Notes under the pieces: model-generated
What the model saw: only the letters and a program-made list of their open reading frames with translations
What the model was told of the DNA's origin: nothing
Databases searched by the model: none
Shown here: one piece after another, positions 1 through 64,000 of the stretch
Numbering within the stretch: position 1 is the first letter of the stretch
How the letters are laid out: every line of letters begins with the position of its first letter
Source: Pegea sp. RAD2-039
Taxonomy: Eukaryota > Chordata > Thaliacea > Salpida > Salpidae
Direction of reading: 5' to 3'
Assembly: GCA_034620365.1 (NCBI GenBank)
Contig: JAQGEQ010000058.1
Span: 866,426 to 930,425 of the forward strand
Length of the DNA: 64,000 bases
Made by a program: the position numbers and the translations under genes

Positions 1-144
1 AAAGATCTTTTCTAATAACACCCATTTATGTATTGTGACGAAATAATTAATTTTTCAAGATATTTCAATTATAATGCTTGTTTATAATGATTTTTTATCG
101 TTAATCTTTTTTAATCTTGACTAGTTTTTTATTACAAAAACGTA
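1..144. other. Intergenic edge, AT-rich
   Basis: This is AT-rich sequence before the first proposed exon. I see no coding signal, RNA gene or repeat in it. Confidence 0.5.
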
Positions 145-3100
145 ATGAACAGGTCACACTTTGATGGAGCTTTTTTCAATGATAAATCAGTAAGTTTAAA
201 TGTTAAATTAATTATACTAAATCATATCTGATGGTACAACCTTTTAGTAACTTATAACCTTTAGTGACTTAAAAATATCAATAGTGGTATCCTTTTTTAA
301 TGCTAATTATTTAATAAAGTTATTGATCGCTTCCAAATCCTATTTAAATACTTTTTTCTTTCAAATCCCGATCGTATCTTAGGTTATTATTAGTCTGTAT
401 AGAAAAATAAAAAAATGTGAGTAAATGATTTTTATGTCTTTAAATAAATTTTAGCATAGAATTTTATCATTAATTTTACCAAGAATGTTTTATCTATTTT
501 CTGATTTAGGTTATTGTTTATAAAATATTATTTTTTACATCGTGTAAAATAAAATACCAACTGATATACAAGTATTTTTATAAGTTATATTAATTATTAG
601 TATATTACTATTTTTTGAAGAGCATCTAACTTTTTTTCCATATATACATCTAATAAAGTTCGATATTGAAAAAGTGAATAATTTATAGTTTAATCAATTG
701 CTTTATCAGGAATTTGCTGAAGCTACTGATATTGAAAACAGCATTACTCCAATATCTGCAGTATCTAGTCAAGAAGATAGAATATCAACAATAAGCTCAT
801 TATCATACAATAGTACAGTAATATCACCAGTAGAGTTTAAAGATTCAACATCCAAGGCCACAGACATCTATACAGTTAGTTTTATAACATATTTTAGTTG
901 TGTACTAAACAAATTTGATATAAAATCAATTCTCAGTGTAATTTCTTGTTTTGTATTTCTGAAAAATGTTTATTTAGTCTATTTTTTTGTTTTGCAGAAA
1001 GAACCAAAGGATTCATGTGATAAATCTGGAGGTGTTGTAGGAGTGTTAGACACTCGTTTTGATAACTATAATATAGAAGAAGAAAAATCGTTTCTCATAA
1101 AACATAGATCGGTGAGACTTGGACAGAATTATTATTAAAATTTTTGATTCAAAATGATGTAGCTAAAAATGTTTATTATTTATTGATTTCATTTTGTTTT
1201 TATACAACTTATGTTTCAACCATCTGAAAGAGGTGTCCATTGTCTCTAGTACACCTTCTGGGGAAAAAGAAAACAAGCTTGTTTTAGACCACCTTTTAGA
1301 AGATAAAAAATGTGCTGAAATACCTCCGCTTGACAAATAACAATTATATTTTAAAATAAAATAAGTCAACAAACGTTTTATTATTTAAACTTCATTTACT
1401 TTTTAATTTTATATAAAAGTGTTTAATGCGAGATATCTCATTAAATGCAGCTTAGGTTTGAAGATAAAAATTCAAATATATCTCCAAGCAAAAGTTGGTC
1501 TTCTTATTTACCGGAAGAAAACTCATTTGTGAGTCAAAAATCATCATCAAATTTTGAAGATGGCTCTTTTAATGAAGCAAGTTCTTATGATAACTCTCCT
1601 AATGAAATCTCTCCAGACTTACCTAGCGGTAACCAATCGCCTGTAGAAAGTGAAGCTTTTCTAATAAAAACAGGAGTAGTTAAAGATGAAATTGAACCAA
1701 ATAGCAGCCATGGTATCGTTAACTATGTTTCACAAGACTTGATTCTTCCTATGGCCTCTGGTGATGACTCTACTGCGTTTGAAACAACCAAATTTAATAA
1801 ATATGAAATGAAAAGTTGTGATTCATTTATTGATACAACAAAGGAAAGTTTAAGAGAAAATAGAATAAAAATCTCTACATCTCAAGAGGATGATAAAAAC
1901 TGTACTACATCTCAAGATGACTCTGTATACACTGAAATAACTGTTAAATCTTTTACTAATTGCAAAAGTTTTGAAGATGACTCAGCAGATTCACGAGAAA
2001 GTATTGAAAGAAAACAAAGTCAAACTGAAAATTTTGAAGAAAGTGACTTAGATGAAGATGAGACAGATAAAGATCCTACAGATGGAATACTGCAACCCAA
2101 TTTTTCCACACTTGATTCAGCTGCGAGGTTAGAATGTGAGATTGTAAAAGAGTTAGAATATGAAATATCGGCTGAGTCTGAATTAAATCTTGAAAGACAA
2201 CAAAATGAAACAGAAAATTTTGAAGATAGTGACTTAGATGAAGATGAGACATATAAAGATCCTACAGATAAAGATCCTACAGATGGAGATCCTACAGATG
2301 GAGATCCTACAGATGGAGATCCTACAGATGGAGACCCTACAGATAAAGATCCTACAGATGGAATACTGCAACCCAATTTTTTATCACTTGATTCACCTGC
2401 GAGGTTAAAATGTGAGATTGCAAAAGAGTTAGAATATGAAATATCGGTTGAGTCTAAACTCAATCTTGAAAGACAACCAAATGAAGCAGAAAGTTTTGAA
2501 CGAAGTGACTTAGATGAAGATATTAATGAGATGGATAAATATATAGTCAATGATTCATTATCAAAAATTTCAGCAAAATCCACAACCAGTTTAGATGCAA
2601 ATGAAGATGATGTCAAAAAATTTAAATCAAATGAAGGTGGGAGTTTGTATCGTGATGAAAATACGATGCTAAGTGGAGTTTGTATCAGTCAAAATATTTT
2701 GGAATGTGTTGAGCCTCTAGTAACAAATATACAATCTGAAGAAAATGAAGATAGTTTAATAAACTATAAAATCAATGATGCTAATTCTGAAGAAGATCAA
2801 AAGGACTCAATCAATGATGCTGCTTGTAGTCGATCACAAAACTTAGCTGATTTTCCTGATCAAAACAGTTCTACCTTAAAAAATGAAATTAAAGCTAACC
2901 TATATGAGGTAATTGATTTATAAAGTTTAACGTTTTTAGAACAAACTAATTAAGAATTTAATTGAAATTAGAAAGCTTCAAGTTCTGAAGAAAAAGAAGA
3001 CATAAAACAAAAATTACTATCTACTCCAGTAAGATCTAAAAGCTTAGTTTTTTCGGTTTATAGAAATTTTAATTTATTTAAATGCTTCTCAACAGACAAT

Positions 3101-3468
3101 ATAATAAAAAAATTATGTTGGTTTTTCCGAGCAGTCTGTGAAACAATTTCACTACAAAGTAAATACATTCTTTCATTTTTAGGTACATACAGGAGCAAGA
3201 AATATTTTAAAGAAACAAAATCGTATTAGTCCTGAGGTACTTATCAATTTCATCTCTATTTGATAATTTTAAATTTAATTTATATGATAACTATAAAAAA
3301 ATCATTTAATTTTATTCAAGATAAGTTTCAACATTTAAATAGCTTTATAGCATGTCATTTATCGTTTTGGGTTCTTATGATTGCAGAATATGCAAATAAA
3401 TTGTGAACAAACTCAAAATACCCCCAAAAACAGATTCATGAATCTTTTCAAGTGCACGCCTTGCTTTG
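145..3468 (+). CDS. Unknown acidic low-complexity protein, multi-exon
   Basis: I do not recognise this gene. Proposed exons are 145-189 (starts MNRSHFDGAF), 710-874, 998-1111, one near 1243, the large exon 1451-2908, then 2972-3028, 3183-3236 and 3387-3468. Acceptors are canonical and nearly all junctions are phase 0, which is why I join them. The joint between the exon near 1243 and 1451 is unresolved: reading on reaches a stop at about 1340, while a donor at about 1282 would keep the frame. The large exon encodes 486 residues rich in Ser, Glu, Asp and Asn. It holds a DPTD pentapeptide run inside a longer imperfect repeat. There is no signal peptide or membrane segment. Short exon peptides include NRFMNLFKCTPCFG near the end. 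The 3' end is unknown. An intrinsically disordered scaffold or nuclear protein would fit, but that is only a guess. Confidence 0.5.
2023..2487 (+). repeat. Imperfect coding repeat of about 60 residues
   Basis: Two and a half copies of a module are readable in the protein frame. Each has an acidic block (SDLDEDET), a DPTD stretch, GILQPNF, then CEI.KELEYEIS and LNLERQ. The second copy is longer because the DPTD run has expanded inside it. The third copy stops after SDLDEDIN. Confidence 0.75.
2255..2359 (+). repeat. 15-bp coding minisatellite, (K/G)DPTD x7
   Basis: Seven tandem 15-nt units, variants of gatcctacagatgga, encode Lys/Gly-Asp-Pro-Thr-Asp. The run keeps the reading frame. A single-unit version is present in the neighbouring module near 2066. 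Confidence 0.9.
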
Positions 3469-4652
3469 GTGAGTTGTTTGTATATTAGTGATTTGATTTT
3501 ACAAATAAAGATACTTTTTTATTCTTACTAATAGATTGTAATAGCTAAAAAACATCTTTACTTGAATTTGACTTCTTGCAATCAGTTTCATTTATCATTA
3601 TTTGGTTAAACTATCTAGATAGTAGATTACTTTATCTAAATATTTTAACTAGAAATCATTTGAAAAAGCTAAACTTAAAAAACTTGACTCGACAAAAGTT
3701 TCTACGGTTGAATTTATACTTTTTCTAATTTAACATGAAATTTCATACAATTTAATGAATAAAATACTAAATTTTGTAATTTATTTACTTAGATATGAAT
3801 ATCATTTTCTATTAATTTATTTATTACCTTAGCATTCCATCGTTTTACTTTCAAACTTAGAATGTAACATTTTTAGCATCAAATAATTTTTGTGACTCGA
3901 TAGAGACAGTATTGTGACAAAGTCCTTAGCTTTTTCGAGATTCTGAAAACAGTTTTTAAGTAGCTTTTGCTTCACTATTCAACGTTTAGAGTTTGATATT
4001 TTTAAATGTTTCTTACTAATAATCGGCTGTAATTGAAATACTTCTACAAATTTTGATATTTTTTTAGGATCAAAAGAAAGTTGAGTTTAAAATTATCTGT
4101 ATTTTTTTTGGAATATTTTTGTAGTTTTTCACAATATTAAAATCGATTTATCATTTTTGTTGTACTTTTTCATCATTAAAAAAAAGAAATCGAATCTTTT
4201 AAACTTTAAAGTTTTATCTTAAATATTATTCTGAAAGTATTTTAAAAATCCCACATTTTGATAGACAATAATAACTCAATCCTAGAAACTAAATTAAAAT
4301 GTTATATTGATGTCTTTGTTGAAAAACATCAAAAATTTATGATATAACGAATCAAATTTGAGCTGAAATAGTTTGACTTAATCTTGTAATTTAAAAATCA
4401 GTTTTATTAAAAACGGCTGAAATTTTGCGTAAAAATTGGAATAGATTGTTGAAGAGGTGGCTGAATTGGATTCACAGATTGGAAAACATCTTCATTGAGG
4501 ACTTGAAGGAGGAGTTCTTGGTGAGGTATTATTTTTGAAAGACTTATAGGAAATCTAAAAAAGTTTTAGATAAAATCAAACTAAATTCATCACAATTGAA
4601 CAATTATCTGAACAGTAGTTGAAGTAAAACTTGAAAATTAAAGATAAGTTAG
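3469..4652. other. Gap between convergent unknown genes
   Basis: This is AT-rich sequence. The only coding-like piece is a possible exon at 4445-4520 (+), bounded by an AG acceptor and a gtgagg donor. It encodes an amphipathic peptide beginning LLKRWLNWIHRLENIF. Its phase does not fit the preceding proposed exon, so an intermediate exon would be needed. Nothing else is seen. Confidence 0.35.
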
Positions 4653-7595
4653 CTACAAAATTGTTAAAAAGAAACTGACTGTAGTGAAAGACTTTGATCT
4701 TGAAAGATTGGTATTCTGTAAATCACTCTTTAATCTAGCTGATCGAGCACTTTTCACTTTCTGTTTCTTCATATGGTTTACAACGAATCCGTTTAAGGGA
4801 TGAAAGTAGTTTTGATCTAGTGGTGGTTTAGTCTCAAACTGTAGATGAGGTTTAGTTTTGTTGATGATTGGATCTTCAGAAAATAAGCTATAAAACAAAA
4901 AGATCATTTTCAACAATTAAATTAATAAAATGGTTAAGAAAACTTCATATTTTCAATAAACTAATGATAACTCATAAAATATTTACTTAATGATTTGAAA
5001 AAAGCAAATGTTGCGACTGTTTGAATAAAACAAATATTTGCAGTACTTGCAATCAGAAGAATTTTCTTTGAGGAGAGTTCTTTTGCCCCATAAAAGATTT
5101 GAAACAACTTTTGTTGATTTCTCTTTCCTTTGATAAGTTGATTGTTTGTGATCTATATCTGTCATTACATGATCTAAAGGAGAATTTCATTTATTCAGTT
5201 TAATGTTTGAAATAATAAAACTATTGAAGCCAATGTCTTACCGAAGCTGCGCGTATTGATAACAGCTTTTTTAGGTGTTTCTTTTTGTAGTGGGTTTTCT
5301 ATAAATATTTTTAATGATTAGTTTTAGAAGGTTTTGATACGAAAACCAAAACTTGAAGAACATATTCAATCCAAAATAAAATTCTTAATAAATAGATAAA
5401 TAAAAAATTAATAATAAATAAAATATATTTATAAAAAAAACACATTTTCTTTCACCTTGTAAATTGGAATAATTTCTTCTTCTTGCCCTTGTACAGCTAT
5501 TAAAAACAATTTTTTAAATTTGATATTAAAAGTTAAATTTCAGCATTAAAATTTCTTATGAGTTTTCAGAATACAAACAGTTTAAAAATAATAAGAGTCT
5601 GTCTTACCTAAATAAATGATTTGATCCTACATCAATAACTTCAAATGTCTTGTTATTTCTCACTTCATTTTTCTAAAAGATAAAAAAATGTGAAAATAAT
5701 TATCTAATGAATTATAAATTTCTGTGAACTTGATTAAAGCAGAAATAAGAAAAATAACTTACATAGTTTTCTATCTTGTTTGACCTTTGATAGTTAGATA
5801 AATTACATCCAAAAGTTTTATTGTTTATCTGACAAACATTTATAGCAAATTTAATCAATAAGTTTTAAATGAATGCAAAAATAATAATAGCAATTAATTT
5901 GTTCTTACGAAAGATACAACTTATTTAGTTAATATTTTAAGATTTACCTGAAAAATTAATAGCTGTGATTGTTTTTTAGTAATCAAATTCTGATCAACTG
6001 CTTCTAAAAGAACTTTTTGTAGCATTTCTGAATGAAAATATTTGAAATTAATCAGATAATTTGATAAAGACAATTTGCTAGTTTTTATTTTGTAGTTTCA
6101 CAAAAAGTTAAAAAACAAAAATTTTATTTGAAAGAATTTCAATACCGAAAAAAGTTTCAAAACTTCAAGTTAAAAGTCAAAACTATAAACTTAAAACAAT
6201 CAGTTGATATTTAAGTGTTTAATATCTAATTAATCTTTGAATAAAGAAAGCGGTAAAATAGAAAATTACTTGGTTTAAGTCGGCAAAGTTCTTCGATATT
6301 TGTAGATTTACTAAGTTTGAAATAGTCTTTGTTAATATTTTTTGAACAGGGAGCTCGTCTCGGATTGTTTTTCTTGGAGCTTAGAACATAAAGAAGACAT
6401 TTAAATGGTTTGCAGAGTGTACTTCACTTTCATTGTGTGGTCAATGATAAAAAAGTTTGAAAAAAGTCAACAAGTTAGTTGAAAACAGTCCTAACAGCCT
6501 CTTTAGCGGTTGAAGTATATTCAATAAAGAAAGAATTTATATCAATCTACAAAAACGTCAAATTGTTCCAAAAAAGTGAGAAATAAAACTTACGAAATAA
6601 TTTTTCTTTTTACTATAACTTGTTTGGGTTCATGTTGAAACTGATTAAGATCAACATTTGTATATTTCAACCTGAAAGTTTTAAGACATTTCAAAACTTG
6701 AATTTGAGATTTTAGAAGATAAAATAATGATTATAAATACCTGGATGCCTTAGGAGGAAGAACGTCATTAAAATTCTTACTTCTGAAAAACAAAAATTAA
6801 ATTAATAAGTAATGTTGCTGAACAAAGGTAATTTCAACTAACTGGTAATTAGGAGAAGGCTCCCAAATTAAACATTTTGTGAATTTTTCAGACTGAAATC
6901 TTTCATCTAACGACAAATCAACACGCTGACATTTGCTGCTTGGATTTTGAATCTTTCTTATGTGTTCATAAACAATTTGAGCTTGTGAAACGCTTCCAGA
7001 ATCAAGGCTCTTAAAGTTTAAATTAGAACAGGGAGTATTAACTGGTGTTTTATGATCAAATCCTCTGTTAAGATTAGATGAATTTTAGTTAGCAATGAAA
7101 TTGGTTATCGACACATTTAACCTTCTTTTGAAAAGTCGAACATTTTCATTTCCGAAGGTTTGCTGAGCAAACTGAGAAATATTGACAATTTTCAAAGTCG
7201 GTAAAAACCCTTAAAATTACAAGATTTTAGTTTAAGTTGGAAATGTTGATAAGCTAGTTAAAAACCTTTTTCACTTTCTTCATCGTGTTTTGCTGATTTT
7301 GTATTTCTAGAATTAAAAAATAAAATTTTAACTTTATATCAATAATATTAATTTATGTATAAAAAACCACTCAAGTTGCATCAACTACATTTCTAACATA
7401 ATCTGTTTTGACTTTTTAGAACATTTTAGAATAGTATGAAAATAAATAAACTTACTTTAACTTTTTAGGGTATTTTGTATACCCTTCTTTGTATATCTTA
7501 TAGTTTAATTCATTTAAACTATTTTCATTTATTCGATTAATGTACCAGCATCTAGGATGGGAGCAGATTTGTTTTTCACAGCTTGATTTAAACAT
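4653..7595 (-). CDS. Unknown basic protein, about a dozen small exons
   Basis: I do not recognise this gene. The start is placed at 7595 (MFKSSCEKQICSHPRCWY), and a chain of small exons follows down to a stop at 4653. Pieces I could phase include 7595 to about 7458, one near 7310-7267, one near 7215-7123, and a large one near 7063-6844 (Asp/Ser/Gln-rich, ending CLIWEPSPNY). Further pieces lie near 6785, 6670, 6360, 6030, 5680, 5500 and 5300, then 5158-5047 and the last exon 4887-4653. Consecutive phases agree wherever I checked, for example G|AT at the 5158 junction and AA|C at 5047/4887. The protein is Lys/Ser/Asn-rich with no membrane segment and no motif known to me. Its start lies 275 nt past the stop of D2HGDH on the same strand. 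Individual exon borders may be off. Confidence 0.5.
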
Positions 7596-7870
7596 ACTTC
7601 ATCCAAAATTTTTATAACTTTTTAAAACAATCAAATCATTTTATTTGTAAAAATTAATTTCTGAAAATTATCAAATTAATTAAGATATCGGTAGAAATTG
7701 CAGTGTCATGAATTTAAAAGTTTTCATAATAATTCAAAAAAATATACAAGATGCATGAAACAATTAAGTTTGTTTAAGATTTAAATGAACATATAAAGAG
7801 CAAACATAATTTTCTGATAAAACATTAATGATTTGTTAACTGGCAGAGTAGATTACAGATTAGATTAGGA

Positions 7871-9418
7871 TCATTCTATATCTGGTAATGTTTTATAAGG
7901 ATTCAAAATATTTTTTGGATCAAATACTTTCTTAATTTGCTGCATGATGTTAACTACAGGCCGACTTTTACTAAAGTGAATAAAATTTCTTTTTTTAAAC
8001 CCTAAGCCATGTTCAGCACTGATGCTACCATTCAGTTTACTTGTGTACTCAAATACAAATGGCTCTATTAAAGAATGATTCTCTTTACTGTATTTATCAA
8101 AAGTGATGTTCAAATGTAAATTACCATCACCTAAATGACCATATCCAGTAATCGTCTTTGCTTTACCTTGTAAATGCTTTCTCATTTCTATCACTAAATC
8201 ATAAATATTTTCAGTTTTAAAACTCATATCATATTTAAACACATAACCATCAAACATAAGAGCCTCTGCAATTCTTTCTCTTATGTCCCATATAGCATAT
8301 ATTTTTGAGTAATCGGAAGCAACAGTGCCATCAACAGCTAACTCTCTATCCATCACATTTTCAAGAAAACTGTTCACCTTCTCTTCATCATGTTGCTGAT
8401 TAAAACCAGAAGTTTCAATCAGCATATAAAAATTATAGTTTCCAATAGGATTTTTCACACCCAAGCAATTGTTTACAAGATACATACTTTCCTTATCAAG
8501 AAATTCAATAGCAGATACAATTTCGCCCAACCCATAACGAGCTTCACGAACCAGTTCTAATAGATCCTGAAATGTATTAACACCAAGAAACATTAAATTC
8601 ACTGACTGAGGCTTCGGTGGACACAGAATAGCAACTTTTGTGATCACACCAAGTGTTCCCTCTGAACCAATCAGAAGCTGTTTAATATCATATCCAGTAT
8701 TATCTTTCCTTAAAGAAGATAAACAATCTATCAGCCTACCATCAGCGGCAACTGCTTCAATTCCCACCACTGTACCTCGTAAAGAACCATATCGAAGTAG
8801 ACGAAGGCCCCCAGCGTTAGTTGAAACATTTCCACCCAGATTACAACTTCCTTTTGAACCAAGATCAAGTGGAACAACTAATCCATGCTCAGCAGCTTGA
8901 TCATTAGCTGTTTGTAAGATACAACCTGATTGACATGTCAGAACACCTGACAAAGAGTCTATGGAAATTACATCATTCATTCTAATTGTTGACAAAATAA
9001 TTTCATCAAACACAGGAACACTTCCTCCAACTAATCCTGTATTTCCTCCTTGAGGACAGACTGCTAAATTTCTTTCATGACAATACTTCATAATGTCTGA
9101 GACCTCTGATGTATTTCTTGGCTTTAATAAGAGAGAGCTTTGCCCTCTAACAGTTTTTATCCAATCTGTATTAGAACCAATCAGCTCGTCCTCATCTGTT
9201 ACTAAGTTTTGAGAGCCAATGATGCTTGCAAAATGTTTTATGTCATCTTGGTTGATCACTGAGTAGCCACCACGATTTATGTCATAAACTTCTGATGTAT
9301 ATGGAATCTGACTACTTGTAAGACTATAATTCCTGTGAGTAACTGCAACCCTTATCATTTTGGTGTATTGAAGTAGGTTTTTAGTCACATTAAAATTTAT
9401 TTTTTTCATAATAAACAT
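7871..9418 (-). CDS. D2HGDH: D-2-hydroxyglutarate dehydrogenase, mitochondrial
   Basis: This is a FAD enzyme that oxidises D-2-hydroxyglutarate to 2-oxoglutarate in mitochondria and passes electrons to ETF. One uninterrupted exon gives 515 residues, close to the usual animal length of about 520. The first 35 or so residues are basic and Ser/Thr-rich without acidic residues, as in a mitochondrial presequence. The FAD-binding PCMH domain spans about residues 90-275, with PQGGNTGLVGGSVP near 120 and GSKGSCNLGGNVSTNAGG near 190. The C-terminal catalytic domain has GYGHLGDGNLHLN near 425, which carries the metal-binding histidines, and SAEHGLG near 470. It ends FDPKNILNPYK, typical of the family. 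The upstream ATG at 9418 is used; Met codons four and 21 residues in are alternatives. The lack of introns is unusual among its neighbours. Confidence 0.96.
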   Translation of the reverse strand: MFIMKKINFNVTKNLLQYTKMIRVAVTHRNYSLTSSQIPYTSEVYDINRGGYSVINQDDIKHFASIIGSQNLVTDEDELIGSNTDWIKTVRGQSSLLLKPRNTSEVSDIMKYCHERNLAVCPQGGNTGLVGGSVPVFDEIILSTIRMNDVISIDSLSGVLTCQSGCILQTANDQAAEHGLVVPLDLGSKGSCNLGGNVSTNAGGLRLLRYGSLRGTVVGIEAVAADGRLIDCLSSLRKDNTGYDIKQLLIGSEGTLGVITKVAILCPPKPQSVNLMFLGVNTFQDLLELVREARYGLGEIVSAIEFLDKESMYLVNNCLGVKNPIGNYNFYMLIETSGFNQQHDEEKVNSFLENVMDRELAVDGTVASDYSKIYAIWDIRERIAEALMFDGYVFKYDMSFKTENIYDLVIEMRKHLQGKAKTITGYGHLGDGNLHLNITFDKYSKENHSLIEPFVFEYTSKLNGSISAEHGLGFKKRNFIHFSKSRPVVNIMQQIKKVFDPKNILNPYKTLPDIE

Positions 9419-10540
9419 TTTTTGATCTTGTTATAGGTTTTATCAGATAATTAAAAATAGTCTAAATAGAACAACTTTTAAAGTTTAACTACTGAATAAC
9501 TTCAAACGAAGTCAAGGTCTATCTAATTAAAAAAAAACTGATGAAATCTTTGTTCATAACTCGCTGCAAAAATAAAACTTTTTTCTAAGTTTATGTTTAA
9601 AATTCTTTAAAATATTAGTTCCACAATTTCAAAAAGTTAAAAAAAAAGAAAAAAATTCTTGGGTTATCTTTGAAATTCACAGTAAAATTATTTAAATAAA
9701 AGTTTTTTTTGTAGCATTTAAAAAACATAAGGGTAGCATATCTCCTTAAAAATTTGTTTTTATAAAAAGTTATTTTATATATTTGTTGTAATATTTTAAG
9801 AAAGCTTAAATGTCCACTACATTTCATCTAAATTTTACCTTAAAAAAATTTTTAAAATCTCTTTGATTTTTAGAAATTTTTTTTTTATAAATTAGGTAAA
9901 TTAAATTATAAAAGCAAATTTCAAATCGCTTAAGAATCCAAATATTTACAATTTTTAAGAAGTAATTTTAGGGGATTTTTTATGTCAAATTGGACTAACT
10001 GGATTATTTGTTTACAATTTATACTAAACAAGTGAAAACAATTTTAAGTCACTTAATTTAAAGATTATACAATAATACAAACAAAATTAAAATAAACATA
10101 TCTCTAAGATAAATTTTTTTTAACAAAGTCAAAACTACTGCTAAAAAATATCGATTAATTGCTATTTTAGAAGCGCACCTACCATTAAATTAGGCTCTTA
10201 TCGCAATTAAATTTGCAAATTTATACCATACCAAAATTATACCAAGCATAGAATTCGTCAAACAAACACAGTACAATGAGTTTTTAATCTTTCATTCTTG
10301 AAACCGTTTAGTATCGTGAACGTAAAATAGTTCTTAATCTTTAAGTTACAATTATAAACTTGCTTCTTCTATAAGCCAACAATTTTATATTCTTAAAATG
10401 AATTTATTTTTGATAATTATGAGAATAATGAAGCAAACCTTTACTACGTTTGAAACTTTTATCAATATGAAAAACATACCACAGATCACAAACCAATCGA
10501 TTAGTTGTTATCGAAAAAAGTAAATTGCTTTAGGCAAAAA
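9419..10540. other. Intergenic, AT-rich
   Basis: This is the upstream region of D2HGDH and the flank of the first MVP duplicate. Only short AT-rich ORFs occur here, and I see no convincing gene, RNA or repeat. Its right border is where similarity to the second duplicate begins. Confidence 0.5.
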
Positions 10541-12166
10541 AAATAATGGAAAATTTTCAGAAAAAACCTTATAATTCAAAAATGATATCTGATATTAAAA
10601 ACCAAATGTCACAAAATAACTAATGTAATTAAAGAGTTAGGTAAATTATTGTAACAAATTTGTAGCTTATAGATTTCATCATCAATTTGATGCAACCAAA
10701 AGATTACTTTACTGTTTTAAAGTCAAAACTTTTAGATAACTAGTTGAAGCTATAAGAAGCTGTCTAACAGTAGAAAGTTTGCAAGCGACTGAATATAGTT
10801 CAAATACTTATCATATTTTAAATTTTTGAGAAAGTTTAGAATTGTTTGAACAATATTTTCAAAATTTCAAAGCCTTATCTTCTAGTAAATGAATTTCAAG
10901 ACATTTATCTAGTTGATAATTTGAAGTGTAATGTGTAGTCAGAAGTTTGGTTTAAATAGATTGGCTTATAGCTTGATCATTAAGTTTTGTTTATACAGTC
11001 AATATCTAATGCAGGAATATCTTAGTTGAAGTTTTACTGAACAAAAAAGCTTAATATGAACAAGGAAATGACTTTCAAAGTTGTTTATAGATATTTTGCT
11101 CATGAAAATTTATTTCTTCACCTAAATATTTATACAGTTGAAACTTTTTTCTAAAAATAGTTTCATATTTTAATAGATAGATAGTATGAGTCTAGCCTCT
11201 TTACACTTTAGAAGTCTTAGTAGGCTTTAAGAAAAACCAAACTTGCTGAAAAATGTTTCTTAGACAGTAGTAGCCAAGCAGAACAACAATTTCAGATTAA
11301 GATTTATAGAAGAAGATTAAATTAGAAACTGCAAAAAATGGACAATTCTGATTAATTCTGTATTTTATATGGATTAAAAAAGCGAGAAGTTAACAGTGTC
11401 TTCCTTATTAGGTTAACAAATATAAGCTTTTATGACAAATGTTAGATGTTGTAAGCCAGTTGATAGACCTTTACTATTTACTGTTGATACCAATAGTTAA
11501 TATTTCATACATGTTTTATGTCTTAAAAAATAAATTGTGTCAGTAAATAAACTTGAACTTTAGACTTTTACTTTGATAATCAAGTATTTCTAATAAAACA
11601 TTTTGCTGAGACACTTTATAAGATTATAATCACTAAAAAGTACTATTTAAGATTCAATTTATTTTTTTTTATTTTTATAAGTTTTATATTCAATTATATT
11701 TTAATACTGAACTATTTAAAACTGATAGTTTTACGGTTGAACCTTTTCAGACACTAAAGTTTTGAATATTTGATTCTTCAGCGATTCAAGGTGAAAATGA
11801 ATAATAAAAGTTCTTCAAGTAGCAGTACCGGAAATAGTGAGAGTTTTCAGCAATTTCTATTAGAAATAGTTATTGTTTATTTTTTGGTAATATTAAATAA
11901 ATAAACAAGAATGAATTTATCTACAAAAACTAATAATTATAAATAATTTGGAAACTTTAAAATAATATTCATTTTAAACAATAAATAAACTCAAATGAAA
12001 CTTATATCATTTTGCAATTAAAAGTAAAAAACTGTTAAGTGATGATGCATGTAATCATCACGCCATGTTTTCTCTAAATTGATTTTGCACTGTTCAATGT
12101 TGATATCATAAAGAACTATCGCTAAATATTTCCTTACATATATAAAACAAAATATAATGTTAATAA

Positions 12167-15100
12167 ATGTCTTTAGAAGGTCAAATTTTAAGATGATCAA
12201 AATAAATTTTTATCTACATTCACTGAAACTAACTAAGAATTCCAAAACTTCAATCGAAATCTATCGTTTCCTATTTTTTCAGAAGTCAATAATGACTCCA
12301 TTATTCGGATTCCACCCTACTTCTACATTCATGTTCTTGATTTGAACTCAAATGTGACTAGTTTGGATATTGGACCAAAGACTTTCTTTAAACAAGATAA
12401 TCAAAAGTAACATTAGATGAATAATCAACTTTACTGTTGCAAAAGACTGAGTCTTAAACTTTGTTCCTGTAGGGTAGTGTTTAACCCTAGACAGATGATC
12501 AAAATTCCTCCACGATTTTACTGCATCATTGAGAATCCAGTTATGAGAAATGAAGAAGGAAAAGCTGTTCTTGATCAACATGGACAGGTTAAATTACTTC
12601 ATGGTGACAAGGAAGTAAGATTATGTCAGGAACCATTTCCTTTGTATCCTGGTGAAATTTTGAAGAAGGTTGGTAAAGTGGTTCAAATGGAAATTAGGTT
12701 TGTCGTCAAACAAAAGTTTTTGACTGCAGGAAGTTACTCCGTTGACAATAGTTTCGCCAAATACTGCATTGCGACTAAAAGCTGATTTGGACTTTGTAGA
12801 TTCAAGTGGCAATCAACGGGTGGCTGGTGATGAATGGTTGTTTGAAGGACCTGGTAAGATTAAAACAAAAACTAAAGTAAACCATTTATAAATAAAAATC
12901 ATTCACAGGAACTTATATCCCTCAAAAGGAAGTTTCTGTTGAAGAAACTATCAAGGCAACTGTGATTAAGAAGAATCAGGCCATCAAGCTAATGTCTCGA
13001 AAAGAAATGGTTGATAAGGAAGGGTGTGCAAGAGTAACTGGTATGTAATACTATAAGATTAGTAGCTGTTTCAAGATAATTATTTGTGTGTAGGTGAAGT
13101 ATGGCTGATAAAAAAGGTAGGAGCATATCTTCCTGGAGCGTTTGAAGAAGTTAAAGAAGTAGTGTCCTCAGTAATTTTAACAGAAAAGGTTTGGCACATT
13201 ATTACTTTGCGAGTTGTTGCTATAACAACTAACTGTAATCTTGTAGAGAGCTATACATATGAGAGCAACTGAAAATTTCACTGATTTCACTGGAGTAGAA
13301 CGAAAGAATGGCGAAGAATGGTTGATTACAATTAAGCAAACTGGGTCTCATATACCAGATGTATTTGAAGAGGTTAATTAAATATTTTTGTTTCTATATC
13401 AGTTCTAAATATTGAAGGCTTTAATTTAAATATGGAAATTTTAGATGGTTGGTGTGGTGGAAATAACAACACTGACTTCTCGTCAATATTGTGTAATTCT
13501 GAATCCTGTTGATGAAAATGGTAAAAATCAACTAGGAAGCAAACGGTTGGTGAAAGGAGAATGCTCATTCTTTTTACAACCTGGAGAAGAACTTGAAGCA
13601 GGAATTCAGGTACTACACATTTATTTTATGTGATCACTCTTGTTATACACCTCTTAAAGTATGTGTCCGTTTCTTAGGATGTTTATGTGTTAGGAGAAGA
13701 TGAAGGTTTGATTTTAAAAGCAATTGAATCATGTGTCGATGAAGAAGGTAATGAAAGAAAGCCTGGAGATAAGTGAGTTACAAAAAGCAAAATTGAGTTA
13801 GAAAAGTTGGAACTATTTGTTACTGTGTAGTATATGTAGAAGCCTGTTAGTTTTGCATATTTAACATGGTTTCATCAAAGTTTGTGTTTACGACTTATGC
13901 AGTTCAACTTTATTTTTGTAAAAGTTATTTTTTGCTAAACCATCATAAACTATTTTATTAATTTTAATTATTTTTATATTTTTTTGAAATTTTAGCAAAA
14001 AATATTCTAAACTAATATCGATAATGGCAAAGTTAATTTATTTATAGGTGGTTGATTCGAGGTCCATGTGATTATGTACCAACGGTTTCAGTAAGTGTTT
14101 TTGCACAACGAAAAACAATCTCATTAGACGAAAACGAAGGAATTTATGTTCGGAATATGAAAAATGGACAAGTACTGAAACTCTCATCATATTTCTATAA
14201 TTTTATATAAAGTTTTCACTCAATAACATTACTTAAAAGTTTTAGAAATAATTTTATGAAACCAATAATCTAAAACATAGCATTATTATTTTGTATCAGT
14301 ATCAGTAATTGAAAGTAGCTTACATTGATTACATTATCTTTATTTAATTGAAGCTTTTTCTTCAGTAAAATTGTAAATCAGTGTTCTTTAAAAATTTAAT
14401 TTGTAGATTTTATCTGAAATGTTTATTTTTTTTTGCTTAAATGAAATATTTCTTTAAATATCTCAAATAGATAAATTCTGTTAAATGTTAACAACGCTCT
14501 TCAGAATGTTTTACATTTGGCAATTAGCTTTATAATATTCATTAATCATCAATTTTGATTGAAGGTGCGTAGTATTTGCGGTGAAACTTATCTCCTTAAT
14601 CAAGATGAAGAGTTGTGGAAAAAAGAGCTGCCAGAAGAAGTAGAGAAACTGTTGATGGTTGATCCATCAACTGAAAGAAGTAGAAAGAGAAAGAGCTCTG
14701 ATGGTCATTAATAGTTTATTTATATGTAGTTAGCAAGATACAATAAAACTGTATAGTTGTTTACTGTATAAAAGCAAATATAATGAATAGATTATGTCTT
14801 TTAGATTCATTGGAAGTCAGAGATAAGACTCGATTGGTTACTTTTCGGGCTCCCCATAATTCTTGTGTGCAAATATATGATTATAAAGAAAAGAAAGCAA
14901 GGTTATTATTATCTTAGATTACAGTAAATCAGATTAATTATTTCTCAGTTACAAACTTTTTGAAAATATTCATGAAAAATACTTATCTAATTTACAGAGT
15001 TGTTTTTGGACCTCATTTGGTAATGTTAGGCCCTGATGAACAGTTTACTCAACTTTCCTTATCTGGTGGCAAACCAAAACAAACAAACTCCATTCGATCA

Positions 15101-16617
15101 CTTGCATTGTTGCTTGGACCTGACTTTTGCACCGATATCATAACGATTGAGACATCAGATCATGCTAGACTTTCTCTACAACTTGCTTATAACTGGTACA
15201 TTTGAATTTAGTAACTTTCATTCTTTAAGATGTTAGTTCACCTTTAGAATTCTATAAATGATACTTGTTCTTATTATAATTTTCATGATTCAACCTATTT
15301 TTCATATTTATTAAAAGTAAAAAATGTTCTGAAGGTTGATTACTTAGCTGCTTGTATTTTTATATCTAGTAAAAGACTATCCTTTTAACTTCAGGCATTT
15401 TGACACTTCATCTGCTGTAATGGATCAGAACCAAGCTGCCAAACTTTTTAGTGTTCCTGACTTTGTTGGTGACATGTGTAAGGCAATAGCTTCACGAATT
15501 CGTGGAGCAGTAGCATCTGTCAGTTTTGATGATTTCCACAAGGTAAATTGAATCTGGTCAACTAATCTGGTTTTTAGTTGCAACTGGTGACTTTTTCTTT
15601 CGTAGAACTCATCTCAAATCATTCGTACGTCAGTTTTTGGTGTCGATGACAATGGTAAAGTTCGAGACGTGTTCGAGTTTCCTCAAAACATGCTGAGAGT
15701 CACTTCTATTGATGTACAATCAGTTGAACCAGTTGATCAACGAACCAGAGATGCTCTGTTGAAATCGGTTCAACTAGCCATTGAGATCACCACTAACTCC
15801 CAGGAAGCAACTGCTAAGTGAGGCTGTTGATAGTTTCCAAGGCTGTTACTAATATTTATTTACATATTAGACACGAAGCAAATCGAATGGAACAGGAAGC
15901 TCGTGGTCGTCTTGAGCGTCAGAAAATTGAAGACCAAGCGTCCGCAGAAAGATCACGTCGAGATCTTCTTGAGCTTCAATCAATGAGTGCGGCTATAGAG
16001 AGTACAGGACAAGCAAAGGCTGAAGCTCAATCAAGAGCTGAATCAGCACGAATTGAAGGACAGTCAGCTGTTGAAGAAGCTCGCTTAGCCGCTGAAGCAG
16101 CTGAGATTGAAAATGTAACTTCATATACAAGTTTTTTATTGCAAGATTTCTATGATTATTATAACTAGGCGTCAGAGCTGGAACGTTTAATCAAAGCACG
16201 TGAAGCTGAACTAAAATACTTGAATGAGAAAGATCAGATGGAGATTGGAAAGACAAAAAAGCTGAGTGAGATTGAGATTGAGAAATTTGAGAAGTTAATC
16301 TTAGCAATTGGAGCTGATACTATCAAGGCAATCGCAACCTCTGGTCCTGATCATCAGGTTAGTTCAGAATTCTTTTTCTCTTATGCCACATTCAACTCGA
16401 TTGTCAACAGGTGAAGCTTCTTCAAAGTCTTGGTATCCAATCAACTATTTTTACTGATGGAAAATCTCCGATTAATCTTTTCAATACTGCTCAAGGACTG
16501 ATTGGTGGGTTACAATCTACAAATTCAGTGATGAATAATCGGCCAATTAAAGATGTTGAAAATCCTAAGAAGGACAGTGATTCTGTCTGCGGTAGTATCA
16601 TGTCTGATTACAGTTAA
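12167..16617 (+). CDS. MVP: Major vault protein, copy 1
   Basis: This is the shell subunit of the cytoplasmic vault ribonucleoprotein. Eighteen exons join in frame to 875 residues (human 893): 12167-12179, 12283-12406, 12473-12668, 12730-12853, 12909-13040, 13094-13188, 13247-13372, 13445-13609, 13678-13772, 14048-14171, 14565-14703, 14805-14901, 14998-15195, 15395-15542, 15606-15817, 15871-16114, 16169-16357, 16411-16617. The N-terminal MVP repeats carry family signatures ([44 protein letters not shown]). The shoulder domain spans about residues 477-663 ([36 protein letters not shown]). The charged cap helix is about 663-807 and the cap ring ends with LLQSLG and PINLFNTA. The start is [16 protein letters not shown], made by a 13-nt first exon with a weak gtcaaa donor, and is the least certain part. 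AATAAA follows the stop at 16735. Confidence 0.95.
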
Positions 16618-16734
16618 TTTAGATAATGATTTAGCTGATAGTTTCTCTGTAGATAAATGTTATGCATGTTTTACAATTTAGTATATTTGATGTAGTTTAA
16701 CTGTTCTTAAAAAATGTATGCTCGAGATATACCT

Positions 16735-16740
16735 AATAAA
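16735..16740 (+). terminator. Poly(A) signal AATAAA of MVP copy 1
   Basis: A canonical AATAAA lies 118 nt after the MVP copy 1 stop. The equivalent hexamer in copy 2 is AGTAAA. Confidence 0.7.
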
Positions 16741-17590
16741 CTTGTTTTTCTGTGAATTATTATTTATTGTTTGCTCTAGGTGAGTTAGGTTTGATTACAA
16801 CATATTTTCACAAAAATACTCTTCAATGCCCCTAAACTTGGAAAAAAACAAATCGCTTTCTTTTAATTTTACAAATTTGAAAATTATAGCTGATTTATTA
16901 AATAATTTTCAGTAAAATCCTTGAGTTCAATTTTAAAGATAGCTTATAATTTATGCTTTTGACAAACCTTAATAAATTAAGACCTCTTCCTTGTAAAGAA
17001 TAAACAAATTGTAGATGTTCTTAGAATGATATTTAGGTTTCAATGTTAAAAGTTAAATTGATTAGAAACTGCTGTAAAAGTGCTGAAATAAATTATTAAT
17101 GAAACCATTTTTTTATATTGTATTACGAAATGTTTGAGCCACAAAATTCTTAGCATAAATTCGATTTTGTATCTACTATTGATTACAAAGCCAAAGGGAA
17201 TGTAAATAGAAAAATAAAAGTCTTGTGAAGAAACCATGTTGAACGTAGTTATTTATAACGACAAAATATATACTTTGAGACAGTTTATATAGGAACCAAA
17301 AACTTTCTTGAAATTTCTGAACACATTATCAAAAATATTGAATAATGTTAAAGTTTTTGAAACCCAAACACTGGATCAATTGGTAGTTTGAATTATACCT
17401 GATGTATTTCAACGTGCTGAACATAAGAATCATTATTACAGTTCCCCTTAAACTGAACAGCATCACAATTTTTTGGTGAAAAAAGTAATTTTTATTTGCC
17501 ATGATTTTTGAATTTTGTTGAAGCTAATTCTTATGACTATAATATATTTTAGTTACTTGTTGATGCTAGAAACAAACAAATTACTTGAAT

Positions 17591-18400
17591 CCTTTATAAT
17601 TAAGCCCAATATGCAGCAAGTTTTTTTCTGGGTTGCTTTATTATCATCAACTTAAAATAGTTTTAAGCCATAGTTACAACTTTAACATCATCTCTTTTAT
17701 AAACACAAAAGTTTCATATTCTTAAAATAATTTATGCTATATAGGAGTTAATTTTCTTTTCTTTTTATTTGCAACATAATCAATTTTTTCAACTTTGAAA
17801 CTTCTGTTTAAATTATATAAACACAAGAAATCACAAAGCGAAGAAAAGTTTGTTAAAATTATTCTCTTTGAATAATTATTCTAGTCTTATAAATAATTCT
17901 TCTTATTATTTGGTATTACTCATTATATTTGAATAAGTTGTAAATAGAGTTGTGGTAAAATTATTTCTAGAAAGTGATTTGTATATTTCTTGTGATAAAT
18001 TATTCCATTTGGATAAGAATTCGATTCAAACATTTTTGGGTTTGTTACACTAAATATGCTTGGTATAAGGAAAGGGTTTTTTGAGGTTTCTACTTATCAT
18101 TTTGTTACACTAAAAATCTTTGATGAAAATACAATTTAGGTTGACGTTTTTACTTATTTAGATGAAAGTGAAAATTATATTGGACTCGAATAAAAGTGAC
18201 TAAAACAGGCATTCGAGTATACAGAAATAAAAGTCCATTTCTGACAAACTGACTTCATCAAAACAAGCTGGTAATGACGATTGCCAATCATGCAACAAAA
18301 TTTGTTTGGGTGAGGAACCGGCGTAATAAATGACTCTCTTGATCTGATCTCACCTGTAGTGATGTGAGCAAGAAATTTAAGAAATATTTGAAAATAACCA
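17591..18400. other. Spacer between MVP duplicates
   Basis: This is AT-rich sequence with no coding signal. A somewhat more GC-rich stretch at about 18240-18375 precedes the LINE relic and could be old element sequence, but I cannot align it to the intact LINE. Confidence 0.4.
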
Positions 18401-18401
18401 G

Positions 18402-18985
18402 ATGAAGCAAATAGGTTTTATCGGGTTCTGCGTTAAATGTGGAGCCAATGACATAACATTTACCTCCTCTAATTCTAACCTTTTATCTGTTCCGGAGGGT
18501 TCTGTTTTGGGTCGCCTTCTCTTTTTGATTTTTATTGAAAACCTTATAAGAAGACTAGTTGCAGTAGATAATGTAAGTGTGTTCGTGTATGCAGATGGCA
18601 TTAATAAGCTCATATCACGTAGTAGGTTAATCAGAGCAATTTTTTTATAACGCAAAACTAATACTTGTCACCAGCTGCCATCAAATATTGCCATGTCAAA
18701 ATCCTTTTTGCTGTTCAAACAGAAGTTAAATATTCCCAGCGTTGTCATTTTTAAATTGTAATTTGTTTTTGGTTTTTATATATTTAACATTCTATGTAAT
18801 TATTCCTGTTTTATTGTATGGGACTACTGAAATACCATGTGTACATATTTTTCTTTCTTTATTTCAGCCTTAATTATATATAATATATATTATTTGTGAG
18901 AATGTGTGTTAGAAAGCGGTGCTCTTTTTAACACCCTCTCCTTCGTATAAACTGTAAAAAGTAAAGTAAAAAAAAAGCTACTTTT
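18402..18985 (+). mobile_element. CR1-like LINE relic, internally deleted
   Basis: The + strand shows reverse-transcriptase pieces: PEGSVLGRLLFLIFIENLIRR, then VFVYADG where the intact relatives have YADD. The sequence then jumps to the C-terminal end (LPSNIAMSKS, FKQKLN) and on to the shared LINE 3' tail with its GGTG/CACC hairpin. The middle and all of the 5' part are missing and the catalytic Asp is changed, so it is dead. It ends about 15 nt before the left edge of the second MVP duplicate. Confidence 0.85.
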
Positions 18986-20626
18986 CAATTTAAAACTTAA
19001 AAATAATAGAAAATTTTCAGAAAAAACCTTATAATTCAAAAATGGTATCTGATATTAAAAACCAAATGTCACAAAATAACTAATGTAATTAAAGAGTTAG
19101 GTAAATTATTGTAACAAATTTGTAGCTTATAGATTTCATCATCAATTTGATGCAACCAAAAGATTACTTTACTGTTTTAAAGTCAAAACTTTTAGATAAC
19201 TAGTTGAAGCTATAAGAAGCTGTCTAACAGTAGAAAGTTTGCAAGCGACTGAATATAGTTCAAATACTTATCATATTTTAAATTTTTGAGAAAGTTTAGA
19301 ATTGTTTGAACAATATTTTCAAAATTTCAAAGCCTTATCTTCTAGTAAATGAATTTCAAGACATTTATCTAGTTGATAATTTGAGGTGTAATGTGTAGTC
19401 AGAAGTTTGGTTTAAATAGATTGGCTTATAGCTTGATCATTAAGTTTTGTTTATACAGTCAATATCTAATGCAGGAATATCTTAGTTGAAGTTTTACTGA
19501 ACAAAAAAGCTTAATATGAACAAGGAAATGACTTTCAAAGTTGTTTATAGATATTTTGCTCATGAAAATTTATTTCTTCACCTAAATATTTACACAGTTG
19601 AAACTTTTTTCTAAAAATAGTTTCATATTTTAATAGATAGATAGTATGAGTCTAGCCTCTTTACACTTTAGAAGTCTTAGTAGGCTTTAAGAAAAACCAA
19701 ACTTGCTGAAAAATGTTTCTTAGACAGTAGTAGCCAAGCAGAACAACAATTTCAGATTAAGATTTATAGAAGAAGATTAAATTAGAAACTGCAAAAAATG
19801 GACAATTCTGATTAATTCTGTATTTTATATGGATTAAAAAAGCGAGAAGTTAACAGTGTCTTCCTTATTAGGTTAACAAATATAAGCTTTTATGACAAAT
19901 GTTAGATGTTGTAAGCCAGTTGATAGACCTTTACTATTTACTGTTGATACCAATAGTTAATATTTCATACATGTTTTATGTCTTAAAAAATAAATTGTGT
20001 CAGTAAATAAACTTGAACTTTAGACTTTTACTTTGATAATCAAGTATTTCTAATAAAACATTTTGCTGAGACACTTTATAAGATTATAATCACTAAAAAG
20101 TACTATTTAAGATTCAATTTATTTTTTTTTATTTTTATAAGTTTTATATTCAATTATATTTTAATACTGAACTATTTAAAACTGATAGTTTTACGGTTGA
20201 ACCTTTTCAGACACTAAAGTTTTGAATATTTGATTCTTCAGCGATTCAAGGTGAAAATGAATAATAAAAGTTCTTCAAGTAGCAGTACCGGAAATAGTGA
20301 GAGTTTTCAGCAATTTCTATTAGAAATAGTTATTGTTTATTTTTTGGTAATATTAAATAAATAAACAAGAATGAATTTATCTACAAAAACTAATAATTAT
20401 AAATAATTTGGAAACTTTAAAATAATATTCATTTTAAACAATAAATAAACTCAAATGAAACTTATATCATTTTGCAATTAAAAGTAAAAAACTGTTAAGT
20501 GATGATGCATGTAATCATCACGCCATGTTTTCTCTAAATTGATTTTGCACTGTTCAATGTTGATATCATAAAGAACTATCGCTAAATATTTCCTTACATA
20601 TATAAAACAAAATATAATGTTAATAA

Positions 20627-23600
20627 ATGTCTTTAGAAGGTCAAATTTTAAGATGATCAAAATAAATTTTTATCTACATTCACTGAAACTAACTAAGAAT
20701 TCCAAAACTTCAATCGAAATCTATCGTTTCCTATTTTTTCAGAAGTCAATAATGACTCCATTATTCGGATTCCACCCTACTTCTACATTCATGTTCTTGA
20801 TTTGAACTCAAATGTGACTAGTTTGGATATTGGACCAAAGACTTTCTTTAAACAAGATAATCAAAAGTAACATTAGATGAATAATCAACTTTACTGTTGC
20901 AAAAGACTGAGTCTTAAACTTTGTTCCTGTAGGGTAGTGTTTAACCCTAGACAGATGATCAAAATTCCTCCACGATTTTACTGCATCATTGAGAATCCAG
21001 TTATGAGAAATGAAGAAGGAAAAGCTGTTCTTGATCAACATGGACAGGTTAAATTACTTCATGGTGACAAGGAAGTAAGATTATGTCAGGAACCATTTCC
21101 TTTGTATCCTGGTGAAATTTTGAAGAAGGTTGGTAAAGTGGTTCAAATGGAAATTAGGTTTGTCGTCAAACAAAAGTTTTTGACTGCAGGAAGTTACTCC
21201 GTTGACAATAGTTTCGCCAAATACTGCATTGCGACTAAAAGCTGATTTGGACTTTGTAGATTCAAGTGGCAATCAACGGGTGGCTGGTGATGAATGGTTG
21301 TTTGAAGGACCTGGTAAGATTAAAACAAAAACTAAAGTAAACCATTTATAAATAAAAATCATTCACAGGAACTTATATCCCTCAAAAGGAAGTTTCTGTT
21401 GAAGAAACTATCAAGGCAACTGTGATTAAGAAGAATCAGGCCATCAAGCTAATGTCTCGAAAAGAAATGGTTGATAAGGAAGGGTGTGCAAGAGTAACTG
21501 GTATGTAATACTATAAGATTAGTAGCTGTTTCAAGATAATTATTTGTGTGTAGGTGAAGTATGGCTGATAAAAAAGGTAGGAGCATATCTTCCTGGAGCG
21601 TTTGAAGAAGTTAAAGAAGTAGTGTCCTCAGTAATTTTAACAGAAAAGGTTTGGCACATTATTACTTTGCGAGTTGTTGCTATAACAACTAACTGTAATC
21701 TTGTAGAGAGCTATACATATGAGAGCAACTGAAAATTTCACTGATTTCACTGGAGTAGAACGAAAGAATGGCGAAGAATGGTTGATTACAATTAAGCAAA
21801 CTGGGTCTCATATACCAGATGTATTTGAAGAGGTTAATTAAATATTTTTGTTTCTATATCAGTTCTAAATATTGAAGGCTTTAATTTAAATATGGAAATT
21901 TTAGATGGTTGGTGTGGTGGAAATAACAACACTGACTTCTCGTCAATATTGTGTAATTCTGAATCCTGTTGATGAAAATGGTAAAAATCAACTAGGAAGC
22001 AAACGGTTGGTGAAAGGAGAATGCTCATTCTTTTTACAACCTGGAGAAGAACTTGAAGCAGGAATTCAGGTACTACACATTTATTTTATGTGATCACTCT
22101 TGTTATACACCTCTTAAAGTATGTGTCCGTTTCTTAGGATGTTTATGTGTTAGGAGAAGATGAAGGTTTGATTTTAAAAGCAATTGAATCATGTGTCGAT
22201 GAAGAAGGTAATGAAAGAAAGCCTGGAGATAAGTGAGTTACAAAAAGCAAAATTGAGTTAGAAAAGTTGGAACTATTTGTTACTGTGTAGTATATGTAGA
22301 AGCCTGTTAGTTTTGCATATTTAACATGGTTTCATCAAAGTTTGTGTTTACGACTTATGCAGTTCAACTTTATTTTTGTAAAAGTTATTTTTTGCTAAAC
22401 CATCATAAACTATTTTATTAATTTTAATTATTTTTATATTTTTTTGAAATTTTAGCAAAAAATATTCTAAACTAATATCGATAATGGCAAAGTTAATTTA
22501 TTTATAGGTGGTTGATTCGAGGTCCATGTGATTATGTACCAACGGTTTCAGTAAGTGTTTTTGCACAACGAAAAACAATCTCATTAGACGAAAACGAAGG
22601 AATTTATGTTCGGAATATGAAAAATGGACAAGTACTGAAACTCTCATCATATTTCTATAATTTTATATAAAGTTTTCACTCAATAACATTACTTAAAAGT
22701 TTTAGAAATAATTTTATGAAACCAATAATCTAAAACATAGCATTATTATTTTGTATCAGTATCAGTAATTGAAAGTAGCTTACATTGATTACATTATCTT
22801 TATTTAATTGAAGCTTTTTCTTCAGTAAAATTGTAAATCAGTGTTCTTTAAAAATTTAATTTGTAGATTTTATCTGAAATGTTTATTTTTTTTTGCTTAA
22901 ATGAAATATTTCTTTAAATATCTCAAATAGATAAATTCTGTTAAATGTTAACAACGCTCTTCAGAATGTTTTACATTTGGCAATTAGCTTTATAATATTC
23001 ATTAATCATCAATTTTGATTGAAGGTGCGTAGTATTTGCGGTGAAACTTATCTCCTTAATCAAGATGAAGAGTTGTGGAAAAAAGAGCTGCCAGAAGAAG
23101 TAGAGAAACTGTTGATGGTTGATCCATCAACTGAAAGAAGTAGAAAGAGAAAGAGCTCTGATGGTCATTAATAGTTTATTTATATGTAGTTAGCAAGATA
23201 CAATAAAACTGTATAGTTGTTTACTGTATAAAAGCAAATATAATGAATAGATTATGTCTTTTAGATTCATTGGAAGTCAGAGATAAGACTCGATTGGTTA
23301 CTTTTCGGGCTCCCCATAATTCTTGTGTGCAAATATATGATTATAAAGAAAAGAAAGCAAGGTTATTATTATCTTAGATTACAGTAAATCAGATTAATTA
23401 TTTCTCAGTTACAAACTTTTTGAAAATATTCATGAAAAATACTTATCTAATTTACAGAGTTGTTTTTGGACCTCATTTGGTGATGTTAGGCCCTGATGAA
23501 CAGTTTACTCAACTTTCCTTATCTGGTGGCAAACCAAAACAAACAAACTCCATTCGATCACTTGCATTGTTGCTTGGACCTGACTTTTGCACCGATATCA

Positions 23601-25070
23601 TAACGATTGAGACATCAGATCATGCTAGACTTTCTCTACAACTTGCTTATAACTGGTACATTTGAATTTAGTAACTTTCATTCTTTAAGATGTTAGTTCA
23701 CCTTTAGAATTCTATAAATGATACTTGTTCTTATTATAATTTTCATGATTCAACCTATTTTTCATATTTATTAAAAGTAAAAAATGTTCTGAAGGTTGAT
23801 TACTTAGCTGCTTGTATTTTTATATCTAGTAAAAGACTATCCTTTTAACTTCAGGCATTTTGACACTTCATCTGCTGTAATGGATCAGAACCAAGCTGCC
23901 AAACTTTTTAGTGTTCCTGACTTTGTTGGTGACATGTGTAAGGCAATAGCTTCACGAATTCGTGGAGCAGTAGCATCTGTCAGTTTTGATGATTTCCACA
24001 AGGTAAATTGAATCTGGTCAACTAATCTGGTTTTTAGTTGCAACTGGTGACTTTTTCTTTCGTAGAACTCATCTCAAATCATTCGTACGTCAGTTTTTGG
24101 TGTCGATGACAATGGTAAAGTTCGAGACGTGTTCGAGTTTCCTCAAAACATGCTGAGAGTCACTTCTATTGATGTACAATCAGTTGAACCAGTTGATCAA
24201 CGAACCAGAGATGCTCTGTTGAAGTCGGTTCAACTAGCCATTGAGATCACCACTAACTCCCAGGAAGCAACTGCTAAGTGAGGCTGTTGATAGTTTCCAA
24301 GGCTGTTACTAATATTTATTTACATATTAGACACGAAGCAAATCGAATGGAACAGGAAGCTCGTGGTCGTCTTGAGCGTCAGAAAATTGAAGACCAAGCG
24401 TCCGCAGAAAGATCACGTCGAGATCTTCTTGAGCTTCAATCAATGAGTGCGGCTATAGAGAGTACAGGACAAGCAAAGGCTGAAGCTCAATCAAGAGCTG
24501 AATCAGCACGAATTGAAGGACAGTCAGCTGTTGAAGAAGCTCGCTTAGCCGCTGAAGCAGCTGAGATTGAAAATGTAACTTCATATACAAGTTTTTTATT
24601 GCAAGATTTCTATGATTATTATAACTAGGCGTCAGAGCTGGAACGTTTAATCAAAGCACGTGAAGCTGAACTAAGATACTTGAATGAGAAAGATCAGATG
24701 GAGGTTGGAAAGACAAAAAAGCTGAGTGAGATTGAGATTGAGAAATTTGAGAAGTTAATCTTAGCAATTGGAGCTGATACTATCAAGGCAATTGCAACCT
24801 CTGGTCCTGATCATCAGGTTAGTTCAGAATTCTTTTTCTTTATGCCGCATTCAACTCGATTGTCAACAGGTAAAGCTTCTTCAAAGTCTTGGTATCCAAT
24901 CAACTATTTTTACTGATGGAAAATCTCCGATTAATCTTTTCAATACTGCTCAAGGACTGATTGGTGGGTTACAATCTACAAATTCGGTGATGAATAATCG
25001 GCCAATTAAAGATGTTGAAAATCCTAAGAAGGACAGTGATTCTGTCTGCGGTAGTATCATTTCTCTGTAG
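20627..25070 (+). CDS. MVP: Major vault protein, copy 2
   Basis: This has the same 18-exon structure as copy 1 shifted by 8460: first exon 20627-20639, exon 17 at 24629-24817, last exon 24870-25070. It predicts 873 residues. Compared with copy 1 I see few coding changes: several synonymous sites, Lys to Arg and Ile to Val in exon 17 (near 24675 and 24704), and a different C-terminus. A 41-nt deletion replaces the MSDYS end with ISL. All splice sites and the frame are kept, so it looks functional rather than a pseudogene. Introns are retained, so it arose by DNA duplication rather than retroposition. The start has the same uncertainty as in copy 1. Confidence 0.94.
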
Positions 25071-25152
25071 ATAAATGTTATGCATGTTTTACAATTTAGT
25101 ATATTTGATGTAGTTTAACTGTTCTTAAAAAATGTATGCTCGAAATATACTT

Positions 25153-25158
25153 AGTAAA
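25153..25158 (+). terminator. Altered poly(A) hexamer AGTAAA of MVP copy 2
   Basis: This position corresponds to AATAAA in copy 1. AGTAAA is a known weaker variant, so 3'-end formation may differ between the copies. Confidence 0.5.
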
Positions 25159-26013
25159 CTTGTTTTTCTGTGAATTATTATTTATTGTTTGCTCTAGGTG
25201 AGTTAGGTTTGATTACAACATATTTTCACAAAAATACTCTTCAATGCCCCTAAACTTGAAAAAAAACCAATCGTTTTATTCTAATTTTACAAATTTGAAA
25301 ATAATAGCTGATTTATTAAATGATTTTCAGTAAAATCCTTGAGTTCAATCTTTAAAGATAGCCATTAAGTTATGCTTTTGACAAACCTTGATAAATTAAG
25401 ACCTCTTTCTTGTAAAGAATAAACAAATTGTAGATGTTCTTAGAATGATCTTTAGTTTTCCATGTTTACAATTAAGTTGATTAGAAACTTTTGTAAAAGT
25501 GCTGAAATAAACTATTAATGAAACCATTTTGTCATATTATATTACGAAATCTTTATGCTTTAAAAATTTTAAGAATTAACTACACTCAAAAAATTGTAAT
25601 GTTATACTTAGTTATTTATAACGACATAATATAAACTTTGAGACAGTATATCTTGGAATCAAAAATTTTTTTGAATTTTCTGAACAAATGATCAAAAATA
25701 TTGAATACTGTTAAAGTTTTTGAAACCCAAAAATCGGATAGTGGATCAATTGGTGGTTTGAATTATACCAATTATATTTAGGTATTTCAACGTGCTGAAT
25801 ATAAGAATCATTAAAAACGTTCCCCTTAAACAGAACAGCATCAAAGTTTTTAGTGATAAAAGTATTTTTATTATTTTTTTATGTGCCATGATTTTTGAAT
25901 TTTGTTGAAGCTAATTCTTATGACTATAATATATTTTAGTTACTTAGATGCTAGAAACAAACAAATTATTTGCATCTTAATATTTAAACCAAATAGTTAG
26001 CCATAATAAAAAT

Positions 26014-27623
26014 ATTTTATTTATTTATTTATTAGAATAAATCTGAAGGAGGGTGCCTAAAGAGAGCACTTCTCGCTAACACACATTCTCACAAATTAGA
26101 TCTATTTGACGTGTAAACGAAAAAGCATATGACAATGAAGAATTGCACAGAATCATAGTATTGTAAAAGAGAAAAATTCACAGTTTAGAAATGGCAATGT
26201 TGGCGATATTATAACAATTCAGCTTTTCCTTGAACAGCATAAGTGATTTTGACATGACAATCTCTGATGGCAGATTGTTCCATGTACTGATTGTGCGGTA
26301 TGAGAAAAAACTTAATCTGGTTAACGTAGCTGGTGGAGTGGGCTTATTAAGATGTAATTTATGTCTTCTAAGTTGATATAACTTGAGGGAGGGACTAATG
26401 GAGAAAAAGTCATCAAACTGAAGATCAATTAGGTTGTGAATAATTTTAAAAATCAGAATAAGGTCGTATTTAATTCTTCGGATTTCCAAAGTATCTAGAT
26501 TGAAGAAGCTGAGACGATGCTTATAACTCTCGTATTTGATATTAAGTTTCCTGCAAACCAATCTCGTAAATGTTGCCTGAACAGATTCGATTTTTCTGAT
26601 ATCACCAACTTGATATGGCATCCATGCACTGACATTGTATTCAAGAATAGGGCGTACGTACAGTTTGAAAAGGTTGACGAAAAACCATGGATCTTTAGAA
26701 TTAAAAGTCTTTATGATGAGGTGGACAAGCATGATAGATTTTCCAAAGATTCTGGAAACATAACTGTGCCATTTGAAGTCAGATGTCAGAGTAATGCCGA
26801 GGTCTATGACTGAGGATACTCGTTCAAGAATGGATCCATTGATGTAGTATTGGTTGCTGAAGTTGGCAGCTGGCTTACGGGAGAATGTTATAACTTCAGA
26901 CTTTGTTGGCTGGATTTTAAGTTGCCAATTCGCAGACCAGTTTTCTACAATGTTTAGTGCAGTTTGGAGTTTTGAGTGAGAACCAGATAATAGCTTGATG
27001 TCATCTGCATACACAAACACACTGACATTGTCTACTGTTATTAGTCTTTTGATGAGGTCTTCAATGAAAATCAAAAAGAGAAGTGGACCCAGAACGGAAC
27101 CCTGAGGAACGCCGCTGGTGACTTTACTAGAAGTAGATAAAGATCTTTCTACACGGGTTCGTTGGGTTCTACCTGATAAGATTTCTTCAATCTATTTTAA
27201 GATGGAGTTGCTGATTTTTATGTTTTTCAATACAGTAATGAGCTTGTTGTGTGGAACAGAATCAAACGCTTTAGCAAAATCAAGGTATATGATGTCACAT
27301 GGAGTATTACTTTCGTAATGAGCTCTAAGCTCATTGAAAAAAGTGAGATGTTGAGTCAAAGAAGATCTTTGCTTAACAAAGCCATGCTGGAAATCAGATA
27401 TTAGATGATGCTCCGTCAAATGGCTAGTTATATGGTTGTGAATGATATGTTCTTGAGTTCTGCAGATAACCGAAGTCAGCGAAACTGGTCTGTAGTTAAG
27501 TGCAGTGTTTCTGGGACCCTTCTTATAAATTGGAGTAATAATAGCATTCTTCCAAATTTGTGGAAGTCTTCCCCGCTTAAGAGTCATGTTAAAGAGTAGC
27601 GATAAGGGTAGCGCTAAAGAAGA
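26014..27623 (-). mobile_element. CR1-like LINE, 5'-truncated and broken
   Basis: This is the same family as the element at the right end of the window and is very similar over the shared part. It carries only the reverse-transcriptase half of ORF2 and the 3' UTR, and is cut off on its 5' side near 27623. The catalytic YADD is present near 27003. A Trp codon (TGG) of the intact copy is TAG here, near 27193, which splits the frame. The 3' end is a run of TTTA-type repeats, seen as tttatttatttattta on the + strand. It lies just past the end of the second MVP duplicate. Confidence 0.92.
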
Positions 27624-30010
27624 CTATTAATTTTAATTAATAATTAATTAATTTTAATTTGTTTTAGGTAACACTTTCAAGAAATAGTTTTTGAAAGTAA
27701 AATCAGCCAGCTATTTTTTCTTATTATAAAATTCTAAGCTGACTTCGAACATTTTTATTCAAATTAAACATTAATAAGTAGCTCTTTACAACAAAGTGGT
27801 ATGATTAAAATTCGATTCCCTAAAAAGAGTTGGTCACACATATTTATTAACATCAAATAGTAATTTATTTGTTTATTTTACAAATTGAGTTAATTTAAGC
27901 TAATTTAGATAGTTGGAGCTAAGAATACTTTTTAACTGTATGAAACGTTTTATATCGGCAAGTATTTTAGAAAGTTCAATACAATTTTTGAAATAACTTT
28001 TATAAATGATAAAAAGTAAAACAAAAAGTCTTTACTGGATTGATATTCTGCACCTTTAGCATAAGAGACTTCTGTTTACTTTTACTTATTTGGTTTTATA
28101 TGTTTAAGGACTATTTAGACAATATGACGTCATATGATCGAAAGGTAGTTTATGTAGTTTTTAAATCTTAAATTTTAAAACCCTAATTATTATTTATTAT
28201 CATCTGTTTGGAATTTTTTAATTTTACAAATGGGAGGAAAGATACAAAATAAAATGTAAAAGTTTGTTACTTACAATTTGTTATGTGATTTTTTTAAATA
28301 TCCAAGAAGTAGTTGTTAGTAAATAACTTTTGATGTTTTCAAACGATTTTATTTATTATTCATTGCAAAATTATTTCATCCTAAATTACAATTTAAATAA
28401 CATTAATGTTAATTATTTTCTCAAACTACAAGTGGTCAGTTTTCAAAAATCAAACAACCTTAGTTGATCGTGAAAGCGTTTCTAATTTATTAAAATTAAC
28501 TTTTAGTTTGATGAAATATCATAATTTAGTATAAAACCCTCTAACTATAAGCTTTTAATAGTATAAGTGTATTATAGTTGATAAAGTAACAATATGTTAA
28601 TAAAAATTAAAGATTGCATTTTTAGCGTAGTGATTTTTAAAGTTGTTAATTTGTTTTATTAAATTTATTGTAATTAATGGATTTATTTTTTTGTCACCCA
28701 ACAATCTACTTTAAATGTTTCTTATTAAATCAACTCTTTCTAAATGAAAAAAAATATTGTGCTTTTAAAGAAGCTCATATTTAAACTGTTGAAAATTGTG
28801 TTATTAAAATCAGTGTTCTATTTTTTGTTTTCATTTTGTCTTCAAAATGTTTCAATTACTTTTAAATATTTAAAAGTGAATTATCTAATACAAAGTAGTA
28901 TTTATTTATGTTTTTATTGACTTTACTCTAACATCCTTTCATATCAATAATAATTTTAAAAGAAAACATTTCTCAATTTTCAAAGTTAAAATTCTTTTCA
29001 ATACTAGGTTTCATAATAATAATATAAATCTAATCATTTTTTTATTATTTATTGAAGACTGAATAGCATGAAAAGAAACTCTTACAGAAAACATCTTCAT
29101 CTAATTATTCTTTACAAGAAAAATCGAAATAAGGAACATATTTTACTTCCAGTTGAAAGGTTAGAAAAAGCATCCTGTAAAAATCAACAAAAACCATCAA
29201 GTAAATATGATTTCATGCTAATATATCCTTACTGCTGATGATGATAAAGCAAATAAATTCTCAAAATCTTTAAATCTAATTTTTATAATCTCTTTAAGCT
29301 ATAAGCATTTTTATGGAAACATAGAATTAATTACAATTTTCTACTTGCAACAAAACTGATCTTTTTTTTGCCTTTTGAAGTACACGTTTGATTCTCTATT
29401 TGCCCCGAAATCAAACCTAAAATGTTTTATTATTAGAAAATGTGGCAACAAGAACAGATTTGAAGAGAATTCAATTCGATTGGAGAAAACAATTTTTCAA
29501 TGGTAGTTAGTTTCAAAACCAATGGGAAAAAGTTGTTTAAAATTTAGTTTTGGTATTTGCTGATTAATATCTTAATATTTTAGTATCTGTTAATTTAAAA
29601 ATGATAATTATATTATTTTGTTACAATTTTTTCTTAAATTGAACTTTTTTATCAATAAATTATGCTACTAAAAAGTATTTTGCTATTTTATAAAATTTTC
29701 AAAACTTCTCGATCATCAGCAGATAGATTTACATATAGAACTAAAAACACGAAGAAAATGAAATTATTTAACAATATATCAGCTTATTCGAATTCTTAAT
29801 TAAATGGTAAACCTTAATTTAAGTATTCAACAATTTGATATATTCAATCAAAAATTTTATGATCCGATCAAAATGCTGAACAAAACTTTTGTTTCTAACT
29901 TTTTAATAGTACAAGTTCAAAAAAAGTTAAATTAAACTTGAATTTCACGATGCAAAAATAGTAAAATACTCTCAAATAAAGAAATAAACAGATTTAAGAA
30001 TTTGAAGAAT
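27624..30010. other. Intergenic, very AT-rich
   Basis: I see no supported gene. A 55-codon ORF near 29069 (+, starts MKRNSYRKHLHLII) has slightly better composition than its surroundings, but it has no splice context or recognisable homology. Confidence 0.4.
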
Positions 30011-31866
30011 TCAGGAATTTGTAGACGGGTTTTGAACAAATTGAATATTGTATGAGCCACCTTCATTTTGTTGCATTTGAAAATTGTTTGTAGAAAGTCC
30101 AAAAGGCTTCAAAACCATGTTGCCAAGTTTCTTCATTTGCCCTGTACAGTTGGAAATAAAACAAAATTGGTGGAATTTTATCTAAAATGCAAACTACTAA
30201 AAGAATCAAAGATTATAACAATTCCTTAATGATTTAAAAATTTGTCATTTTATACCCAAATATGTTCCAGAATTTTATAATTAAAGTTCTACAGCAGAAA
30301 AAAAGGTTAAATTTTTCTGGGTTTATATTTAAAATTTGTATTTTAATTGTAATTAGAAAATAAAAGAGTTAAATACACCTACCAAACATTTCCTCCTTCA
30401 TTTTCTCATTCTTTTCTTCAATTTGCTTTGGTAATCTCTACAAAACAAACAACTAACGTGACAAGAGAGGCTGCTACAATCACTACTGCTTTAAAAACAG
30501 CTTTGATATTGTTTTATCATCTTGTAGTTAAATTATTTAATTTGTAACAACATTTCACCATGCAAGCAGCACGAGCTTTGCAGCAAGAAGGGTCAATTTC
30601 TACTACTTTCTGATAGTCTTTTAATGACTCTTCAAACTTCTCTTTATCTTCAAGAAGTTGAGCCCGTCTCAGCAAGACTTTAACGTAACAAGGATCTAAG
30701 TTAATAGCTGAAAAAATAATATTATTTGTTAGTAATTTTTTTGCATTCTTTTTATAAGTTTGCTTGAATAGAATTAAGAAGAGAGTTGTAATAAAAAAAA
30801 GTTCAAACCTTCATTACAATCAGATAAAGCTTCTTTGGCCTTGTCCTAAACAATTATAGAATTTTAAATAAATCTCAGTAAATTGTTAAATTTAAAATAA
30901 ATATAAGCCTAAAAAGTTTGATTTCAGTAAAAGTAATTATGTTATTCTAATTAATATCTAAATAATTTCAAGTTTAATTGACAAAATTTAGAATATATTT
31001 GGTAAAAAGTATGGTTAGCATCTTTCACATAATAATTGAAATGTTAAATCACCATAGCCATATAAGCAGCACATCTATTTGCAAACAAGACAGAAACTTC
31101 TTTGGAATACGATTTAGGGCAGATTCTAATTCCTTCACTATATAAATCACACGCTTCTTGATAATCTAAAACAACAGAGATAAAATAAACTCAGATGCAA
31201 TTTTTAATAACTTCTCATTCTAAACTTACTTTTTTCTTTGTACTTCAAATTCCCTTCGCTTTTTAGTTCTAGTGAATCTTTCAGTAGCTCCTAAAAATTT
31301 TAGGATTAATAACTTAAACAAATTAAAAATGTCTCATATTAAAATTTTTATCTGGGTGCATCAATAACTGTTGTTTTAATTTAAAACTGATTATAAAAAA
31401 TAACTCAAAATAAAAGAAAGGTTTTCAAATGATAGTTTAGATAACAGTTTGTCATGAAGTAAAACTAACTTCTTTTTCTTGTTCAGATAGTTCCTCTTCA
31501 ACAACAATATTTCCATCATTCTTTGCAATTTCTATCACATCATCAATAATGCTCTAAAATAAAATATTTTTAAATTGATTTTTTATGAAAAACTTCTTAA
31601 ATTAAAAATAATTCTATACTTGATAAGAAAATCACAAAAATTAAATATTGTATTTAATCAAAAAGGAAGAAAATTGAACAAACTTCAGTATTTAAATCCA
31701 AATTAACAGTTTTATCTCCATTAATATTGCTTATATCAGTATATAAAGAACCTGAATCATCTGTTATTTGATCTTTTTTTGAACTTTTTTCAGATCTATC
31801 AGGTATCTTTGAAGTAGCTTCTGATGAAAAAGATTCTTGGCATTCAAAAAATTCGTCATCATCCAT
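30011..31866 (-). CDS. TTC1: Tetratricopeptide repeat protein 1
   Basis: This is a TPR co-chaperone-type adaptor that in other animals binds Hsp90/Hsp70 and G-alpha/Ras partners. Eight exons join in frame to 270 residues (human 292): 31866-31684, 31553-31470, 31290-31230, 31165-31053, 30845-30809, 30707-30559, 30437-30383, 30141-30011. The first 60 residues are acidic (MDDDEFFECQE). Three TPR units follow, from about residue 100 (EGNLKYKEKNYQEACDLYSE, LFANRCAAYMAM, then LLRRAQLLEDKEKFEESLKD). The C-terminal block GNMVLKPFGLSTNNFQ plus SYNIQFVQNP is diagnostic of TTC1. The gene diverges from NOLC1 with about 2.6 kb between their starts. Confidence 0.93.
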
Positions 31867-34453
31867 AATGATTGTTCAGTTTATAACAAAAAGTAACAGG
31901 CTAACGAAAAAGCACATTGTATAAATTATAAAATTGTTATCAAGTTAAGTATAAAGTTTTATTTTAATAAAAAATATATTTTGAGATTTTACAGAATTTA
32001 TTTAATCATATAATAGGATTATGTCTAAAGTTAAAAAACTAAAAGTATGAAAATAATAAAAATGTGATCTATTATACAAGAGGTTAAAAAAATATACAAG
32101 GCTAAAACTGAAAACACAAAGAAAAAATATCAAGATGATATAAAATCTAGCTCTAATTTTATTAATTGTAAATATTTTTAAACTTTAATTATGTATTTTA
32201 AATTATATGATAAGATCTTCAAAATGCATTAAAACTAAATAAATATATTGCAAAGATTTAAAATATGTAAACTTATGAAGCAAACCTCTATCAAAAATAA
32301 AACTTTTATCAAATTATTTAAGGATATTTTAAAAGTATAATAGTATTACAAGAAACATTTTCAGTTAAAAATTATATCTATAATTACAGTCTATAGAAGT
32401 TTGACACAAAAAATCAGAGATATACCTTAAAATAAAAATAACTAATATCAGTACATGCAAGTAATACCAAGCACAAAACGGTTGCACTAAAACTTAATAA
32501 TCAATAAGAGTTGAAATTAGGCTTTAAGACAAAAATGTCTTTTTAGGTATTTATAGATCATTTAAGATAATTATTTTATTTGAGATTTAGATCATTGACT
32601 TTTTCTCAGTTGCGCCAAAATAATTTTTTTTAATAATCATTAATATTAAGATTTTTTCAATCTGGTGCTTTCCACGTTAAAGGGGAAGATGACACATACA
32701 GAACATTATGCAGCGGATATATGCAGAATCATGAATGTTGCTAGAAGCCTCATTCAAGCATTAAAATAACAAATGATCATTTGATACAGTCATTTAGGCT
32801 TCAATATTAATTTACGAAGATATGTCAATAAATATATTATTTTAAGCTGATTACTTAGTTTAATTTAGCGACTTTATGAGGTTAAAACGAGTACGTTTTA
32901 AAACTGTAAGAAAGTAAAAGTAACTCATATTCTTAAAAAACTTTTATCTCAGTTTACTAAATTGAGTGATATGAGTTTTCTAATTACTTGAAGGTTTAAG
33001 AAACTTCAAATTATATTTTTTAAAAATTAAAAATTAAAATTTCTTTATAAGAATATCTATTGGACTGTAATGATTTTATTTTTAAAAGAAGGCTGTGCTG
33101 GTTAAAGTAAATTAATTGAGTTTTAACCGCTGAGCAAACATATGCTTCTGCAACTATAACATCAACTGCCAAATCTACCCAACTATCTTCTATATTAAAT
33201 AGTGTGTGTTATCAGTTGAAATTATAGTACATAGTACTTGTTGAATTTTGTTTTGTATAATAATTCTATTTTAGTCATGCAAATATTAACTTTTATCAGA
33301 GTTTTTACACTTGTTTCTACTCTAAATTGAAATTATTATTCATCCAAATAAGTTTTTCTTAGATCTTATGTTCTGTATAAAATTTGAAACAATATCCTTG
33401 GAAATTTTATGTAACTAATATATAATCAAAGAGAGCATTTATAACACTGTTCTACAAAAACTGCGTATTTGTTACAATGAATTATATTTGAACTCATTAT
33501 GTTCTTATAGCTATAATTTTGTATTCCAGAACTTATTCCAGCTATTGTGATCACCTTTATATATCTATCAAAAATTGTCTGAATAGACGCAGAAAAAGTA
33601 GCTTGTAGGTTTCCTTTTTATCTTTAGCAAATAAATCATATTCATTACTCATGAGCACTTCTATAGTTTTGAAATTTTAAGTTTAATTGAAAACGTTTAA
33701 ACAACAATGAATTTATAAACTTTGCCTACTATCACTAAAAAATTTGCAAAATTTTTGTTCCTATAAATGGCTATACTTTTCAGAAAAAGTACTTGGTAAC
33801 ATTTTTGCAGATTTTTTTCATTTTAATCAATAGCTCCTACAAAGTACACGTTTTTGCCACTTCAATCAGCTATATATCTGGATTTTTTACAAAAGTCTTT
33901 TGTTTCTTGTTTTAATTTTCGTTCCTATATATTATTAATTCATTTTATACCTTATTAGACTGTAATTAAAGTTGTGCTTTTGATGAGTTTCTTTTATGAC
34001 TTCTTAGCATACAAAATAAAAATTAAGAGTGTATAATGATTTTCGAAAAAATTTTATTATTTTTCATGATTTAATAAAAATTATATCTTAACAAAATCTA
34101 ATTTTGGGCCTTAAAAGCAAATATATTTTTGTGTTTAAGATTAAGTTTTCTGTCTTTCTCATAATCTTATGAAAATTAATTTAGGTTTTTTGATATTTTA
34201 CTTCTTAATCTTTATTTATTTAGTTTAGATCGCTTGATGCTTATGTCCATCAAACTAAAATAATCTGTATAAGAAATTATTCATTTTATCAAAGTTGAAA
34301 TTCAAAGTTTTTAAATCTTTCATATTTTTTCTGATGATTATCTACAAATTATAAACTTTAAAAATAATATTTAAGAAAGCAATTTATTTTATAATTCAGT
34401 TTTCTTTCAGTTTTTCACCTTTGAGTTTATTGTTAGTTATCTAGGTAATAAAT
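31867..34453. other. Intergenic between divergent TTC1 and NOLC1
   Basis: This is AT-rich throughout with no supported gene. A less AT-rich stretch at about 32650-32760 stands out slightly, but I see no reading frame or RNA fold I can defend. Promoters of both flanking genes should lie here. Confidence 0.4.
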
Positions 34454-37400
34454 ATGTCTTTAGAAAATGATGTTTCATCTGGTGAACTACAGAAATTGTT
34501 TCCTTATGTTCATAGATTTCTTTTAGAATGCAAATACAAAAAATTGGCTCAAAATTTTAAGAATTTAACAAAAACGGTAAGAACAAGTTTCTTGAACTTA
34601 AGTTACAAAATTTTAATTGAATAAAAATTATTCACAAAGTCAGAAATAAATATATAATTTTTGTTTAAATAGAAAGCTGCGAAAGCTGATGACCCATCTC
34701 TAGTTCAGTTTTATAATTCATTTTTTGCAAACTCTCTAAAACGGAAACCAGATCCCACATCAAGTGAAGAAAACTCTGATTCTGGTACTGAGGTAAAGAT
34801 ACCTTTATTTGCCAATAAACACAGAATGATCATATCATGTAGAAAGAAAATATTCAATTGATAGAATATGAAAAAAAAACTTAATATTTCTAATATAATT
34901 TGGCTTTTATATTCATCTATAAAACTAGTTTTAAGATGATTGTTTTATTTTCCCTTTAGAATAATTCATTTGATTGAACACTATAAACAAAACTTTAATA
35001 TTAATTTCTTTTAGTGCCCTGCTAAAAAGCAAAAAATTGCTAATGGAGAAAAAAAGGTTCAGTTGAAATCTGTTGTATTAAAAGGTAGGGTTTTTTCTTT
35101 ACAGCAATATATTTTCAAGTATAATTATTCTATAAATATTTTGTTATTTTTCTATCATTTTCTAACAAGTATAGATTGAGATAACCATTAATATAAATCA
35201 GCTATTGTCAGTAATTATGAATTGTCAACACCAGAAAATGTCAAGCAAAACAAACCAGCAAAGGTTATCAAACCAACTAAGAAGGAATCCTCATCTGAAG
35301 AAGAGTCTTCATGTGAAGAAGAATCTTCTAAAGAAGAAGAAAAGAAAACTTCAAATAAAAAAGTAGCTGCTAAGAAAGGTTTGTTTAATGAGTTTTTGGA
35401 ATTAGTATTTTGTTGATTTAATTCATAAAAACTTTGATGTCTCAGTGATCTTAAAAAAGCTAAACTTTTTAATTCAAGTTTTCAAAATATCTATAAATAA
35501 TTATCTGAACAATTTTTGAATAAGATTTAATATTTTTGTTTAAAATTAATTTAACAGAAGTAAAAGCTACACCAGCAAAGGTAGTTGTCAAACCAACTAA
35601 GAAGGAATCCTCATCTGAAGAAGAGTCCTCATCTGAAGAAGAATCTTCTGAAGAAGAAGAGGAAGAAAAGAAAGTTTCAAATAAAAAAGTAGCTGCTAAG
35701 AAAGGTTTGTTTAATGAAGTTTTTTTTATAATTTTATTATTAATTTATTATTCAACAATTTATTCCTGGATATTTTTTATATATTTTTTATAAAATTGAT
35801 ATTAAATACGAGTTTAAATTTTGTTCAAAATTAATTTAACAGAAGTAAAAGCTACACCAGCAAAGGTAGTTATCAAACCAACTAAGAAGGAATCTTCTTC
35901 TGAAGAAGAGTCTTCAAGTGAAGAAGAAGAAGAAAAGAAAGTTTCAAATAAAAAAGTAGCTGCTAAGAAAGGTTTGTTTAATGAGTTTTTTTTTAATTTT
36001 ATTATTAATTTATTATTCAACAATTTATTCCTGGATATTTTTTATATATTTTTTATAAAATTGATATTAATTAAGAGTTTAAATTTGGTTCAAAATTAAT
36101 TTAACAGAAGTAAAAGCTACACCAGCAAAGGTAGTTGTCAAACCAACTAAGAAGGAATCTTCTTCTGAAGAAGAGTCTTCAAGTGAAGAGGAATCTTCTG
36201 AAGAAGAAGAAGAAAAGAAAGTTTCAAATAAAAAAGTAGCTGCTAAGAAAGGTTTGTTTAATGAAGTTTTTTTTTTTTTTTAATTTTATTATTAATTTAT
36301 TATTCAACAATTTATTTCTGGATATTTTTTATATATTTTTATAAAATTGATATTAATTAAGAGTTTAAATTTTGTTCAAAATTAATTTAACAGAAGTAAA
36401 AGCTACACCAGCAAAGGTAGTTGTCAAACCAACTAAGAAGGAATCCTCATCTGAAGAAGAGTCTTCAAGTGAAGAGGAATCTTCTGAAGAAGAAGAAGAA
36501 AAGAAAGTTTCAAATAAAAAAGTAGCTGCTAAGAAAGGTTTGTTTAATAAAGTTTTTTTTTAATTTTATTATTAATTTATTATTCAACAATTTATTCCTG
36601 GATATTTTTTATATATTTTTATAAAATTGATATTAATTAAGAGTTTAAATTTTGTTCAAAATTAATTTAACAGAAGTAAAAGCTACACCAGCAAAGGTAG
36701 TTATCAAACCAACTAAGAAGGAATCCTCATCTGAAAAAGAGTCTTCAAGTGAAGAGGAATCTTCTGAAGAAGAAGAAGAAAAGAAAACTTCAAATAAAAA
36801 AGTAGCTGCTAAGAAAGGTTTGTTTAATGAAGTTTTTTTTTAATTTTATTATTAATTTATTATTCAACAATTTATTCCTGGATATTTTTTATATATTTTT
36901 TATAAAATTGATATTAATTAAGAGTTTAAATTTGGTTCAAAATTAATTTAACAGAAGTAAAAGCTACACCAGCAAAGGTAGTTATCAAACCAACTAAGAA
37001 GGAATCCTCATCTGAAGAAGAGTCTTCAAGTGAAGAAGAATCTTCTGAAGAAGAAGAAAAGAAAGTTTCAAATAAAAAAGTAGCTGCTAAGAAAGGTTTG
37101 TTTAATGAGTTTTTGGAATTAGTATTTTGTTGATTTAATTCATAAAAACTTTGATGTCTCAGTGATCTTAAATAAGCTAAACTTTTTAATTCAAGTTTTC
37201 AAAATATCTATAAATAATTATCTGAACAATTTTTGAATAAGATTTAATATTTTTGTTTAAAATTAATTTAACAGAAGTAAAAGCTACACCAGCAAAGGTA
37301 GTTGTCAAACCAACTAAGAAGGAATCCTCATCTGAAGAAGAGTCTTCAAGTGAAGAGGAATCTTCTGAAGAAGAAGAAGAAAAGAAAGTTTCAAATAAAA

Positions 37401-39647
37401 AAGTAGCTGCTAAGAAAGGTTTGTTTAATGAAGTTTTTTTTTAATTTTATTATTAATTTATTATTCAACAATTTATTCCTGGATATTTTTTATATATTTT
37501 TTATAAAATTGATATTAATTAAGAGTTTAAATTTTGTTCAAAATTAATTTAACAGAAGTAAAAGCTACACCAGCAAAGGTAGTTATCAAACCAACTAAGA
37601 AGGAATCTTCTTCTGAAGAAGAGTCTTCAAGTGAAGAGGAATCTTCTGAAGAAGAAGAAGAAAAGAAAGTTTCTAATAAAAAAGTAGCTGCTAAGAAAGG
37701 TTTGTTTAATAAAGTTTTTTTTTAATTTTATTATTAATTTATTATTCAACAATTTATTTCTGGATATTTTTTATATATTTTTTATAAAATTGATATTAAT
37801 TAAGAGTTTAAATTTGGTTCAAAATTAATTTAACAGAAGTAAAAGCTACACCAGCAAAGGTAGTTATCAAACCAACTAAGAAGGAATCCTCATCTGAAGA
37901 AGAGTCTTCAAGTGAAGAGGAATCTTCTGAAGAAGAAGAGGAAGAAAAGAAAGTTTCTAATAAAAAAGTAGCTGCTAAGAAAGGTTTGTTTAATGAGTTT
38001 TTGGAATTAGTATTTTGTTGATTTAATTCATAAAAACTTTGATGTCTCAGTGATCTTAAAAAAGCTAAACTTTTTAATTCAAGTTTTCAAAATATCTATA
38101 AATAATTATCTGAACAATTTTTGAATAAGATTTAATATTTTTGTTTAAAATTAATTTAACAGAAGTAAAAGCTACACCAGCAAAGGTAGTTGTCAAACCA
38201 ACTAAGAAGGAATCCTCATCTGAAGAAGAGTCCTCATCTGAAGAAGAATCTTCTGAAGAAGAAGAGGAAGAAAAGAAAGTTTCAAATAAAAAAGTAGCTG
38301 CTAAGAAAGGTTTGTTTAATGAAGTTTTTTTTTTTAATTTTATTATTAATTTATTATTCAACAATTTATTCCTGGATATTTTTTATATATTTTTTATAAA
38401 ATTGATATTAATTAAGAGTTTAAATTTGGTTCAAAATTAATTTAACAGAAGTAAAAGCTACACCAGCAAAGGTAGTTATCAAACCAACTAAGAAGGAATC
38501 CTCATCTGAAGAAGAGTCTTCAAGTGAAGAGGAATCTTCTGAAGAAGAAGAAGAAAAGAAAGCTTCAAATATAAAAGTAGCTGCTAAGAAAGGTTTGTTT
38601 AATGAGTTTTTTGTTAATTATAAATTATTTATTTTTAGCTTAATTTTAATATTAATATCAAGCAAATTGATTTTAGATAAATAAAAATGTTTTAATACTA
38701 TATATTAGCTGACAATTTAAAACTTTTAAAAACCAAAATTAAATTAACAGAAGTAAAAGCTACACCAGCAAAGGTAGTTGTCAAACCAACTAAGAAGGAA
38801 TCTTCTTCTGAAGAAGAGTCTTCAAGTGAAGAAGAATCTTCTAAAGAAGAAGAAGAAAAGAAAGCTTCAAATAAAAAAGTAGCTGCTAAGAAAGGTTTGT
38901 TTAATGAGTTTTTTGTTTTTCAGAGATAGTTAATTTCTTTTTTCAATTTGACTTTTTATCATTTTTTTTCGAACAGCAAAGAAATCTGCTTCTGCTGTGA
39001 AAGATCAATTCAAAGTAGCTGAAGTGAGTACTCAAATAAATCTTAGAATTTTCAGCTCTTCCAGATTTTGCTCTTCTCATATTAATTGATATTCTTTGTA
39101 GCTAATCACTACTCCTGCCGCAAAATCAACTCCTAAGGTCACTAAAGCAAAGAAAAGATCCTCAGAAGATCCGGAGGACCCGACTCCTATCAAGAAATCC
39201 AAACCTGATGAAGGTCCGTTTTATTTTATAAATTATTTTCATTTTTTGATATTTCTTTTATGAACAGAAGTTGTGATCGCATCTGGAGAGAAGAAGGCGA
39301 AAAAGCGAAAGGTAATCACGTGACGCTTGCTTGTTTGCTCGTTTCTAATGTTTTTTATTCATAGTCTGGAACCCCTTTTCGGCGAGTCAATGACGATGAT
39401 GTCGTGGTTGATAAGCGGTTGTCTAGCAACGCGTTTGAAACTAAAGTAAGAGTAGAATTGGATGGAAACAAAAGTGATGCCGTCATTTGTTTAGAATGAT
39501 TCATGGGGAAAAGCTGCAAATGATGTGTTGAAATACACGAAAGGAAAGAGCTTTCGACACGAGAAGACCAAGAAGAAGCGTGGAAGTTACCGCGGTGGAG
39601 CTATTGATCCTAACGTCATCAACTCCATAACCTTCGATAGCGACTAA
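34454..39647 (+). CDS. NOLC1: Nucleolar phosphoprotein Nopp140/NOLC1 with amplified repeat exons
   Basis: This is a nucleolar and Cajal-body chaperone for snoRNPs and Pol I factors, heavily phosphorylated by CK2. Twenty-one exons join in frame to 870 residues. Exons 1-3 (34454-34576, 34673-34792, 35015-35084) give a LisH-like N-terminus ([21 protein letters not shown]). Exon 4 (35235-35378) and twelve near-identical exons (35558-38894) each encode one basic-acidic module: [12 protein letters not shown], a Glu/Ser run, then [13 protein letters not shown]. The last exons (38977-39023, 39102-39213, 39268-39311, 39365-39445, 39495-39647) give the conserved SRP40 domain with [27 protein letters not shown] and a final FDSD. 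Clear homology at both ends makes the identification firm. AATAAA lies 5 nt after the stop. Confidence 0.95.
35558..38894 (+). repeat. Array of 12 tandem exon-intron units in NOLC1
   Basis: Exons: 35558-35704, 35843-35971, 36108-36251, 36394-36537, 36674-36817, 36955-37095, 37275-37418, 37556-37699, 37837-37983, 38163-38309, 38449-38592, 38751-38894. Lengths are 129-147 nt, all multiples of three, and all phase 1 at both ends. The introns are repeated too: a short form of 136-142 nt containing a ggatattttttatatat core, a long form of exactly 179 nt seen three times (after exon 4, and after repeat exons 6 and 9), and two unique introns at the 3' end. It is not a CRISPR or satellite array, because the units are coding exons with functional splice sites. 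Confidence 0.95.
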
Positions 39648-39651
39648 AAGC

Positions 39652-39657
39652 AATAAA
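39652..39657 (+). terminator. Poly(A) signal AATAAA of NOLC1
   Basis: The hexamer lies just after the stop codon, which would imply a very short 3' UTR. Confidence 0.55.
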
Positions 39658-40067
39658 TAAAAATGGTCGCTGGCTCTTATGGCCTATTAGACAATTTGTA
39701 AAATTAGTTTCGTGATATTTAAACCCTCTTGTCTATTTAATTCGTCAGTTTTGCTGTGCTTGACAGACTGATGATTTTTAAAGTATATAAATACAAGATT
39801 CGTTATTCTTCGATTTGCATGATTATGAAGTTGTAGGATTTGTAGTAAGATACTTTTATAACAAATTGATTAGTTGAGATCATTCTTGTTGGAGGGGTTT
39901 GATTAGCAAGCGATAAAGCTGTTAGTGAAGCAAATAGCATTTTAGATGATCCACAACACAAGATATGAGAGTTTGATGAAGGGTTAGGATTCTATTTGGG
40001 AACATTTGTGAGTCTTACATTGAAAGCTTCTTGTAGTAAATGAAAGATCAAAGAATTTTCAAATCAA

Positions 40068-41134
40068 TCACTTCATATTCAAAAAGTATTTCTGCATCAC
40101 AGGATTATCCATTCCATTCGGAACTGGAGTTTTATGTAAAGTTTCTTCCAATGAATGTCGATGTCTCGACTTCTCGTTGCCACGCATTTGTTGGTTATCA
40201 AGTGACCTGGGCTCAGTTCCAGGCTTGGACATATTGACAAGTTCATCTCTACCAACCATTTGTCTGATGTAGTCCTCATGGTCAGCATCTACTGGCTTGC
40301 GTCCCCCATATAGCATTCTTTGAGACTTTACTCGACCTGATGATTTACGATGACGTCTTGAACCACCATGTCTTCGATGTCCATGGTGATGATGGTGACT
40401 ATGGTTACCATAGAGACGTCCATGGCTGTGATGACGATGATGGTGACCACCATGGTGTCTTCGATGTTCTTTATGTGAATGCTGATAAGTTGATATTCGA
40501 GTTCGATGTTTATGATGTTTGATTGGACGTCGTAGACTCCTTCTCAATGGATTTGGAACTAGCTCCTTACGATGAGTCCTCTGCTGTTGCGAAATTGAAG
40601 GATAGCAAATTGATTCTTCTGCGGAGTCGTTTAACAACGGATATTCGCGTCGCTTCACGCTTGCAGCTGCTGAAAATCGACGAATGATTTCATTGTCACC
40701 GACAAACATGTCTGAACATCCGTCCATCATCCCATCTCTACTTTCAGCAGCTCTTAGCCAATCAGGTTTATTCTTTCGCTTCTTCTTGTGCGAATCATAA
40801 AATTTATCGTCAGATCGGTTTGGTAGAGAAGCTGAAACTACAGATGGATATCCGATAGTTGATCTGAAAAACTATTTTGTTCAAATGCTCAACTGAAACT
40901 TCTACAAAACGTTTACCTGCCTAAAGAGTTGACGTCAAATGCTTCTGCCCGTTGTCGATGGGAGATATGAGCAAGTGGTTGGCGGGAAAGAACGCCTTCA
41001 ATCGTAGCAGATTTGTGTTTTTTTCTCCGATGACTATGATACTGAGATTTATGTCTCATACTGTCTCTTATGTGATCTTTCACATTCTCCTCTCCTTCAC
41101 TGAAAGCTGAATCTTTATCTGAATAACTGAACAT
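40068..41134 (-). CDS. Unknown His/Arg-rich basic protein, two exons
   Basis: I do not recognise this gene. Exons 41134-40917 and 40863-40068 join with matching phase (AG|A) to 337 residues. The first exon starts MFSYSDKDSAFSEGEEN, then becomes basic (YHSHRRKKHKS). The second starts RSTIGYPSVVSASLP and contains a basic DSHKKKRKNKPDWLRAAE. A remarkable His/Arg/Gly block lies at about residues 195-240 (GGHHHRHHSHGR, NHSHHHHHGHRRHGGSRR). No signal peptide or membrane helix is seen. A metal-binding, nucleic-acid-binding or membrane-protein regulatory domain could all look like this, and I cannot choose. The stop at 40068 could instead hide a further spliced exon. It lies head-to-tail behind the MARVEL-like gene, 217 nt away. 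Confidence 0.6.
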
Positions 41135-41351
41135 TTTATTGATTAAGTAGAATAGTTGACAAGATTATGAACCAGCAGACTCATCAATTACACTTCATTT
41201 ATCATCAGTCACCTTGGCCTCCGATTGGAAGTGTATTGAGACATTGTGTTCTCATAAAGATGACTTAGATCAGCAGGGAGAGAGTGATTCTTTACAGGAA
41301 TCCCTAATCTTTTACAAAAGATTAGAAAAGATAAAAAATGCTGAAATTAGT

Positions 41352-42921
41352 TCACTTTTTGACGGGTGGCTCCTCTAAAAAATCTTTCTCAATCTCAATT
41401 TTTGTTTCTTCAACTTCCTCTTCCTTTCTTTCTGATTCATCTGACTTGTTGCTTTTCTTTTCATCTTTTTCTGCATCAACTTCTTTGTAGGCTTTCCATC
41501 CATGCCAAATTAGATAGATGTAGATAAAAGTAGCAAAAAAACCGAACGCCTAAACAAGTAAAAATAGTCAAACAAATTAGCTGAAAGTTCAACTTTTCAT
41601 AAACTGTTTGTTGGAAAACTACTTACTGCTGCTCCACTAACTCCAGAGCTACCGTTAGGATTATTACCTGCTGCTAAACAAGCTCCGACGAAGATCAAAA
41701 AACCGAAGATTGCGTAATAAAGAAATTCCTGTTGAGCAGATTTTGAAAGTTTAAATGGACTAATAAATATCAACTAGCAGATTACGAACTTTATTTTGCA
41801 AAGATCAGGTTATTTTAAAATGAAAACACAAGTGACTTATTGTTATTAATATATTGTAAATTACTGAAAGTTAATTTTACAAGTTAGAGTTGTTTTAATT
41901 GATATCTATAAAACGAAAAACAGATGTATATGTGAAATTTTGATTTTAATAATATTAATTACAATATTTATAAGACTTTTCTTTCTGCAGATTTACTTAA
42001 CTTTCCAAAGTACAAATTGTGTACCAAAACTTTAGTTACATAAAATAACATGTAGATAATAACTTCAAGCAAATTGAATGGTTTTAAAGCCTTTCAAATT
42101 GATCGAAGTTAGCCTGAAGCATTTTTATGTGAAAAGATTGACATATTTTCATAATTTAATTAAAATCAAAAAACCGAATGGTATTATAACCAAGAATTAT
42201 TTCAACTTACCAAAAAAATCCACGAAAAACCTAAAAAACAATTTTTGAATATTACGGCTTGACATAACAATAATTTAAAGTTTAATAATACCAGCTTCAG
42301 ATCAAATGCTAAATATTTCAATTTTTGAGTGTATTAGAAAAACAGCTGTAAGCCAAATTAGTTAAAATAATTGTCCATCCATTAAATGTCAGTAAGAATA
42401 AATGATAAACTCACCGCAACAATCATTACTTCTGCCACCTGTTAATCTTGTTATCAGTAAATAACTGCCACTAATAGCAGCAGCTACAAGTAAGATGCAG
42501 TAAACAGCATAAATTCCTGGCTTTACCCAGGTAGCAAAAACCAAGCAGATTGCACCGACTATCAACAGAAGCTGTGAAAATGAGAAACAATTTTTAAATT
42601 TCTTTTAACATTTTTGTGTACTGAATTCAAAATCAGCAAGTAAGCATTTTTTACGACTTTACAGAAAATTTTGGGAATTAATTTCGACTTCAGAAAAACA
42701 GTAGAAATAAATGTTAGTTGTAAAAAATAGAAGCTTACCAGTTGAACTAATCGTAAAAAACCAGGAATTGTCCTTGTATAAGTTGTGTCGATTTTAAAAC
42801 ACAGGATCCCCATTTTATCGGTGTCTTCATTTTCAGATTTTTGTTTTATTTCACCATTTGCAACCATTTCAGAAAGTTTAGGTCCACTGACCTCACCTTC
42901 GGGGTTGATGGCTAGGCCCAT
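41352..42921 (-). CDS. MARVEL-like four-helix membrane protein
   Basis: This is probably a vesicle or plasma-membrane tetraspan protein of the MARVEL type (CMTM/plasmolipin/synaptophysin-like). Five exons join to 219 residues: 42921-42739, 42571-42415, 42230-42211 (only 20 nt), 41728-41627, 41549-41352. An N-terminal cytosolic region (MGLAINPEGEVSGPKLSEMV) precedes four hydrophobic stretches beginning near residues 52, 80, 118 and 151 (LLLIVGAICLVFATW; YCILLVAAAISGSYLLI; YYAIFGFLIFVGACLAA; FGFFATFIYIYLIW). The C-terminal tail is highly charged, KDEKKSNKSDESERKEEE. The order of helices and the R-x-x-P-G-x-x-R motif before helix 1 (RTIPGFLR) support MARVEL. I cannot assign a specific family member. 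Confidence 0.8.
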
Positions 42922-44952
42922 TTTTCAACCTTATTTATTCTAGTTGAAATTATAAATTTGTTTTTTATCAAAATATATTTTCACATTAAAGAAAAATAAA
43001 CTCTCATAAAAACATTCTGAAACTAAAAGAGAAAATAAAACACTCTTTTAAAAGTTATATTGCAATTATTCAAATACATAATAATATATAAATTATTCTT
43101 TTTTTGGGTTAGTAAAATTGTTTTGAAAGTATTACTATATGTAATTCAAGAAAGTGATTTTGAAAAGACACAGAAATGAACAACATGAGATTAAGTTTTA
43201 GCTTCAGGCTATTATTACCAAATAGAAATTGTCAAACTTTTAAATTACATATTTTTTGCTTTTATTTTAAACAAACTAAATTGATTAATAATCTTGAAAT
43301 AAAATTGGATTAAAAATTCAACTTCGAACCGTTGGTTTAACTTCCAAGATACTGATTTATAGATTAAACTAACTTTTAAATATGAAGAGAATGACTTTAT
43401 TTTTTTAAGATGATAAAGAATTCATTTAGTTTATTAAATTGAGGTTCACATATCAAAAGTTAGTGTGTAAATGAAATCTAACAAAAGAATTAATCATAGC
43501 AGTAAACCTCAATCACCAAAGTTTTAAGATAGAAAGTTGCTTGGAGAAAACTAATAAAGTTTGTGTAAATTAATACAAACTGTCTTTTCTGTGTTTCAAT
43601 GTCATAAGTTTTCATGTTCAAACCTATTTTAAAGTCTTCTGTAAAGAAGTTTACAAGATTTCAAAAATATAATCACAAGCAATCCTTAAACATAATGAAG
43701 AAATCTTAACTTTGCTTACTCTACAGAAATAAATATAAGTAAAATTTTGATTTTAAGTTGACAAAGAAATTATTAACTGCAACCTTTACACTGTAAACTT
43801 GTTAGAACTGTCGATTAAATTTACATTAAACCTGTGATACTGTTTCAGTTTACTATTTAATTAAATTTTTTGGCTTTACACTTTATTATATCTTTCTAAT
43901 TCCGTATCTCAGTCTGATTTTGAAACTTAACTAAAAATGCCTCCGGCTTCTATAACACATCGACATTTGATGTATCAACTTGTAGATATATCAAATATTT
44001 ATTTTACGGAGCATTTCGCAAAAATCTCAAAACTATAAAATTCATGCAGCTTCTTAAGACTGATTATTTTTCACAACTTTATTATATAATAAAGATGATA
44101 TTTGATAGCTTAAATATTTTTCCTTAATAAATATTTATGACACTTAAAATCTTTGTCTATGTATTGATAACTCATTTGTTTGATCTCTGTTATTGTGCAA
44201 CAAAAATAAATATTTGAAAACCAAAAGCTATAATGAAACTAAATTGGATGAACCAAATAACAAACAGATCTAATAAGTGATGTTTTATGTATGAAACAAT
44301 AGAAAATATTTCTTGAAATATTGATTGACAGAATGTAAAATAAGTAATAATTTTTTAAATTAAGATGTTGAAAATTTTATAAAAATTTTAAAGTTTAAAA
44401 CTTGAAGCAAGTTTTATTTTAAATAAATAGTTTTTAAATTTTATAAAAAATCTAATTTTGATGTCTTATAAACAAATCGATTAGATTTGTGTCGATTCTA
44501 ACTATAAAAAATAACAATAGTGAAGAATGGAGTAACTTTTAATGAAAATACTCTTGAAAAAGTCTCAAATATTTTTATTTAATCCAGTATTATAGGAGAT
44601 TCTATCATTGAAAACTAATAAGCAAAATATTCTAATTAATTAATTTCAAGTGAAGAATTTGTTTATGAAAAATATAACAATTCAGCAAAAGATCAGAAAT
44701 TGTTCAAGTTATACACTTTAAAAGACTTTTTCAAATAAATTTTGATAAAGTGTAAATAAATCAAAACAATTTTAATAAATTTGATAATCAATAATCAATT
44801 ATGAGTTTATTTAAGATATTATCATAAGATAATAGTAAAAAATGTTTTAATCAATAATCGTAGAGATAAAAAAGCTTGATATTTAAATCAGAAAATGTGA
44901 AGTAATTTGAATGATTATATTGAATTCGACCAACAACAAAAAATTAGGCAAT
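42922..44952. other. Intergenic, AT-rich
   Basis: No supported gene, RNA or repeat was seen in this stretch between two minus-strand genes. Confidence 0.5.
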
Positions 44953-46941
44953 TTATGCGTTTGAAACATAATTAACATTATCAATCTGCTTGTTATCTTG
45001 TTTTTTATTGGTCCATTGGTAACCAGTATATCGACCGATAAAATACACACATGCTATAATAAAAATTAAAATAATATCATGGATAAATAAACTAGATAAA
45101 TCTTTTCCAAGAACATTTATTGAATAAGATGTTTCACTATTATGTGTACAGTCAGTAGTATCTGAAACTAAAAAATTATGTTAATAGTTTGACTTTTGGA
45201 AAATGTTGACTATTTTTTGTAACTTTGTAAGAAATTGTTTCAAATTTTGTTTAAGTTTTTAATCTAAATCTTATATATTATTAATAACATGCTTTTTACT
45301 CTGGCAAGTATTATCAACTCGACCAAAAATAAAACGATTTCTTTTGTTAGAAGCGTAACTTAGGTAACACCCTAATTAAGTAAATGATAAATAAAAACAA
45401 AAATAATGAACGTTTTTCACGATTCATCATTTTGTAGGAAAAAAAATTACAAACCAATAACTCCATTGCTATCACAGCCTCCAGGACAAGCACATGGACC
45501 TTCTAGAATGAAATCCTAAAAAATAAACTAGTTTAGAACATAATCAACTTTGGTCCTAATGCCGCCTTATATTCTTAAAGGGAGGCTTTTGCTAATCTAT
45601 TAAGACTTTCTTCATGTCTCATGAGAGCTTTAGACCTACAAGCAAATGATTTATCTTTGGCAAAAGCTGTAATGAAGTAGTACTGCTGGCCGAAAAGTTT
45701 TTATATTGCAAAATAAATCTGTTACCACCAAGAAACACAATTACAATATTGCTAAGTGATCTTTACACATATCGCTTCTTATAAGCAAGATTAATCAGTT
45801 TTGTTTAGATATTTACCTCATTTTTAAATATGATTAGTTCTTCATCTACATTATGATGTTTAAATTGTCAGATATAATAAGTATAATAGTATCGTTTTCA
45901 CATATTTTTGATTATCTAAATTATTTTTGACAAATCATTAAAAGATACAATGATGAAAACTGCAATATTCAATTATCAAGATATCTTTTTATAAATTTTT
46001 TTATAATTAAAGTTCACATTTTTTTACTTAGCTTTTCATCTCAAATACTTACATATTCCAAAATTGTCAATTCACCAACGAAAAAAAATCGGTGAACAGG
46101 TAATTGCTTGTTACAGATCAGTGATATTCTGGAAGTTCTATAATAAATGCAAATTTTTCGAAATTTTTCAAAATGTATTTCAAAAAATTTCTAAATTGAA
46201 TAATATTAACTAGAAATAAGCTTTTAAATATATCAAACTATAGTCTGGAACCGTATTCTATATTTCATTTAAATTGACCTATTTTCAACTGAGGCTTTGT
46301 AGGTGATATAAAGACCTTTTGCTTCTGTATAGTGAAAGCTTTCAGTTGATTGGACACCAAGATCATAATATGTAATATAATCAGATTGAGAAACCTGAAA
46401 CAAAAGTCAACAATATATAAATATTTAGTTAACGCAAACAATGGATGTAGAAATAAAACATTTCTTTTAACACGAAGCTTTTATGTAAGATTTAACTTAC
46501 AGCAAGATCTTGAAAACCTCCAGCTTCAAACGCTTGACAAGGGTTAAATGAGTAGATGAAATAATCGACCTCGATTATCCATCTCGGAGATTTATCAGGA
46601 TTAAGATTGATTCCTTCAAGAGAAACAACACCACTTCCGTCTGACATCTCACACCTGCAAATACAAAATCTCTAATGTTTTTGGTTAAACTATGAAACGT
46701 TTGTTTTTTAAATGATGCTTTAATCTACAGTTTAAAATGTCTCAAAGTGTATATTTGATAGTTAAGAAGAATCAAAAGCATCAGTAATTAAAATAAGTGG
46801 TTTCAGTACAATGAAATTTAAACAATAATTTAATAAGTTAACGTACTTGCATCTTCCAATTTTGGTGCATTGTAGCACAGCACATAAACTCATTGACCAA
46901 CTACAAACTATCACAGCTAACGTTAAATAAAACTTTGTCAT
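44953..46941 (-). CDS. MRH-domain type I membrane protein, mannose-6-phosphate-receptor-like
   Basis: This is likely a sorting receptor or relative of the cation-dependent mannose-6-phosphate receptor or Atg27, acting in the Golgi-endosome system. Six exons join to 241 residues: 46941-46847, 46654-46501, 46394-46279, 46137-46053, 45515-45455, 45167-44953. A signal peptide (MTKFYLTLAVIVCSWSMSLC) is followed by one MRH fold with paired cysteines (CTKIGRCKCE, FNPCQAF, ISLICNK, PCACPGGC). The four sugar-contact residues of the MRH family have plausible counterparts: Gln in DLGVQST, Arg in VENR, Glu in VGELT and Tyr in LEYDF. One membrane helix (DIILIFIIACVYFIGRY) and a short tail (YQWTNKKQDNKQ) close the protein. 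Sequence identity to vertebrate receptors is low, so the ligand is uncertain. Confidence 0.8.
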
Positions 46942-48064
46942 ATCACTGGCTTGCTTGAAACAGTTGAAATTATAGAATGCTTAAAAATAAGACTTGAAAA
47001 AGAAATAAGCATATTATGTTTTCTTTGCCATGTTTTACTTAAGATCAAACTTATTTTATACAATTCATAACATAATGCTTACATTATATTAAAATTTAGT
47101 CATAGTAGTATTATTAATTAAAATCAAATATTAGTCATAGTGACCCTAAAGTTGCATAGCAGCAAGTTTGTATCAGTTGCAAGAGCAAGTATTTTTTATA
47201 AAGATAAAACAAATAAAAATCACATCAAAGTAAATAATTATAGGATAACAACTGCAACAAAACAACGATAAGTGATATTAAGCAAATTCTTACAACAATA
47301 ATTGAATATACATCAAGATAAAAAAATTTAGAATATCAGTAACTACAACAAATGATTAAAGATAGAAAAAAGTATTGATCCAAAAAATAGATAACATAAT
47401 TTAATTAAAATAATTTACTAATTAAGGGTTTACTAAAAAAATTTTTATAAAACTTTAAAAAAATTTTGATAGCAAAAATAAAACTCTTATTTGACTAATA
47501 TATTTTCGTTATTATGTAAAAAAACTAACTTAATTTAAAAAAAAAATGCTTTTTCATTTATATATTCATTAAATTTTTAAAGATAACTGAAGTTTTTACT
47601 GCAAGCAAGCAAACAAATATTCTTTTTAGTAAGCTTTATTTTTTTTTATTCCTGTAAATAGATTATGTATTAGTTTATGCTGAAAAAAATTATGCAAACA
47701 AAAGATAAATACTTAATCATTCAGTTGACATTACAAAGTATGCAATGCTTAATTGCTTTATGTTTGAAAGATAGAGTAATTGTTGTAATTACTATTTGCA
47801 TGTTAAAGATTAAAAGAATTTATGGTTGCTTATTAAACGTAGGCGAGATTAAATAATTTACCTTTAAACAATAAAAGGTTAAAAGTTGAAAATATGCCAT
47901 AAAATTATTTATGAAAATTTTCATATCATGATGAAGTTTTATAATGATTTAAATATAATAAAGCTTTAGGAACAACTCTGATTAAGTTTTATATATTGCA
48001 ACTAACATTACATTCTAACAATCTTTCATAAATCATAAGATTCTGATGCATATTCTTGCATTGT
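46942..48064. other. Intergenic, AT-rich
   Basis: This is the upstream region of the MRH gene. It contains AT-rich sequence with homopolymer runs, and no gene was seen. Confidence 0.5.
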
Positions 48065-50995
48065 GATAGACTGTATGATAGAGGCGGCGGTGTTTGCGTA
48101 ATTTACAAAATATTGCTTGCACCCAAGATCTCTAGAATTCAGATCGATCCCATTAATTTTCCAAGGTTGAGATTATTGCTTTTGATTTTCATTACTCAAA
48201 GTCCAAATTTTCTCGTTTTATATGTACCTATCTAGCACCCTCTAAATCTAATGATAAGGTTACTGTTAAGGTTTTATTGAAGGCTCTGAAGAGTGTTGTG
48301 TGTCCTGAGTTATATATTTTGGGAGATTTTAATTTTGTTAAAGTTGATTGGAATAACCCGAATTCAGCATTTAGTGGAAAATCGTTTAACTTGGATAGCG
48401 ATAATACTAATTCACCCTTTCTAAGTCATGCCTTTGTAGGCTTCCTCAATGCCAATAATCTATCTCAGATGGTTACTTTTTCGACCCAAGTTAGTGGTAA
48501 TACTTTGGATCTTCTTATCACATCAAAACCTGAGAACATTATCTACGTTGATCAAAAGGAACCTTTTGCTTTGACATGCGGTCACAATATGATTGAATTC
48601 AAGCTCCATCAAACTTTTTTTATGAACGTTAAAACTTCAAGCAAAAGGAATTTTTACTATGGAAATTATAATGGCATTAACAAGTTTCTATCAGATGTTG
48701 ACTGGATTTCTGTTTTCAACTCTTCCGAAGACATCAATACTATTAACTCAAAGTTTACTAACATCGTTAAAGAGTCAATCGAAAAATTCATGCCTTTTTA
48801 TAGAGCCAACAAAAAACCACATTTTCCCAAAAATTTAAAGAATTTACAACACTTAAAAAACCTCCTATACAAACAAACTAAAACAGACCCTTCCATCAAA
48901 TCTCTGTACAAAGATCTTTGTATAGTTTACAAGAATCTATTTCTAATTTCTATTTGGGAAGAGAAAGTGCAGTTTTATCTTCACCTTGCAAGAAAACGTT
49001 TTTTGGTTTCATAAATCGCAAGCTTAAGGCAAGATCTCAAATACCTCCTTTACTTGATAACAGCGACCAGTTTGTGATGGAACTAGAGAATAAAACTTAG
49101 TTGCTAAACAGTCAATTTAATAGCGTTTTTATAACCGATGATGGCAATACTCCTTCTCTCTCCTACTCCGACATTCTTACAGATTTGTCTGAGATAGTAG
49201 ATCTTGACATAACGGTCAATATGGTATCTAAGGCTATTTCCTCTTTAAAATCATCAGTTTCCAACACCCCAGATCAGATCCCAGCTTTGCTTTTAAGAAA
49301 AACTACTTCATCTTTATCACTACCTTTATCACACTCTTTAACATGACTCTGAGGCGAGGAAGAGTTCCACAAATTTGGAAGAAAGCTATTATTACTCCAA
49401 TTCATAAAAAGGGTCCCAGCAACACTGCACTTAACTACAGACCAGTTTCGCTGACTTCAGTTATCTGCAGAACTCATGAGCATATCATTCACAATCATAT
49501 GACCAGTCATTTGATGGAGCACCATCTAATATCTGATGACCAGCATGGCTTTGTGAAACGGAGATCTACCCTGACTCAACATCTCACTTTTCTTAATGAG
49601 CTTACAGCCCATTATGAAAGTAACACTCCCTGTGACATCATATATCTCGATTCGATCATATATATCTATTTTACTAAAGCGTTTGATTCTGTCCCACACA
49701 CTAAGCTCGTTACTGTATTGAAAAACTTAAAAATCAACAGCTTTATCTTACTTTATTTTATTATAGCTTTATCTTACAGTGGATTGAAGATTACCTATCA
49801 GGTAGAACCCAACAAACTCGTGTAGAAAGATCTTTATCTACTTCTAGTCAAATCACTAGTGGTGTTCCTCAGGGCTCTGTTCCGGGTCCCCTTCTATTTA
49901 ATTTTCATCGAAGACCTCATCAGAAGATTAGTAGCAGTAGATGATGTCAGAGTGTTTGTGTATGCAGATGATTTCAAGCTATTATCTTGTAATCCTTTCA
50001 AACTTCAAACTGCACTACACACTATAGAAAACTGGTCTACGAATTGGCAGCTCAGAATCCAGCCCACAAAGTCTGAACTTATAACTTTTTCTCGTAAACC
50101 AGCTGTAAATTGCTTGAACCAATACTCCATAGATAGATTTATTATTCAACGAGTATCTTTGGTCCTAGACCTTGGCATTACTCTTTCATCTGACTTTAAA
50201 TGGCGCAATTATGTGTCCAAAATCTTTTGAAAATCAATCAAACTTGTCTTCCTTATTATAAAGACCTTTAATTCTAAGAACCCATGCTTTTTTATCAATC
50301 TTTTCAAATTGTACGTACGTCCAATTCTTGAATACAATGTCAGTGCATGGATGCCATATCAAGTTAGTGATATCAAAAGAATCGAATCTGTTCAGGCCAC
50401 ATTTACAAGATTAGTATGTAGGAAACTTAATATTAAATATGATAGCTATAAGCATCGTCTCAGTCTCTTCAATTTAGATACTTTGAAAATCCGACGGATT
50501 AAATATGACTTAATTCTTATTTTTAGAATGATCCACAATTTAATTGACATTCAGTTTGATGATTTCTTTTCTATTAGTCCTTCCTTCAAGTTATATCAGC
50601 TCAGACGACACACATTACACCTTAATAAGCCTATATCACCTAGTACATTGGTCAGAGCAAATTTTTTCTCACACCGTACAATTAATACATGGAATCAGCT
50701 GCCATCAGACATTGCCATGTCGAAGTCGCTCGCATTGTTCAAGCAGAAGTTAAACCGTCATAATATTGCCAACATTGTCATTTCTAAACTGTGATTTTTT
50801 TCTCTTTCTTATATTATTAACATTATATGTAATTGTTCACTGTTATATGCTTTGAGTGATATCGAAATGCCATGTGTTACATCTTTTACTTTCTATATTT
50901 TTGGCTAAATAGATGTTATTTGTGAGAATGTGTGTTAGCGAGAGGTGCTCTTTTCAGGTACCCTCTTTCGCATTTATTGAAATAAATAAATAAAT
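48065..50995 (+). mobile_element. CR1-like LINE, 5'-truncated and decayed
   Basis: This is the same LINE lineage as the right-end element but clearly more diverged. It lacks ORF1 and the first part of the endonuclease, beginning at the GGGVCV region. ORF2 is broken into pieces: 48277-49014 (endonuclease with LGDFNF and LDLLIT), 49101-49346, 49343-49825 (start of the reverse transcriptase), 49859-50230 (FVYADD), and 50309-50794 (C-terminal part). A small tandem duplication lies inside reverse-transcriptase motif A near 49650, giving YLDSIIYIYFTKAFD. A second short duplication near 49740-49782 shifts the frame, and a TGA follows KIF at 50228. It ends with the shared 3' hairpin and aaataaataaataaat. 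Confidence 0.93.
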
Positions 50996-53425
50996 ATTTG
51001 GAACTATAATGGAATTAAAAGTATTATTTTAAAAGTAAATTTGGACTTTTTTATGAAATTAATTTGTTGTTTTGTGAAACAATAATATTAAATCTTAGAA
51101 AGCAAAAGATACGAATAAGATGAATTACACTTTTAGAAATTTTAGTGAGCCATAATAAGCAACCAAAAACTATTTTGTTGCTTGTGATTAATTATAACAC
51201 TAGAAGCACTGTATCCTTAGTATAGATGTTGTTTATAAAACATTTTTACCTTCTAACTTTTGTCTACTAATCTCTGTTTGATTAAAACAACTTTCCCAAC
51301 TCATCGCGATCATCACTATCCCTTTTTGATCTTTTGAAATTAATTTTTTTGTTCAAATTTGAATATTTTGTAAATTCGATACTTGTTTCACTATCCAAAT
51401 TTCAGTTTTAATTAAACAATAATATTAATAATCATCAAATGATAAAAACATCAATTTATTAAAATGATTTTTTTTAATTTAACTAGCCTTTTCACATTAT
51501 TGGTTCAATAGTTTATTGAGTTTTTTATTGAGTTTATTGTTTTCTGAGTTTATTTTTATAAAGTTATCTACATTAAACTAACTTTGTCGTAAAATTAACG
51601 ATAAAATCCATAACCAAACAGTGATACCCATTTCTCAGTGGTTTGAATATTTGAAAAAATAAAATAACTCGCAACAAAATCAAGCTCTTAAAGTCTATTT
51701 TTTAGGTCAAACGGCAGTAAGAAACCATTAATTATCCAAAAGTTAATTTATTTTATATCAACATATAGATATAATCTAAAATGCTATTAAGAAACATACT
51801 ATGCTGTAAAGTACTGCAAACCGGGCGCTTTCTTTTTATAGTTAAATTTAAGAGTTAAATTAACTGAATTAGCTTTTATGAGTGTTTTATACTTCACACA
51901 AATTTTGATTCAACTTTGCACCAAAATAAACTTATTGCTGTATTGTTAAAGATGTACAATGACTTGATTTTTTTCATATCTCACAATAAAGTTTAGTTAT
52001 GCGGTTTGAAATGACAGTAGTAAAAAATTAATTACAAAGCTATTTATTACAAATTTATGAATCAATGAAACTAGATCTAAAATCTAAAGTTATTTTGATT
52101 TTTAATTTCTTTCGTAAATAATGCTCATCATATACTGCTTGGTAAACTCTATACATTCTTTCTTGGAAAAGGCTGAGTAAATTTTATGTGTCTTATTTAC
52201 ACAAAAAGTATTTTATTTTTTTCTTAATCATTTATATAATTTATTATACATTTGGAGTTCTTTGTTTGATTCTTTAGGTTTAAAATGTTGAATGTCCATT
52301 TTAGTTATGTATCGTGTTTAATATTCTATTTAAACATTGGAATTTACAAAGAAACAAATAAAACTCTTAAAAAAACTTCAATTTTGAGTTATAACCATAC
52401 TTTTTGTTATAAATTGTTTTCATTTCGAATATATTTTGTGAAATTTAATTTTTTAATTTGTAGCTTTCTGTATAAACATCTTTTAAAAATCTAAAACAAG
52501 AATAATAAATTTGTACAATAAACTAATTGTTTAACATGTGGAGTTTCTTAGAAAGTTTTGTTTAAGTTATTTATTAATCTTTTTCTTGTTCTATATTTGT
52601 GTCTCATGCCGGGTATGCATCATTTTATTTTTATTTATACTAAGTTACTATATTTCATAAACTAATTGTATATACAAAAGAATATATAAAAAGTGATAAA
52701 TAAGATATAGAATTTAGAGTTTAATATAAAAACCTTGAACAAATTTGTAAAACTAACTTATAAATAATATTATAAAGTTTTAATAATAATTTTTTGAATG
52801 AAATCAGTTTTTTGCTGTTTCAAAGTAATAAAAATAGTTTTAGAAACCTTGAATTTATTATTTTTAGTTAAATAGTTTGTAATTTGCTTTTAGTTTATAC
52901 TGAATTTTTTTTATAGACTTTTGTTTTATTAATTAGCTTTTTATTATTAATATATTATTGAAATACATAATTTTCTTACTTATATTTATATCAGAAATTT
53001 ATTATTTTTCATTGTTTTTATAGATCAACTTGAAATTTTTTAATTATTGTTGTATAGTTTAATCAAAATTAAGTATGATTATTTCAAATATTATTATTTT
53101 ATGTTATTAAGGTTAATAATTTTGTCTTGTATCAAAAACTTCAATAGAAAAACAATAGCTTGTTACTTTTTAAGTTTTTACTAAAAATAATGTATGAATA
53201 AATGAAAAAGTTTTTTAATAAAAGTTTTTGAATAAAAGCTCAAATTATATTGACTTAATTTAAAGATAGATTTCTGTTTAGCTCTAAATATATTAATCAT
53301 TTTAAATAAAGTTGGTTAGATGTGACAAACAATAAGTAAATGTTTAATCTTTCTATATATGTTTTTAATTGCAAATATTCTGTGCAGAAAATAGTTTATA
53401 TTTGAGTTAATATTGTTTAGTCACA
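50996..53425. other. Intergenic, very AT-rich
   Basis: This is about 2.4 kb without a supportable gene. The ORF at 52285-52494 is of AT-rich Phe/Tyr/Leu/Ile composition and I do not accept it as coding. Confidence 0.5.
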
Positions 53426-54340
53426 ATGAATGAGGCTAAAATAATTGAAAAGTATAATCAAAAAGCCAATAATACAGATTATAATGCATCTCTTGCTGCT
53501 ATGGGAATCCTTCTGGATCATTTACGGGATGATGAATCTGGTACTTTAGTTGGATTACTTAAAAGTTTAAAAGATGTTAGTAATGTGTTAGTATTAAAAA
53601 CTGAATGCTTTGCAACAACTTCAGTTTCTTCTGGATGTGATTTATTTCTTCGTTTTATAACATTGGCTACATTAGAAATGGATAATTTTGAAGAAGTAAA
53701 GCAAGTATTGATTGAAAGAGGTGAAATTTTTTTGAAAAAAGCCAGATTATGCCCTGAAAAAATTGTAAACTTCAGTTTACCTTTTGTTAAGGAGGGTCTC
53801 GTCATTCTTACACATTCAAAATCTAAAATGGTTATTAAAGTATTGAAACATGCTGCTGAACATAAACGTTTTACGACTTTTGTCACTGAATCATGCCCTG
53901 ATAAGTCTGGTTTGAAAATGGAAGAAGCTTTGAATGAATTAAACATTCCTGTGACATTAATATTAGATGCTGCTGTTGGGTACATTATGGAAAAAATTGA
54001 TGTTGTGATCTTAGGTGCTGAAGGAGTAGTTGAAAATGGTGGAATTATTAATAAGATTGGTAGTTATCAAATAGCTTTATGTGCAAAAGCTTTTAATAAG
54101 CCTGTGTATGTAGTTGCTGAAAGTTATAAGTTTTGTCGTCTTTTTCCACTTAAACAGAGTGAAATTCCAAATCATATCAAATATAATACATCAGTGATTA
54201 GAAAAACTGGAGATGATCTATCCAAAGAGCACCCTAATGTTGATTATACTCCTCCAGAGTTAATCAACTTCCTAATAACCGATCTTGGTGTGCTTACTCC
54301 CACTGCTGTTACTGATGAGTTGATGAACACTTATTTATAG
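53426..54340 (+). CDS. EIF2B1: Translation initiation factor eIF2B subunit alpha
   Basis: This is the regulatory alpha subunit of eIF2B, the guanine-nucleotide exchange factor for eIF2. It is needed for inhibition by phosphorylated eIF2 in the stress response. A single exon gives 304 residues, the same as the usual animal length of about 305. An N-terminal helical region is followed by the Rossmann-like domain common to eIF2B alpha/beta/delta and related sugar-phosphate isomerases. Recognisable stretches are VKEGLVILTHSKSKMV near 122, FVTESCPDKSG near 153, VILGAEGVVENGGIINKIG near 195, ALCAKAFNKPVYVVAESYKF near 218 and VDYTPPELINFLITDLGVLT near 270. No introns interrupt it, unlike most genes here. 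The start is the first in-frame ATG after an AT-rich leader. Confidence 0.96.
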   Translation: MNEAKIIEKYNQKANNTDYNASLAAMGILLDHLRDDESGTLVGLLKSLKDVSNVLVLKTECFATTSVSSGCDLFLRFITLATLEMDNFEEVKQVLIERGEIFLKKARLCPEKIVNFSLPFVKEGLVILTHSKSKMVIKVLKHAAEHKRFTTFVTESCPDKSGLKMEEALNELNIPVTLILDAAVGYIMEKIDVVILGAEGVVENGGIINKIGSYQIALCAKAFNKPVYVVAESYKFCRLFPLKQSEIPNHIKYNTSVIRKTGDDLSKEHPNVDYTPPELINFLITDLGVLTPTAVTDELMNTYL

Positions 54341-55552
54341 TTTATATTTATATAAGATGTGTTTTGGGGTTTAAGTCTGGTTTTTATCATATTTAAAGAT
54401 TGTAATAATGGATTGAATTGATAGATTGTTCTTATGAGAAGTTACCTATCTGTTTTAAAAAGTTATTTTTAGCAGAAATGATGTTTCATCTTTAAATGTG
54501 AACTGATTTATGTTTGAAAGATTAATTTACATATTCTTTGTTTTTCTCAGAATTTTAAAATATTTCTAAAATTTTTGTCTATGATTATGACTGAAAACGG
54601 GGAAACACAAAAGTCTAGCACTTTCAGGGTATGGCTTTTATATAATCTACTACACATGTTTAAACTTAATTTTTTGCTAATAAAATAGATAAACTGATCT
54701 AAATTCTAATTATATAAGTAAGATAATATGAAAATTCTTCTTTTCATTTGTAGTAAGTTTGAGCTAATGATTATAGATCATTACATTTAAATATGTTTTG
54801 GTATATCATTTGAACTAGAAATTAATCTGTAATTGATATTGATCATTAGTCTCTTGTTATTAAAAAAAAACTTATGGTTAGTTTTAGCTAAGTTCTATGA
54901 ATAAAAATACTATTGTTTTTTTGATTTTTATAATAGAATAAAATAACTTTATTGTATATTAATTATTGTATTTTATCTTTTCTTTATAGAGTTATCTAAA
55001 ACTTTAATGTTTTAAATTCAAATAATTTATTAAAATAATTTTTCAGTTATCAAGCCGTTTTTGAATATTTGCTTTTTAGCAAGCTCATTAACATCTGATT
55101 ATGAATTTTTAAATGTTAATTAAATCAATGCTGAAACAACTAACAAACTTTCAAATAAATTTTTCTTGTAAATTTCTAACTTGTTAAAATTTGCATTCAA
55201 AGTTTTCAGAATAAAATGTGAAATGAGAAAAAGATTTTTGTCAAAGATTTTTTTATTCTCAAACTATTTGTTTACTTGGCCTTATTTTTATCAGTAAAAA
55301 TTTAATTGAAGCTTTAACATCTCAAACTAGCGTCTATTTGTCAACACGTTGACATTAAAATTTATGAAGTTTAAGTAGATTTAAAAAAAAGTTGTAACAC
55401 ACTATATAAAAGTAACTAAAATCATTCAAGCGTGATGAGATCAGCTGACAAGTCACGCTTTACTGAAACACTTTATAACCGGCAAAACCTTCCTTCTACA
55501 CTCACTTATTTACTGTTTGCCTTTTTCTTTACAATTCAATTTGATTTCAGAA
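54341..55552. other. Intergenic between EIF2B1 and SLC35A2
   Basis: This is AT-rich. A less AT-rich patch at 55432-55520 begins with an ATG (MMRSADKSRFTETLYNRQ) and might be 5' leader sequence of the following gene, but no splice path is clear. Confidence 0.4.
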
Positions 55553-57670
55553 ATGCTAAGAGAGAAAATACTCGATGTGTTGGTAGTTGCCAAATAGTTG
55601 TTTTTAGTTTAATGGTAGAAGTTATGTGACTCACTTAGTGTTTGTTTTGAATTAATCAAAGTTATTTTCAGCTTCTTACTAATATCTTATTGTTTTACAG
55701 ACGTTTTCTAAACTACTTTTTACTAATTATTTTGTTCTTTTCATTTTAACAGCAAGTAAATAGATATAATTTGCAAAGTTTAAATTCTTATAAATATGAA
55801 CAGAGGCGAAAATTGATGGAAAAAAAAGATTTGAATTCGAAAGAAGTTTTTTATATTCAAAATAATAAACCAGAAAATAAGAAAATGGCCGGTAAGTTAC
55901 CCTCGTAGTCAACTCAACAATTTTGCTACAATTTAAAGCTTCCACAGCTAACATGAAGTACATCTCTCTTCTTTGTCTTGTTGTACAAAATGCAACTTTG
56001 ATTTTAACCATGAGATACGCTAGAACAAGAGAGGGAGACCAATTTTTTGCAACCGTCGCAGTAGTAATGTCGGAATGCTTGAAGATTGTTCTTTGTCTTA
56101 TTGTGATTTTGTTCCAGTTAAAAGGTTTGTGTCTCAAAGTTTCAGACAGCAGAAAATAATCGATTGAATTTTTTATAGGAAATATTTTGGCTTTATTTTC
56201 TTTTCTAAATGATAATATAATCAAACAACCAATGGATACCTTGAAACTTTCTGTACCGTCACTCATCTATATGATTCAAAATAATTTACTTTATGTAGCA
56301 GTTTCTAATCTACCAGCAGCTACTTTTCAAGTAAAAACATTTGATATAAATTTTAACTATTGAATATATTTGTGAAATTCACAATTCATCTCTTATTTTT
56401 ATGATTTTTTAAATTTTAATGAGGATGTAATGATCTGATTGTAATATAAATGAAATATATAAATTATTTGGAACTTTTTTCATTAAACATTTATTATTAA
56501 ATGTTTTTAGATTGTATTTTGTCAAATTGAATTTACTTTAAAGTTAAAAGATTAAATTAGAAAAGGAATTTTTTTGATCTGATATAATCTAACTTCTGCA
56601 TAAAATCAGAAAGTTTAATATTCTAGCAAACACTAGTTGTCAATACTTTCTGCTATTTATCTTTAAGTACTGCCACTTCACTTAAAAAACAAATTTCTCT
56701 TAAAATCTCAACAGTTTTGTGATCTAATACTTACGATAACATACTACTTGTAACAACATGACTCTTTTTATAGGTTAGCTACCAGTTGAAGATTTTAACT
56801 ACCGCAATGTTTTCTGTTTCAATGCTTGGCAAAAAGCTTTCGAAGCTGCAGTGGTTTTCCATGTTGCTGTTATTTTGCGGGGTTGCTATTGTACAAGTAA
56901 GTTTTAAACTCTCAAAGCTTTTACTAGAAGCGATATACTTTTGATTTCCTTTTTTATACTTTTAAACATTCACTTTGTAAAGATTGTCAATTTTAGATAA
57001 TAAAATGTTGAACACTTAAGTCAATAAAATGACAATTTATAAATAGACGGAAAAATATCAACTAAAATATAAAAAGTGAATTTTCGAAGCTCTTAGATAA
57101 ACTTTGAAATGTAATTTGCATCTTAGAAACTATTTTAACCTCTACATTTGTTCTAAGGTTCAAAACTCGTCAGGGGCAGAAAAGTTGAGTCAGGCAGTTG
57201 AACAAAACAAGTTTGTTGGTCTTGGAGCTGTTATTGTGTCTTGTTTGTCATCTGGATTCGCAGGAGTCTACTTTGAAAAGATCTTGAAAGAGTCTAAAGG
57301 TAGTATCTGGCTGAGAAACATTCAACTTGGCACTTTTGGAATTCTTACTGGCATTATCGGGGTGTACTTGAAAGATGGGCAAGCAATCCAACAAAATGGA
57401 TTTTTCTTTGGATTCCAGCCTTTGGTTTGGGGAATAATTTTCAACCAGGCGTTTGGGGGTCTTTTAGTAGCAGTAGTGATCAAGTACGCAGATAATATTT
57501 TAAAAGGTTTCTCAACTTCCATTTCTATCGTCGTTTCTACTGTAGCTGCTGTGTTTCTTTTCAGCTTCAATATAACCTCAACATTTGTCGTCGGAGCCAC
57601 TTTAGTAATCTCTGCTGTTTACCTTTACAGCTTACCAAAAACCGAATCTAAGTTACCAGCAGCAAGATAA
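55553..57670 (+). CDS. SLC35A2: UDP-galactose transporter (SLC35A2-like)
   Basis: This is a Golgi nucleotide-sugar antiporter that exchanges UDP-galactose (perhaps also UDP-GlcNAc) for UMP. Core exons are 55948-56124, 56179-56330, 56774-56896 and 57158-57670, all phase-consistent. Upstream, 55753-55891 follows a canonical tttaacag acceptor and reads in frame. A 10-codon exon at 55553-55582 ([10 protein letters not shown]) can start the protein, giving 377 residues. An internal ATG at 55816 would give 346. Ten or so hydrophobic helices carry family signatures: [112 protein letters not shown] and AVYLYSLP. The last ones favour SLC35A2 over A3. AATAAA is at 57792. Confidence 0.92.
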
Positions 57671-57791
57671 ATTGCTAAAGTGATAACAATATTAAATGAA
57701 CTATAATTATTCCACTAGTTTATTTAAACATTTTCTCTTTTTCATGCTTTTCTTTTTTGTGTATTCCTTGAAGCAGTATTAAGTAGTAGTG

Positions 57792-57797
57792 AATAAA
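57792..57797 (+). terminator. Poly(A) signal AATAAA of SLC35A2
   Basis: The hexamer lies 121 nt after the stop, in the short gap between the convergent SLC35A2 and ZMYND10 genes. Confidence 0.55.
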
Positions 57798-57867
57798 TTT
57801 CATTAGAATCAATTCTTGTAACCGCTTCTAACATTTTACTACATTTGAGCATTTATAGTATTTTATA

Positions 57868-57873
57868 TTTATT
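57868..57873 (-). terminator. Poly(A) signal AATAAA of ZMYND10
   Basis: On the minus strand, AATAAA lies 43 nt after the ZMYND10 stop. The two convergent transcripts would not need to overlap. Confidence 0.5.
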
Positions 57874-57916
57874 AATATACACACATTAATAAACCATCTT
57901 CTTGTAACTCTTCATC

Positions 57917-60233
57917 TTATTTCGATGCGTAAGTATCACAGACTGGTTTATGATCTTTCCAATGTTCCACTTGACATTTTCTGAAAAACAAGTTTTATGA
58001 AAAGAGAGTTTGATGAAAGTAGATCTATCTCACCTCGTGCAATACCATTCCTGTTTGCATCGTGAACATCGTTTAGTTGCTTCTGAATTACACCGAGAAC
58101 AATATGTAGGTCCAGAGATAAGTGCGTCCATTTTATCAAAATCGTAAGTCTGGGCCAGTCTATCGAGGTTAATGAGAGGTTTTGATCATTTTTTAGTTGT
58201 TCATGTTTACCTTTGGGCTTGATATTGAATTTCTTGTTGATTTGGGTCAAAAAAATTCTTCATTTGATGCTTTGCAATTGCTTCAAACTTTCCATGATTT
58301 TCTTTTAGGATCTGTTCTCTTATTTCAGGTAATTGTTCCAAAATAAAATCGTTTCTAGATTGAAGACCTTGTTAAAATCACACAATCTCTCCAAACTCTT
58401 AACATAAATAAGTTACTTTGGTGACATTGGTTGTGAAAGAGCTAGTTGTTCGAGATAGCGCCGGAAGTCGATAAGAATCGGAAGTTGATCTAGAAGCACT
58501 TCATTTAAATAAGATCGAAGCTGTATAAAAGAGTTTATAGTTAGAAGTAGTTGTGGTTGATGTGTCATCTTAAGCGTTTCATCATTCGAAGGAATGAAGC
58601 AAATATTGGTTTTGGTGTAAATTGTTTCAACATTTTTGCCCAAAAAACCAACTTCTTCAGTTTTTTAATTAATATTTTTATGTATTTTAGAACTTATTGT
58701 CGATGAGCAGGTGTTAAGCTAATCAAATATCTAGAGATTCTAAATCTTTAAATTTTATTGAGTAAAAACTCATTTAAAGTTGTTAACTTTCGTAATAAAT
58801 AAACAATTTAAGAAAAATGTATTTTATGAGGTTTTAATGCTTAAAAATATTTATGGAAGTTTTTTAAATTTCAGTTAATTATGTAAAAAAATATGAAAAA
58901 ACCTTCAAAATTTGAGATCTATTAAAGTTGTTGAAGTCATATTTTGCTGATAAAGTAGGTGATAAAAGTAAATTAAATAAAGCCAACCAAGGTTGTCCTT
59001 CAACTTTCGTCAGTTTGAAATTATCTATACCCTCTATAATCTTCCAGCCACCATCTGTAAGAATTTTATATTTTCAAAGTTGGTTTTGAAGAGAGCTACG
59101 ATTGAATATCAAACTGTTTGAGGAAATGTTTTTACTATTTGATAAATGTTTACAAACTTCTTAACAAAACACAATTATGAAGGTAGGCTGTAAAAACCAA
59201 CCGATAAACTTTTTTGTGACTCCTTCACTTGTTTTTGTCCAAGGAGGACTTTGAATCAGTTCAACCAACAAGCAGGGTACATTCAGAGTTTTGAAAACTC
59301 GAGAAGCAACACTTAAGGGTAATCTAAGAAGGTTGTTTCAATTAATGATGATTAGGTGAAGAAGTACAATTTCATTTGTGTAGTTTGATTTTATTTAAGT
59401 AGAAACATTTTACAAACCTTTCTATTACATCAGTTATGTAACGAATGATAGAAATTGATTTCACAGCTATTTCAAATTGTATATTGTGAGACTGCTTTAA
59501 AAGTTCCTTCATTATAAAGTTAAATTCATCAATTTAATATTTGTAAGTTTTTTCGGTTGATCAGTTTCAAGAGGTTGTAAAATATTCTTAAAGTACATAA
59601 AGAACAAAAACACGAAATTGAGATCAGATAAAAAGAAAAAAATGGGGGAATAAAAAAATTGATTTTTGAAAAATATTAAAAAATATTTTTCAATTTACTT
59701 TTATATAGAAATAAAAAATATTAAAAAGTTGAATTACCTTGCACGATTTGTCATCATTATTTTCATTATCTTTGACCCCAGCTTTAATTCCAGTAAACTG
59801 AACTAACTGACGGTAGCAATAGTCTAATAAGTCGATGCAAACATCATCAGTTGATTCTGCTATGTCTTCGTGATAAAGCAAAGTTTCCAACAAGTTTACT
59901 AATGTGGCTTCATGGTATAACTGAACAATTTGTACTAAAAGTTAATACAAACTATATTTGTAATTTTGTTAGAGAAGTTATAGCAACACAAATTGATTGT
60001 TTAAAGATTCTTCATAAATATCTCTGATTATTAGATAAAAGCAACTCTGTAACAGAAACTTTAAGATAAAGATTGGTAGGTAAAAATCAGATGTTTTAAT
60101 ATCTTTAAATGTTACTAACAGCCATATAAAGTGGTATAGTTGATTTCGGACAAAAGTTAGTTTTCATAATAACAGAAAAAACATTCTTTCTCCAGACTTC
60201 AGTTAAAAGTAAATCTTCAATAAGAACAGATAA
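57917..60233 (-). CDS. ZMYND10: Zinc finger MYND domain protein 10, 5' end missing from window
   Basis: This is a cytoplasmic chaperone-adaptor that stabilises dynein heavy and intermediate chains before they are loaded onto motile cilia. Nine exons join in frame to 371 residues: 60233-60116, 59934-59738, 59506-59418, 59323-59202, 59054-58903, 58520-58417, 58354-58211, 58159-58034, 57980-57917. They correspond to human residues from about 70 to the end of 440. Conserved stretches include LYHEATLVNLLETL, DLLDYCYRQL, IIRYITDVIERLPLS, CLLVELIQSPPW, LNEVLLDQLP and ENHGKFEAIAKHQ. The C-terminal MYND finger has YCSRCNSEATKRCSRCKQEW and KCQVEHWKDHKPVC, with all zinc ligands present. The missing first exon(s) must lie past 64000, because a LINE fills the sequence upstream of 60233. 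If they are absent, the gene is a truncated remnant. Confidence 0.93.
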
Positions 60234-60482
60234 CTGCAAATACAAGAAAGCTTATTTGTAAAGATCAAACACCTGACTCTTATTTAGAGTTAATAATGTT
60301 AGTAGTTCAAATTATACTTATTTATTTATTTATTTATTACAATAAATGTGAAGGAGGGTGCCTAAAGAGAGCACCTCTCGCTAACACACATTCTCACAAA
60401 TTAGATCTATTTGACGTGTAAACGAAAAAGTATATGACAATGAAGAATTGCACAGAATCATAGTATTGTAAAAGAGAAAAAT

Positions 60483-63400
60483 TCACAGTTTAGAAATGGC
60501 AATGTTGGCGATGTTATAACAATTCAGCTTTTTCTTGAACAGCATAAGTGATTTTGACATGACAATCTCTGATGGCAGATTGTTCCATGTACTGATTGTG
60601 CGGTATGAGAAAAAACTTAATCTGGTTAACGTAGCTGGTGGAGTGGGCTTATTAAGATGTAATTTATGTCTTCTAAGTTGATATAACTTGAGGGAGGGAC
60701 TAATGGAGAAAAAGTCATCAAACTGAAGATCAATTAGGTTGTGAATAATTTTAAAAATCAGAATAAGGTCGTATTTAATTCTTCGGATTTCCAAAGTATC
60801 TAGATTGAAGAAGCTGAGACGATGCTTATAACTCTCGTATTTGATATTAAGTTTCCTGCAAACCAATCTCGTAAATTTTGCCTGAACAGATTCGATTTTT
60901 CTGATATCACCAACTTGATATGGCATCCATGCACTGACATTGTATTCAAGAATAGGGCGTATGTACAGTTTGAAAAGGTTCACGTAAAACCATGGATTTT
61001 TAGAATTAAAAGTCTTTATGATGAGGTGGACAAGCCTGATAGATTTTCCAAAGATTCTGGAAACATAACTGTGCCATTTGAAGTCAGATGTCAGAGTAAT
61101 GCCGAGGTCTATGACTGAGGATACTCGTTCAAGAATAGATCCATTGATGTAGTATTGGTTGCTGAAGTTGGCAGCTGGCTTACGGGAGAATGTTATAACT
61201 TCAGACTTTGTTGGCTGGATTTTAAGTTGCCAATTCGCAGACCAGTTTTCTACAATATTAAGTGCAGTTTGGAGTTTTGAGTGAGAACCAGATAATAGCT
61301 TGATGTCGTCTGCATACACAAACACACTGACATTGTCTACTGTTATTAGTCTTCTGATGAGGTCTTCAATGAAAATCAAAAAGAGAAGTGGACCCAGGAC
61401 GGAACCTTGAGGAACGCCGCTGGTGACTTTACTAGGAGTAGATAAAGATCTTTCTACACGGGTTCGTTGGGTTCTACCTGATAAGAAATCTTCAATCCAT
61501 TTTAAGATAGAGTTGCTGATTTTTATGTTTTTCAATACAGTAATGAGCTTGTTGTGTGGAACAGAATCAAAAGCTTTAGCAAAATCAAGGTATATGATGT
61601 CACATGGAGTATTACTTTCGTAATGAGCTGTAAGCTCATTGAAAAAATTGAGATGTTGAGTCAAAGAAGATCTTTGCTTAACAAAGCCATGCTGGACATC
61701 AGATATTAGATGATGCTCCGTCAAATGGCTAGTTATATGGTTGTGAATGATGTGTTCTTGAGTTCTGCAGATAACCGACGTCAGCGAAACTGGTCTGTAG
61801 TTAAGTGCAGTGTTTCTGGGACCCTTCTTATAAATTGGAGTAATAATAGCATTCTTCCAAATTTGTGGAAGTCTTCCCCGCTTAAGAGTCATGTTAAAGA
61901 GTAGCGATAAGGGTAGCGCTAAAGAAGAAGTACTTTTTCTTAAAAACAAAGCTGGGATTTGATCTGGGGTGTTGGAAACTGTTGATTTTAGAGAAGAAAT
62001 AGCCTTAGATACTATATCAGCTGTTATGTCTAGATCTACCATCTCAGAGATATTTGAAAGGATATTGGAGTAGGAAATAGTAGGAGTATTGCCATCATCG
62101 GTTATAAAAACCTTTTCAAATTGTTTGTTTAGCAATTCAGCTTTATTCTTTGGTTCCATCACCAGCTGATTAGCGTTATCAAGCAAGGGAGGTAGATGAG
62201 ATCTCGCCTTAAGCTTGTGATTAATGAAGCCAAAAAACGTTTTCTTGCTAGGTGATGATAAGATTGCACTTTCTTTTCCTAAATAGAAGCTATAAACTGA
62301 TTTCTTGTAGACTAGACAAAGATCTTTGTATAGAGGTTTGATGGAAGGATCTGCTTTAGTTTGTTTGTATAAGAGGTTTTTCAAATGCTGTAAATTCCTT
62401 AAATATCTTGGCAAGTGTGGTTTTTTGTTGACTCTATATAAAGGTATGAACTTTTTAATTGACTCATTAACAATGTTAGTAAACCTCGAGTAGATATCAT
62501 TGATGTCTTCGGTAGAGTTGAAAACAGAAATCCAGTCAACACCTGATAAAAACTTGTTTATACTGTTATAATTTCCACGATAAAAGTTCCGTATGCTTGG
62601 AGTTTTAACGTTCGTAGAAAAAGTTTGATGGAGCTTGAACTCAATCATGTTGTGATCGCATGTCAGAGCAAAAGGTTCATTTTGATCAACGTAGATAACG
62701 TTCTCAGGTTTTGATGTGATGAGAAGATCCAAAGTATTACCACTAACTTGGGTTGGAAAAGTAACCATCTGAGATAGATTATTGGCATCAAGGAAGTTTA
62801 CAAAGACATGACTCAGATTGGCTGAATTAGTTTTGTCTCCATTCAAATTAAACAATTTTCCATTGAATGCTAAATTTGGGTTATTCCAATCAATTCTACT
62901 AAAATTAAAATCCCCAAGAATATAGATCTCAGGACAAACTAGGCTTTTCAGAACCTTTAATAAGGCCTTAATAGTAACCTCATCGTTAACTTTAGACGGT
63001 GGTAGGTAGGTACATATAAAGCGGGAAAACTTAGACTTTGAGTAATGAAAATTGAAAGCAATAATCTCAAATCCTGGGCAATCAATGGTATTTATCTTAA
63101 TTCTTGAAATCATGGGTGCCAGTGATGTTTTATAGATTACACAAACACCGCCGCCTCTATCAAACAGTCTATCACAGCGCAAAGCACGAAAAAGATCACT
63201 GTCATCCAGAAAGGAGTCAGGATAAAAGGGTTTCAACCAAGTTTCGGTAATGAAAACAAATGTAAAATCTTGAGAAAGCAAAAGAGCTTTCAATTCGAAA
63301 ATTTTGTTGACAATTGACCGTGCATTGAAAAACATACCTAATATAAAAGAAAAATTGTCTTTTTGACACTTGTAAGATTTAGTGGTAGGCTTCTGTGTAC

Positions 63401-63530
63401 TGGTATCTTGAGCTGGAAGCATAGTATTAATAATTTTGTGCGAAGAGAGGTTGAATAAAGATGATGTGGGTCCAGTGGTTATTTTGCACTTCCGTTTTTT
63501 GAAAAGACCTTCACAATCTTTAAAGCCCAT
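60483..63530 (-). CDS. LINE ORF2: endonuclease-reverse transcriptase
   Basis: The 1015-residue polyprotein nicks the target DNA and copies its own RNA there. The APE-type endonuclease spans about residues 65-300, with FNARSI near 69, ITETWL near 93, LGDFNFSRIDW near 207, LDLLIT, and CDHN near 290 as the catalytic His pair element. The reverse transcriptase spans about 550-800: YRPVSLTSVI, QHGFVKQRSS, IYLDFAKAFDSVPH near 650, SGVPQGSVLGPLLF and FVYADD near 738. A C-terminal region (RPILEYNVSAWMP, LNIKYESYKHRL) is typical of the CR1/L2 group. All catalytic residues I can judge are present. The start Met lies in the ORF1 overlap, so translation may begin by reinitiation. Confidence 0.93.
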   Translation of the reverse strand: MGFKDCEGLFKKRKCKITTGPTSSLFNLSSHKIINTMLPAQDTSTQKPTTKSYKCQKDNFSFILGMFFNARSIVNKIFELKALLLSQDFTFVFITETWLKPFYPDSFLDDSDLFRALRCDRLFDRGGGVCVIYKTSLAPMISRIKINTIDCPGFEIIAFNFHYSKSKFSRFICTYLPPSKVNDEVTIKALLKVLKSLVCPEIYILGDFNFSRIDWNNPNLAFNGKLFNLNGDKTNSANLSHVFVNFLDANNLSQMVTFPTQVSGNTLDLLITSKPENVIYVDQNEPFALTCDHNMIEFKLHQTFSTNVKTPSIRNFYRGNYNSINKFLSGVDWISVFNSTEDINDIYSRFTNIVNESIKKFIPLYRVNKKPHLPRYLRNLQHLKNLLYKQTKADPSIKPLYKDLCLVYKKSVYSFYLGKESAILSSPSKKTFFGFINHKLKARSHLPPLLDNANQLVMEPKNKAELLNKQFEKVFITDDGNTPTISYSNILSNISEMVDLDITADIVSKAISSLKSTVSNTPDQIPALFLRKSTSSLALPLSLLFNMTLKRGRLPQIWKNAIITPIYKKGPRNTALNYRPVSLTSVICRTQEHIIHNHITSHLTEHHLISDVQHGFVKQRSSLTQHLNFFNELTAHYESNTPCDIIYLDFAKAFDSVPHNKLITVLKNIKISNSILKWIEDFLSGRTQRTRVERSLSTPSKVTSGVPQGSVLGPLLFLIFIEDLIRRLITVDNVSVFVYADDIKLLSGSHSKLQTALNIVENWSANWQLKIQPTKSEVITFSRKPAANFSNQYYINGSILERVSSVIDLGITLTSDFKWHSYVSRIFGKSIRLVHLIIKTFNSKNPWFYVNLFKLYIRPILEYNVSAWMPYQVGDIRKIESVQAKFTRLVCRKLNIKYESYKHRLSFFNLDTLEIRRIKYDLILIFKIIHNLIDLQFDDFFSISPSLKLYQLRRHKLHLNKPTPPATLTRLSFFSYRTISTWNNLPSEIVMSKSLMLFKKKLNCYNIANIAISKL

Positions 63531-64000
63531 GGTGGACCTCGTACTTTGTATTTGAAATCAGTTGGTTGCTCTTTCTGATTTCGGCTGTACGCCTCTTTTA
63601 GAAGACGCTTATTTTCTGAGCGATCATCTTCACACATATCATGTGCTACTCTGATGCCCTGGAATTTTTCGTCCTGCTTAAGCTTATACAGCTTAGCAAG
63701 AAACTTACGTTTGTCCCATCTTTCCTGAAAGGACACTTTTAACGGTCTTTTATGATTTGATCTTTTTGCCCCGAGTCTGGTCATTGAAACCTTTGGAGCG
63801 TCCACAAAACCAAGGCTTTGAGTGCTCATTTGATTAAAAGTCTTGATGTCATCGTCTTTATCAGCCTCGGAGACACCAAAGATGATGACATTGTTTTCTC
63901 TATCCTCCCGGTCCAGAGTAAGTTTTTTGTGCGTGTCAGTAACCTTCTTGGCAAGAAGTTGCACCACGCTAGTATTTTTTTCGGATCCAGAATTACCAAC
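63479..64000 (-). CDS. LINE ORF1 protein, C-terminal part
   Basis: The open frame runs off the right edge, so no start is visible. It resembles the nucleic-acid-binding ORF1 proteins of invertebrate CR1-like elements. Recognisable stretches are a coiled or charged lead-in (KKVTDTHKKLTLDREDREN), NVIIFGVSE, KRPLKVSFQERWDKRKFLAK and DRSENKRLLKEAYSRNQKEQ. It ends 52 nt inside ORF2 in another frame. Confidence 0.85.
   Translation of the reverse strand, partial: VGNSGSEKNTSVVQLLAKKVTDTHKKLTLDREDRENNVIIFGVSEADKDDDIKTFNQMSTQSLGFVDAPKVSMTRLGAKRSNHKRPLKVSFQERWDKRKFLAKLYKLKQDEKFQGIRVAHDMCEDDRSENKRLLKEAYSRNQKEQPTDFKYKVRGPPWALKIVKVFSKNGSAK

Follow-up and report, generated by a model that had tools for sequence, protein, structure and literature searches.

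A tandem exon-intron array in the predicted NOLC1/Nopp140 gene of Pegea sp. and its probable growth by unequal crossing over

Gene model and repeat exon array

The window analyzed is a stretch of 64,000 nucleotides of the Pegea sp. RAD2-039 assembly GCA_034620365.1 (contig JAQGEQ010000058.1, positions 866,426 to 930,425), and all positions are counted within it. A gene model of 21 exons with GT-AG introns, coding for 870 residues, was predicted from the sequence at 34454–39647 on the forward strand, as are all features described below; the stop codon was read off at 39645–39647. Exons 1–3 (34454–35084) encode the N-terminal part and exons 17–21 (38977–39647) the C-terminal part, which includes an SRP40_C domain (PF05022; E = 1.7e-26, 93.3 bits against a Pfam cut-off of 28.6, profile positions 1–76 of 76). 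This domain, lying above the Pfam cut-off, supports the identification of the gene as NOLC1/Nopp140. The profile search gave one PF05022 match in the genome, and no second copy of the locus was found in the one assembly examined. A search for COX1 gave no match.

An N-terminal LisH region is a feature of the Nopp140 family, and the product of exons 1–3 presumably resembles such a region, as judged by eye; no Pfam match was obtained in the N-terminal part at E values up to 10. At the other end of the protein, no solved structure matched the last 50 residues at E values up to 1, and no relatives of the C-terminal part were confirmed in viral and prokaryote collections, where a pattern matched 22 and 206 stretches.

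Between the two terminal parts lies an array of 13 repeat exons, E4 to E16 (35235–38894), which encodes 621 of the 870 residues; compared as proteins, human Nopp140/NOLC1 has approximately 699 residues (PMC12905727). The exons are 129–147 nt long (43–49 residues), and all 13 are of phase 1-1, open and divisible by 3 in length. Gain or loss of a whole unit therefore preserves the reading frame, because every unit has the same phase. The claim of the first-pass annotation that the central domain is a tandem exon array was thus borne out, with one basic-acidic module per exon. The 13 alternating serine-acidic and basic modules carry putative CK2-type motifs, a trait of the Nopp140 family, and 113 of the 120 S/T-x-x-E/D motifs of the protein fall inside the array. 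The value of pN/pS among E5–E16 was 0.30, so the protein sequence looks constrained. The first two 18-nt serine blocks of E5 and of E14 show a single base difference, which hints at copying within the exon.

The array was detected by Tandem Repeats Finder with a period of 280 nt (11.7 copies, score 3648), and with periods up to 2000 it was alone in the window in giving rows of period ≥60 (280 and 882). For comparison, a genome sample of 18 stretches of 10 kb each (180 kb, about 0.2% of the genome) contained two arrays of period ≥60, both with 2.0 copies. A repeat exon searched against the genome gave at least 13 matches, the 13 reported being all within the NOLC1 gene; these and the intron match counts given below are lower bounds, very common words having been skipped in the search. 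At the predicted splice sites, the array introns share the donor GTTTGT, unlike the seven other donors of the model.

Intron types, three-unit blocks and exchange

The 12 introns between the repeat exons are mostly of two types, eight being type A and three type B, with one unique intron (type C); the intron after E16 (type D) is unique as well. Along the array, the 12 introns follow the order B A A A A A B A A B A C. Type A comprises I5–I9 (35705–35842, 35972–36107, 36252–36393, 36538–36673 and 36818–36954, within 35705–36954 and with E6–E9 between them), I11 (37419–37555) and I12 (37700–37836), which flank E12 within 37419–37836, and I14 (38310–38448). Its copies are 0–6 substitutions apart, with a mean difference of 1.8%. 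Type B comprises I4 (35379–35557) and I13 (37984–38162), which are identical, and I10 (37096–37274), which has one substitution relative to both; 0–1 changes in 179 nt separate the copies (mean 0.4%). The statement that the introns are near-copies therefore holds within types A and B and not for one family, as C and D are unique.

All 13 introns are alike at both ends, over approximately 20–45 nt on the 5′ side and, between A and B, over approximately 37 nt on the 3′ side. In their middles, A, B and C show no similarity beyond that of shuffled sequences, since 99% (A–B), 88% (A–C) and 11% (B–C) of 1000 shuffles scored as high, and homology of these middles was rejected. Types C and D resemble A and B at the ends only: in I15 (type C, 38593–38750) the middle is unique and the ends are as in the other introns, and in I16 (type D, 38895–38976) the first 23 nt are common to I15 and the rest is unique. 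A fragment of approximately 76 nt from a repeat dispersed in the genome occupies the same position in all three type B introns, none of which are neighbours (35425–35500, 37142–37217 and 38030–38105). In the genome, type B gave three full-length copies among at least nine matches, full length being found only in the NOLC1 gene, and eight of at least nine type A matches lie in this gene, the ninth showing 75% identity over 88 nt.

The mean difference among exons E5–E16 was 3.0%, and intron A and its eight upstream exons have overlapping bootstrap ranges. Homogenisation of the introns is thus as strong as that of the exons for A and B, with C and D at the right edge as exceptions. Because the introns are no less alike than the exons, exon and intron appear to have been amplified together, which supports the earlier suggestion that both were multiplied as one genomic unit.

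That suggestion had also put the multiplication at about twelvefold. The tandem units were confirmed, but recent copying took a different form, in blocks of three units together with exchanges below the unit. Tandem Repeats Finder reported a period of 882 nt (2.9 copies, 93% matches) with a score of 4258, which is above the 3648 of the 280-nt period. Block 1 (E8-A-E9-A-E10-B, 36394–37274, 881 nt) and block 2 (E11-A-E12-A-E13-B, 37275–38162, 888 nt) are 97.9% identical, with 12 substitutions and two gaps. The third block (E14-A-E15-C-E16-D, 38163–38976), at the right-hand end of the array, is 78.0% identical to block 2, its introns C and D being unlike A and B. There are 15 in-register block pairs in total, and those remaining range from 78.0 to 97.0%, which overlaps the 70.5–88.4% of the 21 out-of-register pairs. 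The A-A-B order occurs twice within E8–I13 and not over the whole array; I7 is of type A although it is in register for B.

Similarity at an offset of three was above that of permuted orders of units 5–14 (P = 0.003; best of six offsets). Exact repeats of ≥100 nt lie at multiples of three units in 12 of 19 cases, where 28% of the unit pairs lie; the excess shrinks with shorter exact matches (27 of 69 at ≥60 nt) and is gone at ≥40 nt (44 of 168). Exon distances alone show no offset-3 effect, with mean events of 4.9 at offset 3 and 4.6 at offset 1. Overall, the involvement of three-unit blocks in recent copying is supported at the sequence level.

The longest perfect repeat in the array is a 374-nt stretch (35354–35727; end of E4, I4, E5 and start of I5), identical to 37959–38332, nine units apart. 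The participation of exchanges shorter than one unit in the recent copying is likewise supported. In the four-gamete test on the eight A-type units, 14 of the 36 pairs of informative sites fail; the sites number nine, of which five fall into two linked groups, and recurrent mutation could also produce failures. The distances of the eight introns A are unrelated to those of the preceding exon (r = 0.12) or the following one (r = −0.16), which weakly suggests shuffling. No relation to physical distance was found for exon distance (r = 0.06, P = 0.30) or intron A distance (r = 0.08, P = 0.35). In the phylogenies, support was poor for 7 of the 8 inner branches among the repeat exons and for 5 of 5 among the type A introns, and the trees give no well supported unit order because there are too few changes.

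Sequence that escaped homogenisation lies at both edges, namely the start of E4 on the left and introns C and D on the right. E4 (35235–35378) had been described as the oldest-looking, diverged unit, and it is indeed the most different exon, with the longest branch in the exon tree. However, its divergence is confined mainly to alignment columns 1–33 (8 substitutions and 9 gap columns, against 4–8 substitutions and 0–12 gap columns in the remainder); the rest of the exon is like E10, and I4, its intron, does not differ from I13. From 35264, E4 and its intron match 36981–37280 at 98% identity over 300 nt. E4 therefore seems to be a unit of the array edge and not the oldest one. A second in-frame AG acceptor, read off the sequence, ends at 35258 and would start E4 at 35259.

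Growth of the array and alternative explanations

The central domain most probably grew through unequal crossing over of tandem units, whose similarity would have been maintained by gene conversion or short exchanges; the events are reconstructed from one sequence in one assembly. The first step may have been the duplication of a single phase 1-1 exon together with its short introns, after which a piece of a dispersed repeat would have come to mark one intron, giving type B. A block of three units (A-A-B) would then have been duplicated in tandem, and shorter exchanges would have carried B and exon variants to other places in the array. The repeat-derived tag carried by intron B shows that one and the same intron came to lie at three separate places in the array. 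Each unit would add a pair of modules, basic and serine-acidic, with CK2-type motifs, and the array length would therefore set the number of predicted binding modules of the nucleolar scaffold. Variation of unit number between individuals is plausible.

One alternative is that single units were amplified, as the first-pass annotation had it, and that the intron types fell into a three-unit period by chance. The lack of an offset-3 effect in the exons alone and the poor fit of the third block are in its favour, but it is unlikely, as E8–I10 and E11–I13 agree over approximately 888 nt with the order of intron types included, and Tandem Repeats Finder ranks the longer period higher. The near-identical units of approximately 280 nt and the 374-nt perfect repeat also invite an assembly error, in which the assembler expanded a shorter array or collapsed a longer one. 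This is very unlikely, considering that no two of the 13 exon-plus-intron units are the same, with substitutions and not just run-length differences between them, that the reading frame is open throughout, and that contigs of up to 6.1 Mb suggest long reads able to span the 3.7-kb array.

The near identity of same-type introns, at the same site in each unit, would also be expected if a mobile intron (an introner-like element) had inserted repeatedly into an older uninterrupted coding repeat, and novel repetitive introns of independent origin are described in Argiope silk genes (PMC9779670). Neither A nor B appears to spread, however, because full-length matches were found only in the NOLC1 gene, with match counts as lower bounds, and C and D have just their ends in common with A and B; a mobile intron is accordingly held to be highly improbable. 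The pN/pS value would fit units of old age whose similarity was maintained by purifying selection on the protein, with recent copying playing no part. Such selection is hardly credible as the cause, since it cannot hold 179-nt introns near-identical in three places, nor would it leave introns no less alike than exons.

Comparison with known systems and implications

The nearest parallel appears to be the MaSp2 dragline silk genes of Argiope, which similarly have small near-identical introns between similar exons, with a mean within-gene intron similarity of 97.6%, and whose authors state that they were aware of no further eukaryotic gene in which two homogenised types of intron alternate (PMC9779670). 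Two homogenised types are present here too, the regular A-A-B order being restricted to E8–I13. The silk genes have a period of two, with every other intron alike (PMC9779670), whereas NOLC1 is nucleolar, has a period of three in part of its array, and has type B marked by a piece of dispersed repeat. In Tetrahymena, LRR genes also contain tandem arrays of same-phase exons and introns, explained by unequal crossing over and often with an adjacent retroelement; they differ in being very many genes of phase 2 with exons of exactly 90 bp (PMC6564038), compared with one gene of phase 1 and 129–147 nt here.

In the SmPoMuc mucins of Schistosoma mansoni, an exon with its flanking introns is repeated in tandem under concerted evolution, the intronic part is >94% identical, and repeat number is reported to differ between individuals; unlike NOLC1, the exon is 27 bp, the unit approximately 1 kb, and the genes form a mucin multigene family (PMC2576457). 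The authors favour gene conversion, with no centre-to-edge gradient among the repeats (PMC2576457). The Nopp140-like TCOF1/treacle has a repetitive central domain of 11 motifs from exons 6A–16, CK2-phosphorylated in treacle; the portions available of that report (PMC7957619) do not mention near-identical exons or introns, nor do those on zebrafish tcof1 (PMC3266255) mention repeat exons being alike. The titles and abstract openings of literature on Nopp140 repeat evolution contain no Nopp140 exon arrays.

It may tentatively be proposed, as a possibility less probable than its contrary, that NOLC1, remote from spider silk, is a second eukaryotic case of patterned homogenised intron types, that its introns act as recombination pads, and that modules are gained or lost in threes, their number varying within the species and tuning nucleolar and Cajal body assembly. 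If a nucleolar gene shows a pattern related to that of silk, such arrays would seem to be made by recombination itself, without a special demand of silk. The growth of long disordered, low-complexity domains is hard to read from the protein alone, and the NOLC1 introns retain traces of it. The array shows at the DNA level how a disordered domain can grow through recombination, and it would provide a natural experiment on the importance of Nopp140 module number for nucleolar condensates.

Gene model and repeat exons

The NOLC1/Nopp140 gene model runs on the forward strand from the ATG at 34454 to the stop codon at 39645–39647 and consists of 21 exons, predicted from open frames and splice signals, with GT-AG introns and a predicted product of 870 residues. 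The G+C content of the 64-kb window is 28.5%. SRP40_C matches the C-terminal 145 residues along its entire profile (E = 1.7e-26), and the genome search for this family gave one matching place, the locus at 34454–39647. The N-terminal part resembles the Nopp140 LisH region by eye; a Pfam search gave no match there at E up to 10.

The 13 repeat exons, E4 to E16 (35235–38894, forward strand), each encode one module close to a common consensus, with V or I at one position. Their lengths, 129–147 nt, are all divisible by three, and phase 1 introns flank every one of them, also where the array meets exons 3 and 17. They supply 621 of the 870 residues, and 113 of the 120 S/T-x-x-E/D motifs lie within the array-encoded part. 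A repeat exon has 13 matches in the genome (a lower bound under the search method's stated limit), all in this gene. The array stands out against the sampled genome, since a small comparison sample of 18 stretches (180 kb, about 0.2% of the genome) contained only two arrays of period at least 60, each of 2.0 copies. An 18-nt serine-acidic repeat is nested in each of E4–E16, about 50–110 nt into the exon, so that the array repeats at three levels of 18, about 280 and 882 nt; the first two 18-nt blocks differ by one base in E5 and E14, and E6 has one block fewer.

A wrong number of units through assembly error is unlikely, as all 13 exon-intron units are distinct from each other and differ by substitutions, the reading frame is open across the array, and contigs of up to 6.1 Mb are observed in the assembly (105.7 Mb, 387 contigs). 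The genome search of this one assembly gave no further copy of the locus.

Intron types and probable copying of whole units

The 12 introns inside the array follow the order B A A A A A B A A B A C. Type A has eight copies of 136–142 nt with 0–6 substitutions between copies, and type B has three copies of 179 nt with 0–1; type C (I15, after E15) and type D (I16, after E16) are unique. The introns had been described in the first-pass annotation as near-copies, which holds within A and within B, but there are two homogenised types, and C and D fall outside both. All 13 introns start with GTTTGTTTAAT, and all except D end with TTAACAG. Likeness between types extends about 20–45 nt from the 5′ end; at the 3′ end, A and B have about 37 nt in common. 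In the middles, likeness was not above that of shuffled sequence. Positions 47–122 of B resemble six other genomic places at 79–87%, and because these places resemble each other over longer stretches than the B-like one (up to 842 nt, 66–85%), B contains a fragment of a dispersed repeat. At one of these six places (L011) there is, in addition, sequence that resembles the window's retrotransposon regions.

The donor GTTTGT, common to the 13 array introns (for example 35379–35384), does not resemble the donors of the seven remaining introns in the model, and each of E5–E16 contains an inner AAAG|GTAGTT resembling a donor. In-frame exon skipping in the array is conceivable.

On average, exons E5–E16 differ by 3.0%, copies of intron A by 1.8% and copies of intron B by 0.4%. 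Bootstrap ranges overlap between intron A (0.6–3.1%) and the eight exons that precede A introns (1.4–4.8%), so the introns are described here only as no less alike than the exons, which agrees with the proposal that exon and intron were multiplied together. Within E5–E16, pS is 6.6%, a value based on a small number of sites with linkage among several, and pN is 2.0% (ratio 0.30); the exons may show the effect of selection on the protein, but such selection cannot account for the likeness of the introns.

Three-unit blocks, probable short exchanges and array edges

Amplification of a single exon-intron unit was proposed earlier; recent copying appears to have involved blocks of three units. With longer periods allowed, Tandem Repeats Finder reported a period of 882 (2.9 copies, 93% matches, 36358–38913) that scored above the period of 280. 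The blocks E8–I10 (36394–37274) and E11–I13 (37275–38162), both on the forward strand, match at 97.9% identity and differ by 12 substitutions and 2 gaps. Among 36 non-overlapping three-unit block pairs, 15 in register were 78.0–97.9% identical and 21 out of register 70.5–88.4%. Offset 3, which gave the best result among six offsets, showed greater similarity across units 5–14 than permuted orders did (P = 0.003). Exact matches of at least 100 nt lay at multiples of three units, which make up 28% of unit pairs, in 12 of 19 cases, and those of at least 60 nt in 27 of 69; at 40 nt or more (44/168) there was no excess. Three observations speak against copying in blocks: taken alone, exon distances do not depend on offset, the third block (E14–I16) is only 78.0% identical to the second, and I7 is of type A where the three-unit register calls for B.

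A perfect match of 374 nt, from the end of E4 through I4 and E5 to the start of I5, recurs nine units downstream. As I5 and I14 as wholes differ (4 substitutions and one gap over their full length), this identity represents a tract, not a whole block. In the four-gamete test, whose sites are partly linked, 14 of 36 informative site pairs failed among the eight A-type units and 11 of 36 within exons E5–E16. Intron A distances did not track those of neighbouring exons (r = 0.12 and −0.16).

E4, previously described as the oldest-looking unit, has the longest branch in the exon tree (0.09). Nevertheless, its divergence is concentrated in alignment columns 1–33 (8 substitutions and 9 gap columns against every other exon), with just 4–8 substitutions beyond, and from 35264 E4 with its intron is 98% identical to 36981–37280 over 300 nt. 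E4 as the oldest unit is thus unsupported: the diverged start and the unique introns C and D at the right edge fit the unhomogenised edges predicted by unequal exchange, as stated for other arrays in PMC2576457. A second candidate in-frame acceptor of E4 ends at 35258, with which most of the diverged stretch would become intron.

Neighbouring features and known parallels

A 6,067-bp segment is duplicated in tandem (10539–16605 and 18999–25064), with 13 mismatches between the copies (99.77% identity); shorter stretches at 94% and 84% come next. The duplication takes in a portion of the gene for major vault protein, with a Vault_2 domain at 12417–12782 and the same frame recurring at 20877. A non-LTR retrotransposon ORF of 1024 residues with endonuclease and reverse transcriptase domains lies on the reverse strand at 60483–63557; apparent relatives, judged by eye and split over several frames, lie at 26178–27623 (reverse) and 48157–50794 (forward). 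Pfam searches gave no match for a 492-residue open frame containing a 15/30-nt DPTDG-like coding tandem repeat (2236–2362, forward) or for a 267-residue frame with a histidine-rich stretch (40068–40871, reverse), which lies a short way downstream of NOLC1.

The 11 motifs of treacle are encoded by exons 6A–16 (PMC7957619), so modular exons are already known in such proteins. Tandem exon-intron arrays are described for Tetrahymena LRR genes (PMC6564038) and schistosome mucins, whose repeat number reportedly varies among individuals (PMC2576457). The closest parallel comes from Argiope MaSp2, where homogenised introns of two types alternate, an arrangement of which the authors were aware of no further example (PMC9779670); the NOLC1/Nopp140 gene also has two homogenised types, but with a partial period of three. 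No report of patterned intron types in Nopp140 was found in the openly licensed literature among the matches listed.

The array is a real, well-marked example of a repeat domain in coding sequence whose growth appears to proceed through unit and block exchange. According to a commentary on human Nopp140, its central repeats are disordered and phosphorylated by CK2, and they bind snoRNP and RNA polymerase I proteins through disordered regions of these partners (PMC12905727). By analogy, every added exon would provide one more such module, and a different number of units might then alter binding or condensates.
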